NCBI GenBank assembly: GCA_903813345.2
Contig: CAIIXF020000006.1
Span: 8,358,989-8,422,988, forward strand
From: Owenia fusiformis
Taxonomy: Eukaryota > Annelida > Polychaeta > Sabellida > Oweniidae
Length of the DNA stretch: 64,000 nt
Reading direction: 5' to 3'
The notes under the pieces were generated by a model. It was not told where the DNA came from. It worked only from the letters and a program-made list of their open reading frames with translations, and did not search any database. The position numbers and the translations under genes are program-made. How positions within the stretch are numbered: the first letter of the stretch is position 1; each line of letters starts with the position of its first letter. Below are positions 1 through 64,000 of this stretch, one piece after another.

Positions 1-1228
1 TAGAATATTATAGCTCAAGTTAATTAGTCAAATCACTTATACTCTGCCAACCTTAAGAATGAATATCTGTGGAACTACAATTGTAATAATTAAGCCTAAT
101 AATCTTGTATTACTGGTAATAAGCAATAAATGAGGCTTAATTGGCTTAACTCCTATAGGCTTAAAACTAATCGTTGATGAGTCTGCTTCATGTATGTATT
201 AGTTGGGCATAGAAGAATAAGAAGCACATTAGACTGGCACCAAGCATCCCCAGGTAACATGCTGCCCCATGGATGCAGAATACAATAGACCAATTCAGTG
301 AGAAACACTCTAATTAGCTCCAAGCAGCATGGACAGACATCAGACTCCTTTCCTTTTAAGGTAACCAGACAGAGAAAGAAAAGCGGTGAATATCAACAAG
401 CCATCTCCAGACCAATCTACATCTCTTGCTTCACTTGCATTTAGCTACATATTGAAGTGAAGCTTCAGAAATTTTTGATAACTCAGGCCTATACAGCACT
501 TAAGTATAAATCTTACTACTAAAGTGATATATGATTTAAATGTGAACGTATTGATGAAACTATTATAACTTTACTGACTTATATAACCAATTAAAAGCTT
601 ATGCACTGATGCATCACAGAACTACGGAAATATATTATAAACACAGCTACAGCTGCATACAGCTAAACAACTACAGCTACATAGTTCAGATGTATATTTT
701 AGTAACTGACATGGACAACACATACAACTTTATATTCTAAATCAAATCTACAGTTTTGCTATTATGAGATGACTAAAATACTACATAACACATTCTAAAA
801 GCTGTACCAAATGCACACACAGACATGCCCCCATTTTCACCATATTCAAACTACTCCCAAATACATGTAATCACATAGATTCTTTTGTTTCAAATCAACT
901 GTGATTATCAGGCAAATATGGAAGGAAAAAGTTGTACAAGGCTACAAAATGTGCAACTACAGTTTACCAAAATATTATATGGAGTCCCATTTCCCTCAAA
1001 AAATGAAAGTAAAAAATGACTACTTGCATTACTTGTATTAAATAAAGCAACTGGTTGTAACTTTACAAGGCAACCCTAAATTTTGACAAAGTTATCAAGT
1101 ACTGCTCTGGTCCTGAAAAAAATCAGTTTTTTTTGTTTAGGTTATGACCAGCCTGGTCAAATTTAAGATGCCTTATTAAAATTAGAACCACACATTATTG
1201 GGTGTTAAAGTTATAAAAGAGCACTTAC
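1..1228. other. KIF21 intron 27 (partial)
   Basis: I see no exon here. The only structure is a short run of imperfect CAGCTAC units around 642-685. Confidence 0.5.
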
Positions 1229-1330
1229 ATTGTGTTAATTCTGGGGGGTCTGTCAGAATCAGAAAGTCGTAAACTTTTGCTCCGTCTAAATGGACTCGTA
1301 GTCTGATTGCTGGGTTCATTAGGTGATGTT
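1229..1330 (-). CDS. KIF21: KIF21 exon 27, basic Ser/Arg linker; last exon in window
   Basis: Encodes [20 protein letters not shown] and [14 protein letters not shown]. It is 102 bp, phase 2 on both sides, donor GTAAG, so the transcript continues past the left edge into the WD40 region. The motif [10 protein letters not shown] echoes exon 26. Confidence 0.78.
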
Positions 1331-4300
1331 CTATACAACAATAATAACAACAACCAAATAAACTCAAAGTTAATTGCATTCCCGATATGGAGATATCCCA
1401 GAAGGTTATATACAACATTGACAAGGCCTAAGCCAAGGCATTATTGGCCCTGTAAGTTAAATTATCTGATTAGGATATAAGATGTCTCTCTTGTTTGTTG
1501 AAATAAAGACTATGACTACTGGGATATCTCCAAATGGGATAAATTATAAATACAGCTGTAAATCAGATGTTAAGGCAATCAAAATGCAAACTTGTGTGTG
1601 TAAAATGCACACTGGCTTTAAGAAATCAAATATTACAACATTAAATTCTACTTTCACGAGTCAAATCATCAAATCATATTCACCACCTTAAATGAATCAT
1701 AGCTACGATGAAAAATAATGTATAGAAATATGAGTGGATCACAAGATGAACTGAACAATGTTTTAATAAAAATATTATGAAACAGAAATCTCAATAAACA
1801 TGCCTTACTACATTTTAAATCACTGCAATATAAATTAAAGGCCCAACATAAGTTGTTCAAACCTTACACAGGGCCTTTAAAAGAAATAAAGCTACAACAC
1901 TGAAATGAAAGTCTAACCTAAATGCACAAAAGGCAACATTTGATAACACATAAAGCCAGAATGCATTCTATAACACAACAGGGTGTTAAATATCTAAAAT
2001 AAAACAAAGCAGTAAAACTCCAAAACTTTACCTCTGTTAAGGTCTAAATTATCGTAATCATAAAGCTTCGCAATATTATAAAGCAATATTTTAAAAAGAT
2101 TTTCTGGAAATTTCAAAAACCTGTTCAGTGAACTTTCCTGTAGAAGTACTTCTTAAGCTTTTGACTAATGTATTTTTAAGAAGTGAGTGAAAATACATAT
2201 TCCAGTATGTCTAATGTTATTCTCACCATGTCTGTGATCTTTGTAATGTAAATGATATGCAGAACAATCAAAAGGAATTGAATCAGAATAACTCATTCAT
2301 CTTAAAAAATCAAAAATCCAGCATACTTTTGTCTGTTTTGCATCCCTTCCTGATATCTATAGTTAGACCTTGAATATTTATTAGTAGAACATGAACACCC
2401 CCCGTCCCCCAAAAATATTAACACCTCCCTCCCCCAAAAATATTTTAAAAAGGTCATGCAAATTAAGTTTTATGTACTTTTAAATAAAGTTACTACATGC
2501 AACAAGCTTAGAAGTAAATAAAGTAAACAATTATAATTGTTAATATAAATGAACTAAAATAAAAGCAAACAAAAAATCTATTCTAATTTTAAGTATTTTA
2601 TCAAAATGTTTTATTACACTACAAAGCAAAAGCATAAGAATTCAAGTCAAATAATGCAATCATGCATGAATATTCTAATGATATGCGCATAATATTATGT
2701 TAATTAGTGCTAGAGACTTACGCTGATTTGTTAATCTTGTTTTGTTTCTCCACTTTACTCATGCGGAGGCTACGACTGCGTTTGAATAGACTAGTATTGG
2801 ACTTGGGGGCGTCCCCACTGCTGTGCGGATCAGACAAATCAAAAATCATAGAAATCAACACACAAAAGACATTAAATAAGAACGTGAAATAAAAGTGTAA
2901 ATGAAACCAAAATGGTGATGAAAATAAAATGAGTGCAAATCAAATCAATGGTAAAGATTAAAAGTATTATGATCACCATACACACAATGTATATTTTAAA
3001 ATAAATTTTAAAAACATTCAAACAGTTATAACAAAACAATGACACAACCCATATAAGTACATAATAAGAAAGCATAGAACTTTCAATTTCACCCCCTGAC
3101 ATACCCCCAATTGACAATTTTTGCACAAATAAACAATATAACTTGAGACTTTAAAAGAGAAGACACCTATATGTGTAAAGCACCAACATTGAAGCATTTT
3201 GCTGGAATCCACATTTCACTGATGCAAACATATAAACAAAAAATATATTTTAGTTTATTTAACAGTAAATGATATCCGCAATCAACTTTCAACCAATCTA
3301 AAATTCTCTACAACATTCTCTACAGCTAGTGCTAATCAGAATATCTAAAATTCATAACTATTGAAGGGGTCTTTCTCATAAGTTCCTCATGCTTGTTTAC
3401 CTCATAAGGGGTCTCATTTAAAAGACAACATGCTGTTAGTATTACCATGGCCCGAATACTATTTGGTAGTCAAACCCTTTTCTAATAAGGGTATGTTAGT
3501 TGAACCCTCAACATGTCATATATACATGTATGAACCTCCATAACCTCTATTAGTCTCCAACAAACCATGATACCTCATATTCCACCTAAAGCCACCTTAG
3601 TATAGATTTATTATAACCCATGAACAAACATTTAGATCAGGGAAATTGATAGTGTGATTATGTTTGAATAAGGCTCCTTATAACAAACCCCTGGTCTTAT
3701 GTGAACTATAAATAATCTTCCAGATATTACCTATCTTATTGAATATAAATAATCTTTTTGTTAAACCATAGGCTTTGGGCTGATATAAAAGACAGCAAAA
3801 GAAAAGATATAAAAGAGTTGACTGCCCTGATTTCTTTTTACGATTACTATTCCTTCAATCACCCCAAGCCCATGTTTTATATAATTTCCAATGCTGAACT
3901 TTCCTACAAGTGAAGCAATATTTCAATTCACCTGATTGGTTCTCAAAGTCACATGGTCAAACAATCTCTCACATTCATATCTATACTCTCTCTCATACGT
4001 CCATCATGTATTGGAAGAAGTATTCAGTGGAACATAGGTGACTTACGTTGGATTTTATTTTCATTTTAAGAATTGTATGTGTACATATATCAGAAATTGA
4101 TAGATAGTTCAATTTCCTACATTTTCAAATCAGACTTTTAAATTTCCATATGTGGATTATTTCTACGGAATCAGTCACCAATTCTCCACTGCATACCTTT
4201 CCATATTTCCTACTTACACTGAGCTAGGTGTCTGAGTCTTCGTTGGCTGAATTACTGCAGGAATATTCTTCCGCCTTAGAACAGGAGAAGGTTCTGGGGT

Positions 4301-7300
4301 CTGCCTTGCTGAGAGGCGTCCACTTCCATACTGGGGGGATATCCCTCTGTCATTTTTTACTGCATTTTGGTCTTTTTGTACAGGAACACTTGTGGGCCTT
4401 GAATCATTAAAAACCAACATTTCAATGAAAGATTCTCATATTTGGAATTTTTATTTGCCAAAAGAATGATTTTCATGTTTTTCTGTATGTAGTAGGCACT
4501 TTTTATAAGACAGAATTAAGGTGCCATTCATAGTTTCTTTCACCGAACTCATTCTTTTAGCCCATAAAGTTCATGAGATTACACAACATACAAATATTTC
4601 CATAATATAGCTAGCTTAAATTAGTATTTGGTACAACAGACACAACATTCTGATAGAAAACATGCAACTTAAATAAATTAAATTATAAAATAATGTATAA
4701 TATGAAAATGATGAACAAATAAAACAATGTATATGAAGACAAACAAAATACAAACTGTGCAGTAGCCTACACCCTAACCTGGTATTTCTGGGTATATTAG
4801 AATCACTTGATACTTTTTCTAAAGTTTTAACCCTCGATGGAGGGGGCATCAGTAAACTATCGAGACTGGGTTTTTTATCAGGAAGGAGGCTGTTGGTATT
4901 CGTCTGTTTCATTTCTTCATGTTCTTCAGGCATTATGGGTAACACTGGGATTATATTTTCTTCTGATCCACCGCAAAAAAGTAGATCTTCTGTTGTGGCA
5001 GTTTTTCGTCTGGCCTGAGTGGTGAAAAAGTGATGGGCATTTATTAAAATAAGCTTTACATCTCATTGTGATGTAACACTTATAAAACAGAAAAAAATGT
5101 AAAATTCAATTAAACTAATATTTCTTTTTGAATTTCTGTCTTATTTCTTCTAGGTTTGAAAATAAAAAAGAGATTTTAAGTGGCAATTAACGCACCTTGG
5201 TCTCTCCCTTGTTTGGCCTTGCGACATTATCCAGACTACCTCGACCAATCAGCAACTCTTGCGCCTCCATCATCCTATAGGTGTCACTACCAGGCACACA
5301 TACATTAATACATGGGTCAAGGTCACGACCCCAAGTGATTGTCACATGTGAGCGAAGCAGCCACATGATGTGAGATATGTGAGGCAAACATGAGTTAGGT
5401 TGAAAATCAGTTTTCTCCAAAGGATATCAATTTCTCAATGTATGCAAGGTCCAGTTGTTTGAATCATTTGGAGATTGATGAGGTCATGCCAGGAGATGAA
5501 TGCGGGTGACATTATATGTAGTAAAGTTAGTAAACAAAGACCCAGGGTTTCAAAAATATTATCTATTATTTTGTTAAAATATCATAATAAAAATATCTTT
5601 AAATTTCTGCTAGACTCAGTGAACCATAGAAAATATACCCTAAAAGTATATCAATTATAAAAATAATTTAGTTGAACTAACATTTTGTTTTAATAACGTT
5701 CTCAAAAATTGACCATGAAAGTCTGGGTCATGTGATATGTTAGTCTGCAAGCATGCATAGCAGCAGTTTAGCAAGAAACAACATGCAGTTAGGATACATT
5801 GCTCAAAAATAAAATGTTCATGAAGAAAAAAAATATGTATAAGAACGAAGAATCGAACAACAAGTATAATGGATGGCAGTTTGATTTATACAGTGTTAGG
5901 ATTAGAAAATATCACAGATTTGTAGCTTATAGATCACCGGTAAAATATGTACAAATTATGAGTATTTATTTATATACATTGATGGTAATATTTACATATA
6001 TTTACAGGTCCATTTTTATGGTATATACAGTAGTTCATTTAAAACTCTTTAAATTGAGCATATCTGATATGTCTCCTTTAAGGCACTTGAGCAAACTGCA
6101 ATTATAGTAATGCATTAATGTATTTATGTACATATATTGTATATTAATAATTATAATATCAATACATCTGTGGTTATAATTTTAATGCATTTCTGCTGTC
6201 TTAAGCAGCATTATGGTATGATTCTGAGGTAAGTAGCATTGGTCAAATAACAAAAATTATTTTGGATTCTGACTGACTGGTTTATAACTGAACATTGTGA
6301 AAAGAGTAAAATCCAATTTGAAAACTGTGAGGTATAAACTTAATTAGTAGGTAATTAATTAAATAAGAAATATTATGAACAAAATTCAGTTTCTGAGGTA
6401 TGGGTCGCTTCATGGCAAGGTTATAATTCAATGTAAATTAAAAAAAAGATGTCTTCTACTGAAAGATTTCAGGGAATAACAAAACACTAAAGTTCCAACG
6501 CTTTGAGGTCAATTCACCTTACAATTTTGAGAAAACTAAAATTATCAAGAACCAACATTTCTTAAGAAGAGATGTAGTTGAATACAATACAATAATGTAT
6601 AAATCTAATTTAAATTATTTCTCCAAAGAGATAAAGGTGCAAATGAAAAGTAGAATAATAAAAATCTTGCGCAAAATCTCAAAATCACAATATCAATTGC
6701 ACAACATTGCACTGGGGATTCTATAAAATATTTCTATGATTCTAAACAATACTGAGCTTCTAATATATTATATATGCTACAATACACTGTCAGGATACAA
6801 AGCAATGCCCGTTATCCCAGCAGAGGCTGAAATACACATAAGCTAAAGAAAAGCAGATGCCTAGTACTATAGTGAAGTAACAAAAGTCACTACATTGCGG
6901 TGATCAAAAAATGTGTCGCATTCCATCCATGTTCGTGTTGAAAAAGAAAAAGAAAGAAAAACATGAATTAGTACAAAATATTTATTTAATAATAAAATGG
7001 ATATGTTATCTTTAATTAGGACACAGGGAGGAGATTGTATTAAGGAGGACTGCGAACACACACATATTGAGCTTATAAGTGATTTTATATTGAAATGCAT
7101 TTAAAGCGATTTGAATTGCACCAGCGGATTCATCCCCTCCAAAGATTAGCTTGCAATTCTAATGAAGAAAAAAAGAATAAGCTGAGAGGTCCATGCAGGC
7201 AATGAGTCCAAAAAGCACTTGTTGAGTAACTTGAGTAACTTGATTATCTGATAACTATTTCTGAGGTTATTTTATTTCAATATCTTATATCTTATAAGAT

Positions 7301-10300
7301 ATCATCATACTGTTGCTATGCATTTGCTTAATTGTCTATAATAGAGCACTGACTAATTTTATTGACAGATCAAGGCCCTTGGAAGGGATTGAAATTAATA
7401 TTATTATTATTTGATGAAGATTTAATCATGCAATTTATCATTCATTTTTTTAAATTACATGGCATTGATAGTGACTTTTGCCAAAGTTACAGACATTGAA
7501 GGCTGGTGGTTAGGCATATTATAGAATGTTTTGTTATTAGGCATTTAAGGGTTAATTTCTTTAACATGAAAAAGCAACATATTAAGATTGCGGGGTTTCA
7601 GGCAATTCTACTCATACATTTCAATATGATATTTCAATTTGTACATATTTTACAAGTGAAATGAGTTGGGTCAAAATATCAATTTCTAGCATAAACAAAA
7701 TTGTTTTCTGGTAAAGCCCCAAATTATTGGTCTGAATCAGATTTGTATATTACACTATTGGGTTTGTAATATTTTGTTTACTCTTTTTATCCGGTGCACT
7801 CAGTGGATGGATCTTGTTTTTTCTTTGACAATAAATGAGTGCATTTGATATTCCAGCAGACATATCAAGTAATTTGAATTTTCCTTAAAACCATATCCAA
7901 AATTGATTAATTGAAGCTGAAGGTTATCATGACTCATGCAAAATGGAGTTAAGGGTTTTAAAAAGGGGGTGGATGACAGGGTTGAAGTTTAAGCAAAAAA
8001 TGAATTAGGTTCATTGATTTAGGTGCCAGATGTTGATAAATTGACTCAACTCAAAATGAATCATTTATTCAATCAAATGCATTCAACAATATCTATACTA
8101 CTATGACAATAAATACTTCTATATATGCAGTTGCTAAGCAACAGAAAGTAAACATTGAAAATTCTATATTCAAATAACATAACTGGCAAAATGTGTCATA
8201 TCTCTCAACTAGGCAATATTTGATGGATTAAATATCATTTTAATAACAATAATAATGAACCAGTAATGAGATAGTAATTATGCAAATGGGCTAAATATGC
8301 AAATGAGCTACCTGTCAATTGGTGAGGACGATCTGGAGGTACTTGTGCTGTCAGATTCTGAAATTAACCAATATCACTGGGGGGTATCGTGATGCAACAA
8401 CACCGTGTTGTTGCATCAAGATGGCCAGACTTCCGGTGATAGATTTTCGTACGATGTTTTGTTTTCCCAATTTACACCCATTTCTAGGACGAGTTGCTCA
8501 ACAATCATACACATGCAGTTAGCACATGATCTATATTTTAAAAAACTGTCATTGGTATACATGTAGCATCATCAAGAAGCGATAAATTCGTGGTTTTAAT
8601 TCCTCACTATTGATGCAACAACACCACTCTGTTTCTTATCGATGATGCAACAACACCAATGTGCTGATGCAAAAACGCCAATATAATGTATCATTGAACA
8701 ACAAGAGAAACTCTTTTATGTTCTGTTTACAGGTGTAGGTCGGGACATGAATAAAACGCGTGAGTCAGTGGTCCATGGACGAAACGTATTTTGTTTGGTT
8801 TCTTTGTCTATATCAAAGTTAAAAGGATATACAAGGCAAACTAAATAAAGTACAGAATCCTCGGGAGGCAATCTCATTGATATTGTATCTGAAAAATAAA
8901 GATTATACATTTTCTAAATTAAATGCCCTTGATTTACCGTATGGAAATTGCTTACAAATAACTAATATAATTTTGGAAAGACAACAGATATCAGTCATTT
9001 TGTGTTGTTAGTACCTCAATTGAAATACTCAATTCTGATTGGTTGATGAGCGGGCAACAAAATGTATTGTTAGTACCTCAACTGAAATACTCGATTCTGA
9101 TTGGGTGATTAGCGGTCAAAATTATGTATTATTATATACCTCAAATGTATTCTAGATGCTCATTGGCTTATTCATGGTCACATGACATGGAATAGATGAA
9201 CAAATTCCCTGGAAAGTCCTAAATCCCTGCTTTCAGGGAAGATGAATTGTACTAATCAACAGTTAGGTCATGTGACCAGTCAATAGTACATTTTATCTTC
9301 CCCCAAATCTGAGATTATAGGAGTTGAAAGGTAAAATGCCTTTAAATGCCAATAAGAACCTGTGAACATTTGATATTGAAATGAAAAGACTTCTCAATTT
9401 TGTTTTTGTTTACAGAGTACTTATCACTTTATCAGGTATATAATAAAACAAATAGTGACTGCCACATTTTCGGGAAATAGTGTAAAAATTTTCCTCTCGG
9501 GAATATCCTGTCCACTGACTTGTTCCCTCGTCCTGCGGGAACATGTCAGTGGACAGGATATTCCCTTGAGGAAAATATTTTGCACTATTTCCCTCAATGG
9601 CAGTCACTATTTGTACACTGTTGACCGCTACTAGGTACTGTTGACCGCTACTTCTGAAAAAAGTTTCATGACGTCACAAAAAATCATGGAAGACGGACAT
9701 TTTGTAAGTGTTGATGAAAATGACTTTACTTGGCGACAAGTATAGCAAAAATACAAATAGAAACTTACGCCGTGATGTGCCAAATACAGAGTTAAGCTTC
9801 TTGCACTGTCTCCATATTTTCTAAAAAAATATTGCTAACGTGGTTCGGAGAAAAGGTTGTGAAATGAAGCCATGCCGATTGATGATCGTCGTCTATATGT
9901 GTATTATTAGTTTACTCGGACTAACAAAACAATAGTAGACCTCTCCATTCGATCAACTGTCAAAATCATATACCTCGACTGTAAACCTTGAAACTACTGT
10001 TGACCTCGACCTTCGGTCTCTGTCAACAGTATTTTTTCGGTTTACAGTCTCGGTATACAATTTTGCCGGTTGGCCTCTGGGGAGGTCAACAATTGTAAAC
10101 TGTTTTTTTTAATGTTGAAATTTTTTTAATTTTGAAAAAATAAGTTGTGTAAAAAATTACAAGTATTCGACGGTTTGGGGATTTTTGCTAAAATATGATA
10201 CCTTTACTTATCAAATATGTTCACGTGATATTCGATTATATATTCGTCCAATTATTATATTATTTGGACTAACAGAACAATTGTTAACCTCTCTTTTCGG

Positions 10301-13300
10301 TCAACTGGCAAAAGTGTCCTCGACATCTGGTCTCAGTGATCAACAGTACTTTCAACGTTTACAGTATCGGTATACAATTTTGCCAGTTGACCTCAAGAGG
10401 GGTCTACAATTGTATATTGTATATCCTTTGTTATCCCACCCAAAGTATGATGTCATATATCAAGTTGAAGAGTTGTATACGCTGCTCAGGAGTTTACGCT
10501 ATCCAGGAGTTGTACATCGTTCTCAAGAGTTGTATAGGATGAGTGTTGGTTTAATGATATTGCAGTTATACGATGCTATTATATAAAAGTTATTTACTGA
10601 GAGGGACTCAATATTGGTTTTATTTCGAGAGACAATATGATATTTCCCGAGGGCCCGGGATATCTGGGATAACTGTACCCCTATCAATTTACCTTTTTGG
10701 GCCCTAAATCTTATCACTTTTGTTTACCTTTTTACTCAGTCGGAGAGAAGGAATCCAAAGAGAGCAATAATTCTACATGTGCGTCGTGCAAGATTTCCAT
10801 TAAACGTGTAACTAAACGGCCTCTCTAATAAAGTCAATTAGACGTTTTTACACGTTGGCTCTCCAAATTGTAGGAAATAAAGAATCATGTCATATTATAT
10901 CATAGATGAAGCAATCATCCCATCAACATCAGCTCACGAATGTCACAGTTAAACTGTTTTAGTTATAATTTGATAAACAGTGGTAACGTACATCACTGGC
11001 GGATTAGGGGGGGGGGGCCTTTGGTGGGCCCAGAAAAAAAATTGGGCCCAAAAAGATTTTGGGCCAAAAAAGGCCTTCAGGCCCCAAAAAGTGGGCCTTT
11101 TTGATCATTAATGGGCCTTTTAAGGCCTTATTTTTTAATTTCAGGCCAAATTTTGAAGAAAATGGGCCTCTAAATTTCAAAATTTGGGCCCACTTTTGGG
11201 TTTTAGGGGCCCAAAATTTTTTTCCCAGCAAGCACGGACGTGTTTTTCTCTGACCTGAAATTTGGCCCCCCCCCCTTGTTGGTTCCCAGATCCGCCCCTG
11301 TACATCTACTAGTTTATCACTGTTCCACAGATGGATGACAGATAATATCATGATAATATCCAATAGCTCATCATGTTTACCGAGAACGAAAGATGTTTGT
11401 CCACCATTTTGAATGATACTAACTGGAGTCAGGGCCATCAAGCTATGGAACAGTGGTTTATGAAAATAGATTGGGTTACTAAAGCTTGCCATGTTAAAGG
11501 CGATTGAACTATGTTATAGAATAACGTCCAGTACATTATAATATGTAAAAGTATAATTTTTTGAAAATACATATAAAGGATCTTCGCCCACAGGACGTGT
11601 ATTTTGAATGCCTTGAGAAGAACGCAAATATGGGTAGGCTAATTGGTAACGGTATTGCAATAGTAGCATTTAAAAATCTGTTCCTCTCGAGATTTATGGT
11701 CTTCTGAAATTATACTATTAATTGGTGTTGCTGCAGCATTGCTCAAATCTAGAGGAGTGTTGTTGCATCTTCGGTTTGGTGTTGTTGCATCAATAGTGAG
11801 GAACTAAAACCGTGAACTTATTGCTTCTTGGTGATGGTACATGTATACTAATGACAGTTTCTTTAAATATAGATCGTTCGCTAACTGCACGTGTATGGTT
11901 ATTGAGCAACTCGTCCTAGAAATGGGTTTAATTGGGGAAACAAAATATCGTACGAAAATCTATCACCGGAAGTCTGGCCATCTTGATGCAACAACACGGT
12001 GTTGTTGCATCACGATACTCCCCAGTGAATATGTACAGTGTATTGAATAGTTTTATACAAGCCCATTTGACTCGGGTGTTATGTGTAAATTCATTATATT
12101 TTTCCAATGAGTCATATAATGTAAGATGTAATGTAATGTATAATGTAACTATACAAATACAACAACAATATTTGATTCTCTATTGATTGATGGAGTTACA
12201 TAACATTGTAAATCAAAAAACATTTTATGGTTACTAAGATGAGGATTACAGTTAAAAGCCCTTTAAGGCATTCATTAAGATGGATACACAAAAGAACATA
12301 CCTTGATCAGCACCTAGCAGAGAATCATCAAACTCTCCATGTACAGAATCAAGCACAATATGCTGTAGTAGGTCATATTGGAACTTGTTCTGAACCTCAG
12401 ATGAGGATTACAGATATCAGCCCTTTAAGGTATTCATTAAGATGGATACACAATAGAACATACCTTGATCAGCACCTAGTAGAGAATCATCAAACTCTCC
12501 ATGTACAGAATCAACCACAATATGCTGTAGTAGGTCATATTGGAACTTGTTCTGAACCTCAAAGCGATGGAGATTGGCAGAAATTTCTTTCACTTCATTC
12601 TCTTTCTGCATACATGCTAAGCCCTTAAATCATGATAAATATTCTTTAATATATAGTATTGCCAAATATTTCTGACTCTTGCTTTAAGTGGACAAATCCC
12701 TTATGGCAAGGGGTTAATTTTGTGTAAGCCCCAAATTAAATTTATGTACATATGTATGAAAATATTGTTGAACACAACAGTGTCATGAGAAAAACTCGTT
12801 TTTAGTAGATAAAGAATTATTCAAGCTCACTAAGCATGGACAATCTCGCAAAGGTACTCAAGCAAGAACCTTTTTGCATCATAAATAGATACAGGCCATA
12901 AAACGTTTACCTCACTGACACCATGAAACATTTACCTTGTTGACAGCTAGGGCCATAAAATGTTCAATTAGATATTTTGCTTCCTGAAGGTTACATTTCT
13001 CCAGTAATGGTGCAGGGTCTAAATCTTCCATGTCTCTGGATTCCTCCATTTCCATAATCTCATTCTGGCAATCTGAGATTCGATCCTGGGCATCATTGAC
13101 TTGCATCTGTAAGCTTGATATCTGCTCATCTAAAACTCTCATATCTTCAGGAGTCTGAAAGGTAGACATAAATGCTCTTTAAATATGAGATTTTTTGAAT
13201 CTGCCATGACATACAATTCACAATTCACAATTTTATTCACAATTTCTTTTCCATACCCAAGAATAAAGACATAAAAGTCTATTACAGAGTATATACTCGT

Positions 13301-16300
13301 ATATTTTACCTTGTTGCCCATTTTCAGTGCATTGTCTCTAGTTGCTTTTCTTTTCTCTGTTTTCTTTATCAGCTCATCTCGTCTCTAAAGTAAAAATAAT
13401 TGCATAAATAAACCAGAACAACGGCAACGCCAAAGCGTAGCGAATCCCATCGAACAGAAATGGCTGGCATTTTTACAAACGAAATATATAGCAAATATCA
13501 TAAAATAACACACATAAGAAAGGCCACCATTTTCAAAATGGTTGCTCACTAGCCAAGTTGTCATCAGAAGAAGTAATATGCTTTTTCTTTATAGTATTCA
13601 CATACCAAATATGAACAAAATCGCTCCGCTACTTCTTGAGTTACAGCAAAATTCGTAAAATAACGAGGAAATGCCGCCATTTTTCAAGATGGCTGACATG
13701 TGCTTCTTTAATATCTATATTTCTAGCTTTATCAATGTCCTATATAATTTTTTTACATTTAAAACATATTGCTATTACAGTTTTACATATTGCACCTAAA
13801 TTACTGTAAAATCGGCACTAAAATGGCCGCCATTTTTAAATGAGCAGCCATTTTGAACGTATGTGTACGAAATATGAACAAAATCGGGCCAACGGTATTT
13901 GAGTTATTGCCCGGACGGACAGACGGACGTACGTATGGACGGATGGACGGACGGAGACGTTCCCTATATCCCTCCGAACTTCGTTCGATGGGATAATAAC
14001 AATACACAGGGGTGATAACAAAGGAATTCTACTATATTGGGGCACATATGAAAGGAAGAGACTTATTCTTATTACTTTTATGATAGAATTCTTCACTGCA
14101 TAGAGGTCTAGGTCAGTTGAATAGCTAAAATGAATGAACTGAGCCAGCAATTTTTTCACCACAAAGAATACGGGTAAAAATACAATAAAGTATCAGATAA
14201 ATAAGGTTTTTGTACTGGGTGGTTTTGGGTATGGGGTTTATCAAGTGGGATTTATGCATATCTACCTGAGGGACCATAGGTAGATGTGCATATCTCACGA
14301 GGGATAAACCCCATATACAAACCGACCGTGCATAACTGCTTTATCTTATAACCAGTAGATTTTTCTCATTTTTTTCAATTTCTTTTCACATTTTTTTCAA
14401 ATTTTTCCAATAGTTTTTTCGACTTTTTCAAAGCAGGAAGATATACCCTGGAGCGGGAGATATGGAGGCTCTGGATATGGGAACCTCAAAATCAGGATAT
14501 GGAATATATCTTACCAACCTATGTCCCTAAAACTCTACTTGGCATAGGATAAGAGGGCTGACATATTTTGGGTTTATTAACTACTCTTACCTTCAGCCAG
14601 AGATCCATGTCTTTCTCGATTGCAATCAGAGTCTGTTTTCTTGACACAGTTTTTATCACCTGAAAAAGATGTCATATCAGTTGTGTACATCAAAACAGAA
14701 AACCTATTACTAGACAGCTTCTTATGTTACAGCAAGATATAAATTAAAAATATTTTAAAAAAATTAAATGAAAAATAGGAACCTAAAAAACTTATATCAC
14801 AGTGTAAATAGACATAAGATAAAATATGTAAGCTCACATTTTTTTCTAGTGTATCCCACTTTTGTTTGGCAGCTTTAGCTGAGAATTCTCCTTTACGTCT
14901 CCTGCGGGATATTGGATCAACAGGCCTTGTGAGAGGGCGGTCATAGCTCCCTATACGTCCTGCAGCCTTGGCAGACATGGGCCGCTGTTGTTCTTTTCGT
15001 CTCATCGCTAGCATCTGGAAAAGGAACAAATATTGGATAATGAAAAATTTGTTTTAGCTCAGGTGTGTTGTTTTTTGAAAACAAAAAAGTCACAGTCATT
15101 TTAACTTTAGTGTAAAAATGTGGCATGCAACTGATAAAAAGTGAAATAAAGTAGTAGAAGTAATAGAAAAAAACTATGTGTCAATTATAATTGCATGTAT
15201 AAGTTAATGAACTATGTAATAATTCATGAAGATAAGATATTTCAATAACATCACATTTTGACATCTATTCTTATTAGCAATACCTCTTCTTGCTTTCTTC
15301 TTAGTACAATCTCCTTCTGTCTATTTTCAATCTCAAGACTTTTAATTCTCCCCTCTTTCTTTCGTTGTTCACGTTTCAGTCCCATCACCTCCCGCTGGTT
15401 CCGCATCTCAGCTTGCTTCGACTTCTGCGCTTCCTCCTTCATTTGTTTCATTAACTTCACCTATGATGGACATTTCATTCTATTTTCTATTTTGAAATAA
15501 TTAATGTTCAAACCACTCAATCCAGTTTTGAGAACTCTTGTGTAATTTTCATGACTATAAATAAGTAACCGTAATTTAAATAAAATAAGTCATATTTTAC
15601 ACATTTTTATGTAGATATGTTATGGTAACAAACAGAGTTCAAAATCAAAATGTTTTGATTAGAATGATAATTGATTAGAAATGACATCTTCCAAAAAGAA
15701 ATGTTGAACTTTTTATAAAAATGAGGAACTACTGTCATTGTTCCCATTGAAATTTCAAGCTTTAAAAATCTCACGCAAACCTTTAATTTCTTCATATCAC
15801 TGAGCTCCTTTGTAGCTGTCTTCAGTTGCATTTGATAGGATGTATTATTCTTCACTAGTTTTGCGTGTTCCTTGGTTGCTGCTGACATCTTCTTGAGATC
15901 ACTCTGAAGATCATTCAGCTTCTTCTTGAACTCATCTCTGACCTTAGCAACCTTCTCACTGGAATGATCCTTCTCTGTAATGGTAAAAAAGATAAAAACT
16001 TTATTGATATCATCTATTATAGCTAACTCACTTCTTAAAAAATGACATAATATTTCAGCCAGCCCCTTTTGTTTGAGTCTACCACTCCATTACTGATGAA
16101 TGATCCAAAAACATCAGGCATGTGTAAAACTTGTGGTGGTTACAAAAAGACGATGGGATTGACAACATACCTAAACTTTGTAAAACCTGGTCCCTTTCTT
16201 TCTCAGTGTCCTTGATCCGCTGACTTAAAGATTTCAACTTCTCTTCATAATGTTGCTTCATGGCATTCATCTGCTTCTGACTGCTTTCTAACTTCTCAAT

Positions 16301-19300
16301 AAGCTGCTCCTTTATATTAATATCACAAGTTATGTTGGCCAGTTCCTCACTTATAATTTCATTTCCTGGAACCATGAATTTACATGTTAATTCAAAATGT
16401 TCACCACATCTAATGCAGTCGCCTTTAATCTTAATATCTGCTTCCATAATTGTTGACATATTTACATGGGTTTGGATCTTTATGGTATCCATCTTGATTT
16501 TTTGGTCTATATTAGTGTAATAAATTTTGTGTATGTTAGTTAAGAAGATATATGCTATACGAAAATATTTCTTACTTCAGGCATGATTTTGCTAATGTTA
16601 GTTTAATTATGCTGGAATGCATCCAATGAACGTAATTTACAATAAGAAGTGTACTAAATGACTTCATCCTTCCCACAAACAGAAAGATACCAAAATAAAA
16701 AAAAACTTTTTCATTGAAATATATCAGTTGATATGAAGCATCAAACCTATCCAAAACATTAACTCATTGTAAATTATATTTTTTTAAATTTTTTTGTTAC
16801 ATTTTTAGAAATCCATATATGAAATAGTGTCTGATGATGTTTTTTTTTACCTTTTTCTTCTGAATCAGAATCTGAGCTAACTTCCTCATCTTCGTCATCA
16901 TCCACATCGTCATCATCTTCATCATTGTCATCTTCATCATCAACATCGTCCTCCTCATCATCTTCAACCTTCTCATTCTCATCAGCCTCTTTGTTTGCCT
17001 TACTCTCAACATTCTCCTTATCACTGAAGTAACAATATTAATTTATAATCAATTAATTATACATTTAATAATACTTAATCAGGGTGTGGTATTATCACTA
17101 GCTCAGTTGCCCAGATTAGGCTAGTTTTGATCTGACAAGCTGTTTCTGTGTGAAGGATGAAGGACCCACGGTCCTATGCTCACACAGTTTGGAACCTTCA
17201 GAGGAATTTATATCCTGACTTTCAAACAAAAATATTGATTTGGATTTGTAGTCTCGAACTTTGAGAAACTTAGATAGCATAGTTATGTGACCTAGTTTGA
17301 TGACCCTTGACCTTGAAAATTTTACTTATTCAGAGCTCAGTAAGGTCTTTTGTGATTAAGCTGACCAAAATTTACATCCAAAAATCAATTTGAAAAACAA
17401 CTTTTTTTGACCTTTCGAAGGTCACTGAAGGTCAAGTAAAGGTCAAATCCTAAAACTAATGTCAGATTTGAACTCCTGGCAACTTGTAGATGATTTTCAA
17501 AAAAAAATTTGGTCAAATTGAAGCAAGTTGAAAAATAACTTATTTTTACTGTTTTTTGACGTCAAATATTTCAAAAACGGTAAAAATTTGATGCTGACAT
17601 ATATTGAGAAATATGTAATGATGCTTAAATCTATTAATGATGTAATTTATTGCAGGAAATGATCAAGTATAAGGCAAACTTTAAGAATCTTGTCAATCAC
17701 AAAACCTGCCATTGACTTTATACATGAGAAAGTTTCCTGAAAATGACTAAGTCCTACTTTTTTTCAAATTTTATAGAGTAAACACCAAAAACCGTAATTC
17801 CAAGAGCTTTGAAATCTTCAGAGGACATAAGTTGCATATACACCAACTACTAAAAGTTATTTGAAAGTTCTACTTCAACAAAGTGTTTAGTATTTACAGA
17901 AAAGTTGACTTTTTGACGTCAAAATCCGCAATTTCTCGGAAACCGGGCGAACTTGGGAAATGGCGATGATAGGTCAAATAGGCATTATGGATATGCATAA
18001 AATGAATGTGGATATGACTCAATCCGAATAGCAGTTTTAATTTGTGCGGCCAATGTTGACGGACGGACGGACAGACAGACGGACGGATGGACCAACGGAC
18101 GGACGCCTGGTCAATCCCATAGGCTCACTGTGTGAGCCAAAAATGACATGACATCTGGTTCATGTTCCTGGTTCCTTGATTTAATCCAACTTGAACAGTT
18201 CACATAAATGGTTCCTAAATTGTCAGTAAAACCTGAATTATCATTGAAACCTGAACATATAAAATCTTTATGCAGTTCAACACATATTGACAACTTAACT
18301 TTATTACAAAGAATTTATTTCAGCGAATCAAAAAACTGGTTAAATTGGGTCAAAATGTACAGGATTTTAAGAGTAAGGATGGAAACACATGAAACCTATT
18401 GAGTTTTTTGCATTATAATGTAGCATGTTGTGCTTACTGTAAAAGATAAGCAGTAAAAAAGAAATCTACTAACCTCTCACTGGTGCTCTTGGTCCTTTTA
18501 ACTTTCTTCTTTGCTTTAGCAATGTCTCTCTTGGCCTCTTCGATGACTGCATTTAGGTTGTTATCAGGACTAAAAGTACCACTAATCCTGCTAGTGTGCC
18601 CATAGTCAAAGATATTTGAGCTGCTGGGGCTAGCTCTTGTGGGAGTGCGGGAATGTGAGGCTGTGCGTTTTATTGTTTCACACATTGCTTCTGATTCTGT
18701 AAGTCTAGTGCGTAGTTCTTCTATCTCATGAATGTAGCCTTTGACTAGACTTGTGACCTCATCACTAGGCGCATCACCTGATAGAACAATGTTTTCATAA
18801 AGTTTTGGACAATTTGGGAGTGCCTGATAAAACTGAATCATGTGATCTAATTATGCGCCGATGACGTATACATGATTGCTGTTGCAATGTTGCGACACAA
18901 ATCAAATTGCGAGTTTTTAATTGGGGAAATGCTAACTGCTTATCGTAGGGGGTAAAAAGAAAGAAGATATTCTGGATTTTGAAGCCCTGTGATCGGAGGA
19001 TGTATAAACTTTGCCTGAAATGTTCATTTGAGCTCTACCTGAAATATCTACATGGGCTTTACCTGAAATGTTTTGGAAGTCTAATATGGCCTTGTCTGCT
19101 AGTAGCTGTGTGTTCCTAGCCTGTAAATGTTCTATAGTCTCTTGTAGGGCCTTGATTCTGGCACGTAGATTCTTATTGTCTGTTTGTATCATAGCATTCT
19201 CTGTGACAAGATCATTCAATGCTTCACTACCATCTGCATCCATTGTCCTTTTACCCTACAATTACTTCTTTTTATATAAATGTGTTTCATCATCATTGGT

Positions 19301-22300
19301 TATGGATCAAGAATTCCTTTCTCAACCCTCTATTGCTCAGGTGGGGTCTATTATGACAATGGAGACCAGGAGGATTGAATTTACACTTCATAATACAATG
19401 TACATGAATGGCAAACACTTCTAAAGGCAAAAGCAGCACACAGGCAAGAATAAAGATCATTTGACACAATTTAGCTTGCAAATCGAAACTTACAGTCTTA
19501 TATTCCATAAGTTCTTCTTGTAGAAGTATTATTTCTTGTCTCAATGCTGCTATCTGTTTGCTGGTCTTGTCCTGGTTGACGGACACTTTGTTCCTGATAT
19601 TCCGTGCCCTATTGGCGTATTTCAGTGTACTCAATGTCTCCATGAAGTCTCTGTCACAAGGTGACACACAGGCTATCATCTGTGTGCGACTGAAACAAAT
19701 ACAGAATCAAAACTGAATGGTAGTTAAGAAAGCTGTGTAAAAACAGCATTGTACAGATTTTTTATCATAACACATGGATAAGAAGAGGTCCTTATTATGA
19801 AATCAGCACTGTTATAGGGCCAATAATGCCTGGATATAGGTCCTAACAATGTTGAAAAAATAATGTTTCTTTAAACAAAGTTCAATAAAAAATATTCAAA
19901 TATTTGCTGTAAATTAAGTGCAAATATATTTATGGTTAGTCTTAAATATAACATACCTGTTTCCACCAAGTGAATCCTGTAGAAGCCTGGTTAGCTTAGA
20001 GTCCCTGTATGGCACATGGGAACCTTTCTTTGTCTTGTCTCCCAGGGCTGAGATCACATTACCCAGGGCCAGCTACAACAAACAAAGACACTATGATTAC
20101 ATTGACTGCTTAAATTAGATAGACTCCTAAGATAAGATTAGACCGACTGCAAGTAACTCACAAACATATATGGCACCATTTTTAGTGTATAAGTAAAGAG
20201 ATCAGCAACCTTTGTTGAAAATAAAACAAGTTAGTCCCACATATGATTCTCTAAAGTTTTATTTCAAAGGGAGGTGTATTGTTGAACATGTATACAATAG
20301 CCAGAAATATCCAATGAGTTAGTTTACATCTTTGTCCCAACCCTATAATGATATGACTCAAGTCCAAAATCAAACAGCTTTCAGACCTATCACAAAGAAA
20401 AAAGGACTCACAAATTTTAATGAAAACATAACAACACATACCAGTCCAGAATTGATAGAAATTCCCTCTTTCATCCTATCCCCAGTAGCTCCTGTTCGTT
20501 TTAGTCTCTCAGAGCCAGCCAGATCAACAAAGTGGAATTTGGCAGTGAGTGTTTCGAACTCATTCATCACTTCAGTTGTATCAGTCTCTTTTTCACCCTC
20601 CTCTCCATCCTGTATAATACAATTTTAATTTTAACAAATATGTTTTTGAATTGATTCCATCCGTTGATATTGTTTGTGCAGCATTGTTTTTTCTTAGTAT
20701 TCACATGTTGCTCTTTGCATTTTCTGATTAATTTATTTGATCTTCATAAGCACCTGTCTGTTTTATAACATCAAATCATCTATACATGTTATATGTTCAT
20801 CTGAAAACTACAGGTTTTCTTTTACTATAATCAATCAGGGAATAATAAAAATTAGCAGATTGAACTCAATTGTTTCAGATTTTATGAACTTTGGTTCTTA
20901 ATGCAAATATCATACATGTTATTTGTATATGTTATACACAAACCTATCCAAAGAAAATTCATATTTCATCCAAAATTTGTGCAAATCAACCACTTGTTGG
21001 ACATACCTGATCTTCACGAACAACCCTGTGTTGTTTGACATGTAGTGTAAAGATGGCGTGACTGCGTGATGATGTAGCATTCATGTTCGTACTGGCTGTT
21101 GTACGAGATAGAGCACCAACTTTTAAGCATTGCATAGTCTGAAACCAATAAATGATTATTTACAATTTCAAAGAACTACCATCTTTGGACGAACACACTT
21201 TTTGTACAAATGGTAAGGCTCCTGACAGCACACCAACTTTTACCATGCACCAGAACATCAAATGAATCATATACAGATAAAAAATTCTATTTTTCAAACC
21301 ACAGTTAAAGCCTTTACTCCATTGTTTCTGAACACCTAATAGATTTATATAAATGTAATTCATTTCTATACATGTAATTCATGTCCAATCAACAAGCACT
21401 TTCCAATAATGCATATTTAGCCACATTTGGTTATCTTGTTATTTTCCTTTTTAAGAAATATAAAGCCAATAATAAGAAAAAATATAAAGCCAATAATAAG
21501 TAAAACACAAATATGATGATTATATTCCCCATCCATTGTACTTACATCATCAAGTGAAGTGACAACTTGTGTCGTAACACCAACTGTATAGATGCCCCCA
21601 AAGGCGTCTTCATGGATCTTGATGTGTGATTTACGACCCTAAAACACACAAAAAGCATATATATGAACAATATGTACAGGTACATTTAAAAAAATCAAGT
21701 CATGATTCTTATGACAAATGTACAGGTATAAATAACATATTATTATGACATTGCAGATAACCAGCAATTTATATCTGATGAATTGTAGATACAATGTACG
21801 AGCCTAAATACATATATTGATGTCTTGGAATAATTATATCAATCAAAAGATAGCCATTAATTGAAATGCAACATAAAACTTTATAAAAGGAGTGCAATCA
21901 GCAAGGAATAAAATACATGAAACCAATAAATTGCCAAGATTTTATATTATATGGAAATACTAGAATACCAGCCAGGTCATTCAAATTTTAGAGTGAAGAT
22001 GCATAAAATGAACATGAACACAAAACTATAGTTTTCTGATGTCTACCTTTTCTGTAGGGTCCCTGGTAGTGTCCAATAAGTCTATGATTTCCTCATTGTA
22101 CAACTGAAAGAAAAATCAACATTTGATAAGCAAAATATTAAGTTTATCAATGTGTACAGTTCAAACTTATTTCCATATTTTTCCTGAACTTATATAACCC
22201 ATGGAACATTGGATATTCTTGGCTAAGAGGTTATGTACTTGAAGTTCAGGTGAAACTAACATGATAGACTGTTTTACTTGCACTAGGTGAAAGATGCATG

Positions 22301-25300
22301 TTACATTTCTTAGGAAAAATATATGCACTGAACTTCTCATTTTGTTTTTTATGCATTTAGAATTATTTATGTATTTTTATTCCAAAACACCAGGGTTTGA
22401 ATTTAAGAGCTTATTTTCCACATTTGAGCCATTAGTGTCAGATCAATAGACAAGCATGCATTTATATTTCAAATTCAGAAACATAATTGATAAAATGTTT
22501 CATGACTCAAATATCAAATTGAACATTTCTTGATGCTATCACATAAAAGTTGAATAAATGTCAACTTAGATTTAAGATTTCAAAAGCACTGATCCTGAGT
22601 GGAGATTATTATCTCCATCATTATGTTGGTTCACTGACCAAGCCAAAGCAGGCAATAGTAGCTAGTTGAAATTTGAATTGGGTTTCTGATATTTCCACAT
22701 CAGTTTGGCCTTTTGCTTCAGAATCTAAGCATTATTTCCTGTTAAATTTCTATGTGACGTCTAATTTCCAACTTTTGCATATTTTAAAATAATTTATGTA
22801 ACATGTAGTAATAATTAAAGGGGTAAACATTCTACAAAGTAGGAAGTTAAAGATGCATTATACCATAGGTTTCTCCCCCAGACAACCAATGATGTCCTAT
22901 TGTTATTGCTCATATAATATCTCACAAACCATGGATATATCTTGAGAATAACTTTTGGGTATATTATTGCCGAAATACTGAAATAATCAACAGAATAACA
23001 AACCTCCAGAATTAAACACAATCGATTCCTCGGCTAGCGAGGGGAATCCCCATTGAGCCACACAAGCGCCTTGAACCAGGCAGCCAATCAGCTTCATGAT
23101 AAACAAATTCAACGACCAATCAGATAACAGGAGGACTTTCCCGGTATATTCAAACTTCAGATTGAATTAATTTCCGCGAAAATAATTAGATTGGCCAGCA
23201 CAATCGCAAAATTTACACTGAAAGAGGGGGATTTGAGACTTTTTCTATGGTTAGTAGATGGGTGAATATGTGGTGAAACTCAATATGCAAGTCCAGAGGG
23301 GTCTTGATTGTGCTATCCTATGGCATAGAGCCTCTTTAAATTGTTTCAATTGAGGAAAAAAGGATTCCAATTGTCAACAATTGTGGAGAAACAAAGTTGG
23401 TTTCATAAGGGAGGGGAATATGACGATTTCAATTATTCTTCATGAAAAAAAAACAATCTTGTGAAATCAACATTTTCATATTTTCCATATATGGAGAAGG
23501 GTGTGTGTGCAGGGGTTAAATCATAACAAAGTTAACAGAAAAATGCTGTTATTCAAGTGAAAATCAAGTTGATGGCAAATCAATATTTTTCATTCAATAT
23601 ATAGGGGGGGGGGGGGGCATAACAAAACAATTTTGTTCATCCATAGCTATTAGAACATAAGGACACCTTCTCTAAACTGTACAGGATTACAGGATTACCT
23701 ACCTCCATGAACTCAGCATGCACCTTGAAGTCAGGTGGTGGGAGTTGATTCTTAATAGCATCATCCCTTCTCTTTTCAATCCCATTGAATAAATGGGCAA
23801 CTGCCCTTGGTATAATCCCCACAATCTCTGGAAGGATATCTGGTTCAAACCCTGTGCCCATAGTGAAGGTTTTCCCAGACCCAGTCTGAAAGTAAATCAA
23901 ATAGATTTTAAAGTTTTTAAACAGGTTACTTAATTATCTACTACTACTCAATTATAGACAGATGTACAATACATATAAATACATGTATATAAATATGTAA
24001 ATACATGTATATGAATGAGATTAATAATGATAATGACCGCCTTGTACCAATGATCTTCTAATAATTTGTTCGAACTGGCAACTTTAATGTCTTGTGCAAT
24101 TATAAGTTGGCCTGATCATAGTTATGATGTATGTAATTGACGTTGAACCTAACCTAACTTACGTGTGTTTATGTGTTACTATTGTGTATCTAGTGCCTAT
24201 TTAGTTAGATAACAAAACATGTTCATCTAATTAGAGGAAAGCCCTGAAACGGCCAACTCATTATCTTTACATACAAGGTTGGACATACACCCGATTACTT
24301 GCAGTAAATCTGAATGAACTATTTGCTCAAGAAAAAATCATTACTTTGCATTTATTTGCATTGTCTGAATCTATATATGATCTCTGTGTTATAAGGCACA
24401 TTAGTGGGAGATGGTATCTTCGCATGCTCCGCTCTTCACCGCGTTCAACCGACGGGAGCCGAGTAAGCGAAGATGGGGAGAGGATAAACTGGTCATTGTC
24501 AGGAAATTGTGACACAAATCTCAAGACTATAGACTAGGAAAATAGCATTGTTAACTGGCATCACTGGTGTTTTTTTTACCTCAAGTGTAGTCTTACATGG
24601 TTATAAAATCATGATAAATAAAACACTGACAAAATTCAATTATGAGACCACACATCTTACATATCATGTCAATATGTGCTACCAACACGCCACCTATTGC
24701 AAACAGCTGATATATCAGGATCTTTCAACATTCAGGATTGTAAATACCAGAGCAATGTAAACCACAAACAGGCACCAATCAAACACAATATTCCAAACTC
24801 AACCACAAACTAATTTTGTTTTGGGAAAGTAAGTAACTCTCGTTCCATATGGTATAGTCTTGATTTTAACATTACATTAACATGATCTTACCCAGGATCT
24901 AAAAAAGGCGAGGCAAATTTATATAGTTGAGGCAAAAATATAAGCAAATGCAAAATAACATTATCAAGCAACTTCATTTTCACAGTTAAATTGAAAAATG
25001 TCTGCATATGAACTACATATGAACAATAATCTTGTTTCAGGAAATTGAGGAAAATCAGATGTTATGAATGAATGAATCTGAGAAATTGATATATTTATGC
25101 AATCTCTTAATACGTACTTCAAAGATTTACTATTCTTGGAGAGGAAATGATCTGAAGAGCATAGCTTAATTTTGCTATGCAGGCGGCAGAATTATTCTAT
25201 GGTCTGACGCAGAATCCCCTGATTGAAAAAATAAGATTCGTTCCAAGTATTCATTTCCTATGATGTGCCTGTTGCTAGCTGGAATTCAATACAACATGGA

Positions 25301-28300
25301 TTCAACTTGACACAACATGGATTATGTCTGAGACTTTTATCTTGACTCAACATGAATTAATATATCTCATGTCTTAACCGCCTCTAATTCCTTCCTTAAC
25401 CCCCTCTTCCTTCCAATTTTGAAAAGAAGTCCAAGATTCTCATAATGAGAGAGCACAAAGGGCAACATTAAGAGAATACAAAACAAGGCTACAAAGAATA
25501 ACCCGATATTTTTTAAGGGTACCTTGATAACGAGAGCAACAATTATGAAATGGAACAAGATTGATCATCTCTGTAATGAAGGCCACGATAAGCCAGGCTT
25601 CAAAGGATACAAAAATCAGGTTTTATCACCAATTACTGCTTTTATTTAATTTAACTTGTTACAAGTAAAACATCGTACAATCACAGCTGATTCCAGGAGT
25701 AAAAATATGAATTTTGACGTTATCATCAGTTTGTGGTGATCATCAATAACCCAATTTTGCTAAGTATCTCCTTGTGGTAGATAACGTCAAGAGCTTCCAT
25801 TGAACTCTGACCTCTCAACATCAAAAATGGTTCCTAGTTAGCTTCAACATGTGGGAATTATTTTAATTCGTAATCAATGACGTAGATATTCCATCAGCAC
25901 CTCAACCTTTGTAATCCATCTATTCTTTCAAAGAAGGTTTGATTAAACATTATTTTTAAATGCATCTTGCAATGAGTCTATGTTAACAGAGAGAACACCA
26001 TCGTGAGAGATCATACAGCCTTTTATTAGTTTGTTTCTAGGAGGCATTACTGCTGGTTTGAAAACAGAAGATATCAAAATGGTCAAAGAGCTGCTAAATC
26101 AGCTATCGATTTGACTTGCAATGGACAGTCCATTTCCCTTAGGGGATTCTCCTAAACTGCCATCATAATGATGCATTTGAGACAAATAGATAATAGGAAA
26201 AGATATAACCTTTTATTTGGACAAAGAAAACAACAATGATACATAACAATGTACAAACATTCATTAGAACCCTTTTCTCAAATGCTTTTCACTTCATTTC
26301 CCTTAGAATGTCCATCTGTCTTTAACCTCTTGAATCCCAGGCTCTTAAATTGGTTGAAACAAGAGAATTTTTCATTTTTGACACCTTTTGACATTTTACT
26401 ACGTACCTATACAATTTTAGATGCTCAACTCAGTAAAATGAGACAGCAGAGATCATTTCTAAACAATTTAAAACAATTTCTGTGTAAATTGGATGAAAAT
26501 TGTTCAAATAAGAGCATGGTGAAAAACTTTGTGACAGATTTTCTCGTCACTCTGGGTTTCAAGGTCATTTTGAGGTGACGAGAAATCTTGTCACTCCAGG
26601 TAGTCAAGAGGTTAAATAGAGCAATCTCTTTTTTAATGCCCATGGGTGTATTTCTAGGTACTCTGGTATATTAACCATGCACTGGGGTCTCACTGAGTCG
26701 AGTTCAGCTAAACACATTTGACTGTGTACAGGTTCTCTGGTAAATGACTATAGAAACCTCTTGAGGATGAGCTCAGTTATCGTGATTTAAATGTTTTTTA
26801 GTATTGTCAGTATATCACAGCTTGTTATCTCTCTCACTTAAAATATATCACAAGACAACTTGTTGAACAATAAAACATGAGATAATATGTCAGATAGGTC
26901 TTCAAGTGTTGTACTATTAATATGTAGTTGGTAAGAAGATATTTGTTTGCCCGGTAGGGGGAATGACAGTTCTTTCAAGAGACAATATGTATGTTCTATA
27001 TACCAGTTATTTGGTTGGCAAGGAGAAATGGTCTCTCCTCTAGGTAGCAATTGTTAATACTTGGTATGGCAGCTGGATATCGTAATTCTTAAAAGGGGAG
27101 AAAGGGAGGGAGATTCAATTCAGATCAACAAATGTCAAAAATTACAGGTTCGTTTATGGCATTTCTGAAAGGATTTCCTGCTTTTTTGTTTTGTAATTAA
27201 ACTTTTTTATATGGTTGGTATTTAAGTTTCATAAATAGTTTGACTCTCCAAAAGCTTTACTTAATAATATGTTCTTTTGCTATTTTTTCATGATACCAAG
27301 GGGTCTCAATAAGTATACTTTATTCGCTCATTTGAACATCTTATTTTATTTTACATCAACAAAATATTTCTTTGAAGGAATTTTTTCAAGGTCATTAGAT
27401 ACGATTCTTTTGCCAACCATTTTAATAGATCCTTTCAACACATTTCAAAAGTTCAAAAAGTGACATGTATGTTTTTTACTTTTATCAATACTATAGGCCA
27501 TATGTATATATGTTTTTGATTCTGATTCTTATACTTCCAAAGCATTTTGACATTCCATAAGCATTCAGTACAATATAATCAATACATTTATCTTTTAAGA
27601 TGAACTTTCATGGCATATTCTTTTGATTCGATTATCTATTGATGAAAATCTCTACCTTTTATAGAACTTTTTGAAAGTATGTTAAAAAATTAACTTATAC
27701 ATGTATATGCAAGGTATCATAATGAGAATTGGATCATTGTGACTCCAAAGATTCAAACAATAAAAACAAATATTAAATTACACCGGGAGGCATTTTCAGT
27801 AATAAAAAGTTAAATTATTGCCAAATTGAAAGGATTTTATTAGATGTGTATCGGGTTCGGATATAATAAACCTCAAGCACCGTAAGAGACCATTCAAAGC
27901 ATTTCAAACAAAATAATTTATCTGTACAAAGTTTCATCGAGGCATATAGTTCAAAAGAATTATTTGGGAGGTTACACAATATGTTTTAAGAACATTTGTT
28001 TGTGAATGCGTAATATTTCCTCAGGGACTATTGTCTCCCTCAGTTGTTTTTTGATAGACTTAATTAAAACTATTTAACACAATGGACAATTGTGCACATC
28101 TTCAGAATATCTTTCTGAAGCTACTCTCTAAAGTATTCTTAAACAATATAATTAAACTCTTGTAACAACAACACTGACCTAAGTCCATGCTTACATTGAT
28201 AAAATCTGTAGATAATATTCTAAGTGTAGCAATAGGAATCTTTCAGACTGTTCCTTTATCTTGAAAATATTTGGATACAATCAACCAACACGTCTACAAA

Positions 28301-31300
28301 GTTCATTCAAAGTTGACAAACACACATGACTTTACTCATGTATGATTTCACAATGACAATATACAGTTTGAAGTCATCATGATAAACCATGGCATCTCAT
28401 TTCTTCTCAGACCTGAGAGAGACAGAAAGATGCTATGAGTATCAATATGGTCTTAAGTGGGGATTCAGAAACATGGTACAAATCGATCGAAACATTTGCT
28501 GTGGTTCACACTTATGAAGTCAAATAAACAATTCATAAGATCAACAATTGAGTTGATTTGTAAGATTGTCTTTGTCCTTACCTGTCCATAGGCAAATATT
28601 GTCGCATTGTAGCCCTCAAAACATCTGAAACAAAAAAAACATGAAAATTTAGATATCTTGAAGTTAAAAACAGTAGAAACAAAAATATATGTTGCAGTAA
28701 AATCTGTCTAATCATGCAACTGAGAGTGTTCAGATTGACAGGTGTTTTCAAGGTTTTTCAACAATGTCAATATGAGGAAGATTTGATAGAAAATGAGACT
28801 GGAATAAGTATTCACAGTGAGAGATGTACATGTTCTGTAATATTGTCATTTGGAAAAATGGCTTTCATTTGGCAGAAAATTTCTATTAGTTACCCTATAC
28901 CCCATTCATGCTTGCCCCTTCTTATAGCTATTAGACTACAGAAAGGGTAATGTAGAGATTCGATGCAATAATCATAGCACTGGAGTAAAAACCTTTAGTA
29001 CCAGTTAGAATGTTCATATTGGTATTCTCTCAAAGCAATTGAGAAAAGGAGATATGAAAATAAGTATGAAAACATGTTTATGTTGTTTCTGAAACACCTT
29101 AGAAAGTGTTTATATAGAGGTGTTTCTTTACCTAATTTGGTTTGGTAAGGGTAGTTCATAATAGTTATTTCTTACTGAAAAATGTAGTGATGCAAAATCA
29201 CATTTTCATAAAGGTAGAGTATACCATTTTCAGCCTTTTTTGCACCACCAAAGACCAACATTATACAGACTGGGCTGCAAATAAAAACCCTTTCACAAAC
29301 TCGATACTCTTTCAAAAGATTGTTTAAAGTCAAATAATTTAAGAAGTCTTTAAAGTCAAGTCATTGAAAAACTAAAATTATTCAGCGTATATAAAATTTT
29401 GTGTAAACATCTCAATACGATTTTTCATTCATGAAGCTTTCTAAATGCCAATACGGAAAGTTCCATGCTGGTATTGCTGTTTATCAAAATATATATATAT
29501 ATAACTGAAAAGGAAATGTTCAATCATGTCCAAATTCAAGAGCAAAATGTAATGTCTTTTACTTCCATAGCAGGGGTCACTTTGTAAAATCTGATGACCC
29601 TTGCAAAAACATTAAAGATCACAATATACCAGCATTTCCCCTTACAATATCAAGACATGCCGATTTTTGAACCCTCTATATATTTTTTTCATTCTTTAAA
29701 GGAATGATGGTATACCAGAATGTTCTCGACTATATCACTTAAGATAGTAATAGCTTCTTTATGCAACAGGTGGTCATCTAAAATAGAATATATTTCCCAA
29801 AATATTTCAATTATTTTTTTGTAATTCAGAAAACATGTCTATGAATCTAAAATGAATGCAACACCCTTCACAAAACAATATCCCACACAAAGTTCTTTTC
29901 ACGTTGGATTACGCCCTTCAACCTCTAAAGCAAAAGTGAATAGGTTGAATTTGTAATTCTGAATGCTAAAATTCCTGATGAAACTACAAAATCGTAAAAT
30001 ATATATTTTTGATCATTCAAAATTGCCGTACACAAATAACATTTACGTAAATCACAAGGATGTTTATTCAGGAAAACACTCCAACGTAAATGAACCATAT
30101 GGGAAAGAACAGACCATGACATTGAAATTCTATTTTAAACAATTTAACAATCAAATAAGTAAACCACCAAGGAAGCTTTCTAACAGGCCAACATGACATC
30201 TCGACATGATAGCTTTTAATCAAAAATATTTGTAACATGTTTTGCCTCAAGATAGTTGACCTAAAGGGTGGCCTGCTATTGTTTTAAATGATACCAACAC
30301 GGCAACATGATTTTGTTCAAAAACATAACATGTGCTTATATTGATTGATAAAATTCTAAGGTATTATAAAAAAAATGATATGATTGTTTACTGTTGTGGA
30401 GTTAATCTCCAACGTCAATAGACTTTTGCCATCACACTTTGATAGTAAGTAACTTTCATTAGAACAGCAAAAAATGATTATAAGATGAAAGTAAAATATA
30501 TAAAGGTTCTTGTGATTTGTCTTTGACCTATGACTGCTGACCTATACCGGCGATTACTAGAGTGCTGCTAACTCGATAAAAGGCTGGCGCTGGCTAGAAT
30601 TGTCTATGGTTCTAGCCAGGATAAAGATACCAGTTCTTCAACTCGACAATGGGAAGAACTGCTCTACCTTAGTGACTAATATGTCATGATATGACATCTA
30701 AAGAGTCAATAAAAGATATATATATATACCCCCCCCCCCTTCACCCTTCATCAATTATTCAATCTCCCTCTCCCTGTAAAGCTTTTCACAATTAATGTCA
30801 GGGGATGTGAAAATACATAGTGTTGAGGATGAACCAGAGATTCATAGTAAAACCAAACAAGATATACTTTTGTGATTAACTTTGTTGTTATTATCAGGGT
30901 TTAGTTACTCCAGGTTCAAGAGCAAGGTTCACTAGGAGATATAGAGATAAAGTGGCATTTTTATTGGACCGTTTAACAAATGATTAAAGGAACCACTTGA
31001 AAAAGGGTCAGGTAAAACCTGGCGCAATTTAACTCTAAAAAGATAGTAAATTAATGCATTAAGTTGTTTTCAATGTCAAACCATCATAAATAGCTAAAGT
31101 ATTTAAAAATATCCAAACTGTACCATTGGCATACAAAAGTATCAAGCATCTCCCTGTCTCCTATATTTCTTGCTCAAATAGGTGTAAATAGTTGCTTTAC
31201 CAATAACAATTCTACTAAATATACAAACAATATAACCATAACTCATCAAAATATATAAATTCTTCTTTGAATACTGATGTTTGGCCTAGTACACAAAGTA

Positions 31301-34300
31301 ATTTTCTAATAATTATTATCTATATGTGGTCTAGCTTCAATACATTGAAACTTGGTGTATCTACAAACATTGGTTTGTTTTAGAATCAATGATGAACTTA
31401 CCCTTCAATGAGACCCCTGGCAGTAGAATCATAGATCTCCTCTTGCGTAGAGTCCACATTGAAGACACTGTCATAGGTGAAGCACTTGTCATTGCCCAGA
31501 GTAACTTGGGGTTCCCCAGGGGTAATGAATGTACAAACTTGACACATGTCAATCCTCTCTCGGGCATTTTGAGGCCGGATCCTGAAAAAAACAAAGAAAA
31601 TATTTGTAACAACTAGGTTATCCGAAAAGATGGGGTTTTGTCACTCAATCTTTCCAATTCATTCCCCTACAGTATATTAATCGCTTAGGCATTATGATCC
31701 TAAAATTTAAGGGAATAACAATCATATCTCCATCTCTCCCTCCTTTCAAGGTGAGAATGATGGAGTACAATCTTTCCAATTCATTCCCCTACAGTATATT
31801 AATCGCTTAGGCATTATGATCCTAAAATTTAAGGGAATAACAATCATATCTCCATCTCTCCCTCCTTTCAAGGTGAGAATGATGGAGTACAATCTTTCCA
31901 ATTCATTCTCCTACAGTATATTAATCGCTTACCCTACTATCACACCAAACTAGTTCTCACTACGTTCTCGAAAACGGGCTTAAACTGTGCACGAATGGAT
32001 TTGACGTACTAAGGACCCACTAGCACTAAGAACCGTTTGGGATCTGTTTACAAACTTCATGAAACTACTAGAACGAGTAGGTCCTCCAGCACTTAGAGCA
32101 TGCTCAACATTCTCTGGTGATCATCAAAACGTTGCCGAATCGGTTTTAAACTGTGTGCGAACTGAATGAACGTAGCTACAACGTTCTACGGTCTGTTTAC
32201 GAACTTCATGGACTTTCCCGGACGGGGTATGTGATTTAGAATTTTGAATCGATTCAAAATTTGATGGCGACCATACCGTTCTGTAATCAGGTCACGATGA
32301 CCTTCTAGACTAAGGGACGGTTTATACTACGTTGCAGACGTGGTGCGACCTGAACGAACTTCGAACGTGATGGATGTATTGAAGACTGTTTAAGAACGAA
32401 GTAGCTGATTATTTTAGACATATATCCCGACCGCAGCCAGATCGAGCCCGTTTTACGACTTTTTTGTAGGACTGGCAAGAACTAGTTTGGTGTGATAGGG
32501 GGGTTAGGCATTATGATCCTAAAATTTAAGGGAATACTACTTTTTGAGTCATAGTAAAAAATGTAAAATAACACACGTAAAAAAATGGCGGCCATTTTTC
32601 AATATGGCCGCCTACTACCCAAAATGTCATTAGACATTGGGCCATGCTTAAAGTATTCACATACCAAATATGAACAAAATCGCTCTACTACTTTTTGACT
32701 TACAGTAAAAAATGTTAAATAACACACGTAAAAATAGCGGCCATTTTTCAAAATGGCCGCCTACTACCAAAAATGTCACCAGACATTGTGCCATGCTTAA
32801 AGTATTCACATACCAAATATGAACAAAATCGCTCCACTACTTTTCAAGTTACAGAAAAAATTGTAAAAAGACGTGCAAAGGCAGCCATTTTTCAAGATGG
32901 CTGCCAGGTATTTCTTCTGTATTTACATTTCTAGCTTAATCAATGTCCTATATAACTTTTTTTACATTTAAAACATATTGCTATTACAGTTTTATATGCA
33001 GTACCTAAATTACTGTAAAATTGGCACTAAAATGGCCGCCATTTTTAAATGAGCGGCCATTTTGAAAATCGGTTTTCAAGCAGAACTTCTACTCCCATTG
33101 GGTATATGTGTACAAAATATGAACAAAATCGGGCTTACGGTATTTGAGTTATTGCCTGGACGGACAGACGTACATACGTACGTACGTACGTACGGACGGA
33201 CAGACGGAGGCGTTCCCTATATCCCTCCGAACTTCGTTCGATGGGATAATAACAATCATATCCCACCTCTCCCTCCTCTCAAGGTGAAAATGGAGTACAG
33301 AGCAGAAATCATTCTTAAAATTATCAAAATATAAGTATCTGTCTAATGAAAATGAAAAATAAAACAAGAACTAGAACTTTTCATGTTTCATTCCCCTTTC
33401 AACAAGTTTTGTTTCTTTAAAACAGGATATTTGATATAGAACTAAGCTCTGTTACTCAGGGTAGTGTTTCACCTTCCCAGGGTCATGTTTTCAAGTTTCC
33501 TAATACATGTATCTAGTTTCACCTGCTCGTTACAGGTAACATACCTGTCCTGTTCCTCATTACTTACCCAAACACAACAATCTTCAGCTAATTTAAAACT
33601 AACAAGAATCATTTACAGGAACATTCTGCCAGATCTCTAGGTAAACTTACACTTATTTGGTAGAAATTGACACCTTTCTCTAATTAATCAGACTCCAGTG
33701 CTTCATGTAGAACTGATTTTGAATGTGGGTGGCACAAATCACATTTGAGCAGTATAATATGTGGATGAATGAAGAATAACATTTTCCTGGCAGGTTACAT
33801 CACCAGATTCTAAAGTCTATGAACATGTATACAGAAAATCTTTAACTTAACAATTACATGTAACATAATAAGTATCATTTGTAAAATGGGTCAGTATACA
33901 TATTTTCATTGGGATAAACTGCACTGGTAATCCGCTCGATTATGCTGGTTACCGAAACGGTTCGTTTTGGTTACAAAATGTCGGAACGTCAAAGGTACGA
34001 TTTTTCTTTTTTCCTTATTTCACGCGTTGTAGGCAGAATCCCAACGACGTTTTTTTCACAAACGTGTATTAACATCATATGTTTTAGAAAATGTGCATGT
34101 TTGCGAAAAAATAGTTCAGAAGACAACAGAATCGTCGATTTAATTCCTCACTTAAGTTACATAAACGGTTTGGGTTAAAAGTGCAGATTTTCACTGTTTT
34201 TCGAAAAAACGTTTATGTAACTTAAGTGAGGAATTAAATCAACGATTCTTATGTCTTCTGAACTATTTGTTTGTTGTTTGTTTCTTAAACATATGATACT

Positions 34301-37300
34301 AATACACGTTTGTGTTAAAAATGTCGTGGAAATTCTGCCTACAATGTGTGAAATAAGGAAAAAAGAAAAATGGTAGCTTCGATGTTCCGACATTTTGTTA
34401 CCAAAACGAACCGTTTCGGTAACCAGCGTAATCGAGTGGATCACCAGTGAACTGAGTATCCAAAGCCTTCTAGTACTAACCCTCATATATCTACTCTCAG
34501 GTACATGGAACACTTACTACTAATTAGAAATGTTGCTATCTTGCAATGCAATAAACACTCAATAAACAACTGTGTATCCACTCCACTTTATGTAAATATA
34601 TACATAACCCATTCCAATACTGTGTTCATTATGGGCTTTCTCTTAGATTGTCTCCATGGATTGGTGCTTCTTAAAAACAGAAACATGATCAGAAACATTG
34701 AGTATAAAATCTGCACTAAAGTTCAAGTCTTATTCAATATTGTGAAGCAGAACATTATATCAAAAAAGATAAACAATAAAATATAGCAATATAAAATCAT
34801 AAATATTAAACATCCTTAATTCTTGTATTAAGTTAATGAAAACACTAACAATGTGACTCAAATGAAGAGATTGCCATGGTAACCAACTGTATAGAATTAT
34901 ACTACATGTAAAACCATTATTAATGAATCTACCTTTGGGAAGTTGCTGAGGAGAGGGATGGAGGTTTCCCAGTTGACCAAACATAAGGTAAAATGGTTGT
35001 TGGGATGATGCAGTTCAAACTAAATGTCAAATACCACTGGCAAACCATTATAGATAAAAACTCAAAGCTTCGTTACTTTATCTGTTGCATGATCCAACCT
35101 GATAACCTTAGAATCAGATAATTTAATCTTGACCTTTAAAAAATATTTGATTGTATTCAACATTTTAAGCTATTTTATAGTCTATTGTGTAATAAGATCA
35201 GTCAAGGGTGCAGGGTATTTCTTTATTACATGTCTCTAGAGATATGGTTCATCAACAAGAGATATTTCAAAATAGACAACAGTAAATATGGTGTCCCTCT
35301 AAAGGCAGAATGCTTAAAGCCAGGTGATACCTTCTCATGTTCAATCCTCTCAAACTCCTGCTGGACCTTCAACTCATCATGGTCGCAACCAGTACATCAA
35401 ATGTCATTCTCTGTACATTTTTACATATCATTTAACTCAAAATGATCAGTAGTGTTACAATATCTTGGATTTCTATGTACTTTACAGTAAAAACATATGA
35501 TTATAAACTGCAATATTTGCAAATTCATATAGTACTTATTTTATTTTCATTCATAATAGATGTCAAATCTTGTTAACTTTTATATGGGCTTTCAAATACC
35601 CAACATTTAGTCTGTTTATAAGAATTTTCAACTTGAAAATTCTGGTGTGGCCACTTTGTTCTCAACTATTCAATGTCAAGATAAGGGGAGCATAAAAGTT
35701 TTGCTATCAGTTTTAGATAAAATCTAATTTAGATTTTGGCAGGTTTACCAATTCGGGGAAACCACAATCCAAAACAATGAAACATAAAATACAAAACTGG
35801 ATGATAAATGTAGACATCACACTTTCCATGTTGAACCTATGGTCAACTTTGGCACGCCATCAAAACCACAGATTTATAATATTTTTATGTTTTCAAAACA
35901 TTTAAGTTCAAGGGCAAAATACTAGAGATGATGAATCAAATATTAATCTGACAAATTCAAAGAGGGTTTTATGTAATTTAATTGATTGAAATTAGTTTTG
36001 AATTATGATTAATACCAGAGTTTAGATCATCATTATAAGTATTAGCAGGTACAAGTATAGTAGGTAATAAATTGCATCAATTTGATGTTTTCAAACTACA
36101 ATATAAAAATTATGAAAAACAACGAAAAAAATTAAACATTTAACACACAAGCCAATGAAAGTATGGTTCATGTATATAAAAAACACAGTTGTCAATATAC
36201 TTAGACTCATGTTTACAAATTGAGGGGCCTGTAATCTTACATGAACCTGGCCCCTTGTGGTTGTCTTATGAAAAAAGAATATTGTCTTTGGACAACCATA
36301 TACTTGATGCAAAACTGTGGTTCTCATGGGCACTTTACATCAGAATGAAACCATAACTTTCTACTTGAACAAAGAGACACAAAATCTTTGAAATATTTAT
36401 ACTGACTCAGACTCCGCAAATATCATTTTTGAAAACATATTCATTCATAACAAAAAGTTGCTGAAATTAAGTATACCCCAAAAATACCTGCATAACCAAA
36501 CCTGTCTGAGTGAATTACCACAACCATTTACTTTCTTCATAATTCACCTTGGTGACACTTAATAAATAAGATGCTAACCATGAGTTAACCTTTTTGCATT
36601 AAGATCAAAAGTTACTTTTTACCATAAGGCATTAACACATTATTCTCTTCTCAATAGGTAAAAATACAGCTATTAATTTGCTTGGCTCTCATTATGTAGG
36701 TGTCACGATATAAGATTACTCCAATATCTCATCATCATTTTTCTTTTTTTTGTAATATTTATATTAGGATTTCATCAGTCCTTGGGTTCCCAGGTATATA
36801 TTTATAAAACTTTATAAAAAGATCAAAATTGTTTTTTCCCAAATTTGACACAGGTTGATGAAATACCATACAGCAAAACCAGCATTAGTGGAACAACTGT
36901 GTCAGTAGAATACTTTTCAGAAATTCAGAGTCCCAAATCTAATTGACCTAATGTTAAATGAAACTGCAAGTTGAACACATCTCAAGGTGAAAACTATAAG
37001 AAGAACCAAATGTGTTCCACTTACACAAGTTTTACGAGATATCTGGCCTCCTAGACTTTCACAAATACGACCATCAGTAATGTTCCTTCCAACAAAACCA
37101 CAGTTCTCACAAAGGAAAAATAGCGATTTTTTAGGCGTGAACCACAAGTTCCTCTCTCATGGACACATTTCTTCACTCGAGCATCAAATTCCCCCATCCC
37201 AAACCACACAGCTTTGTGGCTTGTGATGTGGGAACTCAGTTCGCGAGTGGAGAAATATGTTCGGGAAAGAGGAATTGGTGGTGTGCGACTAAAGAATATC

Positions 37301-40300
37301 GATATTTGCATTGTGAAAACTGTGGTTCGGGTTGAAGAAATTAAGGTGGCGAGGTTGGAACTGATGATCGCTTTAGTGGAAGTTAGGAGGCCTGGACAGG
37401 ATACTTATATTTTTCAAATATGCACATTCTGTACAGAATTTCAATAAACCTTTAATGTTATGTCTCTATGTTAATAAATGTCACACACCTTGAAATCAAT
37501 TATAACGATCAATTAGACAATGTTGAATTATGTAACATATTGTTTCTCTATTATGGCTATATTGACAATTTCACAATTGTGTGAGTTGGGTTATAATTCA
37601 ATGCCAAGATTTATACAGGAGGACATAAGCAAAAGTTTATACATAATACAAATATTAAGGACATATACTAAAGTTTAAACAATTGAGTATTCTCCCTCGA
37701 ATTTTTCTCAAGCACTTGTAAAACTCTCATTTTTTTGATAATACAGACCAAATTTGTCAAAATACTGAATGCCTACATGTATTTTATCTCATTTTCAAGC
37801 AGGTGCAAATACAGTTTCCATGACACAAGGTCATTTTTACATTTTTTCTATTATTTGAACACTACCGGAACCAGGCAAAAGTGTTCAGATTAGCAGGTAT
37901 TCACATTTCAAGTATTCTGAGTGAATGGGAGATAAAAAGGTGTACAGATTAGAGAGGTGTTCAGATATTCAGGTTTCACTGTGTATATCACACAAATAAA
38001 ATTCCACTTTTTGAAACTGATAAACATCATAACCTCCAAGACATGAAACATGAATGCAATATTAATTTTTAAAAGTTCTTTGATGCCGAAATGAATGATC
38101 GCAATTTAATGTGTTTTAGATTTGTTTACATTGGAGTTTACTCTAAGTATCCCCTAAGAAAAAAGAATGTCAACTTAACACTATAACACACAGATAATTT
38201 GGTAGAAATCTCAATGGGCCCATCACCCACACGTACAAGATGAACATAGGTGTGCAGAAATGTCACATATTGTATTTAGCCGCGAAAACTTATCACTTAT
38301 CATCTACATGATTAAATATTTTTCTGATGTTCTAGGTAATGATAGGGACAAGGTATCCTCCTTTTTAACACTAGCCTTCCTTAAATGGTCAACCTTGTTT
38401 TACAAAAACATCAAACTGATGATAAATTGAAGAAATGACAGGCTGATGTAGTTTTTTAATAGTAAGGGCAATATGTATAGAAATTGGTCCAATCTGAACA
38501 GTTTTAATGTCTCTACGGGTAATCACCACGACATTTAGGACATTCTTGCAACCTACTCCATGATACCATTCTTTGTTCAATGATCAAAATTATGACAATG
38601 AATTTTAAAGTAATTTGGAACAGACCGATCTTATTTCATACTAGTGCTTCCGATAATTCAAGTTCAGAGTGAAGAGGGGACCCCTTCTTCTTGCATGATC
38701 TTAACTTTGATTATCCAAGGATACCCCTTCAATCCAGGTACCCTCCCCCAGCGTGATGAGCAATCATCAGGTCACATTACATGAAACCTCTAATAAATCA
38801 AACATTATATCAGCCATTCCATAAGAAATTACTGCATTTATCTTCTACACAGTAATGCTTTAGGAAAGGAATTCTGATACCATTTGGTTAGTAGGTGCAA
38901 ATTCCACATAATGAAATAACGAAATACTTGCATAATAAAAAGAAGCAAAAATTACAATCATCCAGAGAAGTACATTGTTAATCATACATTAATCAGACTT
39001 CAGAAATGCTTATGGATACCTTAATCATCAAAAATATATTGTGTAAAACCTTCACTGTCTTATAGTTTGGGATTAACTTTGAGAGAGAGCTTCATCTCCT
39101 AAATGTATGAATCTTGGATATAAGTAAATCCATATTAAAGGTGAGCACTATTAGGACCAAATAAAGATACAGAACACAGAACCTTAAATACAAGTCACAA
39201 AAATGGTGGCTCATAACATGTCTCCACTCCCACTTCTTGATGGCGACATAAATTAACTTCCTTGGATACATGTTCAAATTATCAGAAAAAAATCATTATA
39301 TAATAGTAGTGCCTGAACGACAGTACCCTTTGCATTCGTTTGACTTCACTTCTTAAAAGAGAGCTTCGTCTTCACTCTTTCAAACTAAAATAAACCTGTG
39401 AACTCACCGCGCCAATCAGTGTTCGTCGGCCAAATTTGACCGACGTTCTTTATATGGTCATTCCTTCTGACGTCATCGTTGAGCCCGGAATTGACCAATG
39501 ACATGCGCATATTTAATTAGAACGCATTTGGCGTATGTTTCTTCAAGCTCGCTGATTGGTGGAAGGTCAGCGTGTAGGTCAAAAGTGATTTACCCAAACT
39601 GTCACCGGTACCCGTCGTGGGGGCGGGGCTACTAAACTGTAATATGGTCTCTACTAGGCAGAGTGTAGTTGAACTAGACTCTGCACGCAGGGTAGAACGA
39701 CAGTGAGATTCTATTGTCGATAACGACAGTGTTATTTCTGTTGCCGATAGCACACTTTCGTGGCTAAGTAAAATTGTGTTCAATCTACGATTTCGTTTGA
39801 GGCGAAAATGAGCTTAAACAACTTGCCCCGCGTGTCTAGAACAAAACACCATCATTGTAGCGTCTATATAATCAATACTTACTTGAAATATCCTGACATC
39901 GAACTAAATAAACCATTCTAACTTCAGTTGTTATTCATTTTTATTCACTGATCTATTTTGAAGAGCTTTTGAAGAGCGATTTCAGCATTTGAGGCAATCT
40001 GTGCCAGTTCCTCTTGGTTTGGAATTTAGTACATGCACATTAGAATGAATAATTTGATTGGCTCAAATTCCAAACACACATGCGCACTTGTAAATTATTT
40101 CAAACTATTAGGCATGCGCAAAGAATTGAAGCAAAAATGAAACTGCTGCAGATTGCCCTACTTATTCGATGGCGGAAAATTCTTTTTTCAAAATGTTTTC
40201 CCGTATTGGGAAAAAGAAACACAACCCCAGGATAGATATAGGACGACAAACAAGACTATAATAGGTAGGAATCTTTGATTGCTAAAAGCCGTGCATGAAA

Positions 40301-43300
40301 CTTTACAGAAAGTTTAAAGTAAGTCACACTGTTTTAAATGTGTTCTATTCCCCGGGGAATTTGGTCCACGACAACGACAGCAGATTTTAACTGTCGACAG
40401 ATTTTAATTCTACCGTAGACCGCCGACTGTCGTTCTGTCGTTCGGGCACTATATAATAGGCTAATTATTATTTTGCTGGACATGCATCACCGTTTCAGCA
40501 CATTGCCGTATTTTTTAAACAAAAATAGGGAATGAAGAACATGTAACTAATCAGTAATAAAACAGGTGCATTAATAGATATTCAATAGTATTTCACACCT
40601 GCCATCCTCAGGGATTTCCTATATATATTACCTGTATTTCACCTGTAAATTACCTGCATTCTGCCTCAAGGTAAGGTATTTCTGGTGGTGATCTACCTGA
40701 GTTCATTCATGTATTCAGTTACACCTGTATCCTTTGATCTATGCATACCTGGATTGGACTTAATGTTTGGTAAAAATGCTTACAGTCTTGTACAAGTATC
40801 TGGTCACCCCTACCCAGATGGTCAGAGGCTAGTACCAAAATCAAACTGCATGTATTAGAAAGAGTACATTCCTCCTGATTTAACCAAAAACCAATGTGTA
40901 AAGAATTGGGAGGGGGGGTTGTGTTACCAATTTTTTTAAAAGTAATTTTGATAAATCTTTAGGAAAAAACAAAGAGGTTGATGCAGAACTTTTAAATATT
41001 CTAAACTATTCTGATCTGTAAATCCATATACATGTATAAACAAACTCCCTTACCAAATAGTATATTCATATTTCAATTTCAAGATTAATCCAAAGATAAA
41101 CATGACAAATATCTTATGGGTCAATGCAAACCCCACTGAACCTCTTTAATAGTTTGATTTCACTAGCAAGTACTAGGCAGTAGGCATGTGCATCAGGGTA
41201 ATCACCCCTGTAGTTACACTCTTACCAAGGGAAATAAGACAAAAAATTAGAACAATAGGCCTCTTCCAATGCCAAATGCAAAAATGTTAAGCCAGTTCTA
41301 CAAACATATCAAGCAGCAGGCCATTTAGACTGTTTTACTGGATATAACTAAAATGACCACATGGGATAAACTACTTCATCCAATTAACAGATAAGATTAT
41401 CTATTTGATTTCATCAAGAACCTTGCTGATAATTTCAGTCTATGAAGATCATGCCATTCCTTATACTCAGAGTTAGTACAGTCTTGGAATCCCATAATTC
41501 ATTTATACAATGAATATATTAAGCACAGGGTGGTATAAATTATAAATCTAAAATATACGTCTAACACTTTAATTTCTTATTCTATCAGATGTAAACCATT
41601 TTAGGTTGAAAATCAGGAGTTGTATCATTGGTTTAATGGCAGATTTGAGGTGCTTGATTTTACTATGTACCAAAAGGCTAGCTAGATATCTTATTACCAC
41701 ACAGATTACATTATATCTGTTCCTCCCCTTAGAGCGCCTTATAACTAATACAAATATCTTTGCCCCTCCCCTTCACCCCTCAAACTCTGACTTCCCTTTT
41801 ATTTCTGGTATTCAGTGTGAATATAAAAGCAGTGTTCTTCCCAAAGAATTTTTCAACAGGGTGTAATTTTTCAAGTCTGAAAAAATTGGCGCTTGTTACG
41901 CTCCCGATATCTCCCAGTGGGTGCTTACTTCACTCGTCTTGCAAATCAGAAGTTGGAATGCAAGTAGCCCCCCCCCCAAAAAAAGTGACATGGGAAGATC
42001 ACTGAAAAGGGTGTAGGCAGAATCAAGAAACATTTTTATTTCCAAAGTTTCAGTTGAAAATATGTTTCTGTCAAATGTTGGTGAGGCAATTGTGTTGGTG
42101 AGGCAATTATGTTGATGAGGCAATTATGTTGGTGAGGCAATTGTGTTGGTGAGGCAATTGTGTTGATGAGGCAATTGTGTTGGCGAGGCAATTATGTTGG
42201 TGAGGCATTTATGTTGATGAGGCAATTGTGTTGGTGAGGCAATTATGTTGGTGAGGCAATTGTGTTGGTGAGGCAATTGTGTTGGTGAGGCAATTGTGTT
42301 GGTGAGGCAATTGTGTTGATGAGGCAATTGTGTTGGTGAGGCAATTATGTTGGTGAGGCAATTGTATTAGTGAGGCAATTATGTTGGTGAGGCAATTGTG
42401 TTGGTGAGAAAATTGTGTTGGTGAGGCAATTGTGTTGGTGAGGCAATTGCCTCGCCTGTCTCATGCCTGTCTATGTCCATGCTATTTAATGAGATAGTCT
42501 TGCAACATCCTCTAGTAAGGCGGTGAGATGCATGGGGAGTAACATGCAAGACTTACTATAGGGGAGGTATACCAGGCCCTGATATCACTTATGTAACCAC
42601 TTATATTATACGTATATATTTACATCCATAAATCACAGAAACAATAACAAATGTTGGTAGTTCTCTAAATTCTATGCCAATGAAAACATACATATGACTA
42701 ACAGACACTAAGCTAGGATGGCCTCCATAATAAGGCAATTTATAAGAATTGGACACTAGGAATTTTCAATTTCTTGATGTCATGTCAAGCATGTAAAGTG
42801 TAAGGAAAGTCAAGATGAACAACTCCTAAACATAGGACCTGGTAGCACCCCCCCCCCCATCCCACTCATCTCCCAACCTGATGCTTTCGGGATTCTTGGA
42901 GAAAACTCTAATATAGTATTTGGTATTTGGTAAAATAACAATCACATACTTAGATATGAAACATAATAACACACATCCTATATTAACTCTATAAACATCC
43001 AGTACAGAATAATACACCATATGTCTGATCATGCAGCTAGTATCTCTCATGACACATAGACATGTATGACAATATAACAATAGAGTAAAGGTTAAAGAAC
43101 AACTGCTGCTAGAATATTCAATATCATATGGTTCTATAAGAGGTCAATCTGACTTAAGTCTTATAAGTGACTTCCTTGAGTATAAATTACTGATCCAATC
43201 TAAGAACATTCAAATAACAATTCATATTCCAGATAAAAGTACCAAAATCTTGAAATCCATCCATATTGAAAAATGATGTTGCATCAAAAGGCTTCCTTTC

Positions 43301-46300
43301 TAATAGTCCCCCCCCTCCTTTCTCCCATATCTCCCATTCATTACAATTGTCTTACAAACACAGGGACAAGAGTGGTGCTGTATTTCCATGTAGGTTTTTA
43401 TCAATAGATTTTCTAACCAACAGTTCATCAGAGCCTTGACTGTCACCATATAAGCATTTCAAACAAGAGTGCCAACTTGGAGAATACAAAATAGAATGCC
43501 TCCTCTTTGAGGACTTATACACACTTTCAATGTTTAACTTCTCTTTTCAGCATCTTGTTTTAAGATGATGAAATTCTATTTATGCACTTAATTCTATAAA
43601 AGCCGCAGACAGTTTAACTGTAATATCTCACATTGTTCTATTCTTCGGAGTGCATGTTTCCATATAATACAAGAGGTAAAAATACAATGTTATGATGACC
43701 TAGTATAACATAATTAGTCTATTAATTATTCTTATTATATGGTGACAGATACCTCATGTTTATTACAATATAAAATAATTAAAATATTATGAAGTGACCT
43801 CATACGACTGTTTTGTACTTTTTTATTCATATGATTGTCAATATATCACGAGATGAAGATGTCACAGAGCTTCTTGAAACCCATATTGTTGAAGATGATG
43901 GAGACACGCATTTGCACCAGATAGACAACCTCAAATGCAAAAACGACTGTTTTGTACTTTTTTATTCATATGATTGTCAATATATCACGAGATGAAGATG
44001 TCACAGAGCTTCTTGAAACCCATATTGTTGAAGATGATGGAGACACGCATTTGCACCAGATAGACAACCTCAAATGCCAATGATTTAAAATTCATGAAAG
44101 TCACATTAACATGTACAAATAAACGTACATGCGAATGTCAAAGTAAAAAGTAAAAGAGTAGAAATTCTATACACGAATGAGGAAGAGTATAGATCGGAAT
44201 TAGAGTTCTGACTGATCTTGGCTGCTCCATCAAAATGAAGACCCCTTATCTCCAGAACAAATGTTGCTTCATTTAAGTACATTATTAGATAAGGACAAAT
44301 CTCTCCCATTTATCTGGTAATCCTATAAATAATATTGATTTGATTAGATTCACCAATACAGAACCAAAGAAGCTTACCATTTAGATTATATCTAATGATG
44401 AGAATTTATCTCTGAAATAGAATGGATGGAACGATGTTACAGTCTATGGATTCAAATAAATTATATTGATTTCAGATAAGATGGTCTTGACCTGGCTATC
44501 TATGATGTCATCAAAATTACTGATTAACGCTTCTATCTCTTATAAGTTGTCTATTATCATCAATATAATACTTCACCAATATAATATTCAGCTATCACAT
44601 TCATATTATGAAGTCAGAATTATTCATTATCTATCATAGACAGATAAATTGCAACTCATTTGAAGGATAAAGGTATTAAAATAAGTATATAAAGATATAA
44701 GATTATGATTACATATTGGGTTTCCAACCAAGGTATGCATTTTACTGATAGCCTCTCTGTGTCTCATCTTCGCTCACTCAGCTCCCGTCAGTCTGACAGA
44801 GTAAAAGACCGAGTGTGCGTCAATTGTATTTTTCTCTGAGTGCTGCCAATGATTTCTCAAGGTGATTATATAACCATTAAAACTTCATAGAGAAGTGGAT
44901 GGGTTGTTAAGATTTTATAAATGAACGTGCACAAATTTATTAACAATTGCATTATCTAACCATTGGGTTTAAGAATTCACAAAATTAAAATCTGAGAGAA
45001 AATCCATCATAATATCTTGACCTTTTCACTTCTTCAATCTTTAATAGAATTGATTAAATTGATAGAATTCTACAGCAATGATAGACAACAAGTCAAGTTG
45101 CCCGTAGACAAATAAAACATTAGTGTTATTGCCGGAGATATATGGTGTGTATGATTCTACAAGTACCACAGATGGAAGCTCCAAATAATGAAAACATTTG
45201 TGTGAATTTTTGACATGATCTGTAAAATATACACTTCCAAACCAAAGGCATTGATTGATTGACAAATGTTCTTTTAGAAGGTAAATCTGCTGCTTCCAAA
45301 AGCCTGAACTTTTATCTTTCTAAACTGTGGGTAAAGAGAGAGCAGTAAACAATGGCAGGATGGCAGCCCCATCCCCTTCAGATCTTGGGAATTCTGGGGG
45401 TATTTTCTGGGGTAGATTGATTTTAGAGCAGATTAGCAAAAACACTGCACTAAAAATACTGAAATACTAAAATAATGTAATATTTACAATTTACAGTTAC
45501 ATTTTAGGATTTTTCAACCTGATAATCCAATTTTGGGAGAGACCTACCATTCTGTCCTTTTACTTCATTTGAGATTTCCACTCATAATTTAGAGATCTGA
45601 CTATGATTTGACGTATATCATATCAGAAGTTCTTGCCCTTATACGACATTCATGATATTCATATCACATTCACACTACAACATGTAAAATCAGCATTACA
45701 AATGCAGAATCATTTGTAATAGTTAGAGAAGAGGAGTATGACTACCTGATGAGGACTCAGAATTTCAAAATCTTATGTTTTATATGTAGTGATTTCTATG
45801 CTCTGATTGATAGAATGATTAAATTACCATGTCCCTAAAACTAATTATCGGATCTATGTGATTACTCATTACCTGGTGTATTACTCATGTTTTATAAAGC
45901 TGCCATATAGTAATAAATTAGAGTGTAACCTTTCACTGTAAAATGTGTTGATGGAGCTACGGAGATTGAAGTATATTGTACAGTCAAACCAAATTATGAG
46001 AACACTCCAGATTAGAATATGAACATTCTTTAGAATAAATGATAAATACAGAACAAAACAGAAAATCATCCCGTAAGTGCCCCTTTCGAGCTAGTGATGG
46101 TCAGTAATCAAAATTTTCAAATTAAATGAATCACTCAGAAATATTGCACTTTATATGGGTCATTCATATACTTAATTTGAAATGAAAAATATTGCAAAAA
46201 TTAGTCTGCATTCTTTGCAATATCCTTTATTCTCCATTTCATTCATAAACAGCTGATGTGATGTACTTCATAATATTTATGTAATTATCTATTCTGCAAG

Positions 46301-49300
46301 CCACATTTAACATAGGATGAGTCATCCCAGACAGACTGAATGATGCAGATTAACCGAGCAAAAAAATGTGAAAAAATCAATGCTTGGCAAAACCTCCTCA
46401 GCAGCATTATATCAGGAAGCAAATTACAATTTATTGTTATTTGACATTGATAATGGCTGGTTTTGACTTTAAAATGATTTTGAAGATCATACAGTTTACG
46501 GTCTATGCCAAATATTAGTGGAAATTCAAGATATAAATAAATAAAAATCTGCATCTAAATCTATGTTCTATTTTATATCATATATGCTCATACAAATGGG
46601 ACCAGTAATAACTTCATTTTAACAACTTTGTACCCTGCGTGCAGAGTCTAGTTAAACTACACTCTGCCTAGTAGAGACCATATTACAGTTTAGTAGCCCC
46701 GCCCCCACGACGGGTACCGCCTTGTACCGGTGACAGTTTAGGTAAATCACTTTTGACCTACGCGCTGACCTTACACCAATCAGCGAGCTTGAAAACATAC
46801 GCCAAATGCGTTCTAATTAAATATGCACATGTTATTGGTCAATTCCGGGCTCAACGATGACGTCAGAAGGAATGACCATATAAAGAACGTCGGTCAAATT
46901 TGGCCGATGAACACTGATTGGCGCGGTGAGTTCACAGGTTTATTTTAGTTTGAAAGAGTGAAGACGAAGCTCTCTTTTAAGAAGTGAAGTCAAACGTATG
47001 CAAAGGGTAACAACTTTGGGGATTTAAAGACAAAATTTAATATCTATTTAAAGATATTGCACTCCACTTATTAACCTGGATGAAGACTAACTGGTTTATT
47101 TTGCTCCATTATCCAGTATTTTCTCAAGTATGTAGCCAGTATTTACCATTTATTTACTGTACACTCCCCTACAAAAACGTAGCAACCCAGATTCTATGTA
47201 GCCACACAAAAGCTGGTTTATATTGATGACTTTTGATTTTGTCAAATATGATTGGTCAAAATTGTTTTGATGAACTTGAAAATCTCCAGGTTTTAACACA
47301 TGGTTAAAGAGGACAGCTGGGTTTTTCAAACTTTTGGATGGGAGTGAAGAAGTATTCACTATACACACACTGCCTGAAGTCATTTTAATTCATTGCTAAA
47401 GAAGTTGAAACAACAAAACAACAAAAACCTAAGATCCCATGAAATTTTAAACTTACAATAAAGAGAGACTACAATAGTATTTCAAGGCATACAGTGCCAT
47501 ACAGCAAAAAGTGTCAAGTAGATCACCTCTCCAGTGGAACAATTTTCAAAGTCCTGTGACCTATTGACTTATGTTAATTGAACCCAGTGTAAGAAGAACA
47601 CCCCCCAAGTACAAAGCAAGGCATGCAATTACAAAAGTGCACCCATTTGTGACAATGATGCTTAATGCCAGGAATTGACCCAGAGCTCTGATCATAAAAT
47701 CTGAGGTTAGAAAATCACAGAATGGAAGAAGCAGGCCCGTAGCCAGGGGGGGTTCGCAGGGTTCGGGCGAACCCCCCCCCTGGCCAAAAATTCTTTCAAA
47801 ATCATGCCGTTTTTCACCAATTTGAGCACTTTTCAAGTGATTTTAGCCATATTTGGGGCAAAATTGTCAAATGTGAACCCCCCCTGGAAATTTTTGAAAA
47901 TTGAACCCCCCCTTGGCAAATCCTGGCTACGGGCCTGAGAAGATATCTGATTAGGTCACTCAGTCAATACAGAGACTCAGTATCATTTATATTATGAGTG
48001 CTTCATTTTATAGAATGTGTACTATTAGACAAAGGGTACATGATAGACAATGAAATTATGGAAAATGGTAGGATATGCAGGTACTTGATGTAATACTCAT
48101 ACTGTAGGACCAAACCTAAATAGTGGAGAATGAGTAAATAAATAATGTATAAGGCTTCAATACTCAGGGTATGAAATGTTAATAATGAAAATAAAAATAA
48201 AGATTAACTCTTGAATAAAGTGCTGTAAATTACTAAATACATTCATGTTACTAATTATGATCTAATAAATTATGATTTTAGTAAAGAATGGTTCCCAAGA
48301 GAGAGATAAGTGTGTTTGAAAATGTAAAATCAAAGTCGTCACTTTTGATTTATAACCCTTTAAATGTATTATGGCTATATCTTTTTCAATAAGTAAAATT
48401 TTGCTTCTCTAAAAGAGAGATTCATCAACATCCTAACTCTGAGAAAAAGGATTGCAATCTCTTTGTTAACAACATTTGAAAATATGATGTAAATAATTGG
48501 TTTATTCAGCCTCCAGGTAGAAATAATAAAAATATTTTCCTATTATTGTCCTTTACCCATGCATAATCTATATAACTTAGTTACATGTATCTACTTGGAT
48601 ACTAAATTTTGATTTATCGAAAGTTCTTAACATAGGAGAAATTTCATCAAACATTACTTAGCAAAGTTCAATAGGGAACTTTGAAGTTAGAAGTTTAATG
48701 ATGTTTTCAAAGTGCGTCATGACCATTATGATCAAATAGATAGGCAATGAAAAGTTTTTGCATGAGATAGAGAATGTTTTCAGTGCTGTATACAATATAT
48801 ATGAGAAGCCTAAGTGTGCCAAAATGCACTTATCCATATACAATATAAAAGTAGCTCCTTCAGGCTACTGTATAAAAACTATATCCTAAGATAATAACAG
48901 AGTCAATTCAATATGTTCATTTTTATTGACTTATCCTACACGTTATTTCCAAACAAAAAGATCGAGTAATACATATTTGAACTGAGATAAGTACAACATG
49001 GTAAAATGGATCTATGGATTTCAATTTCCTTTTTGAATATGGTACTTTTTGGTACACATTTTATTAGATTAGGATGGTCAACATTTAATGACATTTAATT
49101 TCTCTTTCCTGGCATAAGGCTATTTATTGATATACAGAACCTGACATTTCAACATATTTTATCTGTTTATATATCAACTTTGATTCTAGTTTATGTGATA
49201 CAAACTTTCCTGAATGATATTTATGATGTACCATACTTTATTTAACCCTTTGTAAGACCGATCTACTGGTTTCATACTCTCACTGATAAATTACTGGACA

Positions 49301-50071
49301 AATCAGTCTATCATTACTCAGCCATTACAGGGATCTAGGATTAAAGACGACTCAGTGACAGAGCTGTATACTATTCAATGAATCCAGAGTATCACATAAC
49401 TAAATTTCTATTTTTTCTACCTGATTGTACCCCAAGAATGAAAATACAGTGTATAGGGGTGACTTGAATGCCTAAAGATGTTTGAGTAAAATTTCTTATC
49501 TAACAATGAATACAGAACAAGATTATTCTTTTCTCACAAGATTCAAATGGTACAACAATGGCTGACAATATAACAGAGTTCAGACAAAGTCAAGATGGGT
49601 GATCAATGGATTGTTTGGTTTACATCTGATCATGGGCATGATCTGATCAAAAGTGTACATCAACTGATGCCACGCAAAAACAAATATGTGTGTGTTGCTC
49701 AAGATGAACCTACAGTACAAGTCCTTGGCTTTGGTTGATGACTACAAAATAAAGTTGAATGCTACAATGAAACCATACATGTTAGATCAAACAACTCTAG
49801 AGGGTTTCACTTTCATGTTATGTTCACAAGTTCATGTTATGTTCACAAGTGGCCAACTGACCAGCATAGATTTCTGTAGATCTAGCAGGTGGTTGGAAAT
49901 GAAGAGTTTGAACAAATAATTTTGTAAGAGAGATCTTGAAAATGCAATGAAACACAAGTAAACACATTATTTGTCAAAATATCATAATTGCATAGTTATA
50001 AATGTTGTAGTTTACCTTATAGCAACGCGAACACTGGTGCCATCGTTCGAATCTCTCGACTCTTCAGCCAT
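1229..50071 (-). CDS. KIF21: KIF21-type kinesin-4 gene, 27 exons, 3' end off window
   Basis: Plus-end-directed microtubule motor of the kinesin-4 family; vertebrate KIF21A/B limit microtubule growth and are tethered at the cortex by KANK proteins (family knowledge). Seen: 27 GT-AG exons in consistent phase, listed individually below, about 1,298 residues. Residues 1-408 form the motor domain with P-loop GQTGSGKT split by an intron, switch I SSRSHA and switch II DLAGSE, plus the neck. Next come a coiled coil, an Asp/Glu-rich tract (exon 13), long coiled coils (exons 14-21) and a Ser/Arg-rich linker (22-27). Human KIF21A is about 1,670 residues with a C-terminal WD40 propeller; that part must lie left of base 1. 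The ATG has a strong context (A at -3, G at +4). Family assignment is near certain; exact splice sites are by eye. Confidence 0.96.
1331..4217. other. KIF21 introns 26 and 25
   Basis: AT-rich intron sequence around exon 26 (2722-2820). A CCCCC(A)n imperfect duplication lies at 2396-2445. No gene or bounded transposon was recognised. Confidence 0.5.
2722..2820 (-). CDS. KIF21: KIF21 exon 26, basic Ser/Arg linker
   Basis: Encodes [20 protein letters not shown] and [12 protein letters not shown]. It is 99 bp, phase 2 on both sides. The [10 protein letters not shown] motif recurs in exon 27. No firm vertebrate counterpart is recalled; the model rests on phase, splice sites and the paired motif. 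Confidence 0.75.
4218..4397 (-). CDS. KIF21: KIF21 exon 25
   Basis: Pro/Ser-rich linker containing [14 protein letters not shown], nearly identical to vertebrate KIF21 IPEPSPVTRRK. 180 bp, entered and left in phase 2, donor GTAAG. Confidence 0.9.
4779..5014 (-). CDS. KIF21: KIF21 exon 24, candidate KANK-binding site
   Basis: Starts [19 protein letters not shown], the counterpart of vertebrate ARRRTTTQMELLYADSSE, the short helix by which KIF21A binds the ankyrin repeats of KANK1 (family knowledge, recalled). The rest is Pro/Ser-rich ([17 protein letters not shown]). 236 bp, phase consistent. Retention of the motif suggests cortical tethering is ancient; that part is inference. Confidence 0.9.
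5196..5286 (-). CDS. KIF21: KIF21 exon 23
   Basis: Encodes [20 protein letters not shown] and [10 protein letters not shown], leading into ARRK of exon 24 as vertebrate KIF21 leads into KARRRTTT. Two in-frame acceptors lie 12 bp apart (after 5286 or after 5274), so the product may differ by four residues. The donor is GTGCGT. Confidence 0.8.
5287..8311. other. KIF21 intron 22
   Basis: AT-rich intron of 3 kb without a recognisable gene or bounded element. Confidence 0.5.
8312..8357 (-). CDS. KIF21: KIF21 exon 22 (46-bp micro-exon)
   Basis: Encodes [14 protein letters not shown], a Ser-rich linker. It was found by phase: it needs one base from exon 21 and leaves two for exon 23, and both borders have GT-AG. 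The acceptor GTTAATTTCAG is good. A transposon copy starts about 18 bp upstream of the acceptor. Vertebrate KIF21 has a Ser/Pro-rich stretch here, but sequence similarity alone would not prove it. Confidence 0.75.
8376..8665 (+). mobile_element. MITE copy A with GATGCAACAACACC motifs
   Basis: Begins CACTGGGGGGTATCG followed by a 29-bp palindrome around TGATGCAACAACAC (8391-8419), and ends in several spaced GATGCAACAACACCA units. A second copy lies inverted at 11735-12026. No coding capacity is seen. It starts roughly 18 bp upstream of the acceptor of KIF21 exon 22. The superfamily is not determined. Confidence 0.75.
9006..9185 (+). repeat. 62-bp tandem repeat, 2-3 diverged copies
   Basis: The unit begins TTAGTACCTCAA and contains GAAATACTCRATTCTGATTG. 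Copies start near 9008 and 9070, with a decayed third near 9128. In KIF21 intron 21. Confidence 0.7.
9448..9614. repeat. Long imperfect hairpin (fold-back MITE)
   Basis: The first and last 17 bases are perfect inverted complements (ACAAATAGTGACTGCCA). The arms continue with short mismatches to a loop near 9530 containing TCGTCC. It contains repeated TCCTGTCCACTGAC sequence on opposite strands. It lies in KIF21 intron 21, so the transcript could fold, but a decayed fold-back transposon is the simplest reading. Confidence 0.75.
9905..10440 (+). repeat. Diverged direct repeat, about 350-bp spacing
   Basis: GGACTAACARAACAATWGTWRACCTCTC-like sequence occurs at about 9918 and 10267, each followed by a TCGGTATACAATTTTGCC block (10050 and 10366). 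Each copy also contains internal complementary stretches (GTCAACAGT / ACTGTTGAC). Non-coding. Confidence 0.65.
10994..11300. mobile_element. hAT5-like MITE with CAGGGGCGGAT ends
   Basis: Imperfect terminal inverted repeats CACTGGCGGAT / CAGGGGCGGAT (read inward) enclose G- and C-homopolymers and GGGCC-rich repeats. A 5-bp target duplication TACAT flanks it (10989-10993, 11301-11305). Open frames inside are low-complexity and not genes. Confidence 0.8.
11735..12026 (-). mobile_element. MITE copy B, inverted relative to copy A
   Basis: Reverse complement of 8376-8665 at high identity, including the GATGCAACAACACC palindrome at 11980-12012 and TTCCGGTGATAGATTTTCGT. The two copies face each other across most of KIF21 intron 21, so the pre-mRNA could pair over 3 kb. 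Confidence 0.75.
12239..12561. repeat. 162-bp tandem duplication covering part of KIF21 exon 21
   Basis: Copy 1 is 12239-12400 and copy 2 is 12401-12561, about 95 percent identical by eye. Copy 2 contains the real exon end and donor. Copy 1 has the same coding stretch (one Leu for Val) and donor but lacks the 5' 44 bp and the acceptor. Confidence 0.92.
12464..12605 (-). CDS. KIF21: KIF21 exon 21, coiled coil; 3' part duplicated downstream
   Basis: Encodes [20 protein letters not shown] and [17 protein letters not shown], ending LLGADQ, matching the vertebrate ITSATQNQLLFHMLKEK...LLGHALQ region. It ends one base into a codon. The last 98 bp, the donor and 60 bp of intron are repeated just downstream at 12239-12400. 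Confidence 0.93.
12936..13154 (-). CDS. KIF21: KIF21 exon 20, regulatory coiled coil
   Basis: Encodes [31 protein letters not shown], then [19 protein letters not shown]. This aligns with the vertebrate ISDCQANIMQMEEAK...EARYLLDHFL region, the autoregulatory coiled coil where human KIF21A eye-movement-disorder variants cluster. 219 bp, phase 0/0. Confidence 0.95.
13310..13384 (-). CDS. KIF21: KIF21 exon 19
   Basis: A 75-bp exon encoding [20 protein letters not shown] and KMGNK, matching vertebrate REELTKRREKLSKRREK. Part of the antiparallel regulatory coiled coil thought to keep the motor autoinhibited. Phase 0/0. Confidence 0.92.
13425..14000. mobile_element. Dispersed repeat with GGACGGACGG tract, family R1 copy 1
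   Basis: Left end AATCCCATCGAAC and right end GTTCGATGGGATAAT form inverted ends. Inside are ACCAAATATGAACAAAATCG, GGCCGCCATTTTT units and a GGACGGACAGACGG microsatellite near 13912-13953. The same family is at 32537-33250. No coding capacity. In KIF21 intron 18. Confidence 0.8.
14591..14659 (-). CDS. KIF21: KIF21 exon 18
   Basis: A 69-bp exon encoding [20 protein letters not shown] and WLK, equivalent to the vertebrate [20 protein letters not shown] segment at the start of the regulatory coiled coil. Phase 0/0. Confidence 0.92.
14838..15014 (-). CDS. KIF21: KIF21 exon 17
   Basis: Encodes a basic segment with [11 protein letters not shown] and [15 protein letters not shown]. The vertebrate counterpart is RPMSDKVAGK...SKTARMKWQLLERR. 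The basic linker sits between coiled coils. 177 bp, phase 0/0. Confidence 0.95.
15284..15460 (-). CDS. KIF21: KIF21 exon 16, coiled coil
   Basis: Encodes [20 protein letters not shown], then [19 protein letters not shown] and VLRRKQEE. It matches the KIF21 segment [13 protein letters not shown]...VLRRKTEE. 177 bp, phase 0/0. Confidence 0.96.
15781..15974 (-). CDS. KIF21: KIF21 exon 15, coiled coil
   Basis: Encodes [37 protein letters not shown] and ELSDMKKLK, a long heptad helix. It is the counterpart of vertebrate KKVRSEYEKKL...KEHARLLKNQSQYEKQL. 194 bp, ends in phase 0. Confidence 0.95.
16171..16365 (-). CDS. KIF21: KIF21 exon 14, coiled coil
   Basis: Encodes [20 protein letters not shown], then [20 protein letters not shown] and [13 protein letters not shown]. 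It is collinear with the vertebrate LANITCEIAIKQKLIDELE region, one of the most conserved KIF21 coiled coils. 195 bp. Confidence 0.95.
16851..17023 (-). CDS. KIF21: KIF21 exon 13, acidic tract
   Basis: Encodes an almost uninterrupted Asp/Glu run ([20 protein letters not shown] and so on) ending [12 protein letters not shown]21 proteins carry the same acidic stretch, probably regulatory or a charged spacer. The DNA is a GATGAT-type low-complexity repeat and may vary in length between alleles. 173 bp, phase consistent. Confidence 0.92.
17085..18135. mobile_element. Dispersed repeat with GGAC microsatellite
   Basis: Left part contains GGACCCACGGTCCTATGCTC, right end a GGACGGACGGACAGACAGAC tract (18060-18105) followed by CATAGGCTCACTGTGTGAGC. 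Internally it has repeated TTTTGACGTCAAA and TGACCTTTC-like steps. This fits a non-autonomous transposon or unclassified repeat in KIF21 intron 12. No frame of interest. Confidence 0.6.
18474..18777 (-). CDS. KIF21: KIF21 exon 12
   Basis: Encodes coiled-coil residues ([19 protein letters not shown]), a Ser/Thr/Pro-rich linker ([14 protein letters not shown]) and a Lys-rich helix ([18 protein letters not shown]). Vertebrate KIF21 has the same order: YIKEIEDLRAKLLESEA followed later by a Lys-rich stretch. 304 bp, entered in phase 1 and left in phase 2. Confidence 0.94.
19015..19080 (-). promoter_or_regulatory. Triple tandem 5' splice sites after KIF21 exon 11
   Basis: A 24-bp unit ending ATTTCAG is repeated three times. 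Donor GT follows the first two (exon ends 19063 and 19039) and GC the third (19015). All leave the exon in phase 1, so each choice adds 8 residues and still joins exon 12. Confidence 0.75.
19063..19255 (-). CDS. KIF21: KIF21 exon 11, first coiled coil; tandem donors
   Basis: Starts [17 protein letters not shown] and continues through a heptad-rich stretch ([17 protein letters not shown]) to ISG. The donor used here is the first of three equally spaced candidates: the exon could extend to 19039 or 19015, each adding 24 bp (8 residues) without changing frame. Coiled coil 1 of KIF21 follows the motor in the same way. Confidence 0.92.
19494..19689 (-). CDS. KIF21: KIF21 exon 10, end of motor and neck
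   Basis: Encodes [20 protein letters not shown], then [20 protein letters not shown] and the start of the neck coiled coil, ending in MEYKT. This completes a motor-plus-neck of 408 residues, the expected size. 196 bp. Confidence 0.97.
19957..20072 (-). CDS. KIF21: KIF21 exon 9, microtubule-binding region
   Basis: Encodes [20 protein letters not shown] and [18 protein letters not shown], the loop 12/alpha 5 microtubule-binding signature of kinesins. It is 116 bp and ends two bases into a codon finished by exon 10. Confidence 0.97.
20442..20609 (-). CDS. KIF21: KIF21 exon 8, switch II
   Basis: An acidic loop ([10 protein letters not shown]) is followed by [20 protein letters not shown], the switch II DxxGSE motif, and the relay helix start [33 protein letters not shown] is essentially identical to vertebrate KIF21, making this the most diagnostic exon. 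168 bp, phase 0/0. Confidence 0.97.
21007..21138 (-). CDS. KIF21: KIF21 exon 7, switch I
   Basis: Encodes [19 protein letters not shown] and then [12 protein letters not shown], the switch I region that senses the gamma phosphate. It is 132 bp, phase 0/0. All catalytic switch I residues are present. Confidence 0.96.
21546..21638 (-). CDS. KIF21: KIF21 exon 6, motor domain
   Basis: A 93-bp exon encoding 31 residues including [17 protein letters not shown], the strand before the switch I helix. Phase 0/0 with clear GT-AG borders. Confidence 0.95.
22047..22103 (-). CDS. KIF21: KIF21 exon 5, motor domain
   Basis: A 57-bp exon encoding [19 protein letters not shown], the conserved kinesin YNE..DLL segment. 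KIF21 proteins share the DTTRD continuation. Phase 0/0. Confidence 0.95.
23703..23885 (-). CDS. KIF21: KIF21 exon 4, P-loop
   Basis: Begins [14 protein letters not shown], completing the nucleotide-binding P-loop, and continues with [15 protein letters not shown] and [13 protein letters not shown]. It is 183 bp, phase 0 at both ends. Vertebrate KIF21 has TGAGKT here; Ser for Ala is common in kinesins. Confidence 0.96.
23886..28581. other. KIF21 intron 3
   Basis: 4.7-kb intron. It contains the TTAA-flanked MITE at 26326-26611. A 25-mer at 24451-24475 recurs inverted at 44765-44789 with two mismatches. No exon or other gene was found. Confidence 0.55.
26326..26611. mobile_element. piggyBac-like MITE with TTAA duplication
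   Basis: Flanked by TTAA at 26322-26325 and 26612-26615. The ends match as inverted repeats: CCTCTTGAATCCCAGG against CCTCTTGACTACCTGG. 286 bp, non-coding. TTAA duplications occur in piggyBac and Kolobok elements; the CCY start favours piggyBac. Confidence 0.82.
28582..28624 (-). CDS. KIF21: KIF21 exon 3, motor domain up to the P-loop
   Basis: A 43-bp micro-exon encoding [14 protein letters not shown], the first half of the kinesin P-loop (FAYGQ-TGSGKT); an intron splits it after GQ. The flanking introns are 2.8 kb and 4.7 kb. Too short to be seen as an open frame, but phase and motif are unambiguous. Confidence 0.95.
28625..31401. other. KIF21 intron 2
   Basis: 2.8-kb AT-rich intron with (AT)n runs near 29491-29505 and a (TA)n(C)n run at 30718-30740. 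No gene found. Confidence 0.5.
31402..31581 (-). CDS. KIF21: KIF21 exon 2, motor domain
   Basis: Encodes [14 protein letters not shown], then [13 protein letters not shown] and [11 protein letters not shown], the first motor strands. TPGEPQV is a KIF21 signature. The acceptor is preceded by a T-run and CAG. The exon ends GG and the codon is completed by exon 3. It is 180 bp in a consistent phase. Confidence 0.95.
31932..32503. mobile_element. 572-bp MITE with TTA duplication
   Basis: Ends read inward CCCTACTATCACACC and CCCCCCTATCACACC, then share AAACTAGTTCT. TTA is duplicated at 31929-31931 and 32504-32506, verified by the uninterrupted target in the neighbouring tandem copies. The interior has repeated TCTGTTTACGAACTTCATG-like segments. 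A 3-bp TTA duplication fits PIF/Harbinger or CACTA-type elements. Confidence 0.88.
32537..33250. mobile_element. Dispersed repeat family R1 copy 2
   Basis: Shares the right half with 13425-14000, including GGACGGACAGACG, then TATATCCCTCCGAACTTCGT and TCGATGGGATAATAACAAT. Internally it carries about 165-bp tandem units with TATGAACAAAATCGCTC and GGCCGCCTACTACC. The left inverted end is missing, so the copy is 5'-truncated. Confidence 0.8.
33922..34449. mobile_element. 528-bp fold-back MITE with 5-bp duplication
   Basis: Almost the whole element is a palindrome, with arms of about 250 bp and a short loop near 34175-34200. Ends CACTGGTAATCCGCTCGATTA / CACTGGTGATCCACTCGATTA differ at two bases. 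AACTG is duplicated at 33917-33921 and 34450-34454. In KIF21 intron 1. Confidence 0.9.
34455..37046. other. KIF21 intron 1, stretch without recognised elements
   Basis: AT-rich. I find no supported gene or bounded repeat here. Confidence 0.45.
37047..37395. repeat. Diverged inverted repeat, arms about 170 bp
   Basis: GGCCTCCTAGACTTTCACAA on the left mirrors GGCCTCCTAACTTCCACTAA read on the other strand from 37395. Further inside, AACCACAGTTYTCACAA and CACATTTCTTCACTCG / CATATTTCTCCACTCG correspond, converging near 37210 (CACACAGCTTTGTGG). Arms are roughly 70 percent identical. Each arm keeps an open frame of about 45 codons reading ..RVxKxVxERGxxGxRLKN..; no family recognised. Confidence 0.65.
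39307..40451. mobile_element. hAT-like element, 1,145 bp, with a nested MITE
   Basis: Inverted ends TAGTGCCTGAACGACAG / TAGTGCCCGAACGACAG. An 8-bp target duplication TATAATAG lies at 39299-39306 and 40452-40459, the hAT signature. The interior has many CGACAG subterminal units. A 371-bp element is inserted at 39324. No transposase frame, so it is non-autonomous. Confidence 0.9.
39324..39694 (+). mobile_element. 371-bp MITE (family P) nested in the hAT-like element
   Basis: Ends TACCCT...AGGGTA with a 9-bp duplication GAACGACAG at 39315-39323 and 39695-39703. It contains CCAAT boxes, TGACGTCA, a GGGCGGGGC box and TATA-like TTTATATGG. A second copy is at 46631-47009. The 9-bp duplication fits Mutator- or Merlin-type elements; superfamily uncertain. 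Confidence 0.88.
40460..42076. other. KIF21 intron 1, unassigned
   Basis: AT-rich intron sequence; no gene or bounded element recognised. Confidence 0.45.
42077..42449 (+). repeat. 17-bp minisatellite, about 22 copies
   Basis: The unit GTTGGTGAGGCAATTGT varies at two positions (GG/GA and TGT/TAT). It is gap-free with almost no length variation. Translation gives a repeated peptide on the minus strand, which is a by-product and not a gene. Confidence 0.95.
43805..44078 (+). repeat. 139-bp tandem duplication
   Basis: 43805-43943 is repeated at 43944-44078 with almost no differences (CGACTGTTTTGTACTTTTTT to CAACCTCAAATGC). The period is not a multiple of three. An open frame crosses it ([20 protein letters not shown]), but no family is recognised and it lies inside intron 1. 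Confidence 0.9.
46631..47009 (-). mobile_element. MITE family P, second copy, inverted
   Basis: Reverse complement of 39324-39694 with about 95 percent identity and a small insertion (CCTTGTACCG). The 9-bp duplication ACAACTTTG is at 46622-46630 and 47010-47018. Confidence 0.9.
47732..47937. mobile_element. hAT5-like MITE with CAGGCCCGTAGCCAGG ends
   Basis: Perfect 16-bp inverted ends CAGGCCCGTAGCCAGG at both sides, with C/G homopolymers and GAACCCCCC units inside. AGAAG is duplicated at 47727-47731 and 47938-47942. 206 bp, non-coding. This end sequence is widespread in animal genomes. Confidence 0.88.
47938..50015. other. KIF21 intron 1, proximal 2 kb
   Basis: AT-rich, no bounded element. 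A short direct duplication TTCATGTTATGTTCACAAGT sits near 49812-49851. Confidence 0.5.
50016..50071 (-). CDS. KIF21: KIF21 exon 1 (start codon)
   Basis: Encodes [18 protein letters not shown] plus two bases of an Arg codon, matching the short N-terminus before the first motor beta strand of KIF21. The donor is GTAAAC. The ATG is at 50069-50071 with A at -3 and G at +4. An 18.4-kb intron follows. The Arg codon is completed by exon 2, giving VRVAIR-IRPQ, the typical kinesin start. Confidence 0.9.
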
Positions 50072-50643
50072 CGTGATTTTTTTTTAAAAATCCACAAATT
50101 TATGGGAGGCAAAATAAATCCAAACTGGTTGCACCCTGTCTCACATAACTTATCCAATATATCGGCCACTACATATTCTCTCTGTAACAACCTTAATTAC
50201 ACTTGGTAATCAACAGATCTTCACTTAATTTGCATTTTATTCATGCAATTTTTAAACCGTGGTTCTAATTTTCTTTTCTGAAGACCCCTTAGAAGAAGAC
50301 ATAAAAGATTGCTGATTTTCTCCAAGTTACTACTGACATCTATACATGAAACAAGAAATAAAACCATGTCAAAATGCGCTTTGGGATCAAAAGCCTGTAG
50401 TATCCTTTTGAGAGAAATGTTCCTAGTTTGTTTCCTTTATATCGATTGGTTGATCAGTGTCCTTATGTTCCTGGCATGGGTGTATAAAAAAATCAATTAA
50501 TAAATTTTGTTGAAAAACATTAACAAAAGTTTCAAATGCACCATGCTTGGCTCGTGGTGATGCAAACTCAAAAATCGCACCCCGACCAGCCCCCCTTGAC
50601 AATTGCTGGAGCTCTACGCCGCTGCTGGTCTGTCTGTCTGCTT

Positions 50644-50823
50644 GGGCCAGACTGCTATAGCCTCCCATGTTAAAAAGGTCACTGCTCAACTCCAACTGTT
50701 CAACAGTCCTCCTAATAGTGTAGTTTCTAAATAGCAGATAAAGCTGATATAGTAGGCCTAATAGATGTCACCCTTGTCATTATTCATTTTGCTCGGGCCA
50801 GACTGCTATAGCCTCCCATGTTA
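50644..50823 (+). repeat. Direct repeat of a 30-bp block, 150 bp apart
   Basis: GGGCCAGACTGCTATAGCCT followed by CCCATGTTA occurs at 50645-50673 and again at 50795-50823. Both lie 570-750 bp upstream of the KIF21 start codon, in the presumed promoter region. Confidence 0.85.
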
Positions 50824-50824
50824 T

Positions 50825-50870
50825 GGTACAATATAGTGACACGATAATATTCGTGTCACTATATTGTACC
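50825..50870. repeat. Perfect 20-bp hairpin
   Basis: Arms GGTACAATATAGTGACACGA and its exact complement around the 6-base loop TAATAT. It sits directly after the second copy of the 30-bp block. Possibly a tiny fold-back insertion, with duplication of the flank not evident. Confidence 0.9.
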
Positions 50871-50959
50871 GGTCATTTTAAAAAGAAATAAAAGAAATAG
50901 TACATTGTGGAGTATGATAATATAGTTGCATTGAATTTGACATTGCACTTATGTTTGGT

Positions 50960-51200
50960 ATTCCATCTAGAATTGTATTCAATGTGGCCCTATTGAGCCC
51001 TATTGTGCAGTCTACATTTTAAGACAAAGTGTTCAAGCGTTTCAATTTTAATTTTTTCATTGCAGCTCTCACAAAACTTCTCAACCTCTCAACTATCTCT
51101 CAACGGTATCCCCTCCCATTCGCCTGTGTTAATTCTTAAGTGGCCTTGTCCGACCATTAAACGTACCATTAAGTTACATCTTTTAATGAATCTCGAATCA
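50960..51200 (-). pseudogene. LINE reverse-transcriptase C-terminal remnant
   Basis: On the minus strand it reads MVGQGHLRINTGEWEGIPLR, one stop, then KFCESCNEKIKIETLEHFVL and KC. This is the C-x2-C...H...C zinc knuckle that follows the reverse transcriptase in many LINE and I/Jockey elements. Only about 70 codons remain, with a stop. Dead fragment. Confidence 0.6.
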
Positions 51201-51209
51201 CTCCTGTAA

Positions 51210-52387
51210 TTATGTTGATATCTTTGCAACATATTTGTTTTAGATCATCTTTAGTATGAGCAAAGGATTTTTCGAACTAAACTGAACTTTTTATCAGTGT
51301 GAATATTATTTTTCTGATGATTCCTGCATCTATGCATTATCTTACTCAGTCATTTCTGATCATTAAGCTTTGATTCTCAGAGTCTGGTATCACATCTAAT
51401 GAAGCATGTAAGCATTCCCTATGACACCACACAATCCACATGATCAATTTTTTTTTTAAATAGTCTTTATTCAGCTTTTGGTTATTTTACATGATCAATT
51501 TATTTTATAGTAAAAGCATTTAACAACATATTCAAGTTAACATTTTAATGTGTTTGGTAATTTATGAGAGTTTATTATGTATGTAAACAGGGTTAATAAA
51601 GCTCATTCTCTCAATTATTTTTGTTTGCCCCGGGTGCCTTGATTTCCGGTTACTATGACAGCCATTACTTATCTAATATTTCTGTTATACCAAATATTTT
51701 TTGATAGATTAATAAAGTATTCTATACTGCAGATTCAATGAGAATATATTGAAAAATAAAAAAATTAGAGAGATATTATGAGAACTTTATGATATACCCT
51801 CGTATATTGTTGAATGTATGATTAGAGTGTGCTTTGAGACATGTTCGATTTTCTAAAAGGAAAAGTTGATTGCTCCAAGGACTTTAAAGATACTGATTTT
51901 GGATGACCAAAATGAACTGAAACCAATGGATAGCATGAGATTTTTCAACGGAGAAATAACATGGGGAACACTTATCTTAAAGCAATTAAGTTTTTCTCTT
52001 TTCAACAATTATCTGATACATCAAAATAGAGAATGGTAAAGCATTAAACATTGTAAAAAATGATTGCATTTTTGGTGAAAATGGGGTCAACATCTAAAAA
52101 AGTGTGTTGAAGGGTTGATTGCTTGTTAAATATCTCCGAGTTTTGTTTGACTTTATTATTACTGTATATAATTTTCTTTGAGATAATGAATTGATCTAAA
52201 CGATAAACCTAAAAACGATAAAAAGGTGCAAATCTCTTAAAATATCATGGAAAACGAGAATTTGTGAGATTTCAAAGCTATATGGAAACTCATCTAATAG
52301 AGAAACTATGTCTCTCTTTACTATACTCTCCCTACGGCCCTGCTGCACTGCACCTATATAGAAAACATTTGTATTCTTAATCCACGG
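51210..52387. other. Intergenic, unassigned
   Basis: AT-rich sequence between the KIF21 5' region and the composite transposon. No supported gene. Confidence 0.4.
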
Positions 52388-52554
52388 TGTCCAACACAAA
52401 CGCTCTTACATGCATGACTGAGCGTTTCATTACTGAATCTAAACCAAGAAACGCTCTGGAGTAGGAAAACTGGCGGGCGCCGGGAAGGATGAGCCGTGTG
52501 ACGATTTCCCTAATAATGGGAATAAAGGTATGAGTTACTTATTTCGAGTATACC

Positions 52555-53860
52555 ATTTAGTCTGGATGTAGAGCCAGTAGAGGTGGAAATGCTTATTATA
52601 TGAACTTTTTTTGCATTTTCCGTTTAAACATGATATCCATATTCAGAAACTGTCGGATGCCCATCGATCATCCTTGAGGATTTTTTTTGGCGGCCATTTT
52701 GAATTTTCACACGTTTTATGTATTTTAGCCAGCATATTAGAACAGAAAACTAGCATACACATAAACATATCTTGCTGTTTTTTCTATAATAGAGTTTTAA
52801 TATGATGTATACCAATATGTTAGGTTCCAGAAATGTTTCTTGACAAAAAAAAAAAAAATTCAAGATGGCCGCCAACCTTACAATTTATGAAATGTCTCAT
52901 TCTGTGATAATATCAAATGGATATTAGTGTTTTCTACAAAATTATCAATAAATAATACTAAATACATCTGATTATGATCTCTTTCTCACATATAAAATAT
53001 CTGAAATGAGTAAAAAGTAACCTACATAATAATAATGATGTTCCACAAGGGTCATTTCTTAGTGCTATATATATCTTGAATTTATGAATTCTCTTCTTTT
53101 ACTAAGATTTCATCAAGGATTTCCCTCAATAAATCCTCATCAGTTTCTTCCAATTCCTGTTCAGTTACTGTCTTTGTATGTTGGTTATTGCATTCATTCC
53201 CCTTGCAAACACAGAACAATGTACATGATAAAGATGCCTTCGAGCATGAACATCGCCCAGTTCTACATACCTTGCCCTCCGATGCACATGTGAACTTAAT
53301 GAGTTTGAGAATTCCTTCAGGGGCACAGGGTGTATCCTTGGGCATTGTTGTTGGGACAAGTGAGCCCGTGCTATTAATTTCCCAACCATAATCTGTTGGA
53401 AGGATAAGTGGGGGTCAGGCATATCAGCATTTTTCCATATAGCTACTTGGAAATGAGCTCGCTTCACATGCTTGGAAAATGCTTCTGTTGTTGGTGGGAG
53501 GGATTTTAGCTTTGGTGCATTTGTAATGTGTTTTGCAGCATTTTATTTGCCCATACAGCATATCTCACATCAGACATTTTGTCTGTGACTTTAGGTGTAA
53601 TTCCATAACATCTAGATACAAATTCTGTTCAAGTTTTCTCAACTTCAGTCATGTCTGCATTGACATCTCCCAAGTTAGTGAGTGAGTATCTATTTAACAC
53701 CTACAGGACTGTTAGCTTGCCAATTCCATGCATGCAAGATGTCGTATCACTGCCATAGAGACCATGCACAGCTAACAAGTTTGGGATTTTTAATTTGTGT
53801 TCATTTACGGTTGCATTAATGTTAATGTTTGCTCTGCCAGATGATGTTCCCTCCATTATC
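52555..53860 (-). pseudogene. Left inverted copy: transposon nuclease C-terminus and CXC domain
   Basis: Reverse-complement copy of 55020-56335. The frame at 53082-53345 encodes the cysteine-rich domain (TCASEGKVCRTGRCSCSKAS ... FCVCKGNECNN) and an acidic tail (EDLLREILDEILVKEENS). Upstream, the nuclease end is frameshifted by a missing base in the AVWANK region near 53560. Nothing upstream of the nuclease middle is present; the copy breaks at 53860. The far end (52555-53080) is 3' untranslated sequence with GGCGGCCATTTTGAA. Confidence 0.85.
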
Positions 53861-54369
53861 ACTATTTGATGAAAATGGAGAAATTAAAATCACAACTTCA
53901 AAATCAACACTGAAACAAAAGTTACAGATTGAGGTGACCTCAAGAGGAAACAATTGCAATGTACGTGTCTTTGATGGGTGGATCATAACATGGCCGATGG
54001 CTGGCAAAATTGAAAACTTCTGTATTTTGTATTCTGTATTTCACTAAGTACATCCTGAGATTCCTAACCGAATCAGATGTATACCTTATCTTTGACAGAT
54101 ATAAAGACAATAGCATAAAGAACAGCACCAGGTCATCTCGAGCTCAATCAGCCAGGAGAGTGTATAAGTTCAGCTCTGACACACCTCTCCCTGCACAGAA
54201 TGTTGTTCTGAATGTGACTGAGAACAAGGTCCAGTTGATAAAGTGTGTCATCGACCATCTCACTCAAAAAGGTAGTGAAGGATCATTATCCAACATCCTT
54301 GTTATCACAGGTCTTGATCCAACACCTGTACAAATTCACAAAGGCAATATTGACCAACGTGATGACTTA
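53861..54369 (+). pseudogene. Transposon gene, segment upstream of the MITE
   Basis: Single-copy centre of the palindrome. One frame reads FDENGEIKITTSKSTLKQKL and IEVTSRGNNCNVRVFDGW; after a frame break near 54020-54045 (a short duplicated TGTATTTTGTATTCTGTATT run) another reads ESDVYLIFDRYKDNSIK, LPAQNVVLNVTENKVQLI and VITGLDPTPVQIHKGNID. DVYLIFDRY and VTENKVQLI are typical of a large family of transposon-derived invertebrate proteins that continue into an XPG-like domain. Interrupted, so not functional as it stands. Confidence 0.75.
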
Positions 54370-54860
54370 CACCCCAGTCACATTTCCTGCGGCCGCCTTG
54401 CGGTCTATCATTTCTGCGGCCAGTTGCTTTTCTACGCTCGCCGCAGAATTTCTGCGCTCTCATACTTTTGCAGTCACATTTCCCACGGCAGCCGCACGGT
54501 GAATTTTAAATTTCTGTTAATAAATAATACTTTTTTTCATTTTATTTACATCAGGACAATTTATAAATGTTATTCATAGTGCTAGGATGTAATTTCAAAT
54601 GAAAAGTGATCGTGAAACATTGACAAATAATGATTCAATCTTGTTGAGCCAGTTGATTTCTACGGGGACCTCAGAAATGAACAAATATTATAACTCCAAG
54701 TTATAATTTCTACGCCTTCCCTGCGGCCTGTAAAAATCTGCATTCGCCGTACGGAGGCCGCAAGGGGAGCGTAGTTTTTCTACGCTCGCCGCAGAAATTC
54801 ACCGATTTAATTGTTCTGCGGTCTACTTGCGGCCGCCGTGCGACAAATGTGACTGGGGTG
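54370..54860. mobile_element. 491-bp MITE inserted in the transposon gene
   Basis: Perfect 16-bp inverted ends CACCCCAGTCACATTT, with TTA duplicated at 54367-54369 and 54861-54863. The interior is unusually GC-rich for the window, with repeated CTGCGGCCGC, TTGCGGTC and CTACGCTCGCCGCAG. No gene. The 3-bp TTA duplication fits PIF/Harbinger or CACTA-type elements. Confidence 0.93.
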
Positions 54861-55802
54861 TTAAGGAACACTCAAGAAGAAGCAGATGTTGTTATCGTAC
54901 ACCAGGTTCTGCATGCTGCCAGTAAAGGCCAAAAGAATATCAGTGTACTCAGTGATGATACTGATGTTTTCCTTCTACTTCTTCATCACAGTCTCAAGCA
55001 CAAGTTAATGGAAAATAACATCATAATGGAGGGAACATCACCTGGCCAAGCAAACATTTACATAAATGCAACCGTAAATGAACACAAATTAAAAATCCCA
55101 AACTTGTTAGCTGCGCATTGTCTCTCTGGCAGTGATACGACATCTTGCATGCATGGAATTGGCAAGCTAACAGTCCTGAAGGTGTTAAATAGATACTCAC
55201 TCACTAACTTGGGAGAGGTCAATGCAGACATGACTGAAGTTGAGAAAACTTCAACAGAATTTGTTTCTAGATGTTATGGAATTACACCTAAAGTCACAGA
55301 CAAAATTTATGATGTGAGATATGCTGTATGAGCAAAGCAAAATGCTGCAAAACACATTACAAATGCACCAAAGCTAAAATCCCTCCCACCAACAACAGAA
55401 GCATTTTTCCAGCATGTGAAGCGAGCTCATTTCCAAGTAGCTATATGGAAAAATGCTGATATGCCTGACCCCCCACTTATCCTTCCAACAGATTATGGTT
55501 GGGAAATAAACAGGACAGGCTTATTTGTCCCAACAACAATGCCCAAGGATACACCATGTGCCCCTGAAGGGATTCTCCAGCTCATTAAGTGCACATGTGC
55601 ATCAGAGGGCAATGTATGTAGAACTGGGCAATGTTCATGCTCCAAGGCATCTTTATCATGTAGATTGTTCTGTGTTTGCAAGGGGAATGAATGCAATAAC
55701 CAACATACAAAGACAGTAACTGAACACGAATTGGAAGAAAGTGATGAGGATTTATTGAGGGAAATCCTTGATGAAATCTTAGTAAAAGAAGAGAATTCAT
55801 AA
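54861..55802 (+). pseudogene. Transposon XPG/FEN1-like nuclease plus CXC domain (right copy)
   Basis: Continues exactly in frame from the segment left of the MITE: RNTQEEADVVIVHQVLHAAS, then SVLSDDTDVFLLLLHH (acidic nuclease motif) and HCLSGSDTTSCMHGIGKLTV, which resembles the GxGIGxxTA helix-hairpin of FEN1/XPG nucleases. A single TGA at 55329-55331 ends the frame after DVRYAV; the same frame continues beyond it as AKQNAAKHITNAP and KRAHFQVAIWKNADMPDPP to the Cys-rich domain (CRTGQCSCSKASLSCRLFC) and the end at 55802. The left copy has Trp where this one stops. Confidence 0.82.
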
Positions 55803-56335
55803 ATTCAAGATATATATATAGCACCAAGAAATGACCCTTGTGGAACATCATTATTATTATGTAGGTTACTTTTTACTCATTTCAGATATTTTATATGTGA
55901 GAAAGAGATCATAATCAAATGTATTTAGTATTATTTATTGATAATTTTGTAGGAAACACTAATATCCATTTGATATTATCACAGAATGAGACATTTCATA
56001 AATTGTAAGGTTGGTGGCCATCTTGAATTTTTTTTATTTTTGTCAAGAAACATTTCTGGAACCTAACATATTGGTATACATCATATTAAAACTATATTAT
56101 AGAAAAACAGCAATATTTGTGTATGTGTATGCTAGTTTTCTGTTCTAATATACTGGCTAAAATACATAAAACGTGTGGAAATTCAAAATGGCCGCCAAAA
56201 AAAATCCTCAAGGGTGCCCGTTGGGCATCCGACAGTTTCTGAATATGGATATTATGTTTAAACAGAAAATGCAAAAAAAGTTCATAAGCATTTCCACCTT
56301 CACTTAAAATATGGCACTTCACATCCGGACTAATT
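55803..56335 (+). other. 3' region of the right transposon copy
   Basis: Non-coding, mirrored by 52555-53080. Contains GGTTGGTGGCCATCTTGAA and GGCCGCCAAAAAAAATCCTC. Homology with the left copy fades after about 56335. Confidence 0.8.
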
Positions 56336-56791
56336 CGATGGGTGTGATATTCATGTTGTACTTGGCTGGGTGTTGACGTTTGATGCTTTACGAAGCAATA
56401 TAGTTCAATAATTCATCAAAATTCAAAAACGTATTTGTCATTCTACTGGTCAAAACCCCCTTTGTCGAGACATGTGATTAGTTGAGCGAAATTTAGAGCA
56501 CCAACGTATATTTTGGTCAATTTGCAATGCTCCAACACACAATACATTATCATAATTGTGATTTGATGACTGAAAATCCAGTCTTCGAAATGATGACATT
56601 CTCATATTCAAGAAACGCTGCGATCTGCTCAACACAGTGAACTGGAAACGCCTCGGTAGTCTAGATCTGTTTAGGAAATATATGGCTTTACTTTCCTTTT
56701 CAGGAAGAGAAAGATCTATTATACCCCTTGGCATCTAAAGAAGAAAGATTAATTCACATATAATTTTTTTGTTTTTTTTGACAATAGTTTT

Positions 56792-58714
56792 ATGTTTTAT
56801 CACAAATGTAGGCATAAAGCTCTTACATTACTTAATTTTGGCGGGACACTAATTAAATGGGTAAAAACCTTTTACAAAAATGCTCAAACATGTATAACAA
56901 ATAATGGGTATCAATCAACTATGTTTTCACCATCCAGGGGAGTCCGTCAAGGATGCCCCCTATCGGCATACCTTTTCATAATCGTAGCGGAAATATTAGC
57001 CATATCTATTAGACAAAATAACGAAATTGGAGGCATTCTCTTAAATAATACCGAAGTAAAAATTTCAATGTTTGCTGATGATACAACTTTTTTCATGAAC
57101 TCCATAGCATCAACCGAAAGAGCCCTTCAGATTTTAAGAACCTTTTCAGAAATTTCTGGCCTTAAGCCCAACCTTCAAAAAACAGAAGGTAGATGGTTAG
57201 GACAATTTAAAACAAATCCTCCACAAATTGTACCCAAAAGTCTTGTATCGGAAATTAAAATTAACAATGAATCTTTCTACACACTCGGAGTGTGGTTTAG
57301 CAATAATATAGATGATTTTTCCCCTAAAATCAAAGCTATAGAAAACTTATTTAAAATATGGGAATGGAGGAATCTTAGCCTAATAGGGAAAAATGTGCTC
57401 ATTAAAGCTCTAGCCATTTCAAAATTTACTTACTTAGCATCAATAATACTTTTACCAAAGCACATCATCAATAAAGTTCAAAACATCATTAACAATTTTC
57501 TGTGGAACAAAAAACCTCCACTTATCAGTAATTTAACAACTATAGGCAAAATAGAAAAAGGTGGGATCAAAAGTTTACATTTTGAGTCGCAAATAAAAGC
57601 ATTACAAATTCAATGGGTAAAAAGGTTATTCCAAAGCAAACCTTGCAAATGGAAACAATATTTTTACAGTTTCTTTCCAAATCTACAGCCTGAGGCAATC
57701 TTTCAATCTAAATTTCCAGTAGAAACCTTGGCTAGATTACCACCTTTTTACTTCAGTATTATGGAAACATGGAGATCTTTACATAATAAAGAGCCATATA
57801 ATAAGGAACTCGCCTTAAATGAGTATATTTGGAACAATGATTTTATAAAAATTAATAATCGAACAGTGAGTTATGCTAATTGGATAAACAAGGGTATTCT
57901 TCAAATTAAAGACCTTGTTAACAACAACGAATTCCTGGGATTTAACGAATTTTCTCTTAAATACAACATTAATGCACCCTTCGTTACCTTTTATGGCTTA
58001 ATCCACGCAATACCACATACATGGAAACAATTAATTAGAAATAATCCAAATAATAAGAAACTTAAAAATGAAGAACTTCAAATTAAAGACCGCACAATCA
58101 ACGTCAATGCTATTAAAACTAAAACTATCTATTGGTATCTCATAGAGGATCTATTCAAGGGACCAACTGGTAAGAAATTCCTAACTACAAAATTTAATGT
58201 CTCAGAAGAGGAATGGAAACACATTTTCACTTTGCCTTTTAAGACTGTACGTGAACCAAGAATACAATGTTTTCAATACAAACTCATTTTAAATCTAACG
58301 CCAAACAATAACTTTTTAACTCAAAAGAAGATCAAAAATTCAAATTTGTGCGATATATGCAATAATGACAAAATCGATGATACCATACATTTTTATATTG
58401 AGTGCCCAAACTTTGCCAAGATTTGGGACGAATTCAAAATTTTCTTCAATGTTGATTTAACAAATAAAGATATTATTATAGGAAAATTAGATGAAGAAAA
58501 CGAGGATAAAACTAAAGCCATAAATTTTTGTATCTTGTATACAAAAAGTCTAATACATAAATCTAGACTGATTAAAACTAAAATCACCTTTATCCAAATA
58601 AAGGAAATCATAAAATATAAAATCAAGGATGAAAAAAACATCGCAAATTTAAATAATATGCAAGAAACCTTCAATAAGACTAGGAGATGGGTTATTGAAC
58701 TATTAAGCCAATAA
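56792..58714 (+). CDS. LINE ORF2 C-terminal part: reverse transcriptase and zinc knuckle
   Basis: A 640-codon open frame. The first eight or nine codons come from the target-site flank, and LINE sequence begins at about KALTLLNFGG. Reverse-transcriptase motifs: RGVRQGCPLSAYLF (about residues 49-62) and SMFADDTTFF with the catalytic DD pair (about 90-100). Then come the Tx1/L1-typical thumb region (NVLIKALAISKFTYLASII, NNFLWNKKPPLI) and a C-terminal C-x2-C...H...C knuckle (LCDICNNDKIDDTIHFYIEC). The N-terminal endonuclease and start of the reverse transcriptase are missing, so the copy cannot be autonomous. No stop or frameshift within the remnant. Confidence 0.93.
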   Translation: MFYHKCRHKALTLLNFGGTLIKWVKTFYKNAQTCITNNGYQSTMFSPSRGVRQGCPLSAYLFIIVAEILAISIRQNNEIGGILLNNTEVKISMFADDTTFFMNSIASTERALQILRTFSEISGLKPNLQKTEGRWLGQFKTNPPQIVPKSLVSEIKINNESFYTLGVWFSNNIDDFSPKIKAIENLFKIWEWRNLSLIGKNVLIKALAISKFTYLASIILLPKHIINKVQNIINNFLWNKKPPLISNLTTIGKIEKGGIKSLHFESQIKALQIQWVKRLFQSKPCKWKQYFYSFFPNLQPEAIFQSKFPVETLARLPPFYFSIMETWRSLHNKEPYNKELALNEYIWNNDFIKINNRTVSYANWINKGILQIKDLVNNNEFLGFNEFSLKYNINAPFVTFYGLIHAIPHTWKQLIRNNPNNKKLKNEELQIKDRTINVNAIKTKTIYWYLIEDLFKGPTGKKFLTTKFNVSEEEWKHIFTLPFKTVREPRIQCFQYKLILNLTPNNNFLTQKKIKNSNLCDICNNDKIDDTIHFYIECPNFAKIWDEFKIFFNVDLTNKDIIIGKLDEENEDKTKAINFCILYTKSLIHKSRLIKTKITFIQIKEIIKYKIKDEKNIANLNNMQETFNKTRRWVIELLSQ

Positions 58715-59124
58715 CTCCGTATTATATAGGTATGGAGTATATATTATAAAACTGTGGTAACCTATATATTATGTTATTAAAGACTATTGTGCAATTGTGA
58801 TGTAAACATTTGTAAATTATATTGTTTGGAAATTCTCTGTACACGTGGAGATGAGCTGTTGAAAATAGTATCTATTTGTAAAAGGTAAAATAATTATATC
58901 ATATATTTAAGGTATGGAGTATATATTATAAAACCATAGTAACCCATATGTTCTTGAAGACTATTGTGCTATTGTGATGTAACCATTTGTAAATATTATA
59001 TTATTTGGAAATCCTCTGTACATGGAGATGAGCTGTTCAAAATAGTATCTATTGTAAAATGTTAAATATTTATATGAACATGTATGTATATCATGTATGA
59101 TGTATGTGTAAGATCCAATAAAAA
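56818..59124 (+). mobile_element. 5'-truncated Tx1/L1-like LINE with 14-bp target duplication
   Basis: Flanked by AAATGTAGGCATAA at 56804-56817 and 59125-59138. The 3' end is AATAAAAA. It starts inside the reverse-transcriptase domain, the usual 5' truncation from incomplete reverse transcription. The 3' untranslated part has a 182-bp tandem duplication. Age is young: the frame is intact and the target duplication perfect. Confidence 0.93.
58729..59075 (+). repeat. 182-bp tandem duplication in the LINE 3' region
   Basis: GGTATGGAGTATATATTATA starts at 58729 and 58911. The copies differ by about 10 percent, more than a recent slip would show, so the duplication is probably a family feature. 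Confidence 0.85.
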
Positions 59125-59513
59125 AAATGTAGGCATAACTTCATCTAATGTAGGCTTTAAGTCGGCTAGAGCCGGCTAGTTGCACGTGTAGCACCAGCAG
59201 GTGACTAACAAGTACAACACGTTTTTGAGAGATAGATTCGATTCCGAACTCTTCTCTAATAATCTGAAAATAATATCAAAACAAAATGGTAAAAGCGTTT
59301 CTAAAATTGTGTCCTAAATCGACGGAGCGTTTCGAGGAAAACAAGCGATTTCTCAAGAACAAGTAATGGATTTGGACTGGGATTTTAGGAAATGAGAATA
59401 TACGACTTTGTGATTTACTACTTTGACTGAAAGATTGACGTTTTCATATAAATATTAGTTTAATTCATAATTTGTGGTCAATTCGTCAACTTCAGATTCG
59501 TTCGATCTACACT

Positions 59514-60163
59514 ACGGAGCTTTGGTCAAGCAATTAACAGTTTACCACCAGAAGTTGAATAAATTAATCTTTGCTCAGGGTATTGTTCATCGAATGGTAC
59601 ATAATATGTCACCATAACGTATGATATAAAAGAGAAACGGGTGAAACAATACTTACAGTCATCTTACAGAACTCCATTAGCCGCCATTTTATTTCGCTTC
59701 GCAGCGTTTCCGCGTAAATAAAACGCTCTTTCGTACATGTAAGAGCGTTTTGGTTGGACACATCCTTGCTGCAAGGGTATATTACAAGTATATAGGCATA
59801 GGAATTGAGGCATAAATGAAGTCCTTTGAAGAAGGATGGTTGGACACCGTTTAATCGCTCAAACGAATATTTATAAAAGTAAGTTGTCAATAAAACCTCC
59901 CATTAACACTATATAGTCTACGAGTGAGTCCGAATAATCATATCGAAATATGGACATCAACATAGTATTTGTATTAATTTCATATAGCCAAATTCAAATA
60001 ACCATCTGCTTCATGTGGAAAGACAATAACAAACAACTTGCCAGCAGGCTATTGAGACAATATTAATCAGTAGTGATTTTAAATGTATATAGGATCAACT
60101 ACAAAACATATGCCATATATTCTTATCAGACTCGTGTAACAAAACATACTGTAAGGACTGAAC
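59514..60163. other. Right edge of the composite and MFS upstream region
   Basis: Holds the AAACGCT/GAGCGTTT units and the outer inverted sequence (59739-59763), then 395 bp of AT-rich sequence before the transporter start. No distinct promoter element was identified. Confidence 0.5.
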
Positions 60164-61579
60164 ATGCAAAGATATATTTCCTTGTTTGTGGGAATATTGT
60201 GCACCTTTTTAGCAGGAGTCTTGTATTGTTTCAATACATATGCAATCGCATTGAAAGCTACATTCAACTACACACAAATGGATCTGGAGCATATCTTTAT
60301 TAGTGCGGACGTTGGTCAAAATATTTGCCTCCCCGCCGGATTTATATTTGATAAATTTGGACCTAGAATTGTCAGTTTCTTTGGCCTGATTTTTACTGGA
60401 TCTGGATTTACACTACTATGGATTACTACAAAGTTTGAAACATTTTTCGCAACTAATGTATGGTTGAGTTGTATTATATATTTATTTACACTATTTGGAA
60501 CAACATTTTCTTTTGTTGCAGCTATAAGTGTAAACTCAAGGAATTTTGAAAAGAAATATAGAGGTGTAATACTAGGGATTCTCTCCGCAGTATTTGGGGT
60601 AGCTGCAACAATATACAGCGCCATCTATCAAGGTTTCTTTGTACAAGGCCACATAGAAGATGCCGAGAATCAGAAATATGGTGATTTTATGCTGTTCCTA
60701 GCCGTCCTGTCTGTGATCATTAATTTGTTAGCGATAGGCCTGCTTAAGGAAATTCCAGTTGATAAAATATCTGATACAAATGAAAGTAATGAATTGAACG
60801 ATCTCTTCAAAACATGCGAAGAAAACAAAGTTACTGATAACGAAATGAATGCAGTGGAAAGTAGAAATGAGAAAAATACATTGATTCCAAATGACACCAT
60901 TCCATGTCCACCAAATTTGGATGCCTGGCAAATCATAAAAACGATGCAATTTTATTACCTTTTCACGATAACTTGTGTTTTAGGGGGATCTTGTGCTACG
61001 TATGTTAACAATATTTCGACTGTCTTGAAATCCATTAATAGAGAGAATGACATTGTAGTTTTTACAATCAGCCTTCCAATTTTCAATTTAATAGGAAAAT
61101 TAAGCAGTTCTTGGTTCTTCAATTATATTTGTCTGAAATGGCCTAACATTCCAAGATCATTGAGTCTTTTACATTGTTCAATTTCAACGTTTATCGGTCT
61201 ACTTGTTATGATTTTCTTCTACCATGAATTTGCTGGCTTGTTCATCAGCACGATTATGATAAGCTTTGCGTTTGGGTCATTTTATGTACAAATACAATGG
61301 GTCTTCATGGAATTATTTGGTGTAAAGTACATTGGACAAATCCTTGGCCTCGTATTTCTGGCTCATAGTCTTGGGATGTTTGGACTCCAAGAATTGTTTG
61401 GCTTTAGTTACGAATTGAATAGCCCGGTAGGAAATGAGTGTTATGGTGAATCTTGCTCAAAGGGACTGTTTGTTTTGCTTGCAATTGTATGCTTTTGTGC
61501 ATTGTTTCTTAATGTTTGTTTGATTAAAATTGAAAGAGATGACATTCTGAAGCGCAAAGAAAACCTTAATGATAGATAG
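60164..61579 (+). CDS. Intronless MFS transporter, nodulin-like/NFD4 type
   Basis: Multi-pass membrane protein of 471 residues with about 11-12 hydrophobic segments. N-terminal helix LFVGILCTFLAGVLYCFNTY; the loop 2-3 motif GFIFDKFGPRIVSFFG is the MFS signature (G-x3-D-x2-G-x-R). A hydrophilic acidic loop spans about residues 198-255 (SDTNESNELNDLFKTC...), followed by the second bundle (YYLFTITCVLGGSCATYVNN). The VLYCFNTYAIALK start and GxYxNN-type second half resemble plant nodulin-like/NFD4 proteins and their little-studied animal relatives. Substrate unknown. The start ATG precedes the first helix directly. Lack of introns contrasts with KIF21 and could mean a retrocopy or a naturally intronless family. 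Flanked on both sides by transposons. Confidence 0.85.
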   Translation: MQRYISLFVGILCTFLAGVLYCFNTYAIALKATFNYTQMDLEHIFISADVGQNICLPAGFIFDKFGPRIVSFFGLIFTGSGFTLLWITTKFETFFATNVWLSCIIYLFTLFGTTFSFVAAISVNSRNFEKKYRGVILGILSAVFGVAATIYSAIYQGFFVQGHIEDAENQKYGDFMLFLAVLSVIINLLAIGLLKEIPVDKISDTNESNELNDLFKTCEENKVTDNEMNAVESRNEKNTLIPNDTIPCPPNLDAWQIIKTMQFYYLFTITCVLGGSCATYVNNISTVLKSINRENDIVVFTISLPIFNLIGKLSSSWFFNYICLKWPNIPRSLSLLHCSISTFIGLLVMIFFYHEFAGLFISTIMISFAFGSFYVQIQWVFMELFGVKYIGQILGLVFLAHSLGMFGLQELFGFSYELNSPVGNECYGESCSKGLFVLLAIVCFCALFLNVCLIKIERDDILKRKENLNDR

Positions 61580-61595
61580 TTTCACACGGTAACAG

Positions 61596-62464
61596 GACAA
61601 GACAACTCATCCTAAGACAACTCATCCATAAGACATCTCATCCCAGGACAACTCATCGCTAGATATCTCATTCCGAGACATCTCAAATAATTTCAAATTT
61701 TGGGAAAATATTTGAAAAATATTTAGAGATTTTTTGCAGTTAGCACACTGTGTTTGGCCATGGAATATCTTTATTTATCATATACATTTTCATGCTGTAT
61801 TTCAAACTGACACATTTTACATTTTGTCATGCTGTATTTACTTAATATTTTTGTATTTTGTAATTTTTGTAGTTAGTTTAGTCAAGTTTTAGTTAATTTT
61901 CGTTGATTGATTAGGATAAAGATAAACATGTTCAAAATATCTAATACTTTGATTATTAAAGCAACGATCATCAAAGGTATCAGATTAGTATTAACTCTAT
62001 AAGAATGTATATTATTCGGGGTAATATCAGAATAATTCTCCCAGATTAATTCAGTCTTTGTTTTAAAATATTTTGATTATTTCCAATAAGTCACACTTGG
62101 CTTAATCCTAAATAGGATTTTCATTTCAAACTAACAGATTTATGATGATTAAATTTGGAAATTCTGTCTGTCTATGACTTTCATTCTCAATTCTATATTC
62201 TCAAGTATATTGAGAATAACCTAGAATTAATCAAAATGCTAAAAATCAATATTAAAAATTGAGTGTATAATACATTATCACTTTGTAATCGAAAAATTAT
62301 TAAAAAAAAGGGATATACATTGTATAATACAGAGATTAATAATCTATCAATTATACAAGTGGGATCAGTTGTCTTGGGATGAGATGTCTTGGGATGAGTT
62401 GTCTTGGGATGAGATGTCTTAGGGATGACTTGTCTTGGGATGAGTTGTCTTGGGATGAGTTTTC
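61596..62464. mobile_element. Non-autonomous element with inverted GACAACTCATCC arrays
   Basis: The left array (61596-61687) has six degenerate GACAACTCATCCYAA units, alternating with GACATCTCAT. The right array (62365-62464) has the inverse (TTGGGATGAGTTGTC) in about seven units. Between them lie about 680 bp of AT-rich non-coding sequence. It starts 16 bp after the transporter stop codon, so it probably forms part of that gene's 3' untranslated region. Confidence 0.8.
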
Positions 62465-62544
62465 TAGAAACCTTTCACACTGCCTGCCTCATTTGACTAA
62501 GCTTGACAAAAGCTAGACCGATTTACAGATTTTTAAATCTGCCA

Positions 62545-63200
62545 AAGTTCCACATTGTTTGCAATTTGAGAACACTGCTGGCAGTCAAATGGCTACATTT
62601 GTTTTTAAAGAAGTTATTTCACATTTTTCTGAGAGAGATTCACCACTTTTTACTGCTTTGTTAGACGTCCAGACCTTTGACTTATTGTATAGAAATGGCC
62701 TCTTTGTAAAGCTTTATAAGCTAGGCATTAACTCGAAGGCGTGGAGATTGATTGTGTAATCGTATAGTAACACGAAAGCCAGAATCTTATATGAAGATTT
62801 CTATTGACGCGAAATACTATATTGCACAGGGCTGTGGACAAGGACAAAATTTGTTCCTCACTCTGTTTCATGATCTACATTGATGAACATATTCATGAAT
62901 TACTTGATTCTGGGCTTGGTTTGAAACTCAGTGATGACTTAACCATACCTTGTATACTCGTCGCTGATGATAATACAGTCATTGCATCAACTCCAAACAA
63001 TTTGCAAAAACAATTAACTAGACATCGTTTATAAGTATAGTTGTCGTTGGCGCCTAGTGTACCATGCTGGTCATCCCATTGACAAATGTAAGAGTGCTAC
63101 TCTGATTTTTGACAACAAACGAATGTCTAAGATGTCCATCGCCACATATCAGTGGTATCTTGGAGAGGAATCTCTATCGACAACTAATCAACTGTGATCA
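62545..63200 (+). pseudogene. Decayed non-LTR reverse transcriptase fragment
   Basis: Reads FKEVISHFSERDSPLFTALL and DVQTFDLLYRNGLFVKLYKL, stop, SNTKARILYEDF, then shifts frame to LCFMIYIDEHIHELLDSGLG and ILVADDNTVIASTPNNLQKQ. These are the LLDVxKAFD, IDE/FADD-type steps of CR1/Jockey-like reverse transcriptases, with the FxDD motif present as VADD. At least two stops and one frameshift. Not functional. Confidence 0.82.
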
Positions 63201-63587
63201 AGATATTGTGCCTTGTTATTGTTGTTTATTATATCATATTGACATATCGAATATCATTTGTACATAACAATAGTGTACATCAGTAATTTCGGTATATTTG
63301 TATTATTTGGTCAAATTAGGTATTACCATATGGGTGATACATCTCATACCTATATCTGCGATATTCAACTTATGAGATGTTTAAAATCAAAATCAAAATG
63401 TAATATAATGTAAAAATATGTATCTTATTGTATCTATACTTTGAGTAGGTATTTCCGAATTATTTGACATTTAATTTGTATTATAGTATAACATGTGGCG
63501 TAGCCAGCAATTGGTGGCCAGGGATTCGATTGTTATCGTACCTAACAAGAGGTACGATATTGTAGTCAGCTTGACGGGCGGCGGGCG
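63201..63587. other. Intergenic, unassigned
   Basis: AT-rich, with GGCGTAGCCAGC at 63497 resembling a transposon end, but no partner was found. A GGGCGGCGGGCGG stretch directly precedes the repeat copy at 63588. Confidence 0.4.
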
Positions 63588-64000
63588 GACAATAGTTTTA
63601 TGTTTTATCACAAATGTAGGCATAACTTCATCTAATGTAGGCTTTAAGTCGGCTAGAGCCGGCTAGTTGCACGTGTAGCACCAGCAGGTGACTAAAAAGT
63701 ACAACACGTTTTTGAGAGATAGATTCGATTCCGAACTCTTCTCTAATAATCTGAAAATAATATCAAAACAAAATGGTAAAAGCGTTTCTAAAATTGTGTC
63801 CTAAATCGACGGAGCGTTTCGAGGAAAACAAGCGATTTCTCGAGAACAAGTAATGGATTTGGACTGGGATTTTAGGAACTGAGAATATACGACTTTGTGA
63901 TTTACTACTTTGACTGAAAGATTGACGTTTTCATGTAAATATTAGTTTAATTCATAATTTGTGGTCAATTCGTCAACTTCAGATTCGTTCGATCTACACT
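63588..64000. repeat. Second copy of the host repeat, LINE-free
   Basis: Continuous version of 56780-56817 plus 59139-59513. The LINE target AAATGTAGGCATAA occurs once here (63612-63625). The copy runs off the right edge. Confidence 0.93.

Follow-up and report, generated by a model that had tools for sequence, protein, structure and literature searches.

The DNA analyzed here, a 64-kb stretch of the Owenia fusiformis genome that we refer to as the window, contains a long palindrome lying within a nest of other mobile elements (Table 1). When the window was compared with itself by BLASTN, a single long inverted match of this kind was obtained, in which 55023-56299 aligned with 53859-52581 at 95.1% identity over 1283 columns, and the homology of the two arms extended raggedly outward as far as 52558 (left) and 56332 (right). 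The initial annotation had placed the arms at 52555-53860 and 55020-56335, which the alignment confirms to within a few bases. The palindrome thus has long inverted arms (1.3 kb) facing outward around a unique center, as is characteristic of foldback-like elements, and neither BLASTN nor TBLASTN detected a second copy of this center in the window.

Both arms stop at a common terminus, the TIR TAGTCYGGATGT, at 52558 and 56332, and ATT is repeated directly outside it on either side, although a 3-bp direct repeat is expected by chance once in 64 per register tried and is weak as evidence. Beyond the ATT pair, no similarity was seen between the flanks. Since the arms end at a shared terminus, with ATT outside and dissimilar flanks, we conclude that the palindromic element measures 3775 bp (MITE included), that it terminates at 52558 and 56332, and that it is nested in an outer repeat. 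These results support the earlier description of a transposon-derived palindrome with a fold-back layout, i.e., long inverted ends, and with both ends resembling transposon termini.

Table 1. Coordinates of the palindromic element and of the repeats around it, numbered from the first base of the window
Feature	Position	Strand	Remarks
Left inverted end of outer repeat	52387..52431	+	GTGTCCAAC + AAACGCTC...GAGCGTTT hairpin; inverted match to 59717-59761
ATT, left copy of 3-bp direct repeat	52555..52557	.	Candidate target site duplication of nested element
Left arm	52558..53859	-	Inverted copy of element 3' end (gene 3' part, 3' region, TIR TAGTCTGGATGT)
Unique center	53860..55022	+	1.16 kb; upstream coding sequence of right-arm gene, MITE-interrupted
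Gene remains	53877..55802	+	Candidate FEN/XPG-like nuclease part and cysteine-rich C-terminus; start approximate
MITE	54370..54860	.	491 bp; TIR CACCCCAGTCACATTT (16 bp, perfect)
Right arm	55023..56332	+	Gene 3' part, 3' region, TIR (GACTA at end)
ATT, right copy of 3-bp direct repeat	56333..56335	.	Candidate target site duplication
LINE, 5'-truncated	56818..59124	+	2.3 kb; inserted in outer repeat
Right inverted end of outer repeat	59717..59761	-	
Second terminal-like motif	59839..59850	-	GTTGGACACCGT, exact inverse of 52384-52395
Second copy of outer repeat, partial	63588..64000	+	Without LINE; runs off window

The Outer Repeat and Its LINE Insertion

The outer repeat is delimited by an inverted pair of 45 nt (52387-52431 and 59717-59761) with 84% identity, whose local score of 55 exceeded all those obtained by two-base block shuffling of the left stretch (500 shuffles, maximum 37). 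The hairpin motif of these ends occurs twice in the window, in the left outer end and at 59721. Twelve AAACGCT/AGCGTTT sites are present in the 64 kb: nine fall in the outer repeat (both ends and 56336-56779), two in its second copy, and one at 51036, while the nested element and the LINE contain none. This distribution indicates that the two outer ends are parts of one repeat. We also considered 52387 and 59761 as the palindrome's own ends and rejected them, since they belong to this different, outer repeat. Inverse sequences had initially been taken to bound the whole palindromic structure. They do form a genuine inverted repeat, but they are not the boundary of the palindrome, as they are separated from its arms by 171 bp (left) and ~3.4 kb (right), the latter containing the LINE.

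The LINE itself carries a reverse transcriptase domain (Pfam RVT_1, E 1e-14) and a zf-RVT match of 26.1 bits, just under the cut-off of 27.5. It is flanked by a 14-bp target duplication, AAATGTAGGCATAA, at 56804-56817 and 59125-59138, and the corresponding empty site is found in the second copy of the outer repeat, where AAATGTAGGCATAA occurs once, at 63612-63625. Together, the reverse transcriptase, the target site duplication, and the empty site identify an insertion by a LINE. Its 3' region includes a 177-bp tandem repeat in 1.9 copies (58728-59075).

The two copies of the outer repeat differ at 4 of 413 aligned bases (1.0%; 99% identical). The left boundary of the second copy, GACAATAG, is common to 56780, and to the left of that point the copies differ; the second copy thus starts, in terms of the first, 447 bp beyond the right end of the palindrome. 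At the right-hand side of the nest, the second terminal-like motif is followed by TTAATC at 59851-59856, a hexamer also present at 52377-52382, which is suggestive, but only suggestive, of the outer repeat having its true end and target duplication at 59839-59856. Within 59762-59850, the second GGTTGGACAC terminal motif stands 86 bp past the first, with ATCCTT and AAGGAT, mutually inverse, between the two, and this segment is possibly a duplicated transposon end.

Directly to the right of the nest, 60164-61579 is an uninterrupted 471-aa open reading frame for an MFS/Nodulin-like transporter (Pfam). Elsewhere in the window, a self-inverse stretch of ~530 bp with 83% identity (33922-34449) represents another fold-back-like element; shorter self-inverse stretches lie at 9448-9614, 9929-10096, and 14191-14350, and a tandem array with a short period of ~17 bp, judged by the spacing of self-matches, occupies 42075-42449. 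A search of 50000-64000 against Rfam at gathering scores returned no match.

Gene Remains in the Center and Right Arm

The MITE in the center is bordered by TTA on both sides (54367-54369 and 54861-54863). When the MITE was removed and one TTA kept, a stop-free frame of 254 residues was restored at 54073-55328, so the center and the right arm are parts of one gene. Three lesions interrupt that gene, namely a frame change in the center, the MITE, and an in-frame TGA (55329-55331) in the right arm, while its copy in the left arm carries two in-frame stops and two single-base indels. The palindromic element no longer encodes a working protein; it could be moved only by a transposase acting in trans, having presumably lost movement of its own.

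The gene piece displays acidic motifs in the order FD, EEAD, DDTD, and GSD...GIG, which we take to be the order of FEN/XPG nucleases. In a directed test with a profile of four archaeal FEN-1 sequences, it gave a weak match of 8.0 bits over the GSD/GIG region, a score reached by none of 5000 shuffles (best shuffle 7.5) and compared with -2.3 for the reversed sequence. The same region was selected by hhalign, but its score there was matched by 35 of 100 shuffles and also by the reversed query. Searches of Pfam and NCBIfam yielded no relevant match to the gene remains, the sole Pfam row (VESA1_N, E 5.3) being a chance hit, and PDB sequence searches returned one weak row (E 0.17 and 0.35) that is not a FEN/XPG chain. 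A single-sequence AlphaFold2 prediction for the gene product reached a pLDDT of 34.5, with every residue below 50. The C-terminus contains many CxC pairs; the name CXC refers to this pattern, and Pfam reported no CXC domain there. A FEN/XPG nuclease is thus a plausible, not a proven, reading of this gene.

We also searched for relatives in three sequence collections. Against viral_contigs, 11 stretches matched the pattern of the nuclease piece and four that of the cysteine-rich piece, with no confirmed relative in either case; against genome_contigs, the gene gave 20 pattern matches and again no confirmed relative, and against phages it gave no match. DNA patterns taken from the outer repeat and from the arms had no match in viral_contigs, nor did one from the outer ends in genome_contigs. 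Since none of these collections consists of animal genomes, such absences say little.

The 5' part of the gene, which would include an Academ DDE transposase, is absent from the element. The parts of PMC10045372 that describe AcademX present it as a nuclease lineage with target duplications of 3 or 4 bp, a length with which the ATT duplication agrees, although 3 bp often matches by chance. Taking motif order, the weak profile score, and duplication length together, the element was probably a nuclease-bearing TIR transposon of the Academ (AcademX) kind. Because its transposase half is missing and the collections searched held no confirmed relative, we do not assign it as a member of AcademX.

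Divergence of the Two Arms

To describe how the arms have diverged, we counted substitutions, which occupy 53 of 1273 aligned sites (4.2%), 36 of 778 in the coding part and 17 of 495 in the 3' non-coding part. After merging of adjacent columns, the 55 difference events were evenly spread (variance/mean 0.92, P 0.50), and the longest clean run between the arms, 93, was unexceptional (P 0.63). In the coding part, pS was 0.059 and pN 0.043, with no significant difference between synonymous and non-synonymous sites (Fisher P 0.41). The corresponding omega was 0.73; a fixed omega of 1 fitted worse by 0.35 log units, compared with 3.2 for omega 0.3 and 6.9 for omega 0.2. The simplest account of these numbers is that the arms began alike and that drift followed once the gene was no longer functional.

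It had been proposed initially that ~95% identity between the arms is a sign either of recency or of gene conversion. With differences evenly spread and no clear coding constraint, the arms favor neither proposal: gene conversion was rejected, as the differences are unclustered and form no conversion patches, and 95% identity was rejected as being by itself a mark of recent origin. Since the arms drifted without clear constraint, both recent gene conversion and a junction between two active copies that had evolved separately are disfavored.

The latter idea, that two transposon copies were joined head to head, was also part of the initial annotation; the joining could have come about by ectopic recombination or by alternative (reversed-ends) transposition. 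It is compatible with the geometry of the palindrome taken alone, and ectopic recombination between copies is named for Galileo (PMC4168063). Copies that had once been active should, however, differ mainly at synonymous sites; here, no purifying selection is seen between the arms (omega 0.73, with omega 0.2 being the 6.9 log units worse noted above), and gene sequence extends beyond the arm on one side only. We accordingly regard a head-to-head joining as improbable.

The outermost 29-39 nt of the arms are more divergent than the remainder (4 of 29 substitutions vs. 53 of 1273, P ~0.03), in a ragged alignment and in a contrast noticed after the fact. With two indels added, Fisher's test gave 0.003, the indel count elsewhere being approximate. 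This is as if the left end had kept a remnant of an original left TIR, in which case excess terminal divergence would be expected.

Compared with the 1.0% between the copies of the outer repeat (4 of 413), the arm divergence of 4.2% is significantly higher (Fisher 0.0009, computed with 412), so it is too simple to suppose that the palindrome formed at its present site after the outer repeat arose. Three histories would fit: movement of the whole palindrome into this site, late duplication giving rise to the second outer copy, or travel of the palindrome within the outer repeat. The window cannot choose among these three, because the second outer copy corresponds to the first only from 447 bp right of the palindrome onward.

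Origin of the Palindrome

We consider it probable that the palindrome derives from one AcademX-like TIR transposon in which template switching during gap repair put an inverted copy of the 3' end in place of the 5' part. This transposon, located in the outer repeat or having moved into it, would have lost its 5' part together with the transposase region, the 1.3-kb inverted copy filling that position. The likely route is an abortive gap repair after excision or breakage. Synthesis from the left end would begin at the left TIR, change inside the similar TIR sequence to the template's right end, and proceed ~1.27 kb inward; end joining at 53859/53860 would then connect it with the strand that had been copied from the other side. 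The product would be a fold-back-like derivative carrying right-end sequence at either end, which then drifted neutrally; it now holds the MITE, and the adjoining outer repeat has acquired the LINE. In support of this route, the arms end at matching TIR-like termini with ATT repeated outside. Only one side is duplicated, given that the center and the right arm are one gene, and arms near-identical at formation, followed by unconstrained drift, fit the evenly spread differences. Template switching at microhomology during the gap filling of TIR transposons has been reported in animals (PMC8277862), and template switching in transposon gap repair is likewise described for P-superfamily elements (PMC4168063).

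Alternatively, the palindrome may have formed elsewhere and been transposed into the outer repeat as a mobile fold-back unit, via its two right-type ends and perhaps with sister copies in the genome. The same TIR at both ends and the flanking ATT would suit such a unit, and the arms look older than the split of the outer copies, so that the palindrome may have existed before it reached its present site. This order can, however, also be accounted for by a late-duplicate second outer copy or by a palindrome traveling inside the outer repeat, and no second copy of the palindrome was found within the 64-kb window. We thus view a mobile unit as unlikely, though worth bearing in mind. Less likely again is a whole fold-back class of nuclease-bearing Academ-like transposons, with two 3' ends and coding-containing arms of 1.3 kb, moved in trans as units and older than the outer repeat.

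Palindromes can also come from unsplit long reads or from haplotype mis-joins. A chimera produced by the assembly or by a read is nonetheless very improbable here, since the arms are 4.2% apart and carry indels, the termini are transposon-like with a direct repeat, and the center is unique over 1.16 kb between differing flanks, whereas fold-back of a read would give near-identical arms and a symmetric center. A history in which two 5'-truncated copies inserted independently, close together and oppositely oriented, would account for the geometry and for nothing else. 5' truncation is unusual for cut-and-paste elements, a single ATT pair flanks the whole, and at the central junction the arm runs directly into coding sequence with no flanking DNA between; we give this explanation the least credence of all.

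Together, these results describe an element of a known kind, rearranged into a fold-back-like derivative, and in that sense an ordinary transposon wreck. If the gap-repair reading holds, the locus preserves a legible trace of a strand switch from one end of a transposon to its other end. Such a switch could convert TIR elements into fold-back elements, in this case probably within the Academ superfamily. Otherwise, the four nested mobile elements are routine and serve mainly as a warning that a locus can be bounded by inverted repeats foreign to its contents.

Comparison with Known Systems

Among eight papers in which at least two of the terms Academ, foldback, and mollusc occur, none combines Academ with foldback (in that spelling). 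Literature searches found nothing on a TSO1-like CXC together with XPG and transposon, and nothing on Academ with XPG, transposase, and DNA transposon. Among known systems, the element resembles AcademX in having a nuclease-like gene, as judged by motif order, in a TIR element with a 3-bp direct repeat; it differs in lacking the transposase region. Amplification of Academ has been described in bivalves (PMC10294476).

Galileo and other Foldback-like elements of the P superfamily in Drosophila likewise have long inverted ends of variable length made by rearrangement, and in some Galileo copies non-TIR sequence has been taken into the TIRs, as in the arms of our palindrome (PMC4168063 for both points on Galileo). 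In contrast to Galileo, the long arm here includes 3' coding sequence of the gene, the superfamily is probably another, and a single copy is known. Pack-TIR and other gap-filling derivatives in animals share with the proposed origin the template switching during gap filling of TIR elements (PMC8277862), but the filler in the palindrome is the element's own other end, inverted, and not host sequence.
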